The translations under genes and the position numbers were made by a program. A DNA stretch of 64,000 bases from a virus, in the IMG/VR virus record IMGVR_UViG_3300010938_000281, positions 1 to 64,000 of that record; one strand, given 5' to 3'. Each line of letters starts with the position of its first letter. The stretch's first letter is position 1. Under the pieces are notes generated by a model, which saw only the letters and a program-made list of their open reading frames with translations, was not told the DNA's origin and searched no databases. Below are positions 1 to 64,000 of the stretch, piece after piece.

Positions 1-1
1 G

Positions 2-898
2 ACTATTGGTATTCCTTCTCCGTGGCCTAGATACAATGAGGCTATTGGTGGCGGTCGTAGACGTGGCGGCGTATATCTTATTGCTGCTAGACCAAAGGCT
101 GGTAAATCAACATTAGCTCTTAATGACGCTATTCATGTTGCTTATAAACTAAATATTCCAACATTATACCTAGATACAGAAATGACCGAAGAGGGTCAGT
201 ATCCTAGACTGTTAGCCAGATTGTCTAAGTTATCAATAAACAATGTTGAGCGCGGCAATCTTACAAATATAGAAATTGACAATCTTGTTAGGGTGGGCAG
301 AGATATTAAAAATATGCCCCTATACTACCGCAAGATAGCTGGTAAGAGCTTTAGTGAAATAGCCTCTATTATTAGAAACTTTGTTATTCAACATGTTGGT
401 ATGGACGGAGGCGTCACGAAAGATTGTCTAGTTATTTATGACTACTTCAAACTTATGGACGCTTCAACTCTTGCCGATATGCAAGAGTATCAGGCTATGG
501 GTTTTCAAATCCAAGAACTAACGAATATGTGTATTAAGTACGACTTTCCATGCTCTGCTTATGTACAGCTAAATAGAGATGGTATCACAAAAGATACTTC
601 TGACGCCATAAGTCAATCGGATAGACTTGTTTGGTTATGTTCGTCTTTATCTATGTTAAAACGTAAATCTTCCGAAGAAATGGGACTTGATGGGTTTGTT
701 AATGGAAATAGTAAGTTGATTGTCTGTGATGAACAGAGATATGGTCCCGGCTTGGAAGGTGGAGATTATATCAATCTTATGATTCAAAGAGATAAGTGTA
801 TTGTTGACGAGGTTTGCTTAAAAAGTAAAATTGCACAACAAAATCAAGGTTTTGATAGTAACGAGGAAGAAGATGACGACGGGGATTCGGAATTTTGA
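2..898 (+). CDS. DnaB-family replicative helicase, C-terminal RecA-like domain (5' truncated)
   Basis: The frame is open from base 2, so the gene begins before the window. The visible 298 residues form the RecA-like motor of a DnaB/gp41-type hexameric helicase. There is a Walker A motif (RPKAGKST, residues 30-37 of the visible part), a Walker B strand ending in YDYF near residue 155, and a downstream SAYVQLNR stretch resembling DnaB motif H4. The C-terminus is a very acidic tail (EEEDDDGDSEF), which could bind partner proteins. It overlaps the primase start at 873, as expected for a helicase-primase pair. The helicase family is clear; exact orthology is not. Confidence 0.85.
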   Translation, partial: TIGIPSPWPRYNEAIGGGRRRGGVYLIAARPKAGKSTLALNDAIHVAYKLNIPTLYLDTEMTEEGQYPRLLARLSKLSINNVERGNLTNIEIDNLVRVGRDIKNMPLYYRKIAGKSFSEIASIIRNFVIQHVGMDGGVTKDCLVIYDYFKLMDASTLADMQEYQAMGFQIQELTNMCIKYDFPCSAYVQLNRDGITKDTSDAISQSDRLVWLCSSLSMLKRKSSEEMGLDGFVNGNSKLIVCDEQRYGPGLEGGDYINLMIQRDKCIVDEVCLKSKIAQQNQGFDSNEEEDDDGDSEF

Positions 899-1163
899 GC
901 TTTCAGCTATTAACCAACAGTTAGTAAATAAGCTCTCATATCTATTACCATATTTTGGTATATTGCACACGGACTACAAAAATAGGGTCGCTTTTAGCTG
1001 CCCTATTCACGGTAGTGATAAATATGAGTCCGCCTGTATATTCAAAAACGGTGAAAAAAGGAATGGTAATTTTGTATGTTGGACGCGGCACTGTGAAAAC
1101 GATATTGGTTTTACGGCATATTCGTTCTTTAAGTATCTCTTAAAAAAAAAGATAGTAAACTAG
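873..1163 (+). CDS. Primase, N-terminal CHC2-type zinc-binding part (frame 0 product)
   Basis: The start at 873 is chosen because GAGG lies 6-7 bases upstream (an ATG at 831 in the same frame has no such site). It overlaps the helicase end. The protein carries a zinc-ribbon signature, CPIH near residue 43 and CWTRHC about 30 residues later, as in DnaG-like CHC2 primase domains. The frame stops at 1161-1163 right after a run of nine A residues. The Toprim part of the same primase continues in the -1 frame. Either the short product is a real zinc-finger protein plus a frameshifted full-length primase, or one A is missing from the sequence. Confidence 0.75.
   Translation: MTTGIRNFELSAINQQLVNKLSYLLPYFGILHTDYKNRVAFSCPIHGSDKYESACIFKNGEKRNGNFVCWTRHCENDIGFTAYSFFKYLLKKKIVN
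1145..1151 (+). promoter_or_regulatory. Candidate -1 ribosomal slippery site A-AAA-AAG in the primase gene
   Basis: Read in the frame of the upstream zinc-binding ORF, the sequence is TTA AAA AAA AAG, giving the heptamer A-AAA-AAG in the phase used by E. coli dnaX. A -1 slip moves translation into the frame that runs through 1151-1960. No Shine-Dalgarno-like stimulator is evident upstream, and downstream only a weak hairpin (tagta/tacta) is possible. Transcriptional slippage on A9, or an undercalled A10, would give the same join. Confidence 0.45.
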
Positions 1164-1222
1164 ACTATACTAAGTGGCTAGAGGAACAAAAGATTGAGTT
1201 TGTTAGATATAATCCACAAGAG

Positions 1223-1960
1223 ATGGATATAATCTCGTTTAATGATTTTGTTAATAAGTCGTTTGTACAAAGAACCGTCGAACCAACGAATATCCAGAGT
1301 AGGGAATATGTTAGAAGTAAACTAATTATTCCTTCCGATTATTTCATTAAACGTGGATACAAGCCTCAAACTATGAATAAGTTTGATGTTGGCCTATGTG
1401 TCACTAAAGGTAGTTCTGCCTATATGAGAGCTACAGTTCCGGTATATGATACTACTGGACAGTTTATGATTGGATATAGTGCGAGAAGTATAAACGATAA
1501 ATGTCCTATGTGTGAAACCTATCATTACTTTAAGCATCCATGTCCAAGAAATAAGATAGAAGAAGTATATGCTAGAAAATGGAGACATAGCGAGGGTTTT
1601 TCTACTGGAACTACACTATACAACATATGGAATGTTAACAGTCCAAGTGTTATATTGGTTGAGGGGCCGGGGGATGTTTGGAGATTAGATGAGTGTGGAT
1701 GTAACTCAGCATTAAGTATTTTTGGGTGTAATATAACAAACAACCAAATTCAACAACTTGCTGAAAAAAACGTACAAAATGTTACCATCTGTCTTGATAA
1801 TGATAAGGCTGGTATAGATGGCACATATAAAATATATGAGAAACTTAAAATGTACTTCAATGTAGAAGTAATTACAACGAATCAAAAAGATGTTGGCGAT
1901 TCGTCTATTAGCGAAGTTCAAGATTTACTAAAGGGGTCGAGATGGAAATTATTGGAATAG
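1223..1960 (+). CDS. Primase, Toprim catalytic part
   Basis: The frame is open upstream to the A-run at 1142-1150, so translation probably enters by frameshift from the zinc-binding half. The ATG at 1223 has only weak initiation context. The Toprim fold is recognisable by VEGPGDVWRL (acidic residue, about residue 142) and the DND motif at LDNDKAG (about residue 190), which bind Mg2+ in DnaG-like primases. Residues upstream resemble the core between zinc finger and Toprim. The last codons overlap the dNMP kinase start by 19 bases, indicating one transcript. Confidence 0.8.
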   Translation: MDIISFNDFVNKSFVQRTVEPTNIQSREYVRSKLIIPSDYFIKRGYKPQTMNKFDVGLCVTKGSSAYMRATVPVYDTTGQFMIGYSARSINDKCPMCETYHYFKHPCPRNKIEEVYARKWRHSEGFSTGTTLYNIWNVNSPSVILVEGPGDVWRLDECGCNSALSIFGCNITNNQIQQLAEKNVQNVTICLDNDKAGIDGTYKIYEKLKMYFNVEVITTNQKDVGDSSISEVQDLLKGSRWKLLE

Positions 1961-2718
1961 CTGGAGCTAAAGGTGCTGGTAAAGATAGTGCTGCAAAACT
2001 AATTACCGGTATGGTAATGCAAAAGGTTGGTATGATTCAAGATTACGATATGACAGAACAGGGTGAACTAATCATCTACTATTCTGATTCTGTTGATGGC
2101 GTATCTAAAAGACAAGAGGGTATTTTTAACTTAGATAATAGGTCAGAAGCCTTTCAAAACTACCTATACGAAATGGTTTGGCCTCATGTTAAGACATATC
2201 ATTTTGCGGACGCTCTAAAGGTAATACTTTCTAGTATGTTCGGTCTTAGTATAGACATGCTTTTTGGAACACAAGAAGATAAAGCAAGCCTATCCACCAT
2301 TAAGTGGGGTCAGTTGGTAGATATTATTCCAAAGAAAAAACTAAAGAAAAATATCAATCTTGAAGAGTTTATGACATACCGTGAAGTTATGCAATACTTT
2401 GCGGACGTTATGAAAAATGTTGACGACCTTTGTTTTGTAAACAATTGCCTTCAACAAATCGAAATGGAACAGGTTCCTATATCCCTGATAGCCGATGTAA
2501 GAACAGAACCAGAGGTGATGGCTCTTAAAGCTAAAGGGGCTAAGATTATCTATTTGACAAAACGTCCAGAAGATAACGATTCTCATCATATTGAAAATGG
2601 TCTTGTTAATACGGATAGAGCTGTATTCGATATTGTTCTTGATAATCAAAACATGTCTATAGGTGAGAAAAATGTTAAACTGGTTAGTGAACTTAAAAAT
2701 ATTGGTTTTTTGCAATGA
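1942..2718 (+). CDS. Deoxynucleoside monophosphate kinase-like P-loop kinase
   Basis: 258 residues. The N-terminal P-loop GAKGAGKD (residues 8-15) is typical of phage dNMP kinases, which phosphorylate dNMPs from host DNA degradation to dNDPs for replication. Further kinase-like features are the YHFADALK stretch near residue 90, the DVRTEPE segment near 186 (adenylate-kinase-like fold) and a lid-like basic LTKRPED. It overlaps the primase end and shares ATGA with the next small ORF. The family is well supported; substrate choice cannot be read from sequence. Confidence 0.75.
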   Translation: MEIIGIAGAKGAGKDSAAKLITGMVMQKVGMIQDYDMTEQGELIIYYSDSVDGVSKRQEGIFNLDNRSEAFQNYLYEMVWPHVKTYHFADALKVILSSMFGLSIDMLFGTQEDKASLSTIKWGQLVDIIPKKKLKKNINLEEFMTYREVMQYFADVMKNVDDLCFVNNCLQQIEMEQVPISLIADVRTEPEVMALKAKGAKIIYLTKRPEDNDSHHIENGLVNTDRAVFDIVLDNQNMSIGEKNVKLVSELKNIGFLQ

Positions 2719-2933
2719 AACCTGTTTCTATAGCAGACCTTTGGGAAGCATTAGAGGATAGTATGAGGATGTGTGCTAAATTGCGCGGAGAGCGTCTATC
2801 TCATAATAACTATCAGTAAAACGAGCGGGACGGTTTGGATTATATGGTTATTTGCACGGTTGGGTTCTTAGCGGCCGACACAATTATCAAGTATATCCAA
2901 GAACAAAAGCAGGAACAAGAGGATGTAGAATGA
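2715..2933 (+). pseudogene. Small ORF interrupted by an in-frame TAA (or two tiny ORFs)
   Basis: A 34-codon ORF starts with ATGA overlap at 2715 and stops with TAA at 2817-2819. The same frame then continues open to TGA at 2931-2933, with an internal ATG at 2844. The two halves together read like one protein of about 72 residues: a helical acidic N-terminus, then a hydrophobic stretch (VICTVGFLAADTII) and a Gln/Glu-rich tail. I see no family. It may be a nonsense-mutated gene, two separate small genes, or a sequence error at 2817. Confidence 0.4.
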
Positions 2934-3111
2934 AAAATTACCATTTCAGATTTGTGCTGACGACGGAATGTTGGAAACTATAGACAATATCAAACCTCTT
3001 AGTAAGGGCTGTATTGGTAATAGGGGAACGCTTACATCTATACCGTACAGTAATCCTGTATGTGATATAGTTGAAGTAACTAAAGAATATATTAAGTTTA
3101 AGAGTATATAG
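2930..3111 (+). CDS. Small unknown protein, apparently frameshifted near its start
   Basis: An ATGA-overlapped start at 2930 gives only 17 residues. A second frame, open from about 2932 to the TAG at 3109-3111, looks like the real protein (KLPFQICADDGMLETID onward, 47 residues from the ATG at 2968). One extra A in the A5 run at 2933-2937 would fuse the coupled start to this frame. The C-terminal part, with NRGTLTSI and VTKEYIKFKSI, suggests a small beta-rich domain. Unknown function; it lies directly upstream of the nuclease gene. Confidence 0.4.
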
Positions 3112-3112
3112 T

Positions 3113-4237
3113 ATGGCTATATGTTGTTATGCTAGAAGTTCATCTTTGAAATCTTGGGAATATTGTCAACAACAGTATTTTATTGATTATAATCTTGGTA
3201 TTAAGCAGCCGGGTAACAAGAAGGCTGTTATGGGTACAATCACCCATAAGGTTCTTGAATGGCTTGCTATGGCTAGATTAAATCATAACGATGATAAGAT
3301 TAAATTTTTTGATGATTCGCTACAGGAAGAACTGGAGATTTGTCCGAAACAACTAATGGAAGTTACTACTTTAGAAGATAAAATAGTAAACGAAATTAAC
3401 AAGACTAGGGCTAATAAACAAATCTATAAGACGGGTTCTATACTACCATACGGTTCTCGGCGTATCGGATATTCTGTGGTAAATGATTTGGTTGTTAAAG
3501 CCTTTAATCACTACTCAGCCAAGAGTCCTTATGATTGGACACTTACAGACCTTAAGAATTGTGGTAACTGGACATGGATGGCTCTTGAGTGGGGAGACGG
3601 ATATTATGACCCTCGAAAAAGAAAGATAGTTTCTTCCGAGTGTTCGTTTGATATGCCAGTAGAGTGTGATTGGGGAAGCTATGAATATACACACAACAAC
3701 AAAAAAATTTCTGGAAAATTTGCAATAAAGGGCACAATTGACTTGATTACCGAAGTCGATTGTGATACACTAGAAATAATCGACTGGAAAACCGGTCAGA
3801 GGGTTGATTGGGCGACTGGAGAAGAAAAGACCTATAGTAAACTATGTGAGGATAGTCAGCTTGCATTATATCATTATGCAGCAACGAAACTATTTCCTAA
3901 ATATAAGCATATTATATTCACTATATTCTTCATTCGAGACGGCGGTCCTTTCACTATCGTGTTTGATATAGATAATCACGCGAAAGTGGAAGAAACATTA
4001 AAGAACCATTTTGACGATGTTAGGAATACAAAACTTCCTAAGATGTTATCACCACAACAGAAAGATTTTAGATGTACCAAGCTATGTTCGTATTATAAGA
4101 ATATGTGGCCTGGAACAGACCAAAATATTTGCAGATTTATCCATAATGAAATAAAGCGTATTGGTATTGATAGTGTAATTGATACATATAAGCAAAGTTC
4201 GCACACGTTTGAAAAGTATAACAGTCCAGGAGAATAA
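3113..4237 (+). CDS. RecB/Cas4-like PD-(D/E)XK nuclease
   Basis: 374 residues with the RecB-family nuclease core: GTITHKVLEW near residue 40 (motif-I-like His), GTIDLI near 205, IIDWKTGQ near 222 (the D-x-K pair) and QLALYHYAA near 249 (the QxxxY motif). One Cys near the N-terminus (WEYCQQQYF) and a Cys cluster near the C-terminus (CTKLCSYY and a later C) resemble the four-cysteine arrangement that holds an Fe-S cluster in Cas4 and AddB. Likely an exonuclease for recombination or end processing. No Cas genes are nearby, so a CRISPR role is not suggested. Confidence 0.75.
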   Translation: MAICCYARSSSLKSWEYCQQQYFIDYNLGIKQPGNKKAVMGTITHKVLEWLAMARLNHNDDKIKFFDDSLQEELEICPKQLMEVTTLEDKIVNEINKTRANKQIYKTGSILPYGSRRIGYSVVNDLVVKAFNHYSAKSPYDWTLTDLKNCGNWTWMALEWGDGYYDPRKRKIVSSECSFDMPVECDWGSYEYTHNNKKISGKFAIKGTIDLITEVDCDTLEIIDWKTGQRVDWATGEEKTYSKLCEDSQLALYHYAATKLFPKYKHIIFTIFFIRDGGPFTIVFDIDNHAKVEETLKNHFDDVRNTKLPKMLSPQQKDFRCTKLCSYYKNMWPGTDQNICRFIHNEIKRIGIDSVIDTYKQSSHTFEKYNSPGE

Positions 4238-4262
4238 TGTAATATGAGAAACTAGGTAGTAT

Positions 4263-5201
4263 ATGCAAAAAGTATTATTATTATCATGCGTGGTAGGATT
4301 ATGCTTACTTATATCTTCTACAATGGCAGATATGCCCGATGTAGAGTTGCATACTAAGTGTTTATACCCGGTAGTAAAGATTCTTTTATCTGATGGTGGT
4401 GGTGGTTCTGGAGTAATTGTTAGGTCTTTCAAAGTTAAAGAGGGAGAATATACAAATATAGTTATTACCGCCGGACATATACTAACGCAAGATATTGAGG
4501 TACTTGTTCCTAAATATGAGAACTGGTCTGTTCTAAAAGAGTATGTTAAGTATCCGTGTGGTATAGTAACTGCATCTAATAAATACGATTTAGGAATCGT
4601 TGCTTTTTATAGCAAAGAACCAATGTATACGGCTAATATTGATTTTACCGCTAAGTATTACATAGGGTCTAAAATTATAAAGATGGGGTATGGGGTATTG
4701 GACGAAGCTAGGTTGGACAGTGGAGAAATTACGTCTGTAAAATTTGCTAGTAAAGACTTGTTTAAGGATTGTATTCGTATGAATAATCCAACCACGTTGG
4801 GGGATTCGGGTGGGCCGTGCTATCTACAAAGTAGTAATAAACTTATAGCAATAAATCGCGGTATGAGAACTTATAACGGTCAAGGTCTTCCACATCACGC
4901 ATTTGCTACTCCTATTACATTTTTACAAGAGTGGAATAAAGAACAGGGTAACACACTAAACTATACGTTTGATACGAATATACCTGTAAATATAGATATA
5001 AAAGCTGCAAATAATAATTATATGGTTTTATTATTAACCAATCAGATTAACGATATAAACAAGAATATTGAGTCGTTAATTATGAAGCGTAATTTGATAA
5101 TAGAGAAAATGGGACAGATAGTAAATAATGTAGAACCTATAATACCAGAAGTTGACCCCGGCGAACCAACAGATGGTGTTCCGCCACCACCTACAGAATA
5201 A
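4263..5201 (+). CDS. Exported trypsin-like serine protease
   Basis: 312 residues. The first about 22 form a classic signal peptide: a basic MQK, hydrophobic LLLSCVVGLCLLISS, then a small-residue site near TMAD. The chymotrypsin-fold triad is visible as H72 in ITAGH, D109 in KYDLGIV and S182 in GDSGGPC. The C-terminal about 80 residues lack protease motifs. They contain a probable coiled coil (INDINKNIESLIMKRN) and a Pro/Glu-rich tail. It sits between the nuclease and polymerase genes. A secreted or periplasmic protease in a phage replication operon is unusual. It might act on envelope proteins or competitors. Possible host origin. Confidence 0.8.
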   Translation: MQKVLLLSCVVGLCLLISSTMADMPDVELHTKCLYPVVKILLSDGGGGSGVIVRSFKVKEGEYTNIVITAGHILTQDIEVLVPKYENWSVLKEYVKYPCGIVTASNKYDLGIVAFYSKEPMYTANIDFTAKYYIGSKIIKMGYGVLDEARLDSGEITSVKFASKDLFKDCIRMNNPTTLGDSGGPCYLQSSNKLIAINRGMRTYNGQGLPHHAFATPITFLQEWNKEQGNTLNYTFDTNIPVNIDIKAANNNYMVLLLTNQINDINKNIESLIMKRNLIIEKMGQIVNNVEPIIPEVDPGEPTDGVPPPPTE

Positions 5202-5225
5202 TTTGATAATTTATTAGGACAACAA

Positions 5226-6611
5226 ATGATTCCATTGAATAATCATACTCACTACTCACTACTGCAAGGCTATTGTAAACCGGCCAAACTAGCAAAACTT
5301 GCTGGCGAGTTGGAATATAACTCTATAGCTATATCAGATATAGATAGTCTGTCTGGTACTGTTAACTTTATGGACTCTTTAGAAAAGACCGGCATCAAAC
5401 CTATTATTGGTACTAAGTTACCGTATGTTGATGGCGGTTATATTTTTTTGATAGCTAAAAATTTAACGGGGTGGAGAGAGCTAATCTGTCTTAATCAGGT
5501 TATTACATCTGGTGAACTAATTAACGACCCTATGCTTAAAACTGCAAAAAATTGCGTTTGTATAACCGGAGATGTTGGAAGTACCCTGTTTTCATATCTA
5601 GTTAAGCAGAACTCTGTTTTTGCTTCCACAAATCCTACACACTCATTATCCTTCTACCTACGGGATGAGTATAATAGAGTAATCTACGAACATTTATCAA
5701 AACTAAAGACAATCTTCAAAGATGACCTATATGTAGGAATACAAAGATGTAACCAAGTCTCTATACCTATTGATAAAATAGCTGCCGATATATTTGAATA
5801 CAACGCTAGTTGTGTAGGTATTAAAACCGTAGCCCTAAATAATACATTTGTCCATAAAGAGTCTGAAATGGAAGAGTTGCAGATTCTACTTTGCTCTAAG
5901 GAAAAAAGTAAATTCGCATCAGTTAAGGATAGAATTCAAACGGACGAGAAAGCTAATTTATACCGCTTCTTTAACGATAAGAATTTCGCCCTTTATTCAA
6001 AAGATTATTATAAACAAATCTATTCTCCAGAACAAATTGCTGTAACACAAGAAATCTCGGATAAGATAGAGAACTTTACTCTACTAGCCAATCCTAAAGC
6101 TCCAAATTTTGTATGTCCAGATGGTATGTCTCAAAAAGACTATTTGTTACACTTGTGCAGGGCCGGTTGGCAAAGAATTCTTCCTCGTATTGACCAAAAT
6201 AGAACACAAGAGTATGTTGATAGAATCAAGCACGAGCTTGATGTTATTAACCGTGCTGCTATTGAGGGTTATTTTTTGGTTGTACAAGATTATGTTAATT
6301 GGGCTAAAAATGAAGGTATGTTAGTTGGCTGTGGTAGAGGATGTTTTACGCCAGATTCTAGGGTTAAAATGTCTGATGGGCTATTTTGCCCTATATCATT
6401 AGTTAATATTGGTGATAGAATTATAGATGCTTATGGTTTTATACAGACAGTGTATGATATTTTGGAATATGATATAAGCGAAGAAATTGTAGAGTTAGAA
6501 TTTGAAAATGGTAAAATAATTAGATGCACAAAAGACCATATGTTTTTAACAGACCGTGGATGGGTGGAAGCTATAAATCTAACAGAAGATGATAATATTA
6601 AGGATGTTTGA
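5226..6611 (+). CDS. dnaE: DNA polymerase III alpha (DnaE) piece 1: PHP domain and start of palm, fused to split intein N-half 1
   Basis: Residues 1-372 are the DnaE N-terminus. A PHP-like domain begins NNHTHYSLLQG; the usual TDH metal motif is replaced by SDID, so PHP metal binding is probably incomplete. The palm begins with AIEGYFLVVQDYVNWAK and ends at VGCGRG. At codon 373 (6342) the extein stops at the conserved GRG/SAAG loop and an 89-residue intein N-half follows: CFTPDSRVKM is block A and RCTKDHMFLT is block B with its His. The ORF ends there. Splicing with piece 2 should regenerate the palm. Confidence 0.9.
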   Translation: MIPLNNHTHYSLLQGYCKPAKLAKLAGELEYNSIAISDIDSLSGTVNFMDSLEKTGIKPIIGTKLPYVDGGYIFLIAKNLTGWRELICLNQVITSGELINDPMLKTAKNCVCITGDVGSTLFSYLVKQNSVFASTNPTHSLSFYLRDEYNRVIYEHLSKLKTIFKDDLYVGIQRCNQVSIPIDKIAADIFEYNASCVGIKTVALNNTFVHKESEMEELQILLCSKEKSKFASVKDRIQTDEKANLYRFFNDKNFALYSKDYYKQIYSPEQIAVTQEISDKIENFTLLANPKAPNFVCPDGMSQKDYLLHLCRAGWQRILPRIDQNRTQEYVDRIKHELDVINRAAIEGYFLVVQDYVNWAKNEGMLVGCGRGCFTPDSRVKMSDGLFCPISLVNIGDRIIDAYGFIQTVYDILEYDISEEIVELEFENGKIIRCTKDHMFLTDRGWVEAINLTEDDNIKDV

Positions 6612-7597
6612 TAAAAATACATCCTCGCCAGCATCTTTTCTGTATATAATACTACAGAGGAGATAAAATATGAATACGATTACCTTGAAAAATTTTCAAG
6701 AAATAGATTATAACACTAAAGGGATATCTAATCATAAACTTATAGACTGTATATGTATAAGGTGTAATTCGTCTTTTATATATACATCAGTTAAAAATTT
6801 TATGAAGAACAGAATAACTAATATTGAAAATAAAGTATTGTGGAATACGTGTCATAAGTGCTGGCTTAAAATAAATACTTCAGAATCTAAAGTGTGGATT
6901 GAGAAAAATAGAAAAGCTCAACTTATAGCGCAAAATAAACCAGAACAAAAAATAAAAAACTCTAAAAGGGTGTCGGAGTCTTGGACATATGAAAGGAAAA
7001 TTAAAAATTCCAAATTACTAAAAGATAGGTGGAAAAATGATAAAGATTTTGCTGAAAAAGCATTAAAAAATTTATCTTGGACAAACAAATTAGACGTTAG
7101 TAGATTTAATACTTTATTAAAATCATCTATTGGTATTGGTGGACTTAAGGGTATATATAACAATATTAGATACGATAGTTCTTTAGAATTATCTTTCATA
7201 TTATGGTGTTTTGATAATAGTATAGATGTTCGTAGATACGACCTAGACCCTATTAGATATTTAGATGAAAATAATATAAGTAGATTGTATATACCAGATT
7301 TTATTATTACTAATAATATTATTGTAGAAATTAAGGGTTTTGGAATATATTATCAGAAAAACTTTGATAGAAATATTAAAAAATTCCAAGCCTTAAAGAG
7401 TTGGTGTAAATCTAATAATTTTAATAATAGACTGTTATTAGGCGATGATTTAATTTTGAAGAAAAACTATAAAAGAGCCAGAAAGCTACACCATGAAAAT
7501 AAAAAAGAAAACGCTTATAAAATACAGTGGTAAAGTCCACGACCTGTCTGTTGAAAATACACATTCTTATAATATTGAGGGTTTAGGTGTACATAAT
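6342..7597 (+). mobile_element. Split intein 1 with a free-standing endonuclease gene between its halves
   Basis: The N-half (6342-6608, 89 residues) begins with Cys and ends at a stop. The C-half (7493-7597, 35 residues) ends HN, followed by Ser of the SAAG extein. Between them lies an endonuclease gene. This matches the 'fractured gene' arrangement described for phage sequences in metagenomes, in which a split intein replaces a contiguous intein and the endonuclease is expressed separately. The half sizes are close to those of known fast split inteins of that group such as gp41-1. Extein junctions are inferred from DnaE conservation. Confidence 0.85.
6670..7533 (+). CDS. Free-standing PD-(D/E)XK-like homing endonuclease in split intein 1
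   Basis: 287 residues, Lys/Asn-rich and more AT-rich than its neighbours. An N-terminal zinc ribbon is suggested by CIRC (29-32) and CHKC (61-64). The middle has repeated basic segments resembling nuclease-associated DNA-binding motifs. The C-terminal nuclease core shows SSLELSFILW (E173), PDFII (209-213) and VEIKG (E220, K222). It has its own GAGG ribosome site and a TATAAT-like box at about 6643. It overlaps the start of DnaE piece 2 by 41 bases. It probably spreads the intein by cutting intein-free dnaE genes. All core motif residues are intact. Confidence 0.75.
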   Translation: MNTITLKNFQEIDYNTKGISNHKLIDCICIRCNSSFIYTSVKNFMKNRITNIENKVLWNTCHKCWLKINTSESKVWIEKNRKAQLIAQNKPEQKIKNSKRVSESWTYERKIKNSKLLKDRWKNDKDFAEKALKNLSWTNKLDVSRFNTLLKSSIGIGGLKGIYNNIRYDSSLELSFILWCFDNSIDVRRYDLDPIRYLDENNISRLYIPDFIITNNIIVEIKGFGIYYQKNFDRNIKKFQALKSWCKSNNFNNRLLLGDDLILKKNYKRARKLHHENKKENAYKIQW

Positions 7598-8356
7598 TCC
7601 GCCGCCGGATGTTTAACTTCATATCTTCTTAATATTACAAGTATTGACCCAATCGTATACGGTTTAATGTTTGAAAGATTCTATAATGAGGGTAGAAACT
7701 CTCCAGGTAAAACCTCTTTCCCTGATATTGATGTAGACTTTCCGGTATTTGGAAGAGAAAGGGTTATTGAGTATATTAGACAGAAGTACGGTAGAAACCA
7801 AGTATCTCAGATATTTACACTGCAAGAAATTCAGGGTAGGAGCGCCATTCGAGAGGTTCTTAGAGTATACGCCGCTTGCCCACAAGAGTTTATTAACGAA
7901 ATCAGTAAAAAGTTGCCACAAAAAGCATCTATTGCTGATAAACTGGAGGAAGCTAAAGAAACCTCAATCATTCGTTGGACATTAGAAAACGAACCAGATA
8001 TTCTTAAAGATTGGTGTGAAATCAAAGATGACGAGCTTGTTGGAGAGTATGCTTTCTATTTTGATAAAGCTATCCAAATCGAAGGAACCTTCAAAGGTTA
8101 TGGTAAGCACGCATCCGCAGTAGTTATTGCAAATGAACCTATTGCCGGTATATGTCCTATGGTTAAAGATAAGAGTTCAGACGAGTTCATTGCCGCTATT
8201 GAATATGAAGAACTAGAAAAAATGGGACTTATGAAAGTAGATATTCTCGGTTGTATTTCGCTAGATAAGTTGGCCGCTGTAAACGACTTACTTCAATTCG
8301 GAGAAATTAGAGGTATTGTATCTCAAGAAAACGGTGAAAACACCTCTGAGGAATAG
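7493..8356 (+). CDS. dnaE: DnaE piece 2: split intein C-half 1 fused to catalytic palm
   Basis: Residues 1-35 are the intein C-half (blocks F and G, ending GVHN); Ser36 begins the extein SAAGCLTSYLLNITSIDP. The piece carries the whole catalytic triad of the C-family polymerases: the two aspartates of PDIDVDF (residues 77-83) and the third in MKVDILG (D250). It ends at 287 in the linker just past that motif, with no intein signature at the C-terminus. This is the essential catalytic fragment but cannot be complete without pieces 1, 3 and 4. Translation starts inside the endonuclease gene with a weak ribosome site. Confidence 0.9.
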   Translation: MKIKKKTLIKYSGKVHDLSVENTHSYNIEGLGVHNSAAGCLTSYLLNITSIDPIVYGLMFERFYNEGRNSPGKTSFPDIDVDFPVFGRERVIEYIRQKYGRNQVSQIFTLQEIQGRSAIREVLRVYAACPQEFINEISKKLPQKASIADKLEEAKETSIIRWTLENEPDILKDWCEIKDDELVGEYAFYFDKAIQIEGTFKGYGKHASAVVIANEPIAGICPMVKDKSSDEFIAAIEYEELEKMGLMKVDILGCISLDKLAAVNDLLQFGEIRGIVSQENGENTSEE

Positions 8357-8443
8357 TTTGAAAAATTAGCTATAAAATCACCGTACCCGACAGGAAACTT
8401 GTGTTCTAATAATAGAAGTATTATTTTACACATGGAGACTGTT

Positions 8444-8981
8444 ATGAAAAAAAATACAAATAACAAAAGATGCGATTTACGACCTTTACATAGATAAAGG
8501 GTTAACGGCAGAACAAATAAGTAAACAGATGAACGTATCTAAAAGCACAATCTATAATAGAATATTTAAGTACGGGATAAAAAGAGACTTCGTTTCAAAG
8601 TATATTGGTAAAAAATTTGGAATGATTACAGTTATTAAACCGTTAAGCACCAAAACCAAATGGAACCACAGAGAGTTTGAATGCTTGTGCGATTGTGGTA
8701 TTATCAATGTTGAGAATATGTAAAGAAAATAAATTTAGCTGCGGTTGCGTACAAAAACGAAAGTTGATATAAATGTGAAAGTTTCAAAGTCACAAAGTAA
8801 ACAAAAATTAAGAACAGCGTCGTTAGATAGAATTGATAGTACAAAAAACTATACTATTGATAATATACAATGGGTTCACAAAGACGTTAATAAGATGAAA
8901 ATGGATTTTTCTCAAGAATATTTTATAGAAATGTGTAGATTGGTAACACTAACTTGTAAGGATAAACAAAATGTCACATAA
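8444..8981 (+). pseudogene. Decayed HNH homing endonuclease
   Basis: The gene starts ATG then A8. With A7 the frame reads a helix-turn-helix-like segment (LTAEQISKQMNVSKSTIYNR), then CDCG. It shifts again near 8720, where a second frame has SCGCVQKR. It then resumes near 8745 as SLDRIDSTKNYTIDNIQWV, the hallmark C-terminal HNH segment of phage endonucleases. At least two frameshifts and a deletion of the central HNH core are needed, so it is inactive. It lies immediately after the point where DnaE is broken between pieces 2 and 3. Confidence 0.7.
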
Positions 8982-9246
8982 GTCGGATTTGCACAAGGCT
9001 TTAGATACTATGACAAGACTTGGTATTGATGTGGAGTACGGTCCACTAACACTATGTAATCTTGGACATTTCTCTATTACAAGAAATATCCTTGAGCGTA
9101 AGTTTCAAGTAGACTGCGATTCTGCCGAGATTAGATTTACTCAAATGTATAATAACTACTATACAGCTATTGATAAATTTATATCTCTATACGCCGCTCT
9201 AAAGAGTAAAGAGATGCAACTAGAATTAAAGGAGAAGAAAAATTAA
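8971..9246 (+). CDS. Unknown 91-residue protein
   Basis: Starts at ATG 8971 inside the end of the HNH relic and ends with TAA overlapping the ATT start of the next gene. Helical prediction by eye: HKALDTMTRLG, then a beta-like LTLCNLGHFSI, then a long amphipathic helix (NNYYTAIDKFISLYAALKSKEMQLELKEKKN). I recognise no family. Its tail contains the AAGGAG that serves the HD-domain gene, so the two are translationally linked. Confidence 0.55.
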   Translation: MSHKSDLHKALDTMTRLGIDVEYGPLTLCNLGHFSITRNILERKFQVDCDSAEIRFTQMYNNYYTAIDKFISLYAALKSKEMQLELKEKKN

Positions 9247-9802
9247 GGTTGGTACAAAAAGTCTTCTTTTTGGAGCGCATCAGTTTGTTATCCATCCTTT
9301 AATTGTATCTTACTGCTATATTAAACTGTATGGTTGGACTTGGGATTGGCGTATATGGCTTTGCTTTTTTATCCATGATTTGGGATATTTAGGTTGCGAC
9401 AATATGGACGGTGATGATGGATTTGAAAAGAGGGGTGGAAAGTGGCATCCGCTAAAATCTTATATGTGGTTAATGGATTGGGGAATGAAGAAAACCGCCT
9501 GGTTCTGTGTCTATCATTCAAGAACTATAGCTAATGAAATGAGCTTTATGGATGGTGCTAATCTATCAAGGTTGGCCGTAGCAGATAAGTTGGCTGTAGT
9601 ATACACACCATTATGGATGTATTGTAAGCAAGAACTTCATGAGTATATGATTATGGAAGGATATAATTTATCATTTACGTTGTGTAAATCTAGTCTGCTA
9701 TATTATAATTTATGTACAAGTTGGAAAACAATGGTTGATGTTAAGTGCTTGAAATTTGTACAAGAGTGGAAGGATAAAGCATATGATATCGGACAATATT
9801 GA
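9242..9802 (+). CDS. HD-domain protein (predicted phosphohydrolase), apparent ATT start
   Basis: The conserved-looking region begins IKVGTKSLLFGAHQFVIHP, then FFIHDLGYLG (the HD pair), CVYHSR and AVADKLA, the order of HD-family metal ligands. No ATG or GTG is available upstream of the HD motif: an in-frame TAA sits at 9227 and the first ATG is past the motif at about 9404. AAGGAG lies 7 bases before ATT at 9242, which would give MKVGTKS. An ATT start is therefore the best model (a later TTG at 9380 would cut the HD site). Probable nucleotide or dNTP hydrolase; substrate unknown. Confidence 0.7.
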   Translation: MKVGTKSLLFGAHQFVIHPLIVSYCYIKLYGWTWDWRIWLCFFIHDLGYLGCDNMDGDDGFEKRGGKWHPLKSYMWLMDWGMKKTAWFCVYHSRTIANEMSFMDGANLSRLAVADKLAVVYTPLWMYCKQELHEYMIMEGYNLSFTLCKSSLLYYNLCTSWKTMVDVKCLKFVQEWKDKAYDIGQY

Positions 9803-9943
9803 TAAATTAGAGGACGTGTGGAAAAGCGCATTATATCCATCAACAGAACAGGATAAGATAAATGCTGAAAAGTTATGGGGGAACTTGATGCTGATGGTAT
9901 GTATCTATTAGAAAGTATCCGTACAGGACTAAAGCCCGTATAA
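9783..9943 (+). CDS. Small unknown ORF(s), probably one frameshifted gene
   Basis: ATG 9783 gives 42 residues (MISDNIDKLEDVWKSALYP onward, stop at 9909-9911). A second frame from ATG 9875 gives MGELDADGMYLLESIRTGLKPV. Joining at the G5 run at 9877-9881 would produce a more natural single helical protein. A third frame, open to 9984, reads RINVSVENGIVTDIL, so the gene may have decayed in two steps. No known family. Between 9944 and 9994 I see nothing else. Confidence 0.35.
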
Positions 9944-9994
9944 ATGTTAGTGTGGAAAATGGGATAGTTACAGATATTTTGTAGGATAAAAACT

Positions 9995-10576
9995 ATGATA
10001 TACAACAATATTAAACAGGGTATTATAGATTGTAAAAATTGTCCATTATCCGAACAACTAGATTATGGTTGTATGCCTGTATGGGGTGCTGGTAGTAAGC
10101 TGGCGGATATTTTAATTCTTAACCTAAGAGCCTCACAAGAGGCTCATTTAATTGAGAAGCCTATCGAAACAAAATATTCACTACTACTACACAAGATACT
10201 CGAAAAGTCCGGCCTGGAAGATAAAAATGTATTTGTAACAAATCTATTGAAATGTAAATGCGATACTACTCCAGCCAAACCTTTTAAGGCCAATCTGGAA
10301 ACTTGTAAAAGGTCATGGTTGTATAAAGAAATAGAGTGTATTCCTAGTATTAAAAGTATCTTGGTTATGGGTAAGAATACATTACAAAGATTTCTTGATA
10401 ATAAAATGGATATAGATGAAGTTAACGAAATTACATATAGTGTGAACGGTCTGCGTGTTTTTGCTACATATTCGCTCGAAGAAATATTTCGCAAAGGTTC
10501 TGTTTATATGGACCACTCAGTTAAAATTCTTAAGAATATAAGGGATATAAATGCTAAAATCGAAACTTCAAGGTGA
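9995..10576 (+). CDS. Uracil-DNA glycosylase-superfamily protein with altered active site
   Basis: 193 residues resembling the Fe-S (family 4/5) UDG fold: CKNCPLS near residue 13, GAGSKLADILIL near 31, FVTNLLKCKC near 82 (typical VYITNVVKC position) and a C near 100, then ILVMGKNTLQRFL. The first catalytic motif, normally GEAPG, is NLRASQEAH here. A simple water-activating Glu is therefore missing or displaced and uracil excision is uncertain. Four cysteines for the cluster remain. It could be a repair enzyme with other specificity or a DNA-binding derivative. It overlaps the next gene by 26 bases. Confidence 0.6.
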   Translation: MIYNNIKQGIIDCKNCPLSEQLDYGCMPVWGAGSKLADILILNLRASQEAHLIEKPIETKYSLLLHKILEKSGLEDKNVFVTNLLKCKCDTTPAKPFKANLETCKRSWLYKEIECIPSIKSILVMGKNTLQRFLDNKMDIDEVNEITYSVNGLRVFATYSLEEIFRKGSVYMDHSVKILKNIRDINAKIETSR

Positions 10577-11027
10577 TGAGGTAGAAGACACTCTTGTATC
10601 GGTATTAAGTAAATTTGGACAAACACAAAAAAATACAGAATATGGACTTAGATATGAGTATGATGTTGAGTGTAATATTTCTGATGGAAAAGTAAACTAT
10701 AAACTAACATTTGAGTGTAAGAACGACGTTATGGCAAAAAAAACAGGCAACGTCGCAATAGAATATCACAATTCTAAGAAAAATGAACCTTCTGGAGTTT
10801 CGAGAACCTCTGCTGTATTTTGGGCGCATAAAATCGGGGGAATTATCTGGATTGTGTCTGTTAAAGCGTTGAAGGATTTTATTGATGTCACAAAGCCGGT
10901 TAAGGTTATAGAGAGCGGCGGCGATGATAATGCTAACTTACTAATTTACCGTATTGATGATTTTACAACAATCTGTAAACCTTTAGAGGAGTTTCAACAT
11001 GCGAACGATTTTATTGATATGCTTTAG
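10551..11027 (+). CDS. PD-(D/E)XK-like nuclease
   Basis: 158 residues. The core reads YEYDVECN (about 37-44), then LTFECKN (about 54-60), matching the D-(15-20)-E-x-K pattern of restriction-like and resolvase-like nucleases. The following VAIEYHNSKKNEPSGVSRT resembles the region after the catalytic Lys in phage Holliday-junction resolvase-like or recombination nucleases. A role in recombination or branch cutting during replication is inferred from context. It overlaps the next gene by 29 bases. Confidence 0.55.
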   Translation: MLKSKLQGDEVEDTLVSVLSKFGQTQKNTEYGLRYEYDVECNISDGKVNYKLTFECKNDVMAKKTGNVAIEYHNSKKNEPSGVSRTSAVFWAHKIGGIIWIVSVKALKDFIDVTKPVKVIESGGDDNANLLIYRIDDFTTICKPLEEFQHANDFIDML

Positions 11028-11316
11028 TCTTATTACTACTATTGGATTTGCCGGTGGCCCACATACTGGGCCGGGGGGCACTTCTCTTCATCGTAATATA
11101 GGAATTGCTCCGTATGGTACGGGGTATGTAACACAGAACGTATTTGGAGGTCGGGATTACTACGACTTACACTCTCGTCGTTTAGGATATAGTAAACCAT
11201 ATGGTAGCGGTTATAAATACTACAATAGAAACGGGGCTTATATTATGAGGTCTAACGGTGGTAGAGTATACGTTAATCCAAACGCTCCACAATACATGCC
11301 GTTTCTAGGAGAATAA
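10999..11316 (+). CDS. Small secreted Gly/Tyr-rich protein
   Basis: 105 residues. A signal peptide is clear: MRTILLICFSLITTIGFAGG, with likely cleavage after FAG or nearby. The mature part is rich in Gly, Tyr and Asn (GRDYYDLHSRRLGYS, GYKYYNRNGAY, GGRVYVNPNAP) with no Cys. The role is unknown. Together with the protease at 4263 it makes two exported products in the early region, suggesting changes to the host envelope. Confidence 0.6.
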   Translation: MRTILLICFSLITTIGFAGGPHTGPGGTSLHRNIGIAPYGTGYVTQNVFGGRDYYDLHSRRLGYSKPYGSGYKYYNRNGAYIMRSNGGRVYVNPNAPQYMPFLGE

Positions 11317-11322
11317 TATCGT

Positions 11323-12027
11323 ATGAATTTGAACAATATAATTGTCTACGATTTTGAAACGGGAAGTAAAAATCCAAATCTAACACAGGTTACTCAGTTA
11401 AGCGCGGTGGTGCTAGACCCGCGCACGTTTACAATGATTGAAGGGGCGGTATTTAATACAGAAGTAAAGCCAATTTTTGATGATGAAAAAGCTCTAGCCG
11501 CCGGATTGGAACCGGTTCAACAAGAAGCTCTTGATATAACAAGAAAAACAAGAGAAAGGTTGGAAAAAGCTCCAACAATTGATGTGGTGTGGCCCGATTT
11601 TATTGCGTTTACTGAACGTTATAAAAGTGGCCGTCGAACAAGTAACTGGGATAATGTAATAGCTGCCGGTTTTAATATCGTTAATTTCGATTCTATAATT
11701 ATCAATAGGCTATGTAAACAATATGGACCTTATGATGATAAGTATTCATCTCAGAAAATATTTCATCCAGTTTATTGTATAGATATCATGCACGATATTT
11801 GGCGATGGACCGATAATGAAAAAATTAACAGCGCCAACTCAAAAAGCCTAGACTCTGTGCGCGAGTGGTTAGGAATGCCTAAAGACGGCGCTCACGATGG
11901 TCTTAATGACGTTCTCGACTGTGCAGAATTGCTTAAGAGGTTTATGGAGAAATATAGATTCTTCTATAAGAAAACCAAGTTTGAAGGCGCTATGGCCGGA
12001 TGGAAACGTCCAGAGGTGAAGGTATAA
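11323..12027 (+). CDS. DnaQ-like DEDD 3'-5' exonuclease (likely proofreading subunit)
   Basis: 234 residues with all DEDDh motifs: YDFETG (D10, E12; ExoI), GFNIVNFDS near residue 122 (ExoII Asp) and AHDGLNDVLD near residue 189 (ExoIII His and Asp). It sits directly upstream of DnaE piece 3 with a 26-base gap to ATG 12069 after overlap removal. DnaE polymerases lack their own proofreading exonuclease, so this protein probably supplies it in trans. Intact motifs suggest activity. Confidence 0.8.
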   Translation: MNLNNIIVYDFETGSKNPNLTQVTQLSAVVLDPRTFTMIEGAVFNTEVKPIFDDEKALAAGLEPVQQEALDITRKTRERLEKAPTIDVVWPDFIAFTERYKSGRRTSNWDNVIAAGFNIVNFDSIIINRLCKQYGPYDDKYSSQKIFHPVYCIDIMHDIWRWTDNEKINSANSKSLDSVREWLGMPKDGAHDGLNDVLDCAELLKRFMEKYRFFYKKTKFEGAMAGWKRPEVKV

Positions 12028-12068
12028 GTAAGATTTTTGTAGAAAAATTTCTAATACGAGGGGTTGAT

Positions 12069-12974
12069 ATGGATTATTCCTTTGAATGCGGTTGTAAGTT
12101 TCCAATAGTGGGCGAAGGAATAAAAGGTATAGATGGTTTACCGCCTATTAAGATTGACTACGAGAATCTTAATCTAAGATGTCCGCACACATGGGAGCTT
12201 TTTGCAAAAGGATATACTAAGGGTATATTTCAACTAGAAACTAATCTAGGACAGGGGTGGTCTAAAAAACTACAGCCGGTTACTATTGAGGAAGTTTCGG
12301 CGCTTACAGCTATATTGAGACCTGGGATGTTGAAGTCAATGTTAGACGGAAAGTCTATGACCCAACATTTCGTAGATAGAAGAAATCTACAGGAAGATTT
12401 TACCTACTTCCACCCTCTTGCCGAACCAATTCTTTCGGAAACTCACGGTACAATGACGTATCAAGAGCAAATTCTTTCTATTGCTAAAATATTTGCCGGT
12501 TTCAGTCTACAGCAGGCCGATACTCTTCGTAAAGCTATGGGTAAGAAAAAAGCGGACGTAATGGCTAAGTGTCGTGAAGAGTTCGTAACCGGATGTAAAA
12601 ATATGGCTATCATTACAGATGATGATGCTATAGCTTTATTTGATATTATTGAAAAGTCAAATAGGTATTCGTTTAATAAGTGTATATCTCCCAATACAGT
12701 AGTATCAACTAAAGATAGAGAATTTATAACAATAGATGATTTAGCTATAGGCTCACAGATTCTTTGTCCGTCAGATATTGGTTGTACTGATACATACTAT
12801 GAAGTTATAAATAAATACGAAAATGGTAATAAAGAACTATACGAGATAGAGGTAGAAAGCGGGAATAAAATAGAATGTACCTTAGACCACGAGTTTTTGT
12901 GTGAAGACCTAGTTAAAAGACCTTTAATAGATATTTTGTCAGAAAATAGAAAAATAATGGTAGAAGATGATTGA
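12069..12974 (+). CDS. dnaE: DnaE piece 3: fingers region fused to split intein N-half 2
   Basis: Start at ATG 12069, preceded by GAGGGG; an ORF extension to 12000 overlaps the exonuclease and is unlikely. After a short Cys-containing lead (FECGCKFP) the DnaE sequence resumes at CPHTWELFAKGYTKGIFQLE, followed by ILRPGML, YFHPLAEPIL, MTYQEQILSIAK and RKAMGKKKAD, all conserved in bacterial DnaE. The extein ends at YSFNK, and intein block A begins CISPNTVVS at 12681, with block B CTLDHEFL. The N-half is 97 residues. It joins piece 4 by trans-splicing. Confidence 0.9.
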   Translation: MDYSFECGCKFPIVGEGIKGIDGLPPIKIDYENLNLRCPHTWELFAKGYTKGIFQLETNLGQGWSKKLQPVTIEEVSALTAILRPGMLKSMLDGKSMTQHFVDRRNLQEDFTYFHPLAEPILSETHGTMTYQEQILSIAKIFAGFSLQQADTLRKAMGKKKADVMAKCREEFVTGCKNMAIITDDDAIALFDIIEKSNRYSFNKCISPNTVVSTKDREFITIDDLAIGSQILCPSDIGCTDTYYEVINKYENGNKELYEIEVESGNKIECTLDHEFLCEDLVKRPLIDILSENRKIMVEDD

Positions 12975-13277
12975 AGTTGACGGAGATTATTAGCATTCTA
13001 ATCCTAAAATATATCCAAACGGTCCAGTAACAACAATCCAAAAAAGAAACGGTTGTATTCAAAACAAGAAGGATAAATATTGTTTAGATAACAATCATAA
13101 GATTATTAGATTTTGGGAATCAGATATAATTAATAATATTGAGTATATAAAAGGGGTAATATTATGCACGCTGAAAGAATAGTATCTATTAAGTCTATAG
13201 GAGTACGTAGATGTGTAGATATAGAGGTAAATAGTAAACGTCATATTTTTTATGGTAATGGATTAGCAACCTCAAAC
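12681..13277 (+). mobile_element. Split intein 2 (FNK/SHA site) with dead endonuclease between halves
   Basis: N-half 12681-12971 (97 residues, Cys1) and C-half 13164-13277 (38 residues, ending TSN, +1 Ser). The penultimate His seen in many inteins is Ser here, as in some active inteins. The halves are separated by only about 190 bases containing a relic of a Vsr-like endonuclease. The insertion point is in the KSHS motif of DnaE, three residues after the point used by the cyanobacterial split DnaE intein. Sequence of the halves differs clearly from intein 1. Confidence 0.85.
12967..13182 (+). pseudogene. Relic of a Vsr-like (EDxHD-type) homing endonuclease
   Basis: In the frame of ATG 12967 the DNA reads MIEVDGDY, then TAG at 12991-12993, then HSNPKIYPNGP, and further on KKDKYCLDNNHKIIRFWES and DIINNIEYIKG. 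This is the C-terminal signature of Vsr-like homing endonucleases associated with fractured genes (E-VDGDYWH, followed by RFWE.DI). The TAG replaces the expected Trp (TGG). The N-terminal part is missing, so the gene is dead. It overlaps the ends of both intein halves. Confidence 0.7.
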
Positions 13278-14279
13278 TCACACGCTATTAGCTATGGTCA
13301 AACTGCATATATGTGCGCTATCCCTAAACGCCATTTCCCTTTACACTTCTTTACTGCATGGTTGTCATATGCTGGTGGTAAAATGAAACCTAGAGAAGAA
13401 ATTGCGGAACTAATACAAGAGACAAAGAATTTTAATGTTTCTGTGGAAAATCCAAACATTTCCTATAAAAATCAAAATTTTGTTCTCGATAATGGTAAAA
13501 TAAGATACGGACTAGGCTCTATTAAATCTTGCGGCGCTGCGGAAGTGTCTAAACTTTTAATACTCCTACAAGATACCGAGAAAAGACTTGGTAAGAGCGT
13601 TAAAGATTTTACGTGGCATGAATTACTTACTAAGGTTTTACCATACTCAAGGAAAGATGTTGTTAATAACTTAATACACGCTGGTGCTATAAGCCAACAC
13701 GGCCTTACTAGAAACTATATGTTGTTTCAATATAATAAAATATGCGAGCTTAACGATGCGGAAATAGAGTGGATTAACAAAAACTCTAACTGTAATTCGC
13801 TATATGATGATATAGAGAATATGATACTTAATAAGAAAACAGTAGCTAAAAGAAAAGAAAAACTGAAAAATCTGCTTACTTCATTAGCAAATCCACCCCT
13901 TAATTTAGATGATTCTATTGATGTTATAGCGAAAAGAGAAGAAGACGTTTTGGGTATATCCTTATCTTGTTCGCGACTTGATGCTAAAAATACCGGATTT
14001 GTTAATTGTACTTGTTTAGAGTTTAACAGGGGAGAAAAAATCAATAAAGTTATTATTGCCGTCCAACTTTCTCGTGTCACGGAATGGTCTCCTAAAGGTT
14101 CTGATAAGAAACTTTGTTTTTTAACGGGATACGATAAAACCGGCAAGATAGATATAATGGTCCCACACCAAGAATATGAGAAGTTTTCATTCTTATTGTT
14201 TAACGGAAACACCGTTGCAATTCATGGTAGTATAAACGCTAAATCTAATCTAACAGCAAAGGTGATAACACAACTATGA
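13164..14279 (+). CDS. dnaE: DnaE piece 4: split intein C-half 2 fused to polymerase C-terminus
   Basis: Residues 1-38 are the intein C-half; Ser39 begins SHAISYGQTAYMCAIPKRHFP, the conserved DnaE fingers helix. It is followed by the usual C-terminal elements: YGLGSIKSCG (DnaE helix-hairpin-helix region), VVNNLIHAGAI, and an OB-like domain near the end (ITEWSPKG-type segments, VTEWSPKGSDKKLCFLTGYD). It ends with ATGA overlap on the next gene. Its ribosome site is GGGG about 8 bases upstream of ATG 13164, inside the endonuclease relic. Confidence 0.9.
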   Translation: MHAERIVSIKSIGVRRCVDIEVNSKRHIFYGNGLATSNSHAISYGQTAYMCAIPKRHFPLHFFTAWLSYAGGKMKPREEIAELIQETKNFNVSVENPNISYKNQNFVLDNGKIRYGLGSIKSCGAAEVSKLLILLQDTEKRLGKSVKDFTWHELLTKVLPYSRKDVVNNLIHAGAISQHGLTRNYMLFQYNKICELNDAEIEWINKNSNCNSLYDDIENMILNKKTVAKRKEKLKNLLTSLANPPLNLDDSIDVIAKREEDVLGISLSCSRLDAKNTGFVNCTCLEFNRGEKINKVIIAVQLSRVTEWSPKGSDKKLCFLTGYDKTGKIDIMVPHQEYEKFSFLLFNGNTVAIHGSINAKSNLTAKVITQL

Positions 14280-14773
14280 TAGACGTTAGACAACTTCATA
14301 TAGATAATGGATATTTTGTTAAGCTAACAAATAATAAAGAGAGAAATATTTGTGTTGCCAAAATACCAGCTAATATATTCGTTGACCTACCAGAAACAAC
14401 AACAATCTACGAAATGGAAGATGAGAGGGTTTCTGTTTATAGGAACAAACGAAAGTTTCTATCTAAAAGATGTCCTAACTATGCAATAAGGGTTATGGTT
14501 TGGAGCCATCTACTAAGAATGCTTGAAGATAGGAATATGTATTCTATACCTGTTGTAGCGGAAGATAATGGTACTATATTAAAAGATTGTACTAATCTTG
14601 ATACAATTTTACCAATTACCTCTCTATTAGAAGAACCTGAGATTCACAACAATGTGGAACTCGAAATAAAGTTACTCGATGCTATAGCTAAATGTAGTAA
14701 GAGCGGAGTCGAACCGCCAAAAGAGGTTTTGGAGGGTTTTGTTGCTAGTGTAAATATGTTTAAGGGAGATTGA
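14276..14773 (+). CDS. Unknown 165-residue protein coupled to DnaE piece 4
   Basis: Starts by ATGA overlap with the polymerase. The N-terminal half is beta-rich (YFVKLTNNKERNICVAKIPANIFVDLP) and the middle is basic (YRNKRKFLSKRCPNYAIRVMVW). The C-terminal half is acidic and helical (EEPEIHNNVELEIKLLDAIAKC). I recognise no family. Its position between polymerase and SSB suggests a replication accessory role, but that is inference only. Confidence 0.6.
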   Translation: MIDVRQLHIDNGYFVKLTNNKERNICVAKIPANIFVDLPETTTIYEMEDERVSVYRNKRKFLSKRCPNYAIRVMVWSHLLRMLEDRNMYSIPVVAEDNGTILKDCTNLDTILPITSLLEEPEIHNNVELEIKLLDAIAKCSKSGVEPPKEVLEGFVASVNMFKGD

Positions 14774-14775
14774 TT

Positions 14776-15147
14776 ATGGCTGAACTAAATGCTCACGGCG
14801 CAATTATTATTTGTACAGAACTAGAATTAAAACCTGTACTTAGTACGTTCGTGCTAAACTTTTCTGGTAAGACTATTGAGCGTGTAAAGAATCAAACTAC
14901 CGGCGAATACGAATCGGTTCCACATTATTTCTCTTGGGAAATTTGGGATTCTGCCGCTAAGTTTCTTTCAGAGAACGCAAAACGGGGAGATAAAATCATA
15001 ATTCATAGCGCTACTCCTAGAGAGCATAAGTGGGTTAAGGACGGTAAGAATTTTTCAAAGGTTGTATTTAGAATAAATAAATTTGAGCTTTGCGGACTAC
15101 CACCACAGTTTTCTAGCGATACTAACGAGCCGGCGGTACAAAGCTAG
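14776..15147 (+). CDS. Single-stranded DNA-binding protein (SSB-like OB fold)
   Basis: Start at ATG 14776 with GGGAG upstream (a TTG two codons earlier is less likely). 123 residues with the OB-fold pattern of bacterial SSB: GAIIICTELELKPVLSTF, then YFSWEIWDSAAKFLSE, KRGDKIIIHSATPREHKWVKDG (matching the conserved GD.I.V.G.L....W.D.DG region) and FSKVVFRINKFEL. It lacks the usual acidic DDDIPF tail; the C-terminus is SDTNEPAVQS. It probably coats ssDNA at the fork. Two tandem TAG stops end the gene. Confidence 0.7.
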   Translation: MAELNAHGAIIICTELELKPVLSTFVLNFSGKTIERVKNQTTGEYESVPHYFSWEIWDSAAKFLSENAKRGDKIIIHSATPREHKWVKDGKNFSKVVFRINKFELCGLPPQFSSDTNEPAVQS

Positions 15148-15162
15148 TAGGATGTTACTAAT

Positions 15163-16761
15163 ATGACGAAGGTTTTAGTTTGTTCCGAATTTAGCCAAAT
15201 AGGTAGCGGTTATGGTACGTATACTAAAGAATTACTTGCCGGGTTTTTGAAACACGGAATTGAGTTTGCTGAAATGGCTTCGTATTGTAGGCCGGACGAT
15301 AACCGTATACAAAACTGTAGATGGCGTGTATATCCTGTAATGCCTCACACACAAGACGTTGATGGTTGGGATGTCTATAATTCTCACCCAGCAAACGCTT
15401 TTGGTAAACATATTTTTGAAGACGTATTACTTGATTATAAGCCAACACACGTTATAGATGTTAGGGATGTTTGGAATTTAACGCACGAACTAATATCCCC
15501 TCTTAGAGACTTTTATTCATATTGCATTATGCCAGCGGTAGATTCAGACCCACAAAGTAAAAACTGGCTCGATATGTATAGTAAAGCTGACGCTGTAGTT
15601 ACATACTGCGATTGGGCAACAAACCTACTTCATAGATATGGTCTTAAAAATGTTGTAGGTGCAGCATCGCCAGTACCGGCGGAAGAATTCAAACCTTTAC
15701 CAGATAGAGACAAATTAAAAGCTAGTCTAGGTCTTGGTGACGTTAAAATCGTCGGTACTGTTATGAGAAATCAGCCTAGAAAACTATTTCCTCATCTATT
15801 CAAAATGTTTCGCAAATATATCGAAACTAGCGGTCGTGACGATGTATATCTATACTGCCATACATCGTATCCCGACGTGTGGGAAATGGACGAGCTTCTT
15901 ATAGAACATAATATTGGACATAAGGTTATATTTACATATTACTGTCCTGCATGTAATTATATTGAAACGTCCTTCTATAAAGGTCCGTTTGCCGCATGTT
16001 CTCATTGTAATCAAAGAAATAGTCTAAAGTTACCAACCACATATCAACCAATATCTCAGTATTCACTTAATCAAATATACAACCTATTTGACCTATATAT
16101 ACAATATGCGGCTTTAGAGGGTTATGGTATTCCACTTGCCGAAGCTGCCGCCGCTAGTATTCCAAGTATGTGTGTGGACTATTCAGCTATGGAAACCTTT
16201 ATTAAGGAATCTAATACTGTACCTATTAAGGTAAAAAATTATCACATTGAGCCGGAAACCGGTAGAAGATTTGCTTTACCAGACGAAGAGGATGCTGTCG
16301 CTAAAATAACAGAATTATTATCTCTACCAAAGTCCGAACTAGAGCAACTTGGTAAAATGTCAAGATTTATGTACGGCGTGCGTAACACCGATGATATAGT
16401 AGAAACTTGGATTAAAGCTATAAATGGAACAAAACCAAGACTAAATTGGGACTCTCCAAAAAGACAATATAGAAACCCACAAGACTATCCAAAAAATTTA
16501 ACACATGAATTATTCGCTAAATGGATAATAGTAGATGTTCTACAAGACCCTTCTTATATAGGTTCTTATATGGAAGCGAGAATGGTAAGAGACCTAGAGA
16601 ACGGATTTGCTCTTGTTGGACATGATAATAAATATTTCTATGAGGCTCTTAATATACCATCACAAAGATTTCAGCCTTTTAGTCAAGAGATAGCTTTTAA
16701 TCATTTTAGAAACCTGTTACAAGAAAAATTAGTTTGGGAAGATAAAAGGATAGGTGTATGA
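15163..16761 (+). CDS. GT4-type glycosyltransferase with an inserted zinc ribbon
   Basis: 532 residues, GT-B fold. The N-terminal domain starts VLVCSEFSQIGSGYGTYTKELL. The second domain begins about KIVGTVMRNQPRKLFP and contains EGYGIPLAEAAA, the E-x7-E sugar-nucleotide motif. Between these lies CPACNYIE, then CSHCNQRN (about residues 264-288), a four-Cys zinc ribbon not usual in GT4 enzymes. The C-terminal about 90 residues are extra, with no motif I know. First gene of the sugar block, it overlaps the next by 4 bases. Acceptor unknown; host surface polysaccharide or virion glycosylation are candidates. Confidence 0.75.
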   Translation: MTKVLVCSEFSQIGSGYGTYTKELLAGFLKHGIEFAEMASYCRPDDNRIQNCRWRVYPVMPHTQDVDGWDVYNSHPANAFGKHIFEDVLLDYKPTHVIDVRDVWNLTHELISPLRDFYSYCIMPAVDSDPQSKNWLDMYSKADAVVTYCDWATNLLHRYGLKNVVGAASPVPAEEFKPLPDRDKLKASLGLGDVKIVGTVMRNQPRKLFPHLFKMFRKYIETSGRDDVYLYCHTSYPDVWEMDELLIEHNIGHKVIFTYYCPACNYIETSFYKGPFAACSHCNQRNSLKLPTTYQPISQYSLNQIYNLFDLYIQYAALEGYGIPLAEAAAASIPSMCVDYSAMETFIKESNTVPIKVKNYHIEPETGRRFALPDEEDAVAKITELLSLPKSELEQLGKMSRFMYGVRNTDDIVETWIKAINGTKPRLNWDSPKRQYRNPQDYPKNLTHELFAKWIIVDVLQDPSYIGSYMEARMVRDLENGFALVGHDNKYFYEALNIPSQRFQPFSQEIAFNHFRNLLQEKLVWEDKRIGV

Positions 16762-17867
16762 AGGTTTTATACATTGGGCATTTTACCAACGGAACTTCTG
16801 GTTGGAGACAGGCCGCGCTGGACTATCTATTAGCTATGGATAGTGTTGGTATAGATGTCGTTCCTCGTTCTGTTAGACTGAACGATAGCAAACCAGAGAT
16901 GCCGGAAAGATACAAAGAGCTTGAATCCAAGTCTATAAAGGGTTGCGATGTAGTTATCCAGCACGTTCTTCCTCATCATCTAAAATACGACGGTCGTTTT
17001 AACAAAAACATTGCCTTATGCGTTTATGAATCCGCTGGACAATTCTTGAGCAATTGGGACTCTAAGATTAACATGATGGACGAGCTATGGGTTCCATCAG
17101 AATTTACAAGAAACGTATTTGATTCTAGTGGTATTACTAGACCTATTAAGATAGTTCCACACACTTTTAATTTGAATAAATATAAGCAAAAGTATGATAA
17201 GATTGATAATAGTGATATTAGCGGTAACTATATATTCTATACTATAGCGGACCTTAATATACGCAAAAATCTAAGAGCTATTGTTGAGGCTTTTCACCTA
17301 GAATTTACACCAAACGAACCGGTAAAACTAATTATCAAAAGTCAAAAATTCGGCAAGTCGGCACAAGAGACATTCGAGCTTATAAAGAGCGAGTGTGATA
17401 AGATTAAGGACGGTATGAAGCTCTATAGAAACAGAGACGTTTATCATCGCGAGCTTATTATTACAACACAACTATCTGAATTAGAATTGATGCAACTACA
17501 CGCTACTGGAAATTGTTATGTTAATAGCTCTCACGGCGAAGCGTGGTGTATCCCATTATTTGAAGCTATGGCTATGGGAAAACAGCTTATATTTCCTGAG
17601 CATATGTACGACTATCTCGATGACTATTATCCAAGTCAAGGTATGTATCCAATAACATCTAGCGAAAATATTTGTTTTGGATGTACAGACACTTTTTGGG
17701 AAATAGGGTCGTCACGAGAATCATGGAACGAATACTCGATAAATAATATTGCCGAACAGATGAGACGTGCCTATAACGAGAGAAATTTACAAAACGATAA
17801 TTCTTATATTGCCGAGAATTACAATTATGAAACAGTCGGAAATCATATAAGGAGCATGTTATGGTAA
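16758..17867 (+). CDS. GT4-type glycosyltransferase
   Basis: 369 residues. A GT-B N-terminal domain starts MKVLYIGHFTNGTSGWRQAAL. The second domain has IADLNIRKNLRAIVEAFH (typical 'K.N...li.Af' segment) and HGEAWCIPLFEAMAMGK, an intact E-x7-E motif binding the donor nucleotide sugar. No membrane segment. ATGA overlap upstream, 7-base overlap downstream. The donor cannot be deduced; with the fucose genes downstream it probably builds one glycan. Confidence 0.75.
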   Translation: MKVLYIGHFTNGTSGWRQAALDYLLAMDSVGIDVVPRSVRLNDSKPEMPERYKELESKSIKGCDVVIQHVLPHHLKYDGRFNKNIALCVYESAGQFLSNWDSKINMMDELWVPSEFTRNVFDSSGITRPIKIVPHTFNLNKYKQKYDKIDNSDISGNYIFYTIADLNIRKNLRAIVEAFHLEFTPNEPVKLIIKSQKFGKSAQETFELIKSECDKIKDGMKLYRNRDVYHRELIITTQLSELELMQLHATGNCYVNSSHGEAWCIPLFEAMAMGKQLIFPEHMYDYLDDYYPSQGMYPITSSENICFGCTDTFWEIGSSRESWNEYSINNIAEQMRRAYNERNLQNDNSYIAENYNYETVGNHIRSMLW

Positions 17868-18865
17868 GCTCGGTAGGCTCCATTCTTCGTAAAGCCAATC
17901 TAAAGTCAGACGAAAAACTTAATATACTTACATTCGTAACACATGAAAGATATGAACCAAACCTATGTTTGACAAGACATAATTTTTTCTCCTTGTTTGG
18001 TGACGGTACTAGAAGTTGGAATCCTAAAGTAGCGCCTATACCGGATAATTATTATCCATATCAGGTACAACAATGGGATAATTCCATGCTTACTAATTTG
18101 CCTATGGATATCGAGATTGATTGTATTATAGCTCAAAATAGATTCGCTCATATTAAAATAGCTAAAATGATACAACAGTATTTAGATGTTCCTATTATTA
18201 GTATCGAACATACAGACACGATGCCTGATTGGCCCGAATACTATATAAAGGAACTGGCCGGTTTAGGTGGAGATATCAACGTATTTATATCAGAGTATAA
18301 TAAAGAGCGTTGGATGAATAAAGATGGTGTTGTTATAGAACATATGATAAACGCCGATACGTTCTGTCCCGGTAAAGATGTAAGACAGAAATATGTACTG
18401 TCTATGTGCAACGATTGGATTAACAGAGATATGCCTTGCGGTTTTTCTATTTGGCAGCAAACTATACAGGGTTTCCCGTATAAGGTTGTTGGTGAAACAC
18501 CTGGATTATCTAAAGGTACTAATTCACTAGAAGAATGTATTAAAGAACTGCAAACAGCGGCTATATTCCTTAATACCTCACAGTTTTCACCCATACCAAT
18601 GTCTGTGTTGGAAGCTATGTCTTGTGGTTGTGCTATAGTTAGCTCTGCCACATGTATGATTCCAGAAATTATTGAACATGGTGTTAATGGATTCATCTCT
18701 AATGATATTAGTAAACTACGTCAATATATAGACGAACTTTTAATAGACGATAATCTTAGAGTTAAGATGGGTGAAGCGGCTAGACAAACAATAATTGATA
18801 GATTTAATAAAGAGAGGTTTTTGAATGGATGGAATTCAGTCTTTGATAGAATTAGAAATAGTTAA
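17861..18865 (+). CDS. GT4-type glycosyltransferase
   Basis: 334 residues. The N-terminal domain is short and includes CIIAQNRFAHIKIAKMIQQYLDVPIISIEH; the C-terminal domain has the characteristic FSPIPMSVLEAMSCGCAIVS, PEIIEHGVNGF and final helix RLRVKMGEAAR-like (NLRVKMGEAARQTIIDRF). The first residue of the usual E-x7-E pair is Ser/Phe here (QFSPIPMSVLE), so only the second Glu remains. It overlaps the methyltransferase-like gene by 41 bases. Confidence 0.7.
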   Translation: MVSSVGSILRKANLKSDEKLNILTFVTHERYEPNLCLTRHNFFSLFGDGTRSWNPKVAPIPDNYYPYQVQQWDNSMLTNLPMDIEIDCIIAQNRFAHIKIAKMIQQYLDVPIISIEHTDTMPDWPEYYIKELAGLGGDINVFISEYNKERWMNKDGVVIEHMINADTFCPGKDVRQKYVLSMCNDWINRDMPCGFSIWQQTIQGFPYKVVGETPGLSKGTNSLEECIKELQTAAIFLNTSQFSPIPMSVLEAMSCGCAIVSSATCMIPEIIEHGVNGFISNDISKLRQYIDELLIDDNLRVKMGEAARQTIIDRFNKERFLNGWNSVFDRIRNS

Positions 18866-19667
18866 TAGGGTTATGGATAGATTTGATGCGTTTGGTTTCA
18901 AAGAACATATGTATCCTAACGCTATTGGTATGTGGAAAGAAGAACAATCTTCTTTAGTATACGCTTGTACTCTAGCTGACCCGAACAAAGATTGGATTGA
19001 AATTGGTTCTTTTATGGGTGGCTCTGCCGTACTAATGTGTTTAGCAAAGCGAGCTATTGGCGGGATAGGGAAGGTAATTTCTGTAGATATTGATTTTTCT
19101 GCTTTTCAAGGAGCTTTTAATAGAAATGTTTATCGTGTAGGTAAGTTTCAAGATATACACTCTAAACTAGAGATGAGTAGTTTTGAATTAGCTGATACTA
19201 TTAAAAATCTAAACGGTACTAAATACGAACCGAAATATTCCCTAGCTTTTATAGATGGATGGCATAGTTTTAAGGGTGTGCTTACGGATTTTAATACTAT
19301 AGATGAATATATGGGACCGGGAGGTATAGTGTTGTTTCATGATACATACCCTCAACCATATCCAGAAGGTAAACTATTAGAATTTACGATAAATATGTAC
19401 AAGCACTACGACGAGTGGTGGTCTGAAGAACTTCCAGGAAATAATAAATTTACCTCTCAACAAGAATACTATCAAGCAGAAAAAAAACAAAACTTTAGAA
19501 TAGACGAGGCTATAGCTTTTATTCTTGAAAAAAGACCTTATGAGCTTATAAGTTTACCAACAATTCATGGTCAGACGCATTTTGATAGAGTTAAAGAGTA
19601 TATCCACGGAACCACAAGTCCGTATCCCGGCATAGTTGCTATTCGTAAATTAGAGGAGTATAAATGA
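18825..19667 (+). CDS. Class I SAM-dependent methyltransferase-like (Methyltransf_24 type)
   Basis: 280 residues. Rossmann motif I is DWIEIGSFMGGSAVLM (about 61-76); the next strand ends VISVDID (acidic residue for SAM ribose). AFIDGWHSFKGVLTDFNTI with GPGGIVLFHDTY is the DGxHxYxxVxxD-like stretch of the cephalosporin-hydroxylase/Methyltransf_24 group, often involved in sugar or rhamnosyl O-methylation. Likely a glycan methyltransferase given its place between glycosyltransferases. Confidence 0.65.
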   Translation: MDGIQSLIELEIVNRVMDRFDAFGFKEHMYPNAIGMWKEEQSSLVYACTLADPNKDWIEIGSFMGGSAVLMCLAKRAIGGIGKVISVDIDFSAFQGAFNRNVYRVGKFQDIHSKLEMSSFELADTIKNLNGTKYEPKYSLAFIDGWHSFKGVLTDFNTIDEYMGPGGIVLFHDTYPQPYPEGKLLEFTINMYKHYDEWWSEELPGNNKFTSQQEYYQAEKKQNFRIDEAIAFILEKRPYELISLPTIHGQTHFDRVKEYIHGTTSPYPGIVAIRKLEEYK

Positions 19668-20083
19668 AGATTACATTGGGAAAATCTCATAGGAAAGACA
19701 CGATAAACTTTGGTCTTAATTATAAGTCTGCTTTTGAAGAAATTGACGATGGTGAATGTACAGAAATCCACGCCCCAGAAATTCTTGACTATATACCAGA
19801 ACACGAATTTAGATTATTTATAGATACCCTGGTTAACAAGATGCGTCACGGCTGTGAGCTTACCATTGGCGGTAGTGACCTATACGAATCTATGAAACAA
19901 TTGTTTCGTGGAGACCTTAATGTTTATACTATGAATAATGTATTATACGGAAATAAAGAGGTTTCTAAAAGAGGCCAATATTCTATGAATTCTGTTTCGG
20001 ATATTCTTTTACAACGCGGACTTAAAATTCTTGAAAAGAATATGGATAGAAATCAGATGTATATTAAGGCGGTTAGAGAATGA
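19664..20083 (+). CDS. Methyltransferase-like protein lacking the SAM-binding half
   Basis: 139 residues. The order 'EIHAPEILDYIPEHEFRLFIDTLVNKMRHGCELTI'-like (split here as EIHAPEILDYIPEHE and VNKMRHGCELTIGGSD) resembles the second half of class I methyltransferases, where a VLEHIP loop is followed by a helix and a GG.L.I strand. The glycine-rich SAM loop is absent and only a short N-terminus remains, so it may be a degenerate or regulatory partner. ATGA overlaps link it to both neighbours. Confidence 0.45.
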   Translation: MKITLGKSHRKDTINFGLNYKSAFEEIDDGECTEIHAPEILDYIPEHEFRLFIDTLVNKMRHGCELTIGGSDLYESMKQLFRGDLNVYTMNNVLYGNKEVSKRGQYSMNSVSDILLQRGLKILEKNMDRNQMYIKAVRE

Positions 20084-20790
20084 AAACAGCTTGCGAATAT
20101 TGCATTTTTGCAACACGTATGAAGAATAAAAAACAGCGCGGGTGCAAACTAAATCGTCTTGATATATTTAAGCAACAGGAACGAGCAGAGATACAAGAGA
20201 ACGGATACTATCTTATAGACGGCTTGTGCAATACATGTAGGAATGTATATTGGAAAGAATATATACTAAATCCAAACCCCGACAAGCTAATAAACGTCGT
20301 TCTTAAAGAGGTGGAAATAAAGTATGATGTACTTATTAGTATAGATGATAGTACAATTGAGGAGGTTAAAGATTCGATTCTTTACGCTAGAACATTAGCT
20401 ATACCACCAAATAATATTGTTATGACCGGCGGTCTAAGCGAACATAATATGAAGATAGTGACAACATTTATAGATACACCTTCATGTCTTGAAAACTCTG
20501 ATGATAAATTCGCTCAGTCGCACAAATATATTAACGAGACGAATGCAACCTATCTACTATTTATAGTGCCGGGTATAGAGTTTCAAATAGATGCAGAATT
20601 ACTAGAAGTAAATCGTAAACTTAATATACTACTTAATCCTATTCATTATATAAACGGAGAAAACTATTTCTTAGTTTCTCGTTTTCTGTATCTATCTAAT
20701 ATCTACGAACCAAATCCTATACAATCAATTATAGAAAAGTACGAAGAAAATGGGAAACCCAAAAGTCAATGTGTTGATAGCCAACTATAA
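20080..20790 (+). CDS. Unknown protein with N-terminal Cys cluster
   Basis: 236 residues. The first about 65 residues have CEYC, a later RGCKL and CNTC, a probable four-to-five Cys zinc site. The rest (DVLISIDDSTIEEVKDSILYARTL, IVMTGGLSEHN, TYLLFIVPGIEFQIDAELL) is alternating alpha/beta and vaguely resembles a degenerate GT2 glycosyltransferase without the DxD. It overlaps the GT2 gene by 41 bases. Function unknown; probably part of the glycan pathway by context. Confidence 0.5.
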   Translation: MKTACEYCIFATRMKNKKQRGCKLNRLDIFKQQERAEIQENGYYLIDGLCNTCRNVYWKEYILNPNPDKLINVVLKEVEIKYDVLISIDDSTIEEVKDSILYARTLAIPPNNIVMTGGLSEHNMKIVTTFIDTPSCLENSDDKFAQSHKYINETNATYLLFIVPGIEFQIDAELLEVNRKLNILLNPIHYINGENYFLVSRFLYLSNIYEPNPIQSIIEKYEENGKPKSQCVDSQL

Positions 20791-21538
20791 TTATGGCGAG
20801 TGGATTATGGACGCTGTTAATAGCGCTATCGACCAAACATATCCAGATATTGCTATCACTATAATAGACGACCTATCCAACGACGATTCTTGGATGAAAA
20901 TTTATAAGAATCTATTTCAGAATAGACCACATAATAAAATTTTACCCTCCGACTTTGATATTAGAACTTGTTCTATAGCCAAAAACGGTCGAGATATACC
21001 GGTAATGGCTATCAGGCTAAATAAACATGGCGGTCCAAGTATAGCGAGAAATATTGGTATTTCTTATACTTTAGACAGCTCCGATTTCTATATGATATTA
21101 GATGCGGACGATATTATGCAACCTAATAAGGTATATAGGTGTCTTGAAGAAGCTATGAAACTTCCGGGTATTATAGGTATCGTGTACGGAGACTATACAA
21201 CGCTTAATGTAGATAATGGTATAGAACGTATTGAATATAAACCCGATTTTGATATTGAAAGGCTTTATAACGAGTGTATTATTCATAGCGGTTCTCTTAT
21301 TTCAAAAGAAGCCCTATTGTTTGCTAGGGACCAATACGGATTTTACGACCAAAGATTAAGGGTTGCGGAAGATTACGATTTGTGGTTTAGGATTACGAAA
21401 AAGTATACCGCCGTACATATTCCAGAATCGCTTACAACGGTTAGAGTAACTCCTAAAAATTCCACCAATCAGGTTGATATAGACACAAGAAACGCATGTC
21501 ACGCTTTAATGTATAGTAAACTTCAAGGTCAACAATGA
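20750..21538 (+). CDS. GT2-family glycosyltransferase
   Basis: 262 residues, GT-A fold. It has VNVLIANYNYGEWIMDAVNS at the N-terminus, AITIIDDLSNDDSW, the helix GGPSIARNIGIS, and the metal-binding LDADD (about 109-113) typical of GT2. A later ERLYNECIIHSGSLISKEAL and RVAEDYDLWFRI (the ED acceptor-side motif) complete the family signature. All catalytic acidic residues are present. ATGA overlap with the next gene. Donor sugar unknown. Confidence 0.8.
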   Translation: MGNPKVNVLIANYNYGEWIMDAVNSAIDQTYPDIAITIIDDLSNDDSWMKIYKNLFQNRPHNKILPSDFDIRTCSIAKNGRDIPVMAIRLNKHGGPSIARNIGISYTLDSSDFYMILDADDIMQPNKVYRCLEEAMKLPGIIGIVYGDYTTLNVDNGIERIEYKPDFDIERLYNECIIHSGSLISKEALLFARDQYGFYDQRLRVAEDYDLWFRITKKYTAVHIPESLTTVRVTPKNSTNQVDIDTRNACHALMYSKLQGQQ

Positions 21539-22218
21539 CACGATTTATAACAACGACCAAAGTTCCACCATCTGACTCGGCAAGATATACTGTTGTATTG
21601 CTTTCATCTCTACCAATAGGAAAGAGTATGTACGGAACGCCGGTATCTCTATATCCTATAAATAGTAAAGAGACCGTACTAGATATACAGTACCAAGCTA
21701 TAAAAACCGTATTTCCTAAATCAGATATCTATATTATCACAGGATTTAATACTTTACAGGTTGTAAATAGAAGACCTTTAGGTTTGCGTGTTCTTGAGAA
21801 TCAAAACTATGAACATGGTGGAGAAGTGGAAGAATTAAGATTAGGTTTGAATATTATCAACACACCATCAATTATTACAATATCTGGTAATATGATATTT
21901 AATGACGAAGCTCTAAATCAGATTAGAACAAAACACTCCTCGATTTTGGTTGATAGTACAATAGAGAATGATAATATTGTTGGAACTATAACGGACAATG
22001 CTAAACTGGAGAATATCTCTTTTGGTATACCTAATAAGTGGTGCGGTATATCACATTTTACAGGAAAAGAACTAGAATCTCTTAAGAGTCTAGCTAATAT
22101 AAAATCAAAGGCAAACCTTTGCATGTTTGAACTAATAAATACTCTTGTGCATAATAGAAACGGTATTATATATACAATAAATCACATTGCTGGATATATA
22201 AAAAGGATAGAGAAGTGA
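21535..22218 (+). CDS. Nucleotidyltransferase-like (GT-A fold) protein
   Basis: 227 residues. YTVVLLSSLPIGKSMYGTPVSLYPI resembles the signature loop of NTP transferases (LAAG.G.RM...PK), though the Gly-rich part is degraded. DIYIITGFNTLQV and ELRLGLNIINTPSIITISGNMIF match the middle of MobA/GlmU-like enzymes, with GNMIF in place of the usual GD. The key Arg and Lys are not obvious, so activity is doubtful. Possible sugar-nucleotide or cofactor cytidylyltransferase relative. Confidence 0.45.
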   Translation: MTRFITTTKVPPSDSARYTVVLLSSLPIGKSMYGTPVSLYPINSKETVLDIQYQAIKTVFPKSDIYIITGFNTLQVVNRRPLGLRVLENQNYEHGGEVEELRLGLNIINTPSIITISGNMIFNDEALNQIRTKHSSILVDSTIENDNIVGTITDNAKLENISFGIPNKWCGISHFTGKELESLKSLANIKSKANLCMFELINTLVHNRNGIIYTINHIAGYIKRIEK

Positions 22219-22826
22219 TAATAATAGAAGATATGTCGCCAGACACAACACATAAGTATTTTGCCTATAGGTCTTTGTTTAGAGCTATCAATAAAAATGG
22301 GGTTCCGATATTCTTATGGAATTCTTCTCAAAAGAACATATTTGACGTATATGATGAGCTTAAGCCAGACAAGGTACTGTTCTACAACGACCATACACGA
22401 GCGGCAAATAAACTAGCCGTACCATATATAGATTATCAGAAGTGGTACAAACACAATCCGCTTGTTTCCGACCCCCTAATATATAAACGCCTAGAGCCGG
22501 TAGAAGACGCTAAATTTGATACTATTTGTATTGCCCCATATCCAGAATTTGATAACTTTACCGACGAGTTCTTAAAAGCTATGGATAGGCGTACAAGATA
22601 TTTTAGATATTTTGGATATAAAGCTTTTGGCGGTCACAAAGATTGTGGTCCTATTCCAGAAAATCTACATTCGTTATTACTATCTTCTGCAAAGCGTATT
22701 ATATGTTTAAGCAAGCAGTTTGCGATAAACGCTCGCCTATGTAATAAAAATATTGTGGGATATGATGTTACAGATAAAGAGACTGAATTATACTCATCGT
22801 TAAACTTAGTTAAGGAACTAATATGA
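22215..22826 (+). CDS. Unknown protein of the glycan cluster
   Basis: 203 residues, ATGA-linked on both sides. The pattern FLWNSSQKNIFDVYDELKPDKVLFYN resembles the N-terminal half of GT-B enzymes (CgeB-like or glycosyltransferase N-domain), and RIICLSKQFAINARLCNKNIVGYD a later helix-strand. No donor-binding motif is present. Possibly an accessory or degenerate glycosyltransferase. Confidence 0.45.
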   Translation: MIIIEDMSPDTTHKYFAYRSLFRAINKNGVPIFLWNSSQKNIFDVYDELKPDKVLFYNDHTRAANKLAVPYIDYQKWYKHNPLVSDPLIYKRLEPVEDAKFDTICIAPYPEFDNFTDEFLKAMDRRTRYFRYFGYKAFGGHKDCGPIPENLHSLLLSSAKRIICLSKQFAINARLCNKNIVGYDVTDKETELYSSLNLVKELI

Positions 22827-23560
22827 TTCAACTAAAAGACCTTTCTGGTGGTTTAGGAAATCAAATGTTCAAACTGGCCGCCGCTATGGGTCTTGCTAAA
22901 AAATATGATGATATAGTTTATTTTCCAGAATGGCACTATTCTCGATATTTTGCTGGGAATTTTAGTAACGAAGTTATGCCGGGCACGGTAGAATATTGTT
23001 ATACAGAGAAAGGGTTTGATTATCACGAGATTCCATATAAGAAAAATATGGTAATTGACGGATATTATCAAAGCGAGAGATATTTTGAGAATTGTAAAAA
23101 GTATATTAAATCTCAATTCAAACTTAATGAAGTGTTTACATCGCAAGAGATAGAACCTAAATCTTGTTTTATTCATGTTAGACGTGGCGACTATAAGAGT
23201 CTTACTCAATTTCATCCATTGCAGACATGGGATAACTACTATAAACAAGCAGTACAAAGAATGGATACATATTATCCTTCTAAATACTACATATTCTCTG
23301 ACGAGATTGAATTAGTTAAAAAAGAATTTCCTGAGAATAAATACTTTGAATATATTAACGGGGGAGATGAAATTACAGATATGTGGCTTATGACTAAGTG
23401 TAAATACCAAATTATAGGTAACTCTTCATTCTCATGGTGGGCGGCTTATCTGTCAGAATATAAGGATACCGAGACAATAGCTCCAGCAAACTGGTTCGGT
23501 CCAGCATATTACTACCATAACACAAAAGATTTACTTCCCAAAAATTGGAAAACGGTATGA
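22823..23560 (+). CDS. GT11 family alpha-1,2-fucosyltransferase
   Basis: 245 residues. Hallmarks of GT11: LSGGLGNQMFKLAAAMGLA at residues 5-23, CFIHVRRGDYKS near residue 115 (the HxRRGDY GDP-fucose motif), YYIFSDEIE near 153, and IIGNSSFSWWAAYLSE near 197. Length fits bacterial members. It would transfer L-fucose from GDP-fucose in alpha-1,2 linkage, usually to galactose. Linked to the next, alpha-1,3-type, fucosyltransferase by ATGA. Confidence 0.88.
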   Translation: MIQLKDLSGGLGNQMFKLAAAMGLAKKYDDIVYFPEWHYSRYFAGNFSNEVMPGTVEYCYTEKGFDYHEIPYKKNMVIDGYYQSERYFENCKKYIKSQFKLNEVFTSQEIEPKSCFIHVRRGDYKSLTQFHPLQTWDNYYKQAVQRMDTYYPSKYYIFSDEIELVKKEFPENKYFEYINGGDEITDMWLMTKCKYQIIGNSSFSWWAAYLSEYKDTETIAPANWFGPAYYYHNTKDLLPKNWKTV

Positions 23561-24387
23561 AAACATTCGGTCTAGTTGATACTGCTTTCGCTCACTGTGA
23601 CTATTCTGCTCCCGGAATTAAATCTGGGAAGATAAAATGGGATAGGACGTTATACACGGGTACGGTATTCCATACGCACGAACAGATGTTATCTGGACCT
23701 TCTGAATTTAATAGTGGTGTAGATTATGGGTGGTTGTTAGAAAGCCAGGCTATTATCCCACGCGTTTACAATAAACTTGAAAATAGTCCAGAGTTGGTGA
23801 AAAAATTCGCTCGTATATTCACTCATTCGTCAGTATTGCTTCAGAAGTATAAAAATACTTATTGGATTCCGGGCGGTTCTATCTGGGTTGGTGGAGAGTA
23901 CGGCGGCGGCGAAATCAAGATTTATGAAAAAACAAAGTTGTGTTCAATGGTATCATCCGACAAGAGGATGTGTAAGCTACACAAGCTTAGAATAGCTGTG
24001 GCTGAATTCTTATCTACTCAGAACACTGGAATAGATTTTTATGGGAGTTTGTTTGGAAAATGGGTTCCTATAATTGAAACACTTAAAGATTACCGATTCT
24101 CAATCTGTATCGAAAATTTCGTTGACGACCTTTACTTTACAGAAAAGCTGCTTAACTGTTTCGCTACCGGAACCATACCAATTTATTTAGGAGCTAAAAA
24201 TATAGGGCGTTTGTTTAATACAAAGGGTATGATTTGTTTTGAGCGTCCTGGAGAGCTACTTGATATTCTTGTAGAAGATATGAATAACAGATTCTACGAA
24301 AACGCGAAAGATGCTATAGCTGAGAACTTCGAGCTATGTAAGCGGTTTAGACTGTGTGAAGATTACATATATGAGACATATCTATAG
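23557..24387 (+). CDS. GT10 family alpha-1,3/4-fucosyltransferase
   Basis: 276 residues from ATG 23557 (a TTG four codons upstream is less likely). The signature of GT10 is clear: YRFSICIENFVDDLYFTEKLLNCFATGTIPIYLG, written here in parts as SICIENF, YFTEKLLNCF and GTIPIYLG (about residues 177-210). The earlier KMCSMVSSDKRMCKLHKLR-type segment matches the V.S.......R.......l region. Bacterial members add fucose to GlcNAc or Glc in Lewis-type antigens. Confidence 0.85.
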   Translation: MKTFGLVDTAFAHCDYSAPGIKSGKIKWDRTLYTGTVFHTHEQMLSGPSEFNSGVDYGWLLESQAIIPRVYNKLENSPELVKKFARIFTHSSVLLQKYKNTYWIPGGSIWVGGEYGGGEIKIYEKTKLCSMVSSDKRMCKLHKLRIAVAEFLSTQNTGIDFYGSLFGKWVPIIETLKDYRFSICIENFVDDLYFTEKLLNCFATGTIPIYLGAKNIGRLFNTKGMICFERPGELLDILVEDMNNRFYENAKDAIAENFELCKRFRLCEDYIYETYL

Positions 24388-24396
24388 GGGATTTAT

Positions 24397-25332
24397 ATGA
24401 GGGTTTTAATTACTGGCGCTAACGGAATGCTGGGGCGCGCTCTACAAAGAGCTTTCCTAAAAGAACCAAAGTTTGAGGTTATTCAGTTTGGAAGATGTCA
24501 CGCTGACCTTAGTACGTTTGACGGTATGGTTAAATTTAACGAGTTTATTAAGCGTTGCGACCCGTGGTGGGTTATACACACAGCTTCTATAGTTGGAGGT
24601 ATAGAAATGAACAACCAATATCCATATACCTTTAATATGAAGAACACCCTTATTAACGCTGGTGTTGTAGATAGTTGTGTACGCAACAATATACCAAGAT
24701 TTTTAGGCATTTTAAGTGTTTGTTGTTACGGCGACGGATTCTCACAAGAAGATTTTCCTCTTACGGAAGATAGGCTCTTTGAGCGAGAACCACACAAAAC
24801 AAATGCCGGATATGCTTATTCTAAGAGAAACCTAGCCCTACATATCTTAACGGCTAATCAAGAATTACAAAAGAGATACAACTATATTATATCTTCTAAT
24901 CTATATGGAGAACAAGACTTCCGTGGTTATAGGGCACACTTCTGTTCTGTAATGATAGATAAAGTTATAAACGCTGTTAAGAATAATGAAACCAGGGTAC
25001 ATTTTGCTGGTGATGGTAGGGTTAAGAGACAGTATGTATATGTCGATGACTTGGCTAGTTGTATAGTTAAACACGTTAAGCTAGACGTTGACGAAAACTA
25101 CAACTTTGCATCCGAGGAAGAACTATCGGCAGAAGATATGATGAAAATCTTACTCGATAGTAAAAAAATTAAACTACAGTACGATTTTAAGAATACTATG
25201 GTCGCCGGTCAATTCGTTAGGACTGTAGCCGTCGATAAGGTTAAAAAACTCTTTCCAGATTTGGAATTTACTCCGTTCTCGGAAGGCGTGGTAAGGGTAT
25301 ATGATAAGTGGTTTGCCGAGGAACAAATATGA
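24397..25332 (+). CDS. fcl: GDP-L-fucose synthase
   Basis: 311 residues, extended short-chain dehydrogenase. NADP loop MRVLITGANGMLGRAL; IHTASIVGGIEMNNQYPYTF matches the GG(I)..N...P..F motif specific to GDP-fucose synthase; the catalytic Tyr-Lys pair is in YAYSKRN. It converts GDP-4-keto-6-deoxymannose to GDP-L-fucose, the donor for the two fucosyltransferases just upstream. The partner GDP-mannose 4,6-dehydratase is not in this window; it may lie elsewhere in the phage or come from the host. Confidence 0.88.
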   Translation: MRVLITGANGMLGRALQRAFLKEPKFEVIQFGRCHADLSTFDGMVKFNEFIKRCDPWWVIHTASIVGGIEMNNQYPYTFNMKNTLINAGVVDSCVRNNIPRFLGILSVCCYGDGFSQEDFPLTEDRLFEREPHKTNAGYAYSKRNLALHILTANQELQKRYNYIISSNLYGEQDFRGYRAHFCSVMIDKVINAVKNNETRVHFAGDGRVKRQYVYVDDLASCIVKHVKLDVDENYNFASEEELSAEDMMKILLDSKKIKLQYDFKNTMVAGQFVRTVAVDKVKKLFPDLEFTPFSEGVVRVYDKWFAEEQI

Positions 25333-25808
25333 AACTAGGTATATTTTTACCGTCGTTAGGATACAATCAAAACGCAATTCAGGCTATAAGTAGTGTGAAT
25401 ACTTTGATAGGTATTGATAATACTATATACCCGACACTTTTCTATAAACGTATTGACGCTTTTAGGCTTAGACCTAAAACTATCGCTACAACATTTGATA
25501 AAATATATCAGTATGATGGTCACTTGATTACTACTAACCTAGATACAACATATATAGCTTTACAGTGTAATAGATTAAAGTCAATTAACTTTTATGTATC
25601 AGAACTAGAGTGGACTCGTAGAATAGGGAACTATCTATCAAATAGTTCAATCTATAGAAATAAAAATGTAAACTTAATCTGTCCAAGTGCAGAATATGCC
25701 GTAGCATTAGATAATTACTGCGGTGTTAAGGTTCAAGATATTATCACAGGATTTAACATCTATGAAATCGTTACTAGAATTCGCGCCAGAAATACGCAAA
25801 ATGTATGA
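25329..25808 (+). CDS. Unknown, possible glycosyltransferase N-terminal-like protein
   Basis: Start at ATG 25329 (ATGA overlap with fcl). About 159 residues: MKLGIFLPSLGYNQNAIQAIS, then ATTFDKIYQYDGHLITTNL, SINFYVSELEWTRRI and NLICPSAEYAVALDNYCGVK. It has Rossmann-like alternation as in GT-B N-domains, but no donor site. It overlaps the endonuclease gene by 47 bases, so its C-terminus might have been replaced when that gene inserted. Confidence 0.45.
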   Translation: MKLGIFLPSLGYNQNAIQAISSVNTLIGIDNTIYPTLFYKRIDAFRLRPKTIATTFDKIYQYDGHLITTNLDTTYIALQCNRLKSINFYVSELEWTRRIGNYLSNSSIYRNKNVNLICPSAEYAVALDNYCGVKVQDIITGFNIYEIVTRIRARNTQNV

Positions 25809-26529
25809 GGATGAAAAAAAGAGTATAAGAGCTATTGCAAAAACATTTGGAACATATCCTGTCGCAATATATCGTACTCTGGTTGGTCTCGGTGTTAAAA
25901 TTAGAGATAAGTCCGACGCAGCTAAGGAAGCTCTATCTAGCGGGCGAGCAGTGCATCCGACACAGGGTAAGAAATTATCTACAGCTACAAAAAATAAGAT
26001 TGGTAACAGTGTTGCTAATGCGTGGGATAATATGTCGGAAGTAAAAAAAGAAGCTATCTCTGATAAACATAAAGAAATTTGGAAGGATAAAACCGACGAG
26101 GAAAAACAAGAACTATCCAAGAAATCTCATAAAGCTATTGCCGAGTCTGCCCGTATAGGCTCTAAGATGGAAAGATATCTTGTTGACGCTGTAAATGGCG
26201 CTGGATACCAGTGTTTTCCGCATGTAAAAATTTTGCAAAATCTCAATTTGGAAGTAGATTTATGTTTACCAAATCTCAAAATTGCTGTAGAATTAGACGG
26301 CCCTAGCCATTTCTCTCCAATTTGGGGAGACGATATATTTGCTAAAACCAAAGAGGCTGATAGAGAAAAAAATGGTCTTTTGGCCCTTAACGGATATAAG
26401 GTTATTAGAATAGTTTATACTAAAGGACACGTATCTAATGTACTTAAAGAAAAGACCTTGAAGTTGTTGATTGAGAAAATCGAAGAAGCTAAAGAGTCTT
26501 CTGAGAATCTATTTATCGTTCATGTATAA
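25762..26529 (+). CDS. HTH plus Vsr-like PD-(D/E)XK endonuclease
   Basis: Start ATG 25762 (an ORF extension to 25723 is out of context). Residues about 10-45 are an HTH of the resolvase/AsnC type (EIRKMYEDEKKSIRAIAKTFGT). A Lys/Ser-rich linker resembling nuclease-associated modular motifs follows. The C-terminal nuclease reads SKMERYLVDAVNGAGY (Glu), LEVDLCLPNLKIAVELDGPSHF (D, and E-x-D) and VIRIVYTKG. This is the Vsr/EDxHD-like fold found in phage homing endonucleases and related proteins. Motifs intact. It sits between the glycan block and the recombination-like genes. Confidence 0.65.
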   Translation: MKSLLEFAPEIRKMYEDEKKSIRAIAKTFGTYPVAIYRTLVGLGVKIRDKSDAAKEALSSGRAVHPTQGKKLSTATKNKIGNSVANAWDNMSEVKKEAISDKHKEIWKDKTDEEKQELSKKSHKAIAESARIGSKMERYLVDAVNGAGYQCFPHVKILQNLNLEVDLCLPNLKIAVELDGPSHFSPIWGDDIFAKTKEADREKNGLLALNGYKVIRIVYTKGHVSNVLKEKTLKLLIEKIEEAKESSENLFIVHV

Positions 26530-26538
26530 AGGAGCGTT

Positions 26539-27456
26539 ATGCGACCAGATTTTACGAAAATGACAGTTGATGAGCTTAGAGAACTGTACGCAGAACTTGC
26601 TAATAAAACACCTGAAGAGGTTAGTCTTATTAAGGGTAAGAGTGCGGTGGTTGAATTACTAATGCCTTTTTATACACAGGACGTTAAACAGCCGTCTGTG
26701 AAAGTAGAAAGTGTATTTGACCAAGCGGAAATGGAGACTATTGAATCTGTACATCAAGAAGCTGCCGAGATAAAGCCTAAGCGTGGTTCTCAAGAGTGGC
26801 AAGATTACGTTCTTGGACTACTTACTTCTGATGAAGCCGTATATAAGGACGGTAAAATATATCCAAAAGCTGCTGGATTGAGAAGACTTGTAGAATTACT
26901 TCTTGGACCAATTATTAAGAGCGGTCCTGTAGTTACTATTCCTATTGAATTAGGTAAAACTAATGTAGCTACCATAGTATACGAAATTCATATACACTGG
27001 CTTGAAACTAATAGTACCCGCGTCTTTTCAGAAATTGCCGACGCTGGTAATATAAATACTCCGGAAGAATACGCTAGACACGCCTCGGCTACAGCCTGTT
27101 CTCGTGCCGCCGGTAGAGCATTTAGAAACGCGCTTCTTCTATCTGTTAATACCGCCGAAGAAGTAAATTCTCCGGTTACAAATGGCCCTACAGACGATAT
27201 AAGAATCCTAGAAGACCATTCTATGATTACAGCTACGCAGGTTATGGGAATCAATATGACGTGTAGTAGAATAGGTGTCGATATTCAACAATTACTACTA
27301 CATAATGGATATGAAGGTAAGTGCCTTGATGAACTTACTAAGAGTGACGGTCATAAACTAATGGCCGAATTGAACAAATATTCTTCTTCGGGAAAAGACT
27401 CGTTGTCAATTCCAGATACGATTAAGATTGTAAATGTTGAGAAAGGAGAGAAATAA
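26539..27456 (+). CDS. Possible ssDNA-annealing (Rad52/Erf-like) recombination protein
   Basis: 305 residues. The centre (about 95-205) has KIYPKAAGLRRLVELLLGPI, then IHIHWLETNSTRVFSEIADA and HASATACSRAAGRAFRNALLL. The last stretch recalls the 'A.A.TRA.GRALR.AL' helix seen in phage annealing and DNA-recombination proteins. The N-terminus is acidic and variable. I am not certain of the family. The partner gene downstream starts on the stop codon. Good ribosome site AAGGAG at 26529. Confidence 0.4.
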   Translation: MRPDFTKMTVDELRELYAELANKTPEEVSLIKGKSAVVELLMPFYTQDVKQPSVKVESVFDQAEMETIESVHQEAAEIKPKRGSQEWQDYVLGLLTSDEAVYKDGKIYPKAAGLRRLVELLLGPIIKSGPVVTIPIELGKTNVATIVYEIHIHWLETNSTRVFSEIADAGNINTPEEYARHASATACSRAAGRAFRNALLLSVNTAEEVNSPVTNGPTDDIRILEDHSMITATQVMGINMTCSRIGVDIQQLLLHNGYEGKCLDELTKSDGHKLMAELNKYSSSGKDSLSIPDTIKIVNVEKGEK

Positions 27457-27866
27457 TGGAGGTTAAATACAAGTCGGCTAATGGTCAGTTTGAAGTAAAC
27501 TTTGACTGCAAAGACCAACAAACATTGTTTGAGGAGCTATCGGCTTTTCAAGAGGTATTTGAAACACCTGAAACCGTTAAGATTGCTGGTAAGGATGTGC
27601 CGCTGAAGCATATTTCGTTTAGCGTCCGTACTGTTGATGGTAATTCTTTTTACGAAAAGAGATATGTTGGTCCGGACAAAGACCTTTGGGGTTATAAGTT
27701 TGCCTACGGTTCTAGTCAGAATAAAAAGGGACACCTGTTTCCAAAGTTTACTGTTAAAGAGGAAAATAGGGCGGATTACGAGTCTGGTGGTGGCGGATGG
27801 TTTAGATATAAGGGTAAGCAACAGGAAGCGCCCGCAACCAGCGGTTCTGAAAAGCCAGCATTCTAA
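27456..27866 (+). CDS. Unknown beta-rich partner protein
   Basis: 136 residues beginning on the stop of the previous gene. N-terminus KSANGQFEVNFDCKDQQTLFEELSAFQEVFE, then VPLKHISFSVRTV and YKFAYGSSQNKKGHLFPKF. The C-terminus is Gly-rich and then disordered (GGGGWFRYKGKQQEAPATSGSEKPAF). The tail resembles that of SSB-like proteins in being a flexible end with Phe, but I cannot assign it. Pairing with the possible annealing protein suggests a recombination role. Confidence 0.55.
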   Translation: MEVKYKSANGQFEVNFDCKDQQTLFEELSAFQEVFETPETVKIAGKDVPLKHISFSVRTVDGNSFYEKRYVGPDKDLWGYKFAYGSSQNKKGHLFPKFTVKEENRADYESGGGGWFRYKGKQQEAPATSGSEKPAF

Positions 27867-28090
27867 TGATTTTTTACATATCACAAGACGATGCCGTATG
27901 TGATATAGTAGAAGCCAAACCGGACGTTATAGTTGCCGAAGATATAAAATGTCAGTATATTATCAATAAAGAATACAAGATAATATCTGCTTATAATGGT
28001 AACTATCGTCCGGTTCAGTCTTTTGGTGAAAGATACGCTAAAAGGATAAATACTAATGACACTATATCTTGGCAATCAGGTTTCTATTGA
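27866..28090 (+). CDS. Unknown 74-residue protein
   Basis: TAATG coupling with the preceding gene. MIFYISQDDAVCDIVEAKPDVIVAEDIKCQ suggests a small alpha/beta fold; the C-terminus is polar. It overlaps the following Cys-rich gene by 35 bases. No family recognised. Confidence 0.5.
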   Translation: MIFYISQDDAVCDIVEAKPDVIVAEDIKCQYIINKEYKIISAYNGNYRPVQSFGERYAKRINTNDTISWQSGFY

Positions 28091-28229
28091 AGAAGCTATA
28101 GCTTTCAACGATAGTGTTAGAATCTTTCGTTCTAGTTATAAATGTACCGGTTGTATTTCTACGGTGTGTTGTGAGAGATGTGGATATGCTAATATTGACA
28201 GTATATGTTTATGTATTGGTATATCTTAG
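28056..28229 (+). CDS. Small Cys-rich protein (possible zinc ribbon)
   Basis: 57 residues from ATG 28056. After a short acidic N-terminus it has CTGC, then CC-x2-C and a final CLC, giving seven Cys in about 25 residues, a likely zinc-binding knuckle. Preceded by AAGGA. The gene overlaps its neighbour and lies in the recombination operon. Role unknown. Confidence 0.5.
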   Translation: MTLYLGNQVSIEEAIAFNDSVRIFRSSYKCTGCISTVCCERCGYANIDSICLCIGIS

Positions 28230-28276
28230 GGCTTTATATGTTTGAATTGTAAAGAAAATGTATTAAGGAATCCATT

Positions 28277-28441
28277 ATGCAAGAAGAGTTTCGACTTCAA
28301 GAAATCGAACGAAGACTCGATGAATTATCTCTTAGACTATCAAATCTAGGGTCTGCAATCGAGGAAATGATTGAGGAGATTCAGCATCTTTGGAATTCGT
28401 TATACGAAGACGAAGACGAAGATGAGGAAGAGGATGATTAA
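28277..28441 (+). CDS. Small acidic coiled-coil protein
   Basis: 54 residues: FRLQEIERRLDELSLRLSNL and AIEEMIEEIQHLWNS form a heptad-like helix, followed by an almost pure Asp/Glu tail. Preceded by AAGGA and followed within five bases by an intrinsic terminator, so it is the last gene of the long rightward operon. It could be a DNA mimic or an oligomerising adaptor, but this is speculation. Confidence 0.55.
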   Translation: MQEEFRLQEIERRLDELSLRLSNLGSAIEEMIEEIQHLWNSLYEDEDEDEEEDD

Positions 28442-28445
28442 AAAG

Positions 28446-28472
28446 AAAGCCTGGTGAAAGCTGGGCTTTTTT
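28446..28472 (+). terminator. Intrinsic terminator at the end of the rightward operon
   Basis: AAAGCC pairs with GGCTTT across a 12-base loop, followed by T6. It stands directly after the acidic coiled-coil gene and is the clearest terminator in the first 28 kb of the + strand. Confidence 0.65.
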
Positions 28473-28489
28473 ATTTGAAGGAGTTAAAT

Positions 28490-28705
28490 ATAGAAGATTC
28501 TGAATATCAATTTTCTTAGGAAGACGAGATTGTCTTTAATCATACGCGTGGTTTCATCACGAAAATCGAGGACGACCTCTTTAGGCTGATAGCTTATTTC
28601 GAGAGCGAAAATGAGAAGAAGTACGGCCATAAATATCATATTCCGGCTCCAACAGAACTAAATGAAACTTTGGGAGTAAGACATGAAACAAAGATGGTTA
28701 GATGA
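28490..28705 (+). pseudogene. Small protein remnant with ATA start position and in-frame TAG
   Basis: AAGGAG lies six bases before ATA at 28490; the frame reads EDSEYQFS, then TAG at 28517-28519, then continues EDEIVFNHTRGFITKIEDDL and LIAYFESENEKKYGHKYHIP to a stop at 28703. The second part looks like a genuine helical protein but has no ATG. Either a double lesion (start and stop) or a dead small gene. It overlaps the following HNH gene start. Confidence 0.4.
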
Positions 28706-29531
28706 TGAAATTAAGTATATAAAAGATAACTATGAGAATATGACGTGTGCAGAGATGGCTACTAATATTGGTAGAACTACAAAATCTATACAACATATGT
28801 TTAATAAGCTCGGCCTTAAGAGACGTTCCGCTCAGGTTGGAGATATTATAAAGGGGTGGGAGATAAAAGAGATATATATCAAGGATTTAGGTTCTCAGAA
28901 TGTGCGAATGGCTAGAGTTGTGTCTACTTTTGGAGATGGTAAAGAGGCTCATTATAGATTAACCAAACTAACACTTGGTCAAGTTGGATATCCCGATGGT
29001 AGAAGACCAGACCTTACAGAAAAAAATACCACACATGGAGAATCAGAAACTAGGTTATATAGGATATGGTCCGGTATGAAGAATAGGTGTTCTAATATAA
29101 AAACCAAGGCATATCCTGATTATGGCGGTAGAGGAATAAATATATATGATAAATGGTTAGATTTTATCGTATTTAGAGATTGGGCAAATAGTAACGGATA
29201 TAATAATAGTTTAACAATTGATAGAATAGACGTAGATGATAATTACGAACCTGATAATTGTCGCTGGGTAACTAGGTCCGAACAGGTGGATAATAAAAGA
29301 AACTCTTCAAGTATAGAGCTTACAGCATTTGGTGAAACAAAATCGGTTTATAAGTGGTCAAGAGATACAAGGTGTTCTGTTAAACCTTGCGTTCTTATTT
29401 ACAGATACAATACCGGTTGGAAACACGAAGATGCTATAGTCAAACCTCCACAACGAAAAACAAAAGAGCCACTACTAGAGTGGCTCCAAAGAAAATATTC
29501 TAATATATACCAAGAATGGTTATTAGAATAG
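28683..29531 (+). CDS. HNH homing endonuclease
   Basis: 282 residues with GGGAG upstream. The N-terminus is a Myb/SANT-like HTH (WLDDEIKYIKDNYENMTCAEMA, then TTKSIQHMFNKLG). The HNH region is RLYRIWSGMKNRCSN, YGGRGINIYDKW, then LTIDRIDVDDNYEPDNCRWV (DR-D-N signature). The C-terminal segment (TAFGETKSVYKWSRDTRC) resembles the DNA-binding AP2/NUMOD-like part. Apparently intact. It stands at the convergent junction between early and late blocks, after the terminator. Confidence 0.85.
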   Translation: MKQRWLDDEIKYIKDNYENMTCAEMATNIGRTTKSIQHMFNKLGLKRRSAQVGDIIKGWEIKEIYIKDLGSQNVRMARVVSTFGDGKEAHYRLTKLTLGQVGYPDGRRPDLTEKNTTHGESETRLYRIWSGMKNRCSNIKTKAYPDYGGRGINIYDKWLDFIVFRDWANSNGYNNSLTIDRIDVDDNYEPDNCRWVTRSEQVDNKRNSSSIELTAFGETKSVYKWSRDTRCSVKPCVLIYRYNTGWKHEDAIVKPPQRKTKEPLLEWLQRKYSNIYQEWLLE

Positions 29532-29539
29532 ATGTTACA

Positions 29540-30154
29540 CTAGAGGTATTCGAGTGAAATCCATAAACCGTTCAAAGTTTTACTTCCGATGCTGTCTGGA
29601 CTTTGACTAATAGCCATATACCAGTCGTGTTGCATAGCGGATACGGTGCTATTAGAACCGTTACCGGCAAAAAATCCACTAGGTCCAGGGCTTGGACATA
29701 GGCTTGCAACAACAGAGCTACCAGCAGGAGTAATCCACGAAGTATCTCCGGAGCCGTTGTTATTTTGTATAGTATCAATATGGATTAACTGAGCAAACTT
29801 AGTTGTAACACCCGAAGCTGGATTGTTAATATTGCTTCTATCGTAGATATAAGCTTTAACATTCTGAGTCTTAACAGCGGAACCGTGTGTGAATCTAACA
29901 TTAAGTGTAGCATACATATTAGGAATTTGTGTAAGCCAGACACCAGACGTAGCAGAGTTAATAATACCACTGTTTACATTTTGATATTTAAGATTGTTAA
30001 CTTGCGCACCCTGAGCCGTACCATTACCATTAGTAATAAATGTGGTATCTTGGTATTCGCCTACATTAACAGAAACACCAAAACCATTCCCATAAAAGCC
30101 CAAGCCTGAGCCGTTTAGGTTGATTGTATTGGCATAAAAGTCGATTTGAGCCAT
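29540..30154 (-). CDS. Virion-associated protein, last gene of the late operon
   Basis: 204 residues, rich in Asn, Gly, Ser and Thr as in tail fibre and tip proteins: FYANTINLNGSGLGFYGNGFG at the start and WISLEYL at the end. The centre repeats short beta-strand-like segments (TLNVRFTHGSAVKTQNVKAY). Good ribosome site AAGGAGAG. A GTGTAATATA element lies 31-42 bases upstream, so it may have its own late promoter. Specific role unknown. Confidence 0.55.
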   Translation of the reverse strand: MAQIDFYANTINLNGSGLGFYGNGFGVSVNVGEYQDTTFITNGNGTAQGAQVNNLKYQNVNSGIINSATSGVWLTQIPNMYATLNVRFTHGSAVKTQNVKAYIYDRSNINNPASGVTTKFAQLIHIDTIQNNNGSGDTSWITPAGSSVVASLCPSPGPSGFFAGNGSNSTVSAMQHDWYMAISQSPDSIGSKTLNGLWISLEYL

Positions 30155-30184
30155 TCTATATTCTCTCCTTGTAGAAACCTCTAC

Positions 30185-30196
30185 TGTATATTACAC
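30185..30196 (-). promoter_or_regulatory. Candidate late promoter element (GTGTAATATACA)
   Basis: On the minus strand the sequence is GTGTAATATACA, followed by GTAGAGG and the gene at 30154. Similar GTGTAWWAW elements lie upstream of at least four other late genes (see 52780, 55967, 59140, 61441). Confidence 0.35.
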
Positions 30197-30219
30197 TTAA
30201 ACTAAGTACATTTAGATAT

Positions 30220-30645
30220 TTACCAACGTGGCGGATTATCTGGACAATTACTAGAGCGCCATCTAGCTTTAACCTCTAAATAGCATCCACATTTCGAACA
30301 TCTTTGTTCTGAAGCTATAAATAAAGGACATGATTTACAAATATCCATACGTCTATTATACTCTGTATCATCTACAGTAGCCATACCATCAACCACATGA
30401 TTTACAGTTGCACCAGCCGCGTTTCTTATTTGTCTAAATGTTGACGGATATTGCGGCGGCGGTGGTGTTTCAAGCATAGGCTTATGCGATATATTATCAT
30501 CCAATATTTCGGGAGGATGACCGGATATAATATCAAGATATTCGCATAGAACATCACTATTTTTACAATCGTTAAATTCTTTATCTGTTTTAATCATCTT
30601 ATGTCTAGCACAATAGCCAGCCATAGAACAAGAACAACTGGTCAT
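30220..30645 (-). CDS. Cys-rich zinc-ribbon phage protein
   Basis: 141 residues. Two Cys-rich areas: CSCSMAGYCARH at the N-terminus with later Cys, and CKSCPLF, CSKCGCYLEVKARW and a final NCP at the C-terminus. The C-terminal pattern, with lysine and W after CGC, is common in small phage structural-operon proteins. A Pro-rich linker (ETPPPPQYPS) separates the two. It overlaps its upstream neighbour by 4 bases. Function unknown. Confidence 0.55.
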   Translation of the reverse strand: MTSCSCSMAGYCARHKMIKTDKEFNDCKNSDVLCEYLDIISGHPPEILDDNISHKPMLETPPPPQYPSTFRQIRNAAGATVNHVVDGMATVDDTEYNRRMDICKSCPLFIASEQRCSKCGCYLEVKARWRSSNCPDNPPRW

Positions 30646-32339
30646 AATCTAATACCTTTTTGTTGAAAGATAGCCTCGCGATTAGCTTTAGTAGGTTCTT
30701 TCATATAAATATCATCAGTCACTTTTTTACTGGACTCTATAGTTACAACCATATTAAGTAAACCTGTAGGATAGTCAGATAGTAATATATCGGTCAGATT
30801 TTGTGAAATACCAAAAGTGTCATAGACATATCGGTCATATCTACTGTTCATATTTTCATCCCACATATTGTAGTCATAAAAATCCTTACGAGCACCAAAC
30901 CAATCATTACCTTGCACCCCTCTGTGTATGATACCGAGATTAGAATACCTCAGTCTACTTTCAGCTTGTCCCTGTCCTAAAACCCAATTACCACCAATAG
31001 GACCGGGAATTACACTCCTGAATAAAGGATTGCTATTAGCCGACCCGCAACCCAACATATACTGTCCTGTAAGAAAATAATATGGTGCATAATATCTATA
31101 ACCAATATTAGTTCTTAAATTTAATGAATCTAATGATGAATTGTAGCCGTTTGGATTAACCGCGTACATTTTATCAAAATCGCTAGTATCTCTTATGAGA
31201 TATCCGCCAGAACTTGGTCCTAATGAAGTACCGTATCTGGTGCTGATACTTAACAATCCGCCATAACCAGCACAACAGTGAAGTGGTCCAACAATACCAC
31301 CAGTTGATTTATCTGGAGGAATAGTATGTAAAGAACCTATTACATTTGTGGAATATGGGCGTACACCATTCACATAGTTTATATCATTTTTATAGTTAGC
31401 ACCCAATACAATATTATTGTACTTAAAATCGTGGTCTAGTAAACAATCATTACAATAACAATTATAAAGTAGTTTAGATTGACGATAATAATCTACCGGA
31501 TAAGGATAATCAAATATAATTCCATCACCTGGAGCGTTCCATACATCTATTAAACCATAAAACGCAAAACGATTATTTGCTAAAAATTGGAAATTTGATA
31601 TATTGGTTTTAATATATACTGTACCGTTTATATTGAACAGTGGACCAAGTCTTGATTGATAATCAATATCTAACGCGTCCGATTTGTATAACCCACCACC
31701 ATAATATTTGAACAAAACTTGGTTCTCGTATAATGCTGAATAAGTAGCAAAGCCAGTACCGCTGGTCACAGATGTATTTGGTAATTGGATGTATAGTAAT
31801 GGTGGAGTGAAAGCATATCCCAATCCGCCTAAATCAAAGTATTTTCCGCAAGAATCATTATAAAATGAAAATGTTACAACACTACTTAAACCAGTAATCA
31901 ATGATTGCGAACTAAGAATACTTACCTCGCCGTACTTAACACCACACGCATCCAAATCTGCGGCAATTTCAAAATTGCACCACTTACTGAAACTGGCCCC
32001 ATTAAATGTGTTAATAACTATGTCTTGATTGGACGACGCTTTAATAAAAGTTTCATCGCTAACATGTGTAACTGTATTACCACTAAAATCTGTTTGAACA
32101 TACATAATAGTAGTCATTAACGGCATTCTACCACTACGAACATACAAATTATGATTTTTCGGATGCTCAAAAATATAGTTTGGTAAAATATTATTTTCAG
32201 CAATAAGGTATTGACCGTTAGACGTATTAAACCATCCACCAACATTATCGTACATAGCCGGATTACATATTGGTTGTTCTACTAGAATATCAAAGTCACC
32301 ATTAAAAAGAAGACCGCTCCCACATCCACATCCAAGCAT
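30642..32339 (-). CDS. Virion protein, unknown (tail tip or fibre region)
   Basis: 565 residues. Unusual N-terminus MLGCGCGSGLLFNGDF and many Tyr, Asn, Gly and Cys (including LLYNCYCNDCLL and HCCAGYGG). Predicted beta-rich. The C-terminal about 50 residues are helical and charged (KKVTDDIYMKEPTKANREAIF). Its place after the hub-like and fibre-like genes suggests tail tip or adsorption apparatus. No known fold recognised. Confidence 0.5.
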   Translation of the reverse strand: MLGCGCGSGLLFNGDFDILVEQPICNPAMYDNVGGWFNTSNGQYLIAENNILPNYIFEHPKNHNLYVRSGRMPLMTTIMYVQTDFSGNTVTHVSDETFIKASSNQDIVINTFNGASFSKWCNFEIAADLDACGVKYGEVSILSSQSLITGLSSVVTFSFYNDSCGKYFDLGGLGYAFTPPLLYIQLPNTSVTSGTGFATYSALYENQVLFKYYGGGLYKSDALDIDYQSRLGPLFNINGTVYIKTNISNFQFLANNRFAFYGLIDVWNAPGDGIIFDYPYPVDYYRQSKLLYNCYCNDCLLDHDFKYNNIVLGANYKNDINYVNGVRPYSTNVIGSLHTIPPDKSTGGIVGPLHCCAGYGGLLSISTRYGTSLGPSSGGYLIRDTSDFDKMYAVNPNGYNSSLDSLNLRTNIGYRYYAPYYFLTGQYMLGCGSANSNPLFRSVIPGPIGGNWVLGQGQAESRLRYSNLGIIHRGVQGNDWFGARKDFYDYNMWDENMNSRYDRYVYDTFGISQNLTDILLSDYPTGLLNMVVTIESSKKVTDDIYMKEPTKANREAIFQQKGIRL

Positions 32340-32340
32340 C

Positions 32341-33162
32341 TTAACATCCTATGTAAATTGGAACATACATCTTATCGTAACCCATATTCAATATTTTACT
32401 CTTTAATTTATCGTTTGTAACCTTAGCACATATACAAAGTCTACCATACCCATGACTATTCAAAGAAAGATTGGGGTCCAAATTCGTAATATCTAAAATA
32501 CTATTATCTTCAAGTAAATACATTATACCATACCCGGCCCAAATTCCGCTACTTGTATAAAAAGCAGAATCTATACTCTGCAACGTGCCTATTTTAAGTT
32601 CTACATCGCCACCGGCACTCCAATGGTCTGTATCCCAGCTCATTTCTAACGGGCCAGCAACAGGAAATCCACTTGGATTAGTACCGACAAAATATACATC
32701 CTTATTTAGTCCTACAGACCTCATACTATCTCTAATAGGAGCTGGATATCCAGCAGCGCCACTTGTACTATAAATGTTGCCAGGAAACATAGCGTCGTTT
32801 GCTACAATATCGTAGGTTGTAACAGATATACCACTAGAAGGCATAGGATGTCCAGATATAGCACTATAATTACCACTAGCAAATACGACCATAGGATTAC
32901 CGTTTGAATCGTATCTATATATCTGACCATATGTAGCATATGGAACAAAAATACTATTTAGTGATACACACGCCTTATCCATGTAGTTATCACAGCTTAC
33001 AATATAGTTTGTAACCTGCTCTGGAGAAAGCATAGCTACATTATAACTAATTACAATACCATTCTCATCGTATACAGCTTCAGCACCAACAAAAGAGTGC
33101 GTTGCTTCTGTCTTAGGAGAAAAATTTGTAAGGTTATACCCCCTTGGTCGCTCGGTTCTCAT
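32341..33162 (-). CDS. Virion protein, unknown (tail tip region)
   Basis: 273 residues, single-base overlap with the upstream 806-residue gene. N-terminal MRTERPRGYNLTNFSPKTEATHS, then beta-rich stretches with Gly, Ser and aromatic residues (VYFVGTNPSGFPVAGPLEM; SSGIWAGYGIMYLLED). No catalytic motif seen. A structural role in the distal tail is inferred from neighbours. Confidence 0.5.
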   Translation of the reverse strand: MRTERPRGYNLTNFSPKTEATHSFVGAEAVYDENGIVISYNVAMLSPEQVTNYIVSCDNYMDKACVSLNSIFVPYATYGQIYRYDSNGNPMVVFASGNYSAISGHPMPSSGISVTTYDIVANDAMFPGNIYSTSGAAGYPAPIRDSMRSVGLNKDVYFVGTNPSGFPVAGPLEMSWDTDHWSAGGDVELKIGTLQSIDSAFYTSSGIWAGYGIMYLLEDNSILDITNLDPNLSLNSHGYGRLCICAKVTNDKLKSKILNMGYDKMYVPIYIGC

Positions 33163-35582
33163 TATTTAAGAATCTTTCTTGAGATTTCCTTCATTCTTCT
33201 TACAAACTCGTATTGAGCTTTCTTGATTTTGAAGAACTTGTCCGCGTAGAATTTTGCTAGTTTTCCGAACTTTGGACTCCAAGACCTTAACGAATATCTT
33301 GTAGTTACACCTTGTACAGCTACACTTACACTAATATCCGTAACGTATGGTCCAGATGATAGTAGCTGGTCTCCTAATTGTAACGATGGAATGTCTGGAA
33401 ACTCTACAGCGCCATATTCTAATCTTTGCATTCTAATACCCATCTCAGAAACTTTAGCTTGTCCCGCAAGATTCATCAATTGATAAGAACCATAATTCCA
33501 AGGAACTAAACCTTCGTCGTGTTCAACCTCTGTTTTTCCAATAGAGGTAGCAATATACCACGGCCCATAAAGCTCTGTCTGTAGCTCTAACGGAATGGCG
33601 GCAACGTCTGGTGTAATCGCAGCGGGAACATGGGCAGAAATAGTTGAAGTAAAATTATATACGGAACTGGTTAGTTTTTTCCATTCATCTTGTGCTTGTG
33701 TAAAGTCTATCACACCGGCTTCAATAGCACTATACAACAGCCACCATATAGGTCCAGCATTCCATAAATTGTCTCTCTTAAGGGATACCGGCGCTGGTAA
33801 CGTAATAACAGCACGGGGAGATAAAAACGTTCTATTATTTAAGAATACTAGGTCTGGTTCTACTTCGCAGCGAATAAATACAGACGTGCCATTTGCTGCA
33901 AAAAATATATCATCTGGCGAAATAGCACTAAAGTCATAAAGATAAGCATTATCAAATCTTACAAATCCAGCTATCCTATTATCATCCGTTAGCATTGGTA
34001 ATAGGTCTATTGGTAATAAATTATGCGCTTGAGCGTCTGAAATTTCACCGTCGCTTAAAAATGCTCCATCGGTAGGAATATGACTATATGAATAACTAAT
34101 AGTGTCGGGGTCAACCTTTACGGCAACCTCTGGAATCCTAACCATATATTTTCTACCATAATAATCCTTAGCATAATCAGTAAGCATCCTATGAAGTTCC
34201 TCTATAGGTCTCTTGTCTCCATGATTGCTAAATATAGACATTATTCCATTACCAATGCCGGGATTGCTAAACTTAGCAATTCCACCACCAAACAATATAC
34301 TCATTAAGTCTGGATTTATACCAGAGCCTATACCTATAAGGTACGATTTTAAGAAGTGTGGATTAGGTTTTCCGTTGTGTCTATATGTAACATTTCCAGG
34401 TATTGGCGGTCTATCCCAATAGAATAGATAAGGCCCAAAAGGAACAGCTTTAGATTGTGGGTCTTTTACAAAGAATGTTGCCGTTTGACCACCGTTGGCT
34501 TCTATGATATATTCATTAGACCAATTCATCCATAAGAAAGATACCCAATGTGCATATCCGCTCATTGCAGCCATTAACTCGCCAACACTTGTAGGATACC
34601 AAGGTCCAACATTCGGAAGATTAACATTTCTTGAATCTAGTACAAATTCGTGATAATACCCGGTAAGGTCTGCTATTATTATTCTACCATCAATAGTCTT
34701 ACCCCAATAAGGCCAAATAGTATTATCATAACCGGTAGTTATATCGTCGTCTTCTCCCCCGCTTAGGGCTTGATAGTATAGAATAGTTTTTTTACCACCA
34801 AACACCATCTTGGCACATATATCGTTAACCATTTCAAAACCGGCCTCTTTAGTAACAGCGCCGGGAGTAGTTTGTACGAACTGGTCGATAACACCTATAT
34901 TTGGAATATTTCTACGAGAAACTGTATACAGCTTAATTATATTGTGTCCGTTCACTAGCTCTAATCTAAAGAACATTTCACAACCACCAGCCTCACAGAT
35001 ATCTCTAAGAACATCCATCAAGGTCATAGTAGCTCCACCAACCCTATAATCTAGCGGTAGTAGAGGTAGATTGGTTAGGTCGATACCGAACACGGTACTT
35101 TTATACCCTATATTACCAGTATAGATATTCGGGGTAATTGTATTACCCAGAATCATAATAGCTTGAACTAATAAGAAATAAGGTATACCATCTTGATTCT
35201 TACCAGACCCACCAAACCCGAACGTGTTCTCTAAGAACCCAAAAACATTGATTACATTTGGTACGTTTGCAGGACCATAGTAGTCGTCTAGTATAATACT
35301 TACACCTTCAAGCAATTGTCGTGGGTCAACTATTGTAACCTCAAATATTGGGTTGCCAGAAGGCGAGTAGTTTTGTGTCCACTTTTCCAACAGCCCATTA
35401 AATTTCCAACCACCAAAATTAAAGTATACAGGCAATCCTACCTCTGGTGGACTGAAATTATCATTATCATCTTCGGCGAGAGTTACGTTAACACGACTAA
35501 CATCGTCGTTCCATCCCATAGAACAATTATAGCTAGCGACTGTTGCGCCTAAAAACCTCGCCGGTGTAAAATTTGCTGTCAT
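33162..35582 (-). CDS. Large tail hub-like protein
   Basis: 806 residues. The N-terminal region (SMGWNDDVSRVNVTLAEDDND, VGLPVYFNFGGWKFNGLLEKW, FEVTIVDPRQLLEG) resembles the first domains of tail hub/baseplate proteins of the gp27/gpD type, with a D.R.LL.G motif common in such hubs. The long middle (LRDICEAGGCEMFFRLEL) and the C-terminal helix cluster (AKFYADKFFKIKKAQYEFVRRMKEI) are less clear. Expected at the tail tip between distal tail protein and fibres. Assignment by composition and order. Confidence 0.5.
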   Translation of the reverse strand: MTANFTPARFLGATVASYNCSMGWNDDVSRVNVTLAEDDNDNFSPPEVGLPVYFNFGGWKFNGLLEKWTQNYSPSGNPIFEVTIVDPRQLLEGVSIILDDYYGPANVPNVINVFGFLENTFGFGGSGKNQDGIPYFLLVQAIMILGNTITPNIYTGNIGYKSTVFGIDLTNLPLLPLDYRVGGATMTLMDVLRDICEAGGCEMFFRLELVNGHNIIKLYTVSRRNIPNIGVIDQFVQTTPGAVTKEAGFEMVNDICAKMVFGGKKTILYYQALSGGEDDDITTGYDNTIWPYWGKTIDGRIIIADLTGYYHEFVLDSRNVNLPNVGPWYPTSVGELMAAMSGYAHWVSFLWMNWSNEYIIEANGGQTATFFVKDPQSKAVPFGPYLFYWDRPPIPGNVTYRHNGKPNPHFLKSYLIGIGSGINPDLMSILFGGGIAKFSNPGIGNGIMSIFSNHGDKRPIEELHRMLTDYAKDYYGRKYMVRIPEVAVKVDPDTISYSYSHIPTDGAFLSDGEISDAQAHNLLPIDLLPMLTDDNRIAGFVRFDNAYLYDFSAISPDDIFFAANGTSVFIRCEVEPDLVFLNNRTFLSPRAVITLPAPVSLKRDNLWNAGPIWWLLYSAIEAGVIDFTQAQDEWKKLTSSVYNFTSTISAHVPAAITPDVAAIPLELQTELYGPWYIATSIGKTEVEHDEGLVPWNYGSYQLMNLAGQAKVSEMGIRMQRLEYGAVEFPDIPSLQLGDQLLSSGPYVTDISVSVAVQGVTTRYSLRSWSPKFGKLAKFYADKFFKIKKAQYEFVRRMKEISRKILK

Positions 35583-35590
35583 TTATTATC

Positions 35591-37051
35591 CTAGTTTTCG
35601 TATACCCACGTTTTTGTCATTGAGTATCGTCCTGTTCGTGGTTCCCACCTCTCATTATTATCATCAAGAAAAGACTTAGAAGCTCCATTATTTATTGGAT
35701 TTGCCGCAGTTACAATGGAATTAATGGCGGCAGATGTTACACTGTTTATACTTGGTTTGCCGTTGTTTAGTATATGTTGTATAGTTCCAGTAGGTATAGG
35801 AAATACAACCTCTATATCTAAAGTCCTCCTTCTTTCTCTACTTGTACCAACATTCTGTAGGATTGGACCTTTAGTTCTTCCAAGAATAGGAATGATAGCC
35901 ACAACATTTGTTCCTAAACTATCATTAATAGAGATTGTTTCTGAAAGAGATGTCGGAATTATGTTGGATGGGCGGTTATCGAACTCGTATGAATAATTTA
36001 TAATACCAGTTATAGGATTTTTACCTACGGTTGTAGATAGAGGTATTACGTTCAAATTGATACCGGCGTAACTCTGTGCGCGAACTAGAGATTGTCCAGA
36101 CGCCATTACATATCCAACACTCGCGTTATCATATTTTTGTGTTGTTATAGACATAGTATTCTGATTACGAACCTCTAAGCCCGTAATAGTTCCTTCGATA
36201 CCAACATTGGTTAAACCTGTATCTGAAGATTTCCTAATATTGATATCAAAAGTTTCAAGATAGTTACCGCTTGCTAAAACCCAGTTTTCTGTAACAGAAT
36301 AAGTCCCGCCAAGTTCTTCAACATTTTCCGAACGTATAAGGTTCAAACCTTTATAGTAACTAGGTAGATTGTTAACACCTGAGTAGAAAAAATTAGTATC
36401 TAGGCCGAGTCTTGGAGTAACCCACGCTTTAGCTTGTTGCCACGCTGGTTTTGATAGAGCGCCCGCATTATTAAAAAACCTTTTACCTTTAGCTGATACC
36501 GTATGTGTTAATCTATATGTTCTGGGAAGCCCTAGACCCTCCGGTGTACCCTCGTCGGTTTCTATCTGCCAAGATTCACTACCCGATTCAATGTAGGCTT
36601 CAAATGTATCTTCGGCGTGTGTTAGGCCGTTTATATAAAGCAGGTCGCTCTCAGCAGTAATAGTGTATTCAACATGGTTCCACCAGATATCTTTAGTAAA
36701 GTTAATCTCTTTGATTCTAGGATTACACTTTATAGGGGCGGTGGCATTTTCACTTTGCCATTCTAACTGTTGGCCGTCTGTAGCAAATAAACTTCTAATT
36801 GCTTCTTCTTTACGCATAATAGATTGAAGTCTAGCGTTTTCGGCTATTGTTTCATCGGGTGGAAACCCACCAAGGGTCCAGAATACGCCGGAGCTATTAG
36901 GCGAACCCATATACGCGAGTGATTTACCAGTAATTGAAATATTCCAAATACTGTTAAGTTTAGTACCATCATCTGATGTTTGATATATTTTAGTAAACTC
37001 TACCAGCGGAGCCGGGATTAGACGTTTACCCCCATACATAACCCTACTCAT
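35591..37051 (-). CDS. Distal tail-like structural protein
   Basis: 486 residues. N-terminal VMYGGKRLIPAPLVEFTKIYQ, then LNSIWNISITGKSLAYMGSP and a beta-rich middle with a WWNHVEYTITAE strand. The last part has two similar long beta segments. The gene lies between the fibre-like gene and the hub-like gene, where distal tail proteins are found. No clear family signature. Confidence 0.45.
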   Translation of the reverse strand: MSRVMYGGKRLIPAPLVEFTKIYQTSDDGTKLNSIWNISITGKSLAYMGSPNSSGVFWTLGGFPPDETIAENARLQSIMRKEEAIRSLFATDGQQLEWQSENATAPIKCNPRIKEINFTKDIWWNHVEYTITAESDLLYINGLTHAEDTFEAYIESGSESWQIETDEGTPEGLGLPRTYRLTHTVSAKGKRFFNNAGALSKPAWQQAKAWVTPRLGLDTNFFYSGVNNLPSYYKGLNLIRSENVEELGGTYSVTENWVLASGNYLETFDINIRKSSDTGLTNVGIEGTITGLEVRNQNTMSITTQKYDNASVGYVMASGQSLVRAQSYAGINLNVIPLSTTVGKNPITGIINYSYEFDNRPSNIIPTSLSETISINDSLGTNVVAIIPILGRTKGPILQNVGTSRERRRTLDIEVVFPIPTGTIQHILNNGKPSINSVTSAAINSIVTAANPINNGASKSFLDDNNERWEPRTGRYSMTKTWVYEN

Positions 37052-37149
37052 AATTAGTATCCATATATTCGTTATATTGTTCTATAGTATTATATTTGAA
37101 TCCATCTTTTTCCAGTATCATATATAACTAAAATACCGTTAAATTCCAT
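37044..37149 (-). CDS. Tiny ORF(s), probably a single frameshifted small protein
   Basis: One frame starts MEFNGILVIYDTGK at 37149 and stops after 19 residues. Another, from ATG 37121, reads MILEKDGFKYNTIEQYNEYM and ends at 37044, over the start of the next gene. Joining them at the A5 run near 37106 would give a 34-residue protein. Function unknown; such short phage proteins with a GKDGFKYN-like core often cap fibre genes, but I cannot show that here. Confidence 0.3.
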
Positions 37150-37151
37150 AA

Positions 37152-40100
37152 TTAGAAACCGTGTTGATATAGACTCATAACACCGCTAAAATCTCCCAGC
37201 GTTGTTGCTACAGATAGATTTAGAGAGTTAGTAACAAAAGTACCACCAAATACATACATAGTGGTTCCACTTGTATTTCCATCTGGAACCTTTAATGTTA
37301 GAGGTATTTCTTTTTGCGCTCCTTCACCCCTACCAGAGCCAATATAAAGTGTAGTACCACTACGATATACACTAGCACCATCAGTAAGACCGTCACCTTG
37401 AACAAACAAACTTTGAGGAGAGAAAATTGAACTTGCGTCGTTATACAAGAAGATTGGTAGAGAATTAAATAACTCTCCATCCCCCTTCAAAAACAATGTG
37501 ATTACTCCGCTTATATCGCCTTCGTCTTTTACTTTTGTAAATAGTGTAGTTGGTTTAGATATACCCTTACTGAATGTATATAGAGATATAGCATCTGTAA
37601 TTTCTGTACTACCAGGAGTATGACCCTTACTATATAATGTCTTACCACTACCAACTATAGGTGGAGGGTTAGACTTTGTGAATAATGGTATTCCACCACT
37701 ATACGGTAGAGGACCACATATGTATAATGTTCTATGGTTGCTATGTCCGCTCGGTCCAGGTATAAATAATGTTATAGCATTATTTTTTTGATTTGGACCG
37801 TTAAATGTGAACAGTGTAATATTACCGGACTGCTTAAGGCCGTTGTAGCAAAACAGGTCAATACCACTTTGGCGATAATTATTATTTAGATATAAGTCAA
37901 TACCGCTAGAGTATGTTCCCATACCACTTACATAAAGAATTGTACCTGTAGCTGTACTGGTTGGAGGCGTAGACCAGTAGTCGTTTATTACAGAAGCAAC
38001 GTGAATATCCAGCCTATCAAAGTGACCACTCGCGTTATAAGCAACGCCTTCATCTATAGGAGATAGATATTCTAAATCTATTTCCGCTCCGTTCCAACTT
38101 GGATGATATACAGTTGTCTTATCATAATATTTAATAGTTGGAGTATAGCTAGAATACGCGCCTGAAGCAGGTCTTGTATAATTATCCTGGTATTTATCAT
38201 AATAGAACAAGGCTGTTTTTAACGGAACTATATACTCGTTCAAGCCAGAACGAATACTAAACGTAGCACAAGCTATTTTAGCTCTTACATTTACAAGAGT
38301 CTTATATAGTAAGACAGCGCCGGATTCTGGATTATAAGCCGCGTAAGGACCGCCGAATACAGATTTAGATAGGTTCTGTGTTATTCTAATTATTGCATTA
38401 TTGTCTAATAACCCACCAGAATGGTTTGTATATCCATCTATCCACCCCGAAAAATATAATGTTCCATCTTCATAGAAGTTGGCCCTGTTACCACTTAAGA
38501 AACAATTGAGAGAGATGTTTCTGTATAAACCATTTCCATTACTTCCACTGGTTGTTGTTAAATATGTCTGACCATACTTAAATACATTCAAACGAGAAGA
38601 TGGAGGGTCGTAAAAATCAATAGGATTGCGCGTGTTCATCTCTACAAATTCTGTAGATGGATAATATACAGAAGAGTAGTAGTTATAATACGTTGCCATA
38701 TCCGGCCAACTATAGCCACCGTCGGAAAAATGTCTATACCTATCAGATTCATATCTAATAAAGTTAGTACCGCTAGTAATAGGTTGTATGTATAGATTGT
38801 TATCTAACTTTCTAAACAGTTCTTTTCTATCTAGTTTAGCTATGTCGGTCGAAGATAGACCGCTATTTATAACCCCTAATTCATAAAATCCTTTAGTTTG
38901 CCCTTCTCCCTCCTGTGTACGAAGACTTGATAGTGAATGACTAGCGTTAACGTTAAGAATAGAAGAGGGAAGAACGTATGAAGGGTCTCCGTTTCCTGGA
39001 TTAACAATAGTCTGGAAAAAATATCTACTTGCTAAAGGACCGGTTTCTCCAAGTTTAACAATAGAACCGTCATGTTTCATGTAACGTAGTGCCATACCAC
39101 CACTATCGTATGTTACAAGAACCCCTCTATATTGATTAGCAGTAGGAAAGCCTCTAACATATTTGTGTATCCAAGAATCTCCGTTTACTATAGCCAATCT
39201 AGCGTATAACCCACCGTCTTGACCTGGGCCACAAGAAAAATCATTACAAGAAACAAAAGGAGCATCTATACGCGGATTTCCGGTACTCTCCGGCATTCTA
39301 TCGCAACCAATCCAAATACTAAAATCGCCAGAAGGTAATCCGTTCCATATACTTCCATATGTATGCTGATTATCAAGAATAAACATAGAATCGGCAACGG
39401 TTACACCAGCGTCTTGTCCGATATTAGGATTTGGTGGAGCAGAAGCTATACCTTCCTGAAATCTAGCAGATTTAGAAATAATAGTTGCGTCGGGAGAATT
39501 ATCTACCATGTTAAGAGTATGAGACGAGGTTCTTGATGGTATAGTATAACTTACATAATAGTTAAAGTTAATACTACCGGTAGAAGATGTAAATTGATTA
39601 AAATCAAAAAACCAATCTCTAAATATATCATGGCGATATACACCACCAGAATTCAAACACATTACAGGGCTTGATTTAGTGCAAGCAAATTGCTCTTGTA
39701 CTCCTTGTGTATTTGGTAGATATACTGAATTATTAGAAAGTCCATCACCAATAAGTCTTACATGTGAAGTATTATTAATATCTTGTCCAATTAGAGGGTA
39801 TGACCCCCTATAATCATAATTTAACAATAAGGTATCTGTTTGTAACCTAATACTTGGTCCACCAATCATATGTAATGGTAGACCTTTAGGGCACAAATAT
39901 TCTCCGCTTACTACAACTTCGGCGGCTGAAATGTTAAGAGTTGTTCTTTTATTAATAAATCCATTAACGTTATATGTACCATCTTGCCAAATTCCAAACG
40001 TAAGATACGCTTTTTCATATTTATCTGTAGAATTGATTCCTATATTATTTTTAATCATAGGAACATTATATGTTTGAAATCCTCCACTTACTATCGTAAA

Positions 40101-40661
40101 CAAAGAAGAGGCAATTATAGAGCAGTTATTGTTGCCAGAATAAAATGTACTCCTGTCGTTAGCTAAGATATGATACGAATATCCGCTTGTATGTAATATA
40201 GCGAATATATTAAATAGACCAGAATCGGTTGTTGATTGGTATACATTAGAAGGTGTATAATATCCCCTAAAATTCAAATTTATAGATGATGGAATTACAT
40301 TAAGATTTGGTACAGCGAAAGTAACATAGTTTATAGGTTGATGATTGCTTAAAGCTGTAGGATTTACTATAAAGTATCCAGAAATAAAAATATACTCATT
40401 ATCGTTAGCTGTAGCTACACCATCATCTATGTAGCTATAAAAGCCACTGGGACTATCTGTACTCTTTAACCATTGCTTATCATATCCATTACTTGAACCA
40501 ATATTTCTTAGTGTATTATAATGTGTTGTGTTATTATAATTATTATTAGAAAATGGTAATATTGGACTATCAGACTGTTCTTGCGAAAAGTCTTCTTCGT
40601 CGCCATATGGTTGTGTAGAGAGGCATATATCGCCATTTGGATATAAATATTGTACAGGCAT
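37152..40661 (-). CDS. Large fibre-like virion protein with C-terminal repeats
   Basis: 1169 residues. The N-terminal half has a beta-sandwich-like region (SIWNGLPSGDFSIWIGCD, with ARFQEGIAS before it), possibly LamG/concanavalin-like. From about residue 930 to the end there is a run of imperfect repeats of about 20-28 residues with the core I/T-L-F/Y-x-x-G (DLYLNNN, DLFCYNG, TLFTFNG, TLFIPGP, TLYICGP, PLFTKSN, TLYSKGH, SLYTFSK, TLFTKVK, TLFLKGD). This is consistent with a beta-solenoid or shaft. Likely receptor binding. It begins by TAATG coupling to the tape measure gene. Confidence 0.6.
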   Translation of the reverse strand: MPVQYLYPNGDICLSTQPYGDEEDFSQEQSDSPILPFSNNNYNNTTHYNTLRNIGSSNGYDKQWLKSTDSPSGFYSYIDDGVATANDNEYIFISGYFIVNPTALSNHQPINYVTFAVPNLNVIPSSINLNFRGYYTPSNVYQSTTDSGLFNIFAILHTSGYSYHILANDRSTFYSGNNNCSIIASSLFTIVSGGFQTYNVPMIKNNIGINSTDKYEKAYLTFGIWQDGTYNVNGFINKRTTLNISAAEVVVSGEYLCPKGLPLHMIGGPSIRLQTDTLLLNYDYRGSYPLIGQDINNTSHVRLIGDGLSNNSVYLPNTQGVQEQFACTKSSPVMCLNSGGVYRHDIFRDWFFDFNQFTSSTGSINFNYYVSYTIPSRTSSHTLNMVDNSPDATIISKSARFQEGIASAPPNPNIGQDAGVTVADSMFILDNQHTYGSIWNGLPSGDFSIWIGCDRMPESTGNPRIDAPFVSCNDFSCGPGQDGGLYARLAIVNGDSWIHKYVRGFPTANQYRGVLVTYDSGGMALRYMKHDGSIVKLGETGPLASRYFFQTIVNPGNGDPSYVLPSSILNVNASHSLSSLRTQEGEGQTKGFYELGVINSGLSSTDIAKLDRKELFRKLDNNLYIQPITSGTNFIRYESDRYRHFSDGGYSWPDMATYYNYYSSVYYPSTEFVEMNTRNPIDFYDPPSSRLNVFKYGQTYLTTTSGSNGNGLYRNISLNCFLSGNRANFYEDGTLYFSGWIDGYTNHSGGLLDNNAIIRITQNLSKSVFGGPYAAYNPESGAVLLYKTLVNVRAKIACATFSIRSGLNEYIVPLKTALFYYDKYQDNYTRPASGAYSSYTPTIKYYDKTTVYHPSWNGAEIDLEYLSPIDEGVAYNASGHFDRLDIHVASVINDYWSTPPTSTATGTILYVSGMGTYSSGIDLYLNNNYRQSGIDLFCYNGLKQSGNITLFTFNGPNQKNNAITLFIPGPSGHSNHRTLYICGPLPYSGGIPLFTKSNPPPIVGSGKTLYSKGHTPGSTEITDAISLYTFSKGISKPTTLFTKVKDEGDISGVITLFLKGDGELFNSLPIFLYNDASSIFSPQSLFVQGDGLTDGASVYRSGTTLYIGSGRGEGAQKEIPLTLKVPDGNTSGTTMYVFGGTFVTNSLNLSVATTLGDFSGVMSLYQHGF

Positions 40662-43600
40662 TACATTCCTGGTTTCTTAAGTTGTAAGTCATTATCCTTA
40701 ATAAAGTTTGTAAACGCTTTATCAACGGCACTAACCACATATTCTTGCATCTGCGGAACCATTCTCGCTAGAACTTCCGCCCCATTCATTATTACTTCAA
40801 CTTTATGGTTTGCGGTCAACGTAATCTCGCTTGGTAGATTTATTTTTGAAAGACTCTGAGCGGCCTTATTTAGAGATGCCTCAAAACCCTGAATAACAGA
40901 ACTAAAAGCCCGTATTCCATTACCAGCATTTGTACGACCGCTAGAATTAGATAGATTTTCTAGTAGAGAAATAATCTCTCTCCACGGTTCTTTAGGAATA
41001 ATACCTTCACCTTGATGAACTATAGCAGCGCCGGTATTAGGTACTAAACTACTACCAACATCAAATTTCTTTAATCTATTCTTAGAACCAGCAAAAAACT
41101 CATCTCTTTGCTTCTCTATATCGCGATGTTTATCTATTATTTCATTGTATTGTCCACGTAAACTCCCACTTAATTTATCGTATCCTACAACCCTTAGTTG
41201 CGATTGCGATAGACCCTCCTTACGGGAATAATCAAATGGTTTTAGTGGAACGTGTGGACTAATATTAAGAGGTTTTGCCGCCTTAGCAAGATATCCGCTC
41301 TTTCCGTTCCCGAACGTAGAAATCCTATTTGCGTTTGTACGCGCTGTAAGATAGTTTGTAAGCGACTTTTCTTTTCTTCTCATATCTCTATCGTCTAGGT
41401 CAGACTTCAATCTAGCAATTCTATCATCCAAATCCTCATTTGTGTCATATGCGTATGTTCTACGTTCCATCATAGATGGTGCTGAACCCGGAGCTTTTCC
41501 GGTTGATATAGGAAGGCTACGCTCACGAGCTAGTGGGTCTGGACGACCGTTAAGTCTAGCTAGAGTCCTATAGCTAGATAGTTTTCTACGGTTTCTTTCG
41601 ATTTGTAGATTAACTCCGGTTTCTGGATTAACAGCGGCGTCTTTTGGGGCCTTTGCATTATTTACTCTATCAACGGCATCTTGACGACGTTGTTTATTAA
41701 TAACACCAGCTTCTTTAACAGCATTTATTCTAGCTCTACGGTCAGCAGCGGCTTCTTCTTTAGAAACTTTCTTACCGTTGATTTGTCCAATACCTATACC
41801 CAAACGCTCCAATACCTCTTTAGACCTGCCAGTTATATTATTCTTACGTCTAATACCTAAATTATCACGTTCTTCGTCAGTAAGGTTAATACCACCACGA
41901 GGAACATCCTCGTCTGGAATAAATGGATTTATAGCTTTTCTGCGAGCTAATATAGCTTTATTTCTACTTCTAATACTTTCCTGAATCTCTCTAGCTCTCT
42001 TACTAGAAATTTTATAACCAGGACGTATTTCTATTCTATCAAACTCACCATCAAATTTTGGACCAAGTCCTTCAGATGGTGTTAAAGCGTCTTTCTTAAT
42101 TTGTTCTATAGTTTTTACTTTACCAAGCTCTCCTTCCGCCGGATAGCTTCTTTTTCTTACTTTACCACCGGTAGCGTACTTATTCATCTTATATAGTTGG
42201 TCATAACCAATCTTCTTCGCGGCATCCTTCTTAATAACGAATTCGCCCGGTGTAAGCATAGCGGGAACTGTATCTCCACTTCCTTGTCCCGGAACACATC
42301 CACCACCAGCACGATTGATAGGCTGAGATTCTCTAATAGTCTTGTTTAGAGTATTTATACCTTCGGTTAGTTGGTTATACGGCGTAAGAAGTTCGGAATT
42401 ACTTTTTGCTAATAGGGCCATTTTTTCCGATAATTCTGTAGTCGATGTAATATTAGATTTCTTGATTATATCAATCTGGGCTTGTATTGTTTTTCCACGA
42501 GAGCGCAACTCTTCTGGATTTAGATTTATATCTGCATTTGGAGTTTCAAAACGAGCTTTGTCTAATGCTTTTTTTGTAGCGGTTACATTTGCGCGTACAG
42601 CCGAAGGAGAGATTCCTAATCCTAAAACATTATCTATTTTATTTGTATCTACAGCTTCAAAAACACCACCAAGACCCTGAACGCTCTTCGATGTTGTTTT
42701 TATTCTAGCAATATTTAATCTTATTTGTTTGTCAATACTATCAAGTTCCTCAGGTGTCTTAGCTACTTCGCGTTGGACTGATAATGTTTTATTTCTTTCC
42801 AACCTGTTAGATATTTCCGTAAAAGCAGGACTAAATGTACGGTTTGTTTCTACATCTTTAGCATGTTGAGCAAAGAAGTCTGCGGCTCTTTGTTTTTTAA
42901 CTAAAAGTTCCGGTATGGCAAGACCTTCGTTGCCACGAGATAACTGTTTTATAGTATTCTGTACCTCTTGTAAGGCTTGAGCCTTTGCGTCGTTAGCCCC
43001 TAACTCCTTATCTATCTTAAAACGCTCTTCCTCTAAGAAAATACGCTTTAGTTCGGCAATAAATAACTGATTTGCTCTTAAGATTCCATCTTCGATATTC
43101 TTAGCACCATCAACAAACGAGTTACCTATCACTTCACTAATTTTATTTTGGTCTTCAGTAAACTTCTGCATTTGTTCAATAAGAGCCTCTTGCCTCTTTG
43201 TTAAACCACCATCTACGAACGCTTGAATATTCTTTTCAATAGCTTCCGGTCCGCCCTTACCACCGTTGAAGAACTTATCTCCAAGAGTAAGTTGGTTACG
43301 CACAATCTCCTCTAGGTGCTTTTTAGCACTTCTATCACCAAGTTGAGTTTCACCAGCATTACGAAGAAATTCTTCTACGTTACGACGTTCATCCGCTGGA
43401 ACCACGTTAATATTGTGACCGGCAGCTATTGCTCTCTGTGTATGTAGAATTGTCTGAGAAAGATTTTGTTGTTCTTCAACTCCTCCAAATACGGCAGTAC
43501 CAACAAGACCGCCACGAAACCGACGCTTCTTTTCTTCTTGTTCTAACTCTTTGAACCCGTGAGATAGCGCGGTTGTGTCCTTTGCTAAAATATCCAACGC

Positions 43601-46600
43601 TCTATTAACTCTACTCAAAGCACTTACTTCTTTATTTATTTGTCCAATTATAGCAAAGGACTGCTCTTTAGGGGATGTATCAAGCTGACCTTGTAACTTT
43701 GTAATAGTTGATTCTATTGTAGATTTTTGTGATAATAGACCATCTACATTAGCCGGACGACCAGCAACTAAATTAACTCTAGCGTTTAGACCGGCAATTC
43801 CAGCCTCAAATGATGTTGGTTTATTTCTAAAATTGTTTACTTGCTCTGAAAAATCCTGCTGTCTGTGCAGAATCTCCAAATCCATATCAACCTTCTTGTT
43901 TTGTAGGTCAATTATCTTATTAAAAGCATCGCTAAAAGCTTTTTCTTTTTCGTTTAGGTGTGTAGCTGCATCGTTAAATATCTTAATAATATGACTCAGC
44001 TTTGGACGTACTTGGTCGGCAAACTCTAATGGATAATCAGCGGCATGTCTTAACCTTTCCTCTTCAACATTCGGACCTAATTTTTCTCTAATTACAGTAA
44101 GTAAAGAGTCTAACGCTCTTTTGTCTGTTACTTCAAATCTTTTAGCTATTTTCTCTATAGCGTCTTGAGGGTCACCTCTATCAGCACCCTGCTTAATAGC
44201 CTCTTTAGCAAACTCGTTAATAATGTTAGGTAACTTATTTACTATTGAAACGGTTCCGGTTAGCTCGTTAAGTATATCTTCATCTTGGGTAATACCGCGA
44301 GCGTTTCTGATTAAATCAGAATCATCACCGCGAACCTGTCCAGAGGCGGCTTTCTCAAATATCTGAGAGCTTTTAGTATTAACGGAAACACCAGTACCAC
44401 CAGTAAGCAGAGCAAATTTATTATTTATATTTGTTGTGAATTTTTCTATACCTTCTGATGCAGCCTGAAACGCTGATGCTAGAGCAACTAATCTATCAAT
44501 ATTCTTAAATTCTAATTCTCTTAGTCTATTACCAAAAGCTATACTATTATTTTCTTTCTTTTGAGCCTCTATAGTCTTGGTTATACTTTCTTCTAGTAAC
44601 TTAATTGGTATACCGGCCATAATAGCAAAGTTAAGCAGGGCGCCTTTAGTCTTATTATTAAAATCTTCAAGAGTGGCGCTTTCTTTAGCTATATTATCAA
44701 AGAACTGCTCTATGACCTGCTCAGAGCTTTTAATCTGCGCCTTGACATCTTTCCTATCATCTGGTTGTCCGGATAGAAAAGTTGTAACGGATTCTTCAAG
44801 AGTCTGTATTACGTCTTGACTGACCTCTTTTGTAGATAATTTTCCTTTACTAAAAAGCTCTAGTCCGTTTCCGAATTTTTCTAGTTGTTGATGTATCTTA
44901 ACAGATTCTAGTTGTTTTTTTGCCGAAGAAAGAGATGTGGTATATCCTATTACAGCTCCGGTTAAACCACCTAAAGCTGTACCAACACCAGGAATAATAC
45001 TACCAATAAGCGCTCCTGTAGCAGCACCAGAAAGCGCTCCGCCAGCAGCGGAAAGATGTGTAACATCTTCCCCTTTAGCAATTCTATCACTCGCATGAGA
45101 TGATAGAAATTCTCCACCAACACCAAGACCGGCAGAAGCGAAAGCTCCAGCTTTTGAGGCAAATCCTAATAGGTTTTTAGCTCCGCGTAGCCGTGCAGCC
45201 TTATTAATCCTACTCTCTCTAAGACTATCTTTAGCCTGTATTAAAGCTGCGGCGGCTGGTGGTAAACCTGTAACGTCAGTAGGTACGAACTTTCCTCTAG
45301 TTCCAAAATCTGGTCTAATTATCTTACTACCAAGAGAACTCGACGCTAGTTTAGAAACCAACACGTTATTTATTTTACTGCCAACATTACTACTATTAAA
45401 TGATTGTAGTAAACTACTAAATGTAGTAAACCTAATCGTCAATTGTCCAAGAGTGGATGTAAATTTACTAATAGACGAATCAGCGCCGGCTAGGTTGTTA
45501 CTAAATGTCTGTAGAAATGCGAATCCTGCAAAGTTAGCAAGGGGATTAGATGCGATATCAAGACCCTTACTTACAACACCACCTTTTGCATACTTATTTA
45601 TCTTATTAAGATTACCATAACCAATTTTCTTTGCGGCATCCTTTGTTACAACAAACTCGCCCGGAGTTAATAGTGATGGTACAGTATCTCCATGACCGAA
45701 ACCGCCTACAGCGCCACCGGTTGCAAATTTCTTGATATTTGGTAAGAATCCTAAATTACCAGTCTTATCTCCATAACGAAGACCTTTATTAAACAACGAC
45801 AACTTAGCCTCGTCAATAGAACCAGCTTTAGCATCAGCCGGATATAGAATTTCGTTACCAAACAACCTAGATAGATTTTCCTTAGTTTTACCACCGCCAT
45901 AAAAGTCAAAAATTTCGTCGTTTTTACCCTTAATAAAATCAGAAGAGGCGCGTCTTATGATAGCTTCAAAAAACTGACCTTTAATAGAGGCAATGGCAGA
46001 AGTAGAAATAAGTTGGTCTAGGGGTGGCGGTTCTTTTGGGTCTATATGAGTATCTTGGCCAAGTGTATCTAAGATAACTTCGTCAATACCAGTCTTAAAT
46101 TTTTGTTCAATACGCTTATCAAATATAGAAGAAGCTTGCTCATTAAAACCAACGATAGGAACCTTATAGCGTAGTTTATCTTTTGGGCCTATCCCGTGGT
46201 CTTTGAATATTCTAAGTACGGACATTTCGTTTCCGCCCTTACGGGCAATAACCCCGGCCTCGTTTGTAGATTCTACCTCTGTTTTGTTAGAAACCTTAGG
46301 TACAATAAGCGTAAATGGAATTTCGCCAACATTATAGATACCGTCAGCACGAGCTTGTTGAGCTTCTTTCTTTCTTGTAGCAATAGCAGCCCTTGCAGCC
46401 TTACGCATTTGGCTGTTTTGTTCACGTATACTTAGACCCTTGAAACCTTCAGCGTTAGCAGGTAAGTTTCCTTGTACTGGATGAATAGCATCTTCTGGTT
46501 TTACAGGTCCGGTAGGATTAGCGTATTTAGCAACCTTACTCAACCCGGCAGGACCAAGATTCTTAACAGCCTTTTTGTTAAGTACGAACTCGCCCGGAGT

Positions 46601-48019
46601 CAACATAGCTGGTACTGTATCACCACTACCATGACCGGGAACCATACCACCACGAGAGAATCCAAAAATCTTACGATTGAAACCCTTACCAAATTTAGCT
46701 ACGTTGCTACCTAGAGCAAGCGCTCCAAAACCAGATAGTAATGGAAGAACAGGTTCAAGATTTTTTGTAAGCTGAATTAAAGCACTAGATAGAGCTAAAG
46801 CTCCTTCTATAAGTCCACGAAAAGCCGTGTTGTTTGTGATAGTACGAATCAGGTCAGCAAACTCTTCCTTAACCTTTTGAATCTTAATAGCTAAAGCATC
46901 TTGTGCTATAACAGCATCTTCTGTTAAAGAATTACCCCCACGTAGAGCGATATTCAAAGCCTTCTCAGAAACGGCGAACTGTTGAATTAAAGGTACTACT
47001 TTTGATACTTGACGGAAACCACCAAGTTCTTCAACAACTTGACTGAATCTAGGACTTGTACTATCCAGGTCTTTAAGAGCCTCGCTAATTCTCTTAATAG
47101 CCTCATAAGGCCCAACGAAGTTACCCTCTACTGTGCGTAGGTCAACCCCTAAACCTTTGAAGAAGTCTTGAGTCTTAAGTCTCTGAAGTCTTGTGAAAAT
47201 TGTGCGGAAACCCGTAGCGATAGATTCTGCGGATTCACGAGTTGTCTGTCTAACAGATGTAAACAGAGCGATGAATTCATTTAGATTACCACCAGCAGCC
47301 TCAAAAGCACCACCGGCACGACGAACAGCAACAGAAATATCGTCAGATTCAACAGCGAAAGCGGCTGCAACCCTGTTGACCGAACTTAGAGCGCCCTCTA
47401 AATCACCGGCCTGAACCTTAAACTGTTGCATAATAGCAATTGTAGCTTCGGTAGTATTTTTAATATCACCGAACGTAGCAGAAACACCCGTCTTAGCTAG
47501 GGTGCGCAGGGCTTTCTCAACGTCCTTTGTTGCAAGACCGGCCTGTGATAATGTAACCGACGCCTTCAAGATTTCACTAGAAGATACACCAAACTCAGTA
47601 GACAGCTTTGTTATTTCTCTCGATAGAGACCCTAACGATTTTAGAGATTGTCCGGTAACCTGAGCAACGCGAACAAGTTCGCGGTCAAACTTAATAGCCT
47701 CATCAATACCAGAAGAAATAGCCTGAGACAGCTTAATAAATCCGCCGGTAGCAAAAGTAAAAGCACCATAACGACGAATAGCTAAAGCGGCTTGTTCACC
47801 GAAACGCTCAATATCGCTTGATGCGGTCTTTGCAGCCTTAGAAGAATTCTTAAGATTTGTATTCAGCCCATTAAGCTGTTTCTGGACTTGAGACGTATTG
47901 ATAGTAATATTAACCTTAACACCCGTTAATCCACGGTTGATTTGGTCAACAATTGCTTTCACTTGTCCACTACCAGGACCAACTAATTTGAGTTGGGCAG
48001 TCAAAACAAAACGAGCAAT
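40661..48019 (-). CDS. Tail tape measure protein, apparent ATT start
   Basis: About 2452 residues, the largest gene. Its N-terminal third is alpha-helical with the tape-measure core (LSREITKLSTEFGVSSSEILKASVTLSQAG; VAAAFAVESDDISVAVRRAGG). The middle has a Gly/Ala hydrophobic segment (AGGALSGAATGALIGSIIPG). Three copies of a GDTVPAMLTPGEFV module occur. The TTG at 48004 is a possible start. ATT at 48019, 8 bases after AAGGAG, is better placed and gives MARFVLTAQLKLVG, a natural N-terminus for this family. At 0.15 nm per residue the tail would be near 370 nm. Confidence 0.85.
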   Translation of the reverse strand: MARFVLTAQLKLVGPGSGQVKAIVDQINRGLTGVKVNITINTSQVQKQLNGLNTNLKNSSKAAKTASSDIERFGEQAALAIRRYGAFTFATGGFIKLSQAISSGIDEAIKFDRELVRVAQVTGQSLKSLGSLSREITKLSTEFGVSSSEILKASVTLSQAGLATKDVEKALRTLAKTGVSATFGDIKNTTEATIAIMQQFKVQAGDLEGALSSVNRVAAAFAVESDDISVAVRRAGGAFEAAGGNLNEFIALFTSVRQTTRESAESIATGFRTIFTRLQRLKTQDFFKGLGVDLRTVEGNFVGPYEAIKRISEALKDLDSTSPRFSQVVEELGGFRQVSKVVPLIQQFAVSEKALNIALRGGNSLTEDAVIAQDALAIKIQKVKEEFADLIRTITNNTAFRGLIEGALALSSALIQLTKNLEPVLPLLSGFGALALGSNVAKFGKGFNRKIFGFSRGGMVPGHGSGDTVPAMLTPGEFVLNKKAVKNLGPAGLSKVAKYANPTGPVKPEDAIHPVQGNLPANAEGFKGLSIREQNSQMRKAARAAIATRKKEAQQARADGIYNVGEIPFTLIVPKVSNKTEVESTNEAGVIARKGGNEMSVLRIFKDHGIGPKDKLRYKVPIVGFNEQASSIFDKRIEQKFKTGIDEVILDTLGQDTHIDPKEPPPLDQLISTSAIASIKGQFFEAIIRRASSDFIKGKNDEIFDFYGGGKTKENLSRLFGNEILYPADAKAGSIDEAKLSLFNKGLRYGDKTGNLGFLPNIKKFATGGAVGGFGHGDTVPSLLTPGEFVVTKDAAKKIGYGNLNKINKYAKGGVVSKGLDIASNPLANFAGFAFLQTFSNNLAGADSSISKFTSTLGQLTIRFTTFSSLLQSFNSSNVGSKINNVLVSKLASSSLGSKIIRPDFGTRGKFVPTDVTGLPPAAAALIQAKDSLRESRINKAARLRGAKNLLGFASKAGAFASAGLGVGGEFLSSHASDRIAKGEDVTHLSAAGGALSGAATGALIGSIIPGVGTALGGLTGAVIGYTTSLSSAKKQLESVKIHQQLEKFGNGLELFSKGKLSTKEVSQDVIQTLEESVTTFLSGQPDDRKDVKAQIKSSEQVIEQFFDNIAKESATLEDFNNKTKGALLNFAIMAGIPIKLLEESITKTIEAQKKENNSIAFGNRLRELEFKNIDRLVALASAFQAASEGIEKFTTNINNKFALLTGGTGVSVNTKSSQIFEKAASGQVRGDDSDLIRNARGITQDEDILNELTGTVSIVNKLPNIINEFAKEAIKQGADRGDPQDAIEKIAKRFEVTDKRALDSLLTVIREKLGPNVEEERLRHAADYPLEFADQVRPKLSHIIKIFNDAATHLNEKEKAFSDAFNKIIDLQNKKVDMDLEILHRQQDFSEQVNNFRNKPTSFEAGIAGLNARVNLVAGRPANVDGLLSQKSTIESTITKLQGQLDTSPKEQSFAIIGQINKEVSALSRVNRALDILAKDTTALSHGFKELEQEEKKRRFRGGLVGTAVFGGVEEQQNLSQTILHTQRAIAAGHNINVVPADERRNVEEFLRNAGETQLGDRSAKKHLEEIVRNQLTLGDKFFNGGKGGPEAIEKNIQAFVDGGLTKRQEALIEQMQKFTEDQNKISEVIGNSFVDGAKNIEDGILRANQLFIAELKRIFLEEERFKIDKELGANDAKAQALQEVQNTIKQLSRGNEGLAIPELLVKKQRAADFFAQHAKDVETNRTFSPAFTEISNRLERNKTLSVQREVAKTPEELDSIDKQIRLNIARIKTTSKSVQGLGGVFEAVDTNKIDNVLGLGISPSAVRANVTATKKALDKARFETPNADINLNPEELRSRGKTIQAQIDIIKKSNITSTTELSEKMALLAKSNSELLTPYNQLTEGINTLNKTIRESQPINRAGGGCVPGQGSGDTVPAMLTPGEFVIKKDAAKKIGYDQLYKMNKYATGGKVRKRSYPAEGELGKVKTIEQIKKDALTPSEGLGPKFDGEFDRIEIRPGYKISSKRAREIQESIRSRNKAILARRKAINPFIPDEDVPRGGINLTDEERDNLGIRRKNNITGRSKEVLERLGIGIGQINGKKVSKEEAAADRRARINAVKEAGVINKQRRQDAVDRVNNAKAPKDAAVNPETGVNLQIERNRRKLSSYRTLARLNGRPDPLARERSLPISTGKAPGSAPSMMERRTYAYDTNEDLDDRIARLKSDLDDRDMRRKEKSLTNYLTARTNANRISTFGNGKSGYLAKAAKPLNISPHVPLKPFDYSRKEGLSQSQLRVVGYDKLSGSLRGQYNEIIDKHRDIEKQRDEFFAGSKNRLKKFDVGSSLVPNTGAAIVHQGEGIIPKEPWREIISLLENLSNSSGRTNAGNGIRAFSSVIQGFEASLNKAAQSLSKINLPSEITLTANHKVEVIMNGAEVLARMVPQMQEYVVSAVDKAFTNFIKDNDLQLKKPGM
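42205..42290 (-). repeat. Tape measure module, copy 3 (GDTVPAMLTPGEFV)
   Basis: Encodes GSGDTVPAMLTPGEFVIKKD and then AAKKIGYDQLYKMNKYATGG. Related copies lie at about 45600-45700 and 46540-46640. The three share GDTVP, LTPGEFV, a K-K-A pair and a following NKYA or KYAN. Similar segments occur in other phage tape measure proteins. Confidence 0.7.
45600..45700 (-). repeat. Tape measure module, copy 2 (GDTVPSLLTPGEFV)
   Basis: Encodes GHGDTVPSLLTPGEFVVTKD, then AAKKIGYGNLNKINKYAKGG. Closest to copy 3 in its second half. Confidence 0.7.
46540..46640 (-). repeat. Tape measure module, copy 1 (GDTVPAMLTPGEFV)
   Basis: Encodes GSGDTVPAMLTPGEFVLNKK, then AVKNLGPAGLSKVAKYANPT. First half identical to copy 3, second half diverged. 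Confidence 0.7.
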
Positions 48020-48732
48020 TTTTTGGACTCCTTAAATTGAATGTACTGCTCTTTAGTATTATCACCATAACCATATGTACGATGAAATTCGACATGGCAC
48101 GACTTACAAAGACAAACGCCATTATTTACGTCGAATCTTTTTTCTATATATTTATTCCAAGCGTCTAAATGATGAGCGCAAATTTTACAATTAGTTTTAC
48201 TACATATATTACAGGTATAATTATATTTTTTATATATTTCTTTGGTCCACATTTCAGATTCTAATATACCACGTTTTGTTCTATCAATAGAATCTCCAAG
48301 ATAACTTGGATGGTTTATACCCTTTTGAAACGGATGTAACTGTAATAATCTATTTATAGCTATCTCAACATCTAAACACCCACAAGATTTAGTATTATTA
48401 TTTATTATACGATTTAATGGTACTTTACATGTTTTTCCACAGTCACATTTACATATCCAAACAACAGAACCTCCAATTCGACTATTGGTAAATTCTATAG
48501 CTGTAAGCTTATTAAATTTCTTACCAGATATATCTTTCGGTCTTCCTCCACCATTTAAGCATCCACAGGATTTTGTTAGACCGCAAGCAACACTCTCAAA
48601 ACAAGACGTAAATATATTACCACAAAAACATGTAAAATTATGTTTAGCTTTTTTATTTATATAATTACCAATAAGTTTTAATCCTACCGACCCAATTCTA
48701 TTTTGAGCTTCTATCTGTGTTAATTTCTTCAT
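48001..48732 (-). CDS. HNH homing endonuclease inserted upstream of the tape measure gene
   Basis: 243 residues. Two zinc knuckles (CFCGNIF with SCGCLNGG; CKCDCGKTC with SCGCLDVE) are followed by a classic HNH nuclease: YTCNICSKTNCKICAHHLDAW, then VNNGVCLCKSCHVEFHRTYG (His-His and Cys pairs). An intrinsic terminator lies just upstream on the same strand. Its end overlaps the tape measure start by 19 bases and contains that gene's AAGGAG, so the insertion preserved or reshaped the ribosome site. Appears intact. Confidence 0.85.
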   Translation of the reverse strand: MKKLTQIEAQNRIGSVGLKLIGNYINKKAKHNFTCFCGNIFTSCFESVACGLTKSCGCLNGGGRPKDISGKKFNKLTAIEFTNSRIGGSVVWICKCDCGKTCKVPLNRIINNNTKSCGCLDVEIAINRLLQLHPFQKGINHPSYLGDSIDRTKRGILESEMWTKEIYKKYNYTCNICSKTNCKICAHHLDAWNKYIEKRFDVNNGVCLCKSCHVEFHRTYGYGDNTKEQYIQFKESKKLLVLF

Positions 48733-48747
48733 TTACCTACCTAAAAC

Positions 48748-48797
48748 AAAAAAGGTAGCCTGCACCAGAAACCTTCGCTTCTAGCATAGACTACCTT
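48748..48797 (-). terminator. Intrinsic terminator between the 281-residue tail protein and the HNH gene
   Basis: On the minus strand AAGGTAG pairs with CTACCTT around a loop that contains a smaller AGAA/TTCT hairpin, followed by T6. It separates the gene at 48818 from the HNH and tape measure genes. Those then need readthrough or a promoter inside the HNH region. Confidence 0.65.
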
Positions 48798-48817
48798 AGT
48801 TATATCCTATCCGTTCT

Positions 48818-49663
48818 TTATACTTCACCCAATTCCTGAGAAGGCTCTACGCTTGATACCGGTGTTTCTTGTACTTCTTGGGTTGCAGGCTTTTCAGCAT
48901 CCTCATCGTCCAAGAAATCTCCAACCTCGGTCTTACGTTCCTCTACGACAGGGTTATTATCTTTATCGACTATATTTCCTTCTTCGTCGATTAAGTTACC
49001 AAGTCTATCAATTAGGTGTCCATCAGCGTTAATTAGACGCAGCTTCTCATCAATATACTTAAACTTAGCCAAGAATTTATTTTCTATATTATCACGAAGC
49101 ATATCTTCGGTTGTGCCATATAGAAGCACTTTTAGAGCGTTCGCGGCTTCATAAGCGTATGGTTCATCCTCAGCTTTACCACGATAGTCGTCTATATCCT
49201 TAAATACACTTTTCCCATCTTCTAGGGTAGCACATCTTGATACAAGAAAATCAAAGTTAGCATTTTCTACTTCGTTTTCAAGAGTATGCTCATCCAATTC
49301 ATTTATAGCCATAAGGGCAATAAATAACAGTGTACGAGTATCTTTAAGCTCCAAAGCAATTCTCTTACCTTCAGATTTCTTAATACCGCCCTTAGTTAGA
49401 ATATCCTCCAAACGTTTAATCTTATCAGTAAGCTCTTTAATTTCAGCTTCTTCTTTATCAGACAGTCTACCCGAATCTCTTAAAATCTGTCTTACCTGTT
49501 GTCTTGTAATAAACGCGGGTTTTCCATATTCGTCCTTACGGAGCAAAATTTGGGAAGCTACAGAATTAGCGTACAACTTAGCTTCCTGATTATCTCTAGC
49601 GTTCGGCTTACGAACGTACAAAACAACCTCTACGCCTTCCTTATCCTTCGATGTTACCTTCAT
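48818..49663 (-). CDS. Tail assembly protein (chaperone position)
   Basis: 281 residues. The N-terminal VTSKDKEGVEVVLYVRKPNARDNQEAK resembles the start of proteins preceding the tape measure gene. A Lys/Glu-rich helical middle (IKELTDKIKRLEDILTKGG) and an acidic C-terminus with a repeated 'D-G-x-L-I-D' stretch (INADGHLIDRLGNLIDEEGNIVDKD) follow. It lies between the tube protein and the tape measure, the usual place of tail assembly chaperones. No frameshift fusion with the neighbour is obvious. Confidence 0.5.
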   Translation of the reverse strand: MKVTSKDKEGVEVVLYVRKPNARDNQEAKLYANSVASQILLRKDEYGKPAFITRQQVRQILRDSGRLSDKEEAEIKELTDKIKRLEDILTKGGIKKSEGKRIALELKDTRTLLFIALMAINELDEHTLENEVENANFDFLVSRCATLEDGKSVFKDIDDYRGKAEDEPYAYEAANALKVLLYGTTEDMLRDNIENKFLAKFKYIDEKLRLINADGHLIDRLGNLIDEEGNIVDKDNNPVVEERKTEVGDFLDDEDAEKPATQEVQETPVSSVEPSQELGEV

Positions 49664-49970
49664 TTGTTCCCCTTGGTCTTGCTTTAACTTGCATCTGATA
49701 GCGATAGAGTCTTAGCTTAATATCGAAATGCTCGAACTCTTCTTCCATTTTACGCTTTTGTTTATTACCGGTGTCTAAAATCCTACTCCTTAGTTCCTCG
49801 TATCTATTATACCACCCTTGTTCTTCCTCAGTCTTATTTTTAGACTTATGATTCCATAATTCCCCAAGTATTTCCTCTACAGCACTTAAAGCGCCAATCA
49901 TCGTAGTCTCTACATGCTTTTGGCTTAATAACTTAAGACGATTAGCCACCTCCCTATTCTCTCTGTCCAT
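49641..49970 (-). CDS. Small helical tail assembly protein
   Basis: 109 residues, overlapping its downstream neighbour by 23 bases. Almost entirely helical and charged (NREVANRLKLLSQKHVETTM; EELRSRILDTGNKQKRKMEEEFEHFDIKLRLY). No motif. Likely an accessory of tail assembly by position. Confidence 0.5.
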   Translation of the reverse strand: MDRENREVANRLKLLSQKHVETTMIGALSAVEEILGELWNHKSKNKTEEEQGWYNRYEELRSRILDTGNKQKRKMEEEFEHFDIKLRLYRYQMQVKARPRGTNEGNIEG

Positions 49971-49972
49971 AA

Positions 49973-51028
49973 CTACCTTCCCATTTCGTTGTTAGTTTGC
50001 ATCATCCTTAACTTCTGTCTTATATCCGGCATATCGGTATCTTTAGCAATACCCAGTCTAGCTACAGTATCCAGTCTGCTCTTAACAATTCCTCTAGCCA
50101 TCTGACTATTAAGATTGTAAATCTCTTTAGCTTCTTCCTTAGTTATTGGTTTGTGTGGGTCTTTACCACTAGCAACAACAAATATTTCCTCGGAATTTCT
50201 AGCAGCACCAAGTCTATTCTCAGCACCGTCTAATTCTTTACCCCTCTTTTTTTCATCTCTCTTAAGTATTAACCATCCATCTAAAGCATCATCACATCTT
50301 ATTATATCGTCGTCTGGACAATCGTCGTATTCTCGTATATTGTCATACATTGTACTCCAACCGACAAGTCTCTTTTGGTCATCGTTTAATGAATCGGCGG
50401 AGATATCAAATAAAGCACCGGTCTTTTTAGAAACAGACCATATATCAGACCACGGATGATTACGAGCGAGATATCTTAAAATTGTATCATCAATATAGTT
50501 ATCATTAAGATACACCATGATTGTTTTAATATCGTACTTATCCCAATCACAACGTTTATCATCTTCAAATGTTGAATTTTCTATAATATACTGTAACTTT
50601 GCAAATATCGCCAAACCCTCAGCCGTAAGATAATTATACTGAGTTTTTTTATTATAAAGGTCGCTAACTTCCTTCTTAGCTCTATTCAAGTAAAGATAGG
50701 TTTGATTAAGTTCATTCTTGTGATAAAAACAATGGTATATTTGCTTTTGGAAGTATTCGATATGTTTTGGAAGAACATCGGTAAGTTGCTTTGTATCTTC
50801 TTCTGTCCACGCCCCGATTTCTAACATTAAATCCAACAATTCATCTTCACAAATAACCTCGTTTTCTATCGCTTTTTTATATGTATCAACATATACTATC
50901 TGAGATTCGTATAAGCATTTTTTTGTAGGAGAGCGTATCTCTAAGTTATTGTATTTTAGGTATCCGTTTATAATCCTATAAACAAAAAGCTCCCTAGTAT
51001 AACTAGGAATAGAAAATTCTTTATACAT
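49973..51028 (-). CDS. Unknown tail-region protein
   Basis: 351 residues. Helical, with SIPSYTRELFVYRIINGYLKYN at the start, a middle Cys/Trp-containing stretch (CDWDKYDIKTIMVYLNDNYIDD; NHPWSDIWSVSKKTG), and a basic C-terminus. No recognisable family. No strong ribosome site; the upstream 30 bases are very AT-rich. Sits between the LAGLIDADG relic and the small helical gene. Confidence 0.5.
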   Translation of the reverse strand: MYKEFSIPSYTRELFVYRIINGYLKYNNLEIRSPTKKCLYESQIVYVDTYKKAIENEVICEDELLDLMLEIGAWTEEDTKQLTDVLPKHIEYFQKQIYHCFYHKNELNQTYLYLNRAKKEVSDLYNKKTQYNYLTAEGLAIFAKLQYIIENSTFEDDKRCDWDKYDIKTIMVYLNDNYIDDTILRYLARNHPWSDIWSVSKKTGALFDISADSLNDDQKRLVGWSTMYDNIREYDDCPDDDIIRCDDALDGWLILKRDEKKRGKELDGAENRLGAARNSEEIFVVASGKDPHKPITKEEAKEIYNLNSQMARGIVKSRLDTVARLGIAKDTDMPDIRQKLRMMQTNNEMGR

Positions 51029-51058
51029 ATTAATATTTTTTATCTTATATTTTGTATC

Positions 51059-51531
51059 TATAGATAAAATTTATTGTACTTGCGAGATAAACAAAAGCCT
51101 TTATTATAAATAATATCTATAAAACAATCTAAATCACACTTTCTTCTAACACACCAATAACAAAAATCGAAACCACCTACATTGTATTTTTTAGAGTTTA
51201 CTATTCTACCAAAACCGAAAAATTATTAATCTGTGTGACTATTTTCCAGCTTTTTTAACATATACTACACTCAAAATCATTCCTATTTTTCCTAGTATAT
51301 ACGCATCCGTCACCATCAAAATATCCACGTATAAAGTCCGGCTTCCAAATATCCGGCACAAACCCCATTGTTTCATGCCTGGTTTTGCGCGGAATAACTC
51401 CAAAAGAAACTAATCTATCTATCATATATTTAGAAGAATATGACACCCTAATCATATTTTTATCATGATATCCAATATGAGCATCGTTACATAGAAAACT
51501 ATACAGTATTGTATAGATTGTTCCGTCTTCT
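51059..51531 (-). pseudogene. Relic of a LAGLIDADG homing endonuclease
   Basis: In one frame (51531-51255) the DNA reads DGTIYTILYSFLCNDAH, then MIRVSYSSKYMIDRLVSFGV and PDFIRGYFDGDGCVYTRKN, a LAGLIDADG repeat (RGYFDGDG). After a stop, another open stretch (about 51231-51059) reads GGFDFCYWCVRRKCDLDCF and GFCLSRKYNKFYL, which looks like the typical L-RKY-KF end of such enzymes. The start is missing and frames are broken, so it is dead. It fills the gap between the tube gene terminator and the next tail gene. Confidence 0.65.
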
Positions 51532-51560
51532 TTAATCTATCCGCTATACCCTTATAATTC

Positions 51561-51578
51561 CCTTATAATATACTACAC
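51561..51578 (-). promoter_or_regulatory. Candidate late promoter element upstream of the LAGLIDADG relic
   Basis: The minus strand has GTGTAGTATATTATAAGG, a longer version of the GTGTAWWAW element seen at other late genes. Confidence 0.3.
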
Positions 51579-51601
51579 CTGTGAACGAAAATAATAAAAT
51601 T

Positions 51602-51617
51602 CCCGGCTGTTATGCCG
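51602..51617 (-). terminator. Intrinsic terminator after the tail tube gene
   Basis: Minus strand CCCGGC pairs with GCCGGG around a 6-base loop and is followed by an AATTTTATTATTTT tract. It closes the highly expressed tail tube gene, 28 bases after its stop. The palindrome could work in both directions, but only this strand is T-rich. Confidence 0.7.
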
Positions 51618-51644
51618 GGAACTAATATTCCTAAAACACAGGCG

Positions 51645-52748
51645 TTAGATACGAATACCTGCCGTTGGGTCTTGTGGATGAGTTACACTAAAGTCGTTAT
51701 TTGTAACGAATGTATATGTAACTGTCATATTACCACCACCAGTATCACCACCGCCGATAGAGATATTAGATAGACGGTTCTTAGTACCAAGGTCTATGAA
51801 CATACCATCTTGAGTAGCAATCTTAATAGTAGCTTGACGTGTGTTGTGGAAGTTACTATAAACACCGGCTTCGGTTGCGGATACATAATCACCAGACTTA
51901 GCGATAATTTCAATATCTGTACTTACCTGTACAGGTACAGTCATATATCTGTAGTAAGGAGCGTAGTGACCAAGCTCGAAGATGGCTTCACGCCCAAGGT
52001 CAACACTTGTGCTAATATTCTGAATAGAACATACACGATTTGAACCACCAGGAATAAGCTCGTTCAAACCGGAAGCGCTAATACCAGCAACGTCGGGTGG
52101 TAGAATTGTCAACTTATTAGACGTTGTAGCGTTAACTTGACCGTTTTCATCACGGGTTGTTGGCATTGTAACGCCGGTAATAGGCTCAAACAACATATTC
52201 TGACGACGTTGAATACCACCAGAATCATATGTTAGAGCTAGAGGCCGGTCTGTATTATCAAAACCGCCAGAGAATGTGGCTAGGTTTGTTGTCTTCCATA
52301 GCTTATAGTTACCTACTAAACCAACATTTTCAGAAAACTTACCGTCGGCAGGAAACTGATAACCAACAGACGATACATACATACCAGAAAAGTCAACTTG
52401 AGCTGTTACAGCACCAGATGCCGAATCGTTAGTATCTGGGAACAAGCTCAATGCAACATTGGTACGTTGGTTAGAGCGTCCAAATAGAGTAGCAGAAGGC
52501 GCGCCGTTAGTAGCTAAATGATAAAGCAAAGGATAACCATCCAACAGCTTTTCCATCTGTACTTCGATGTTTGGAATATTTTCTAGGTTCTCGTAAATAC
52601 GAGACTGTCCTAACTCGAACACAGGGTCCAAATTAAACGCGGTTGTAACACCTACGTTTTGAACACCGTGAGCAGCGGTATAAGTCTGTGAGCCTAACTG
52701 TGCAAAACCGACAGCTTCTACAGCCCACCATATTCTTTGTTGTGGCAT
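51645..52748 (-). CDS. Major tail tube protein
   Basis: 367 residues. Begins MPQQRIWWAVEAVGFAQLGS and is beta-rich with repeated Asn/Thr/Ser strands, ending GGGDTGGGNMTVTYTFVTNN. It has strong AGGAG, its own candidate promoter and a strong terminator, the arrangement expected for an abundant virion protein between connector and tape measure genes. The family (phage tube, gpV-like) is assigned from position, size and expression signals rather than a specific motif. Confidence 0.6.
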   Translation of the reverse strand: MPQQRIWWAVEAVGFAQLGSQTYTAAHGVQNVGVTTAFNLDPVFELGQSRIYENLENIPNIEVQMEKLLDGYPLLYHLATNGAPSATLFGRSNQRTNVALSLFPDTNDSASGAVTAQVDFSGMYVSSVGYQFPADGKFSENVGLVGNYKLWKTTNLATFSGGFDNTDRPLALTYDSGGIQRRQNMLFEPITGVTMPTTRDENGQVNATTSNKLTILPPDVAGISASGLNELIPGGSNRVCSIQNISTSVDLGREAIFELGHYAPYYRYMTVPVQVSTDIEIIAKSGDYVSATEAGVYSNFHNTRQATIKIATQDGMFIDLGTKNRLSNISIGGGDTGGGNMTVTYTFVTNNDFSVTHPQDPTAGIRI

Positions 52749-52779
52749 TAAATTTCTCCTAAATGAAATCTCTCATTAG

Positions 52780-52788
52780 TTTATACAC
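52780..52788 (-). promoter_or_regulatory. Candidate late promoter element (GTGTATAAA)
   Basis: Minus strand GTGTATAAA, about 30 bases before the tube gene start, preceded by TTTTAA and followed by CTAATGAGAG. Identical core to the element at 59140. Confidence 0.45.
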
Positions 52789-52794
52789 TTAAAA

Positions 52795-53742
52795 CTATAC
52801 TACCGCGATAGTTTCGGTCGTAAATTTTACGACACCGTGATATAGCTCTCTAGTAATATTCTTAGCTCCTATAACTACAACGTCATCAAACCTAAGCTGT
52901 GCATGTCTATAGTTCCCATTTATCAAATCGGCATAAGTCTTTGGATTGCTTGACTTTGCACCCCTATAATCTAAAGGAAACGCTCCACTAGCAACCATAA
53001 GGTCCATATCAATTCTATAAATAGTCTTCTCTTTTTGTAAAGATATAAGGCTTAATAGTTTAGATACTGTACTATCATCATAATCAAATATATGAAATAG
53101 CATATCTGTATAGACGTAACTTGCTCCAGTGCCTAAAGATACGGGTTTATATTTAGTATTTTCTGATAATTCTATCTGAACTAAAGGTGTTTGTCTGCGT
53201 AACAGAGTTGACCACTCTCCAGATTGAGCAGAGTCATATCCGGGTTGAAAAGTGTAAGGGTTTGTTTGTAATTCTGGCGGTTCTGGAAACATACTTAACT
53301 TATCAAATGTTACTGTCTTATAAGAATACTCCATCTTTACATTAGATGTTGTTGGTATAGCAGAATCAAATATTACCCGGCCTTTGTTGTAGTCTACATA
53401 GTGTTGATAACTAGAAGTGGTAGGTGTCTTAAATGAACCATTAACATAAACACCGGAAATACTAATAGGTTGTGTATTTGTAGCTAATCCAGATTCCCAG
53501 ACTAAATTATGTCTAAATGTTTCCCAAACCTGACCATCGGAATAGTTTGGGTCCGACACCATACGCAAAGTAGCGTGGTTGTTACTATTTATATCTGTGT
53601 GACCTAATAGTACGTTACTAAAAGCCCCCTTGTTTATAAATCCCCAATCAAAAAACATTATAACACTTTGTAACGATTCGGAAGATATATCAACGTCATT
53701 AAAAGAGTTAAATCCCTTTAATGATGTATATGGTGTTGTCAT
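52795..53742 (-). CDS. Virion protein of the neck or tail region
   Basis: 315 residues. Starts MTTPYTSLKGFNSFNDVDISS; contains GVYVNGSFKTPTT and DYNKGRVIFDSAIPTTSNV, a sequence style seen in phage proteins upstream of tubes. ATGA overlap with its upstream neighbour. Probably neck/tail-completion or a minor tail protein; no motif confirms it. Confidence 0.5.
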   Translation of the reverse strand: MTTPYTSLKGFNSFNDVDISSESLQSVIMFFDWGFINKGAFSNVLLGHTDINSNNHATLRMVSDPNYSDGQVWETFRHNLVWESGLATNTQPISISGVYVNGSFKTPTTSSYQHYVDYNKGRVIFDSAIPTTSNVKMEYSYKTVTFDKLSMFPEPPELQTNPYTFQPGYDSAQSGEWSTLLRRQTPLVQIELSENTKYKPVSLGTGASYVYTDMLFHIFDYDDSTVSKLLSLISLQKEKTIYRIDMDLMVASGAFPLDYRGAKSSNPKTYADLINGNYRHAQLRFDDVVVIGAKNITRELYHGVVKFTTETIAVV

Positions 53743-54380
53743 AGCGCCTTCCTTATAGCTTTCTCTACTATAATTTCTAAGTCTTGTATATAGGCTTGTA
53801 CCGTTCTAGTAATCCAGTTATTATCTGCAACACCTGAGAATTGTGGTGGTACACGCCAATATTTTGCATTATTAAAAACCATAATACCACCGCCACTACG
53901 AGACGTAGGAAAACTTCCGGGTAGAAAATAATAGTCAGCTATAATTAGCTTATCGCCTTCTAGTAACAACCAGTCTAACCAATGTAATCTTTGTCCTGCG
54001 TTGGTAACTGTAAACCCTTCGTCCATAGATAATATATCGGCAAAGTCCGCCCTAAAGGCAAATATTCTAAATCCACCCTCTATTGTGTTACCACGCAATT
54101 TAAGCTGCGAAAAATTAACCCGTGTACTTTGTGCAAGAGTTGTTATTATAGCTTTAAGTTTAGATTTAGCTTCTCCTGGCCTTATACCAAACTGCGCTTG
54201 CAATATACCGCTTTGAATACTCTTATATTCTGCCGATAGGTCAAAAATATCTCCAATAGTAGTTTTAAGCTCGTTTTCGATACTAATAGCTATAGGAGGA
54301 AGTATCTTGTTACCGACTCTAACTATCTCTTGCATCACCATCTTATTTATTTCGGACAGTGGCGTTATTATTCTAGTCAT
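53739..54380 (-). CDS. Head-tail joining protein (HK97 gp10-like position)
   Basis: 213 residues. A helical N-terminus (LSEINKMVMQEIVRVGNKIL), a middle with FRADFADILSMDEGFTVTN and HWLDWLLLEGDKLIIADYYFLPG, and a helical C-terminus (VQAYIQDLEIIVEKAIRKAL). The order and helix pattern suit tail-completion or minor connector proteins. Overlaps both neighbours by 4 bases. Confidence 0.45.
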   Translation of the reverse strand: MTRIITPLSEINKMVMQEIVRVGNKILPPIAISIENELKTTIGDIFDLSAEYKSIQSGILQAQFGIRPGEAKSKLKAIITTLAQSTRVNFSQLKLRGNTIEGGFRIFAFRADFADILSMDEGFTVTNAGQRLHWLDWLLLEGDKLIIADYYFLPGSFPTSRSGGGIMVFNNAKYWRVPPQFSGVADNNWITRTVQAYIQDLEIIVEKAIRKAL

Positions 54381-54874
54381 ATTCTATGCCATATAGCAGC
54401 AAATTCTTTGCTCTCTCCGATACCGAAAGGAACGGGTTCGCCGTCCAAAATATAAGTATACTGTTTGTAAGGAACAATATCGGTATTAAATACAACCGAT
54501 ACAGCTCGCATAACTTTAGATATATCCTCTATATTTCCTATACTCATAACATGCCCGTCGGCCACGGTTATAAACGTAGGAAATTTAGCAAAAGACCTCT
54601 TATCAAAATATACGCGCATCTTAATAGATTCTGTTTCCGCAGTATTTAGATATCCAATACCATTACAATACGGACATAATCCGGTAGCAAAAGGTATAGG
54701 GCCGCTGGAGGTATATTGATTCGACGACTTTTTATTAAGGGGGTCGAAGATACAATTCGGGCAGTCGGAACGCTTTTCTGGATAAGTAAGCAAACAGTTC
54801 ACGCCGAAATTAAGATTATTCATATCTCTTACGGTCTGATTGTATAAATCATATACTTCTTGTGGAATAATCAT
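54377..54874 (-). CDS. Zinc-finger-containing connector-region protein
   Basis: 165 residues. Four Cys in two pairs, CPNC (about 39-42) and CPYC (about 68-71), form a probable structural zinc site; the second is followed by NGIGYL as in J-domain-like zinc knuckles. The rest is beta-rich (MRVYFDKRSFAKFPTFITVADG). Similar zinc-bearing proteins occur among phage head-tail connector genes. Role by position only. Confidence 0.5.
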   Translation of the reverse strand: MIIPQEVYDLYNQTVRDMNNLNFGVNCLLTYPEKRSDCPNCIFDPLNKKSSNQYTSSGPIPFATGLCPYCNGIGYLNTAETESIKMRVYFDKRSFAKFPTFITVADGHVMSIGNIEDISKVMRAVSVVFNTDIVPYKQYTYILDGEPVPFGIGESKEFAAIWHRI

Positions 54875-54882
54875 ATTTTACC

Positions 54883-55137
54883 TTATAATAGGTTAGTACG
54901 AATATCGCGAGGAGTACCGTAAAAGTTACCAGAGTGAGCGGTAAAGTAATATCCTGGGTCGTCAAATCTAATCCAATATGGACTAGGAGTAACATTACCA
55001 TTATAGCCGGATGGCGCACAAAATTTATTTATACCGTCAATTCTATCTTTAATAGTACCAGAACCAACAGGTGTTACGAATGTAACTACGCATGAGTTCT
55101 TAATAGGTCTCCCTGAGTCAGCAATAAAAATGTCCAT
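54883..55137 (-). CDS. Small virion-region protein
   Basis: 84 residues: MDIFIADSGRPIKNSCVVTFV, then a Gly/Tyr-rich end (NGNVTPSPYWIRFDDPGYYF). No motif. Probable connector-region structural component. Confidence 0.45.
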   Translation of the reverse strand: MDIFIADSGRPIKNSCVVTFVTPVGSGTIKDRIDGINKFCAPSGYNGNVTPSPYWIRFDDPGYYFTAHSGNFYGTPRDIRTNLL

Positions 55138-55149
55138 TTATACCTCTCG

Positions 55150-55629
55150 TTATTGAAATCTTGTCATTGGATATAGTCTACTTACAGTATATGGAGTTAG
55201 AATCGCTACGCCAGCATCACCCATCTGATGAAGCATCTTTGTTTTTGCATACTGGTCAGCAATTATTTTAGCAGCCTCTTTAACAAAGTTTGCCCTACTT
55301 GTAGTATCTATAGACGAAGGTCCGTCTTGAACTTTAAGACTACTCATAGCATAATATTTAACTTCACTATCTAATAGTATATTTGCAGCGCGTAAACTTA
55401 ATAATGTAACAAATACATCATCTCTAGTAGCTTGACTTGTTGGGTCTGGACTAATTGTAGCATTTCTAACATCAACAGAATAAGCATAGTCAAAACTTAG
55501 TTCGTTAACCACATAAGCTGCGGCAACAACTAAGATTCTACTAAGTCTTGTATCTGTATATGTTGGGGTGTCGGACATATCTCCGATTAACACCCTAAGT
55601 ATTTCTATTGGTGTAGCTAACCAATTCAT
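55150..55629 (-). CDS. Head-tail connector (adaptor-like) protein
   Basis: 159 residues, largely helical: IEILRVLIGDMSDTPTYTDTR, LSRILVVAAAYVVNELSFDY, then DDVFVTLLSLRAANILLDSE and FVKEAAKIIADQYAKTKM. The 'D...YTD.RL...L..AA..V' pattern resembles head-tail connector proteins of the gp6/gp15 adaptor class. Position, two genes after the capsid gene, agrees. Confidence 0.55.
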   Translation of the reverse strand: MNWLATPIEILRVLIGDMSDTPTYTDTRLSRILVVAAAYVVNELSFDYAYSVDVRNATISPDPTSQATRDDVFVTLLSLRAANILLDSEVKYYAMSSLKVQDGPSSIDTTSRANFVKEAAKIIADQYAKTKMLHQMGDAGVAILTPYTVSRLYPMTRFQ

Positions 55630-55633
55630 TATT

Positions 55634-55939
55634 TTATCCTAAATTACCATATACATAGAATTGTTTAACATCTGTATAATACTGTTTTGAATTATTATAA
55701 ACCCAGCCCTGTTGACGCCATAACCCATAGGTATTTAGGTCGCCGCTTACGGTTGTATATTGTAATGTTCCACCAGTACCATTATTAACTAGAGTACCAC
55801 TACAATAGAACGATGTATTGTCCGGTCTATTTAATATCATATATGACATATAGCCCGATATATTTATAGCAGTGCCGTTAATATCTTGTAGGGTTGCGGT
55901 TAAAACCGTACCTATATCACCTACATGAATTTCTGACAT
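55634..55939 (-). CDS. Small Ig-like virion protein
   Basis: Start at ATG 55939, preceded by GGGAG (a TTG at 55951 is the alternative). About 101 residues: MSEIHVGDIGTVLTATLQDI, GTAINISGYMSYMILNRPDN, TLQYTTVSGDLNTYGLW. This is a beta-sandwich pattern shared with phage baseplate/fibre N-terminal domains (BppU-like) and seen near capsid genes. Candidate promoter upstream. Confidence 0.5.
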   Translation of the reverse strand: MSEIHVGDIGTVLTATLQDINGTAINISGYMSYMILNRPDNTSFYCSGTLVNNGTGGTLQYTTVSGDLNTYGLWRQQGWVYNNSKQYYTDVKQFYVYGNLG

Positions 55940-55966
55940 ATAATCTCCCAAATATTTAACCTCTCA

Positions 55967-55979
55967 CCCTATAATACAC
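55967..55979 (-). promoter_or_regulatory. Candidate late promoter element (GTGTATTATAGGG)
   Basis: Minus strand GTGTATTATAGGG, about 28 bases before ATG 55939. It lies directly after the tandem terminators that follow the capsid gene, where a new promoter is needed for the downstream tail genes. Confidence 0.45.
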
Positions 55980-56004
55980 CACAGAAGTATAAATACAAAC
56001 AAAA

Positions 56005-56036
56005 ACCCCGACATATCGCAAAATAACATATCGGGG
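56005..56036 (-). terminator. Second intrinsic terminator downstream of the major capsid gene
   Basis: Minus strand CCCCGATAT pairs with ATATGTCGGGG (two-base bulge) and is followed by T5G T3. It lies about 120 bases after the capsid stop and just before the promoter-like element at 55967. Confidence 0.6.
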
Positions 56037-56111
56037 TCTGTAGAGAATAGGTATAACGAGAATCTTAATGAGCGTTGACCTAACCTCTTAAATTCCAACC
56101 ACTTAAAAAAG

Positions 56112-56131
56112 AAGCGGGCTGTTAAGCCCGC
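56112..56131 (-). terminator. First intrinsic terminator downstream of the major capsid gene
   Basis: Minus strand GGCGGGC pairs with GCCCGC(T) around a TTAACA loop, followed by TTCTTTTTT. It lies about 20 bases after the capsid stop codon. The space between the two terminators (56037-56111) contains no ORF or other feature that I can see. Confidence 0.7.
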
Positions 56132-56153
56132 CTCTAGTATTATCCGGCTACTA

Positions 56154-57170
56154 TTAGTAGCTACCAGCTAGAACACGACGACCATCAAGTACGGCAAAAC
56201 CGAACTCTCCGCGACCGTAGTATCCATCTTCACCACGACGGTGTAGGTTCACTGTGTCAGGGAATACACGAATTTCTTCGCGTACCGGCATAATAAAGCT
56301 ATCACGATTCTTCATATCTACACCAACCACAAGCTCAACGTCACTTGCTTCCAAGTTACCACCCAACTTGTTTGTGTAGAAGTTCTGATATTCCTGACCA
56401 TCACCAAATTCACGTAGGGCGTGCATATTAACACCGAATACGCGGGTAATAGCAGGACCATCATCTGCCGACACATAAATTTCTCTACGTGTTACGTCAT
56501 CTACTTGGTCAAGACCCCAACTACGAACGTCTTCAATCGACTCTGGAGATAGGAACATGTCTGTTAGAGCAGACTGACGAATAGACGCTGTGTTACCACC
56601 ACCGTTACGAACCATAACGGTCTTCATAAGAGAAACAAGTCTCTTTGTAAACTGTCCGGCTGTAGCATCTGCATCATAGACGCTGATGTTACGGTCGTAA
56701 GCGGCAGTTAGAATAACGTGCCATCCATCGTCGTTAATCTTTTTAACAAAACCAGCTTCCAAAATCTCAATAGCACGAGCTATTACAGGCCAGTTTGCAT
56801 CACGGGCGAAACGCAAGTTCCATTGAATAGAATTGCTGATTTCGTAAGTAGGAATAGTAACATAGTCACCTTCTACCTTACGCTCACCAATCTTACCAAC
56901 ACCGGGACTTGTGTAAGCTACGAATTCATCTTCACGACCCGGAGACAAAATGTCCAGAGGCCATTCAATCTGTCCAGCGCCTTGAGGAACAGCTTGGAAA
57001 ATGTTGCGAACAACATCGCCAAACAATACACCCTTACGCAAAGGTGTCTCAATAGCTTTGGCAAGCTGATATTGAGCCTTGAAACGTACTTCAGGATTGT
57101 CGTCCGCTGTACCACGAATCAAAGTTAAAAGTTCTTGTGGTGGATTCCACAGATTGTCACGATAATCCAT
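56154..57170 (-). CDS. Major capsid protein (HK97-like)
   Basis: 338 residues. Helical N-arm (MDYRDNLWNPPQELLTLIRG), then LRKGVLFGDVVRNIFQAVPQG (E-loop region), VTIPTYEISNSIQWNLRFARD, and the C-terminal P-domain with VELVVGVDMKNRDSFIMPVREEIRVF and HRRGEDGYYGRGEFGFAVLDGRRV. This is typical of HK97-fold capsids without a long delta domain. It follows the head protein, protease-scaffold and portal genes. Tandem terminators downstream fit high expression. Confidence 0.8.
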   Translation of the reverse strand: MDYRDNLWNPPQELLTLIRGTADDNPEVRFKAQYQLAKAIETPLRKGVLFGDVVRNIFQAVPQGAGQIEWPLDILSPGREDEFVAYTSPGVGKIGERKVEGDYVTIPTYEISNSIQWNLRFARDANWPVIARAIEILEAGFVKKINDDGWHVILTAAYDRNISVYDADATAGQFTKRLVSLMKTVMVRNGGGNTASIRQSALTDMFLSPESIEDVRSWGLDQVDDVTRREIYVSADDGPAITRVFGVNMHALREFGDGQEYQNFYTNKLGGNLEASDVELVVGVDMKNRDSFIMPVREEIRVFPDTVNLHRRGEDGYYGRGEFGFAVLDGRRVLAGSY

Positions 57171-57191
57171 TTATATGTCTCCTTTATTATA

Positions 57192-57675
57192 TTATAGACG
57201 TGGTGTCGCCATTGGTAAATCGAACATGACCTTGGCGTAGCCATCAGCGTCTTTGCCTGATAGGAATACACCTACGATTGGGGTAGCACTTGCGTTAACA
57301 TCTGTAGGTGTCAAGTAACCCGACAACGACAGATAGGCGGCCTTATTAGCAGCAGGGGTTGTTCCTGGCATAATAAAGTTTGTAACAACTGTACCTTTAG
57401 TCCACAATAGAACCTTAGAACCTTGCTGCACTTCATCTTTGAAGTAATTCAAGTGTGTCTGAGTTAGGTCTTTGTTGACCATATCTTGCATCAAGCAACC
57501 TATTGGTAGCTTACCTGATGGGTTAGCGGCGTATGTAACCAAAGCTTCACCCTGGTCCATAGCCTGACCGCTACCGACAGTTGAGAGACTTACGAATCCG
57601 CCGCGTTTCAGCAGTTTCGTTCATAAAGAAACTCATGTCGTCAGCAACCATATATCTTTCTGGTTTTAGAGCCAT
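57192..57675 (-). CDS. Head-associated structural protein, interrupted by a one-base frameshift
   Basis: ATG 57675, with GGAG ten bases before, gives MALKPERYMVADDMSFFMNE and then runs off frame to a stop at 57571. From about 57605 the correct frame is one base over and reads RGGFVSLSTVGSGQAMDQ, continuing to 57192 (YAANPSGKLPIGCL; FKDEVQQGSKVLLW). Removing one A from AAA at 57606-57608 restores ETAERGGF, a natural join. About 160 residues in total. Position suggests a head decoration or stabilising protein. Either a real lesion, a +1 frameshift, or a consensus error. Confidence 0.65.
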
Positions 57676-57699
57676 TCTGGTTAATCTCCTGTGTTTCTA

Positions 57700-59124
57700 T
57701 TACTTACGGTTTTGTTCTAGCTTAGTTGCTTGCGCACTATACTGCATATTTCTACCCAAGAATTCTGTGATAGTTTTCATACTATCTTCTACAACTGAAG
57801 ATGTAGCAGTATTCAAAGGAGCTGGTGTTTCAACAACAGCCTCTTCTAGCTTTGCAGTAGTAGTTGTAGTAGCTCCAGCGCCAGCAGATGCCTTTAGGGC
57901 TTCAGCCTTTGCCTTGTGCATAGCAACAATTTCATCAAACTGAGCGTCATCCAAAGATGCCCACTTAGTAACTTCCGCCTTAGCTGTTTCATCTGTAAAG
58001 CCAGCAACAACCAACTTAGAAGCACGAGAAGCGAATGCAATATCCTTCTTAATAGATGCCAATTCGGCGTTTGCAACAGTTAGTTTGTCTTGCGAAGCCT
58101 TTAGTTCATCAGTTAGAGTTGAGATAGCTTTGTCCTTCTCTTTAAGAGCGCACATAGCCTTATCGTCTTTTTCTTTCTTATCTTTTTCATCGTCGTCTTT
58201 TGCTTTGAAAGCGGCGGTCAGTGCTGTCTTTGCTTCCGCCAATTGCTGATTCAACGAAGCGATTGTGTCTTCATAGTGCTTCTTATTGAAATTAGCAACC
58301 TGCGCCTGCAATTCGGCAACCTGTCTCTTTAGTTCGTCTTCCATTTGCTTGTTACCCTTTATTAGTAAGGAACCTTTACTGTTAAATGATATAGCATTAT
58401 TAAATATAATACTACGCACATTAGCTGGTTTATTTACAATACCTTGGCCTGAGAAGAAGAAATTTTTAATTAGTCTTCCAATCCTGCGACCTTCATACTC
58501 TCCCGTTCCACCAAACGCCTTAAGGTGCTTGGTAAGAAACGCCGTATTTTCATTCCTAGCAACAGTTTTATGACTACCGTCAACGTCGATAATAGCATAA
58601 TCAAAAGCCGGAAAGCGACACTCCATTGACACAAACCACTTACCCTCATTGATTTCAGAGATTAGCTTTTGCATCATCTCTTGTCTCTCCTTGTTCTCCC
58701 ACATAGAATATAGGACAAATTCGGTTACAACATCAAATTTGGGAGGTAACGAACCTAGTGGGGTGTCGTCGGGTATTATATTGCCTTCAGTATCGAACAC
58801 CGAACTAGAGGTACTATGACCAATTATTTCTAGTTCGTTGTGCATGAAATTTATTTGTTTATCTACAGAACTTAAACGCGCATTCCACGTTTCTACTCTA
58901 TCAAATACATCATCGTTTGCATTCCAGCCAACAGATGCTAAAATAGAATACCTGTAGAAAAGGTCTCGTTGGTTTGGATTCGCATTCGCTAGAGTTTTAA
59001 CTAATATATCTGTATTACTATGAGCTAGACCATTCTTAGTGAATAGTTCACAAGCCATAGAAATCTTACTATTAGCTATTTGGTCTTTGAGACCGTCTTG
59101 AATTTCTATTGGATATATTTGCAT
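57700..59124 (-). CDS. Prohead protease fused to a coiled-coil scaffold
   Basis: Start at ATG 59124 (M31 of the longest frame), because a GTGTATAAA element and GTGAG stand just upstream and the extra 30 residues are hydrophobic and unlikely. Residues about 1-250 form a protease-like domain: FMHNELEIIGHS near residue 120 (candidate His) and KWFVSMECRFPAFDYAI near 180 (candidate Ser). From about residue 255 it is a long coiled coil (MEDELKRQVAELQAQVANF; KEKDKAISTLTDELKASQDK), then a Thr/Ala-rich tail. Such protease-scaffold fusions self-cleave during capsid maturation. Confidence 0.65.
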   Translation of the reverse strand: MQIYPIEIQDGLKDQIANSKISMACELFTKNGLAHSNTDILVKTLANANPNQRDLFYRYSILASVGWNANDDVFDRVETWNARLSSVDKQINFMHNELEIIGHSTSSSVFDTEGNIIPDDTPLGSLPPKFDVVTEFVLYSMWENKERQEMMQKLISEINEGKWFVSMECRFPAFDYAIIDVDGSHKTVARNENTAFLTKHLKAFGGTGEYEGRRIGRLIKNFFFSGQGIVNKPANVRSIIFNNAISFNSKGSLLIKGNKQMEDELKRQVAELQAQVANFNKKHYEDTIASLNQQLAEAKTALTAAFKAKDDDEKDKKEKDDKAMCALKEKDKAISTLTDELKASQDKLTVANAELASIKKDIAFASRASKLVVAGFTDETAKAEVTKWASLDDAQFDEIVAMHKAKAEALKASAGAGATTTTTAKLEEAVVETPAPLNTATSSVVEDSMKTITEFLGRNMQYSAQATKLEQNRK

Positions 59125-59139
59125 AATGTCGCTCACTTC

Positions 59140-59148
59140 TTTATACAC
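59140..59148 (-). promoter_or_regulatory. Candidate late promoter element (GTGTATAAA)
   Basis: Minus strand GTGTATAAA preceded by GTTTT, about 15 bases before ATG 59124. Same core as at 52780. If it is a -10 box, the leader would be very short, so it may instead serve as an upstream element. Confidence 0.35.
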
Positions 59149-59230
59149 AAAACATGATAGAAAATAGTTATTTCGGAAAATAAATATTGAAGATACGACA
59201 AACATATAATCCATAAGTTCTTACGTAGAA

Positions 59231-61399
59231 CTAGATTATAGTATTTTCTTCATTATCAACACCTATTTCTAAATCATACGCTAGAGCGAATCCGGAAGCT
59301 TGAATTTGTCTCATTTCATCTACCGTTGGCTCTCTCTCGTTTTGTTCTTTGAAAGATGTCAACAAACCTTTGATACAATAAATAACATCCGCGTTCGGCG
59401 TCTTAACAGCGTTAGCTATAGTAAATATCTCTTCTTCTGTAATTTCAACGAAAGGTTGTAGGTTTGAAAATATAGTTAATTTTGTAGCTTCTAAAGTGTT
59501 AAACTCCTCTGTTGTAAGAGAACGAACATTAGGTTTATTAAATTTGTTTTGAAGTAAAATAGGAGTAATCTTCTCAGATATCACCTCTTGAGCCTTACAT
59601 CCCCATAGGAATGTGTTTACAAATCCCTTAGTATGTAGCGGAGCCTTCTTTTGTTTACGCTTTTTAGAATCTTTCTTACCGCTAGGACGACCGTTTTGAC
59701 CAATAGGCTTAAATTTAGATTGTTGAATTTTATCATTGTTATTCTTGTTTGCAATTTCAAGATTCTGTTGATGCTGTTGTTCGTTTGGAGATAGCTCTCC
59801 TTCTTTCTTTGGAGCTAGGTCGATTCCCATTTCTGACGGTGCGACACCGCCACGCTGAAGTAGAATCTTCTTCATATCGTGTTCAAATTGAGGATTATGA
59901 TATGGGCCGGCCTTTGGTGGCATCTTCTTAGCATCTCTCTTTTCATGTTCTCTAGCAATCTTTATCTTCTCGATATTAGAGAACATACCAAAATTTTCTA
60001 ATACAGAATCAAGGCTAATAGCATCTCTATCTAGCAACCCTAATAACAATTGCTTATATACAGAGTCATCGCCAAGATTAACTTGGTCAAAAGAAATAAG
60101 AGCCTTTTTCTTATAGCCCATAGCCTTTTGAACCATAGCAACTTGTTCGTTCCAGAAGCCTGTTAAAACTCTTCTACCATACTCAAGACGTTCAACAAAT
60201 GTTTGCATCTGAATAAAGTTATTAGTCATACCCTTACCAGCACTATCTGATATAAAAGGTACACCTAAACCCTCATATATACTTGATAGTACGGGTTCGT
60301 ATTTTGCCTTACCTAAGAACCTATGAATTTCGCTATTGGTTTCTGTAAACTTAATATCCGGCCCCCAAACAAGGTCGATAGTACCACCACCAACATTATT
60401 AGCTAGAATACTTCTAACTTTGTTAATCATAGCTTTGGTAGGAATAATACTATTTTGTGGTGTGTCTCCAATATGTCCCAACGTCCACAAACGAACGCTT
60501 GAAATAGCACCGTCTAAAGCACTTACGTCGGCCAACTTCATCTTATCTAACATGATAAGGTCGTCCATAATAGGAACAATCATAGAGTCGGCCCAAACCT
60601 TCCAGTCGTCTTTACGATAGAAGAAAATCTTAATATTTTCATCGTCAAGAGGTATTATATTCTGACCTTTTTTAAGAGCAGACAAAATATAGTCGGGGAT
60701 ATATGAAGCCATTTCGTCATCAGAAAATCCCATATACATTTGCCGTACCCGATTAAGGTCTCCTAGAACTGTACTTGATACTCTTAAAGCATACAGTGGT
60801 TTTCCTGTAAATGTTGCTAACTCAGGAGATATAACTTCAAGAGATAGCGGATTGATGTAGGTATAACGTAAAGGAATTCTCCTTTTTTCTACCTTAACAT
60901 CTTGTACTTCTATATTTTTACCCTGAGCCGACATCCATCTCTTTTCTTGTCTAACAGGAATCTTCCCGTAGGCAATATTAACCGGCACATTTCCAACACG
61001 ATATAGATAATTTACAAATCTTTCTGAAACAGTGCAACCATCCACATATTCAAACCATTCTTTGAAAAATCTTTCTTGTGATGGTACTGGATGTACCAAC
61101 TTAATCCCTTTACAAACGAAGTCTGACATAAGGTCGATAACATTGCGAACAATACCAACTTTATCATAAGCTCTCATAGAAAGCTGTATATTTTCATAGT
61201 TAGTGCGCACCGAACTTTCATATCTGCGATAGTAATCGTAGTCAGCTCTGGTATATTCGCTCTTTACAGAAATGTTATTACCGGCATTAACAAAAGTGCG
61301 ACCAATATTATAAGCGTCAGCCTTTGTTTTGTATACATAGTCATAAGCATCCACAACATCTGGTGGAACCTGGAAGGGTGTCTCTACCTTTATAGCCAT
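59231..61399 (-). CDS. Portal protein
   Basis: 722 residues. N-terminal AYDYVYKTKADAYNIGRTF; the portal-like core is YDKVGIVRNVIDLMSDFVCKG (the usual 'v.....ia...f..gi' helix), then FFKEWFEYVDG and RVGNVPVNIAYGKI. The long stem/wing region has RRIPLRYTYINPLSLEVISPEL and LNRVRQMYMGFSDDEMA, and LWTLGHIGDTP. A basic stretch near residue 590 (SGKKDSKKRKQKKAPLH) and a helical C-terminus follow. It sits between terminase and protease-scaffold, the conserved order. Confidence 0.75.
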   Translation of the reverse strand: MAIKVETPFQVPPDVVDAYDYVYKTKADAYNIGRTFVNAGNNISVKSEYTRADYDYYRRYESSVRTNYENIQLSMRAYDKVGIVRNVIDLMSDFVCKGIKLVHPVPSQERFFKEWFEYVDGCTVSERFVNYLYRVGNVPVNIAYGKIPVRQEKRWMSAQGKNIEVQDVKVEKRRIPLRYTYINPLSLEVISPELATFTGKPLYALRVSSTVLGDLNRVRQMYMGFSDDEMASYIPDYILSALKKGQNIIPLDDENIKIFFYRKDDWKVWADSMIVPIMDDLIMLDKMKLADVSALDGAISSVRLWTLGHIGDTPQNSIIPTKAMINKVRSILANNVGGGTIDLVWGPDIKFTETNSEIHRFLGKAKYEPVLSSIYEGLGVPFISDSAGKGMTNNFIQMQTFVERLEYGRRVLTGFWNEQVAMVQKAMGYKKKALISFDQVNLGDDSVYKQLLLGLLDRDAISLDSVLENFGMFSNIEKIKIAREHEKRDAKKMPPKAGPYHNPQFEHDMKKILLQRGGVAPSEMGIDLAPKKEGELSPNEQQHQQNLEIANKNNNDKIQQSKFKPIGQNGRPSGKKDSKKRKQKKAPLHTKGFVNTFLWGCKAQEVISEKITPILLQNKFNKPNVRSLTTEEFNTLEATKLTIFSNLQPFVEITEEEIFTIANAVKTPNADVIYCIKGLLTSFKEQNEREPTVDEMRQIQASGFALAYDLEIGVDNEENTII

Positions 61400-61440
61400 T
61401 TTTTCTAATCCTATTGTAACACGATTAACTTTTTCCTCTA

Positions 61441-61452
61441 CCCATAATACAC
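61441..61452 (-). promoter_or_regulatory. Candidate late promoter element (GTGTATTATGGG)
   Basis: Minus strand GTGTATTATGGG followed by TAGAGG, 42-53 bases before the portal start, in the short gap between terminase and portal. Differs from the 55967 element at one base. Confidence 0.4.
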
Positions 61453-61453
61453 A

Positions 61454-63475
61454 TTATTTATATAAATCCGCCAATCCCTCTATAAGCCACGAAGCTCCGG
61501 TATACATTTTTCCACCATTTTCACTATCTTTAACAGGATATCTATTATCAGCAAATCCACCATGCTCTGGAACAAGTGTTATATCTTCTCTCATAGCTAA
61601 TGTTCTAGCCGTCATATTAGCCATAAGTAAAGCGGAATATCTATCTTTACGCATTCTACCTTTTTTACCAGTGGTAGTCTTAATTTCTGGCGTATCAAAT
61701 CTTTCGCGACCGCTTATAGATGTAGATGTTACAACAATAGTACATAGTTCATCTTTCAACTCCTCAATTTCCATAATACACTTTTCTTCGTCGTCTGCTT
61801 TATCAAATAAAGATTGACTTATATCTGCCTCTGCTAAAGATATAGCATCGAATAGAGGAAACAACAATTCTTTTTCTTCCATATCTTTACGCATACCATG
61901 ATTAGACTGAGATGTAAATTCTTCTTTTGAGAAATTAACCACATCAATTATATGTAACCCTTCGTGATAATCCGTATCTTGTTGTTTATTAGGAAGTATA
62001 AAAGGCCATAGTTTTATTTCGCCCTGTTTCATAACCTTCTCGTCGTTCATGCCTTCCAATATAGCTCTACCACCACCATCCTTATCAATAGCAATAGCTG
62101 TCATATTAAAATCGCGCATAAGGTCACGAATCTTACGAATACAATATGAGTAATAATTAGTTTCTGTTGTTAGTCTATTATTTTTCTTATATTTATAGTC
62201 AGCTTCGTTTGTTGTCCAACAATATACAACGCGTCTATGGTTTGGACGTATTTCAAGAATAACTATAGCAAAATTATCGGTACTCATAGCCGGGTCAATA
62301 CCCATAATATATTTATAGTCGGGATGTCCGCTTAATATAGGTTTGAACACAGCTTCTTTAGCTGGAATAATTACATTCTTGATTTTGATATCTTGTTCAC
62401 TTTTTACAGTACACTTCTCTATAAGAGAGCGTGGATAGAATCCGTTAGAGTCAGAACTAAATACAGCACAGTATTCCATCTGATAAATACCGCTATGTAC
62501 CGTAGCTTTGGCTCTAGCTATGTTGGAATCGTCCATGAAACCTTCTGGAAGAATATCTACAGGAATACGCATTACAGAAAAATCCCTATAGTCAAATCCT
62601 CTAGGCGGAATTTCATTATTAAATATTTCGTTTAACTTATCTTGATTACCGCGAGACTTTATTATTTTTCTATATCTATCGTGATACTTAGAAAAATGCT
62701 TAAAAGAGTATCCGGCAGTACCAGACAATACAATTTGGTTCCCAGCACTACCTTCTTCTTCTTCTGGTATAATCATACCGATTCTTTCGGCTAGTTTCTT
62801 TCTAGCTATTCTACCCGCGTTTTCTACAGGAGAGGCGCTTACAGCACCGAAACCACCAACTACTGTTTCAAAAACATCAAGGGGGATAGAATCAAACTCG
62901 TCGGAAAGAATATCGTTAGCACGAAGACCGCGAATACGACTACCATCACCAAGAGGAATAGCCCTAATACTACTATCGCCCAATTTTAACTCCCAACCTT
63001 CCGGCGCCTTGTTCATATTACCACAGTTAAGAATCAAGTCCTTCATAATCGGAGATTCTGATAGAATACTTTCTATGTAGTTAAAAATAATCTTAGCCTG
63101 ACGAAAACCGGCAGAACATATTAAAATCTTGCGTTTTGGAATAAATAAAGCTCTGAGTAGAGCATATAGGGCGAGAGAGAACGATTTAGACATACCACGG
63201 CTTCCCACCAACATAGGAAACTTATGTGTCCACAATTCTCTTAATATAACGGCTTGAAATGGGTGTATCTTGATTTTGAATAATACTTTACAAGCCATGT
63301 AGAAATAGTCTGGATTAGACATCAACCAAGTAAAATACAACTCTGGTTGTTCTTCCAATATATCTGGTATCTTCTCAAGCGGATTGTATATCTCTGTTCC
63401 GCGCTTAAACACGATGCCTAGATGGGCATCTTCAATCATTTGCTTAAAATACTGTTCGTCTAATACCGTTTTCAT
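61454..63475 (-). CDS. terL: Terminase large subunit
   Basis: 673 residues. ATPase: Walker A VGSRGMSKS (residues 90-98), Walker B NDILSDEFD near 186-194 with catalytic Glu, and coupling motif VLSGTAG near 250. Nuclease: IMGIDPAMSTDNFAIVIL near 389 (first Asp of the RNase H-like fold), AIDKDGGGRAI near 460, and a late Asp-containing helix (RMRKDRYSALLMANM). Contiguous, with no intein or intron. Overlaps the upstream ERCC4 gene by 32 bases. Confidence 0.9.
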   Translation of the reverse strand: MKTVLDEQYFKQMIEDAHLGIVFKRGTEIYNPLEKIPDILEEQPELYFTWLMSNPDYFYMACKVLFKIKIHPFQAVILRELWTHKFPMLVGSRGMSKSFSLALYALLRALFIPKRKILICSAGFRQAKIIFNYIESILSESPIMKDLILNCGNMNKAPEGWELKLGDSSIRAIPLGDGSRIRGLRANDILSDEFDSIPLDVFETVVGGFGAVSASPVENAGRIARKKLAERIGMIIPEEEEGSAGNQIVLSGTAGYSFKHFSKYHDRYRKIIKSRGNQDKLNEIFNNEIPPRGFDYRDFSVMRIPVDILPEGFMDDSNIARAKATVHSGIYQMEYCAVFSSDSNGFYPRSLIEKCTVKSEQDIKIKNVIIPAKEAVFKPILSGHPDYKYIMGIDPAMSTDNFAIVILEIRPNHRRVVYCWTTNEADYKYKKNNRLTTETNYYSYCIRKIRDLMRDFNMTAIAIDKDGGGRAILEGMNDEKVMKQGEIKLWPFILPNKQQDTDYHEGLHIIDVVNFSKEEFTSQSNHGMRKDMEEKELLFPLFDAISLAEADISQSLFDKADDEEKCIMEIEELKDELCTIVVTSTSISGRERFDTPEIKTTTGKKGRMRKDRYSALLMANMTARTLAMREDITLVPEHGGFADNRYPVKDSENGGKMYTGASWLIEGLADLYK

Positions 63476-63929
63476 CTATCACCTTATCGAATATTTCTAG
63501 AGCGCATTGAATTGCTCCATTACGGTCGTTAGCGAATATAACATCTACGTCATATTCGTTACGAATTCTGTCTATGGAAGATAAAAGATAGTTGGCGCTT
63601 ATTCTAACCTTGCCTTGTAATCTATACGGTATTCCCGAATCTGTTGGAAATACCGCAACCTGACTTTCGGAAAACTCTAGTATCAGATATCTATATGGAA
63701 AGTTTTTCATTCGTTCCATTTCTTTATAGAACGGAACGTGTTTGGCCCCTATATTTTGAGCCAGTTCTCCGGTTGATTTCTTTCTCTCTATACATACAAC
63801 GTCTTCGTATCCTTCGAGTGTATAGTCTCCGGTGTTCATATTCTGAATAATCTGTTTTGGTCCGTAAAAACCAAACTGCCACGGTATCTTTTCGCTACAA
63901 TCTTGTATAATAGTATAATCTCTAGTCAT
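63444..63929 (-). CDS. ERCC4-type nuclease
   Basis: 161 residues. GDYTLEGYEDVVCIERKKST (about 34-53) carries the ERCC4/XPF/Mus81 nuclease motif: the Asp of GDY and the ERKK core. It is followed by RYLILEFSESQVAVF and SSIDRIRNEYDVDVIFA, the next conserved beta-alpha elements. A small stand-alone nuclease directly upstream of terL suggests a role in DNA packaging or in resolving branched DNA before packaging. ATGA overlap with the upstream gene. Confidence 0.75.
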   Translation of the reverse strand: MTRDYTIIQDCSEKIPWQFGFYGPKQIIQNMNTGDYTLEGYEDVVCIERKKSTGELAQNIGAKHVPFYKEMERMKNFPYRYLILEFSESQVAVFPTDSGIPYRLQGKVRISANYLLSSIDRIRNEYDVDVIFANDRNGAIQCALEIFDKVIDENGIRRTVF

Positions 63930-64000
63930 TTCTTTTTAGCCCTTACTATAGTAAAAAACATATCGCTATAAAAACGTTCTTTGTTTTTCACAAGTTTGTG
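63926..64000 (-). CDS. C-terminal end of a gene that begins beyond the window
   Basis: The last 24 residues (HKLVKNKERFYSDMFFTIVR then AKKK) are open from the window edge to TGA at 63926-63928, which overlaps the ATG of the ERCC4 gene. The end is basic. Position before ERCC4 and terL would fit a terminase small subunit or another early-late gene, but nothing visible identifies it. Confidence 0.45.
   Translation of the reverse strand, partial: HKLVKNKERFYSDMFFTIVRAKKK

What the first reader, a model, noticed from the sequence alone, without database searches (positions are those of the whole stretch)
5226..14279. DnaE polymerase gene in four ORFs with two different split inteins
Seen: four frames (5226, 7493, 12069, 13164) each carry consecutive DnaE segments. 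Pieces 1 and 2 end and begin with intein halves at GRG/SAAG; pieces 3 and 4 at FNK/SHA. Known: 'fractured' phage genes with one split intein are described. Inference: two orthogonal trans-splicing events must occur without cross-splicing (N1 with C2 would give a polymerase without its palm). The mature enzyme would be two chains, with the catalytic triad in chain one. I know of no replicase built this way, though I cannot search.
Basis: partly seen in the sequence, partly recalled or inferred. Interest (0 to 1): 0.92.

Follow-up and report, generated by a model that had tools for sequence, protein, structure and literature searches.

The report
Four-piece phage polymerase, two split inteins
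An uncultured phage encodes its DNA-copying enzyme as four separate genes that two different self-splicing tags should stitch into two protein chains; the two-chain design is shared by a whole group of uncultured phages, and the tags came from mobile 'homing' elements, some of which have since decayed.

Summary
Four ORFs (5226, 7493, 12069, 13164) carry consecutive DnaE segments, with split-intein halves at GRG|SAAG and FNK|SHA and all expected splicing residues present. A related contig, L202, has the same double arrangement, which argues against an assembly artefact.

The piece 2|3 break is not splicing. In 161 of 161 assessable loci from the first two homology scans (some contigs sampled twice), dnaE is two genes: PHP-palm, then a DEDD exonuclease gene, then fingers-HHH-OB. 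Only L203 and L229, found later, carry one chain. The intein breaks are sporadic and sit on top of this. Site 1 carries a PD-(D/E)XK-like endonuclease, deleted in L029. Site 2 carries a Vsr-like endonuclease, intact in relatives; in the window only a remnant with a stop survives (12967-13179).

This is the 'fractured gene' kind (Dassa 2009, known here from citations and memory), doubled in one replicase, in phages where no PolA or PolB was detected in 13 records. L237 repeats the double design at partly different sites.

Trans-splicing, orthogonality and assembly of the two chains are inferred, not shown. The inteins are about 30% identical to each other.

The parts
5226..6341 (+). Piece 1, extein: PHP domain and start of the palm region of DnaE
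   Evidence: Pfam PHP 6e-16, PF07733 4e-14; PRK05673 7-366
6342..6608 (+). IN1, N-half of split intein 1 (89 aa, begins CFTPDSR after GRG, ends DNIKDV then two stops)
   Evidence: intein_Nterm 22.6 bits, Intein_splicing 2e-5; homologues with the same split in L029, L041, L127, L139, L178, L202, L203, L210
6633..6664 (+). 12-bp RNA hairpin that buries the Shine-Dalgarno of the endonuclease gene, loop UAUAAUAC; a second hairpin at 6601-6625 overlaps the IN1 stops
   Evidence: fold z = -4.9 for 6600-6675; a weaker structure in L041, none detected in L127 or L178, so regulatory role is inference
6670..7533 (+). HEN1, free-standing endonuclease gene inside break 1: zinc-finger-like CxxC...CxxC plus a PD-(D/E)XK-like motif (E173, PD210, ExK220-222 invariant in five homologues)
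   Evidence: PF08722 TnsA-like N 28.1 bits vs cut-off 26.5; alignment A3
7493..7597 (+). IC1, C-half of split intein 1 (35 aa, ends GLGVHN); its start codon lies inside the HEN1 ORF
   Evidence: 60-77% identical to IC1 of five relatives; the overlap recurs in the relatives examined
7598..8353 (+). Piece 2, extein: rest of the palm region, with DxD (codons 7730, 7736) and the third catalytic Asp (8240); natural C-terminus of chain A
   Evidence: PF07733 2e-48; alignment A2, chain A ends just after VKFDILG in all relatives; motif positions computed
8357..8981 (+). Decayed HNH homing endonuclease gene directly after chain A (HNH motif at 8814-8969, frame broken)
   Evidence: 46% identical to the intact HNH gene in the same place in L029, E 2e-14
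11323..12027 (+). DEDD 3'-5' exonuclease gene that lies between chain A and chain B genes throughout the clade
   Evidence: RNase_T 1e-6, phrog_192 DNA polymerase exonuclease subunit 1e-25; between the halves in 158 of 161 loci by script, the other 3 flagged only because it overlaps the end of chain A
12069..12680 (+). Piece 3, extein: start of chain B, fingers domain
   Evidence: PF17657 4e-44; Taq Pol III alpha 640-816, E 3e-32
12681..12971 (+). IN2, N-half of split intein 2 (97 aa, begins CISPNT after FNK)
   Evidence: intein_Nterm 31.5 bits, over cut-off; 38-51% identical to IN2 of L012, L013, L017
12967..13179 (+). Remnant of HEN2, a Vsr-like endonuclease gene: only the C-terminal ~65 codons survive, with one in-frame stop
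   Evidence: 59% identical to L017 HEN2, E 1e-23; intact HEN2 at this place in L012, L013, L017, L202 and others
13164..13277 (+). IC2, C-half of split intein 2 (38 aa, ends GLATSN)
   Evidence: intein_Cterm 17.4 bits vs 15.6; 42-55% identical to IC2 of relatives
13278..14276 (+). Piece 4, extein: end of chain B, HHH and OB domains
   Evidence: HHH_6 5e-8, OB 7e-7; PRK05673 751-1050

Best explanation
The phage belongs to a group of uncultured phages whose replicase is a C-family (DnaE) polymerase encoded as two genes: chain A (PHP + palm with all three catalytic Asp) and chain B (fingers + HHH + OB), with a proofreading-type exonuclease gene between them. Two homing elements then invaded the two genes: a PD-(D/E)XK-like endonuclease with split intein 1 in chain A, and a Vsr-like endonuclease with split intein 2 in chain B. 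Each of the four ORFs is translated on its own; IN1 finds IC1 and IN2 finds IC2, the exteins are ligated by trans-splicing, and chains A and B associate non-covalently, probably with the exonuclease. Endonuclease 2 has been deleted except for its 3' end, which probably stays because it holds the ribosome-binding site of the downstream precursor. The split inteins stay because the polymerase cannot be made without them. Shown: gene order, domain content, intein halves with conserved splicing residues, recurrence, endonuclease remnants. Inferred: splicing activity, absence of cross-splicing, chain A-B assembly, exonuclease partnership.
For: Contiguous coverage of DnaE by the four pieces. Two-gene layout in 161 of 161 assessable loci, with the exonuclease gene between; chain A and B lengths and ends are uniform; the split group is one well-supported branch in the first tree (100/100). 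Chain B of relative L014 folds as a complete unit (pLDDT 88.6) and matches the C-terminal half of Pol III alpha over about 540 columns (best E 6e-23; 7pu7 TM 0.68). L203 and L229 carry both halves in one ORF, so the halves belong to one enzyme. No Pfam PolA or PolB match in the own record or 12 related contigs of 119-244 kb. Site-1 intein with HEN1 or its remnant in 10 contigs, site-2 with HEN2 in 9 close contigs, both in L202. HEN2 remnant in the window and HEN1 remnant in L029. Sporadic spread: L029 and L041 have 99%/96% identical exteins but 77% identical IN1; L028, a near relative, has no intein.
Against: No splicing, binding or polymerase data. IN1 scores slightly below the curated intein cut-off. 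The own record is a 90.5 kb fragment, so a second polymerase elsewhere cannot be excluded; a beta-clamp was not found. The window's extein branch is long, which would also fit relaxed constraint.
Confidence: 0.82

Rival explanations
1. The gene is broken and decaying: the four ORFs are relics, and the phage uses the host replicase or another polymerase.
For: Two endonuclease genes around it have decayed; the window's branch is long; the own record is a fragment.
Against: All four pieces are open and keep catalytic, splicing and junction residues; adjoining endonuclease genes have decayed while the polymerase pieces have not; no other polymerase family found.
Confidence: 0.08
2. Only one intein works, or the halves cross-splice, so active polymerase forms from fragments held together without full ligation.
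For: Both pairs share the acidic-N/basic-C charge pattern and about 30% identity; naturally split inteins vary widely in efficiency (PMC11923092).
Against: Splicing residues are conserved in the relatives examined; 15 of 16 inteins tested for cross-reaction in one study were mutually orthogonal (PMC7090010); N1+C2 would drop the palm.
Confidence: 0.08
3. Assembly or frameshift artefact: the gene is really contiguous.
For: Metagenome contig; a nearby primase ORF pair is interrupted near a poly-A run (1140-1150).
Against: Same breaks with separate endonuclease genes in contigs from many different metagenomes; stops between IN2 and IC2 in every frame; double arrangement repeated in L202.
Confidence: 0.02

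Closest known systems
Fractured genes with split inteins and free-standing endonucleases (Dassa et al. 2009; paper not held here, known from citations and from memory)
   Same: Conserved DNA-synthesis gene broken by a split intein with a free-standing endonuclease gene in between, in phage; HEN2 resembles its Vsr-like endonuclease family
   Different: Two independent fractures in one replicase, with two unrelated endonuclease families; HEN1 is PD-(D/E)XK-like; endonuclease loss documented at both sites (window site 2, L029 site 1)
Split minimal Pol III alpha of group 2.2 jumbo phages (PMC7824862)
   Same: C-family polymerase core carried on two separate proteins
   Different: That version is minimal, lacks the other Pol III domains, is encoded at distant sites and accompanies a PolB; here PHP, HHH and OB are kept, the genes flank an exonuclease gene, and no PolA/PolB was found
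Cyanobacterial split DnaE intein (Npu/Ssp)
   Same: DnaE in trans-spliced halves; intein 2 resembles it and inserts close to the same FNKSH motif (exact cyanobacterial site from memory)
   Different: One split intein, one final chain, no endonuclease; here two split inteins and two final chains
Bacillus phage G gp329/gp331/gp339
   Same: DnaE spread over several ORFs, an intein at the same GRG|SAAG site, a homing endonuclease gene next to it
   Different: Intein is contiguous in gp329; the other breaks show no intein halves in the sequences read; mechanism of rejoining not known here
Pseudomonas phage MIJ3 PolB with split intein and HNH endonuclease (PMC6892783)
   Same: Phage replicative polymerase broken by a split intein plus a free-standing endonuclease
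   Different: B family, one fracture
Rhodococcus phage NiceHouse gp90
   Same: DnaE intein at FNK|SHA
   Different: Contiguous mini-intein in one intact gene

Membership tests
Fractured gene (split intein + free-standing endonuclease) | Conserved coding region broken in two with intein N- and C-halves at the two ends | tested here: met
   Both sites
Fractured gene (split intein + free-standing endonuclease) | Free-standing endonuclease gene between the halves | tested here: met
   Site 1: HEN1 intact. Site 2: only a remnant in the window, intact in relatives
Fractured gene (split intein + free-standing endonuclease) | Trans-splicing activity | not testable with these tools
   Needs expression; splicing residues conserved
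Vsr-like (EDxHD) homing endonuclease | Homology to the family described with fractured genes | tested here: inconclusive
   HEN2 was assigned from its conserved pattern (A5) by memory; no profile or fold test against Vsr was run
PD-(D/E)XK nuclease (HEN1) | E ... PD ... ExK core and fold | tested here: inconclusive
   Motif invariant in 5 homologues, PF08722 just over cut-off; AlphaFold model too poor (pLDDT 40)
C-family DNA polymerase (DnaE) | PHP, palm with DxD plus third Asp, fingers, HHH, OB | tested here: met
Single-chain DnaE | Palm and fingers in one polypeptide | tested here: not met
   Palm and fingers on separate genes in window and 161 of 161 assessable loci; one ORF in L203, L229 and in the named phages examined

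The most novel reading that the evidence does not exclude
A large group of uncultured phages copies its genome with a two-subunit C-family polymerase as its only replicase, with palm and fingers on separate proteins, and in some members the active enzyme appears only after two mutually exclusive trans-splicing reactions, so replication depends on four separately translated precursors.
Probability: 0.6. Interest if true: 0.75.

Novelty: new variant of a known kind. Interest (0 to 1): 0.64.

Why it matters
It gives a natural case of two split inteins acting on one enzyme, a ready source of two candidate orthogonal pairs, and natural stages of endonuclease loss after gene fracture (intact: L202; one deleted: window, L029). 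It also points to a group of phages with a Pol III alpha divided exactly between palm and fingers, which would let one test whether these domains work as separate subunits.

Tried and rejected
AlphaFold model of HEN1 (5 sequences) had pLDDT 40 and was discarded. Single-sequence scan with P0004 found nothing; the alignment A3 did. Rfam search for introns in window, L029, L041, L017 and phage G found none at gathering threshold, so no support for intron splicing joining the pieces. Scan of bacterial genomes with the exonuclease alignment gave only weak matches (20-32% identity), so no host or prophage identified; no exonuclease match in named phages. I first suspected that piece 2's end (CISLDKL) was a third intein start; alignment A2 shows it is the normal end of the palm. 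I first read L203/L229 as intact ancestors; the tree nests them in the split group, but the AU test does not reject placing them outside (p 0.23), so re-fusion versus ancestral state stays open. A general role for the HEN1 hairpin was not kept: it is not conserved in all relatives. The Dassa 2009 paper is not in the library.
Full report
What is there. The window is bases 1-64000 of a 90,511-base virus record. Four ORFs carry consecutive parts of a DnaE polymerase. Piece 1 ends with 89 aa of intein N-half after GRG; piece 2 begins with 35 aa of intein C-half before SAAG; piece 3 ends with 97 aa of a second N-half after FNK; piece 4 begins with 38 aa of a second C-half before SHA. Joined, each pair matches solved inteins. 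The two pairs are 30% and 26% identical.

Two kinds of break. The finding treats all three breaks alike. Comparison separates them. In loci found by homology scans with pieces 2 and 3 and with an alignment of the palm segment, palm and fingers were on separate ORFs in 87 of 87 and 74 of 74 assessable loci, some contigs being sampled twice. A DEDD exonuclease gene lay between them in 84 and 74 of these; the three exceptions in the first set are loci where the exonuclease overlaps the end of the palm gene, which the first script scored as 'not between'. So the piece 2|3 break is an old gene fission at the palm/fingers boundary. Chain A ends just after the third catalytic Asp. Chain B of L014 is predicted with confidence as a complete C-terminal half of Pol III alpha. 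The named phages examined (Y1, B1VFA, NiceHouse, MTATph1, MT835570) have contiguous palm and fingers, and Microbacterium phage OverHedge splits the gene elsewhere, between PHP and palm.

Exceptions to the split. L203 and L229, fetched later through the endonuclease scans, have palm and fingers in one ORF with the exonuclease upstream. In the tree they nest inside the split group, which would mean re-fusion, but the AU test does not reject the alternative (p 0.23). Either way they show that the halves belong to one enzyme.

The intein breaks. Site 1 with HEN1 or its remnant occurs in L029, L041, L049, L127, L139, L178, L202, L203, L206 and L210; site 2 with HEN2 in L012, L013, L017, L202, L229, L230, L231, L232 and L233, with more distant cases in L234-L236. 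These counts come partly from scans that used the endonucleases as queries, so they are not frequencies. In the homology-only sets, site 1 was broken in 3 of 89 and 3 of 80 loci and site 2 in 3 loci of the first set and none of the second.

Double cases. L202 carries E1-IN1, HEN1, IC1-E2, exonuclease, another ORF, E3-IN2, HEN2, IC2-E4, the window's plan with both endonucleases intact. L237 has a DnaE in three pieces with two split inteins and two HEN2-like genes, one at FNK|SHS and one near the DxD motif. L127 has the site-1 fracture plus a contiguous HNH intein in chain B at RPG|C.

Homing and decay. L029 and L041 have exteins 99% and 96% identical but IN1 only 77% identical, while their near relative L028 has no intein: the elements move separately from the gene. 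In L029 HEN1 is reduced to about 24 codons (E 5e-11), and in L210 its matches fall in two frames. In the window HEN2 is reduced to its last ~65 codons with a stop (E 1e-23). In most relatives read, the C-precursor starts inside the 3' end of the endonuclease gene, so I infer that the remnants persist because they carry the start region of the downstream gene. A third endonuclease gene, HNH, lies decayed after chain A, where L029 has an intact one.

Likely operation. Four precursors are made; two trans-splicing reactions give chains A and B; the chains pair, probably with the exonuclease, as the replicase. No PolA or PolB match was found in the own record or in 12 related contigs; no beta-clamp match in the own record. 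Splicing, orthogonality and pairing are inferences. The endonuclease start site lies in a strong hairpin with an AT-rich loop, reminiscent, from memory, of control of phage intron endonucleases; it is not conserved in all relatives, so this is only a lead.

Place among known things. It works like, and by its tested features is, a fractured gene in the sense of Dassa et al. 2009, a paper I could not read here. The doubling, the pairing of two endonuclease families, the endonuclease loss and the underlying two-gene polymerase are the differences. The nearest published split Pol III alpha found is the minimal version in jumbo phages (PMC7824862), which differs in content and setting. I therefore rate it a new variant of a known kind.

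Noticed in passing
L237:3453-9862: DnaE in three ORFs with two split inteins and two free-standing HEN2-like endonucleases; the first intein sits next to the catalytic DxD motif.
   Followed up: partly
L127:3673-6018: Chain B gene with a contiguous intein carrying an HNH motif at RPG|C, a third insertion site in the same polymerase; the locus also has the site-1 fracture.
   Followed up: partly
NC_023719.1 239245-250008 (L200): Bacillus phage G DnaE spread over gp329, gp331 and gp339 with a contiguous intein at GRG|SAAG and a homing endonuclease (gp330); about 5 kb of other genes lie between gp331 and gp339. How it is rejoined is unclear; no Rfam intron hit.
   Followed up: partly
L234:4791-6189, L236:4444-6179: More distant DnaE where a PHP-like ORF, an exonuclease-like ORF and the polymerase core are three neighbouring genes: another exonuclease-between-halves layout.
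   Followed up: no
window 12069-12098 and chain B starts in alignment A4: Many chain B proteins begin with a conserved F-[DE]-CGC-x-F motif (possible metal site or contact with chain A), absent in some members.
   Followed up: no
window 831-1163 and 1223-1960: Primase-like zinc-finger part and TOPRIM part in different frames, with a poly-A run at about 1140-1150; frameshift, error or real split.
   Followed up: no
window 25723-26529, 28683-29531, 48001-48732: Three further ORFs that look like homing endonucleases (one DUF559/Vsr-like, two HNH-like by eye).
   Followed up: no
window 1-898: DnaB-type helicase cut off by the start of the record; the frame is open to base 1.
   Followed up: yes
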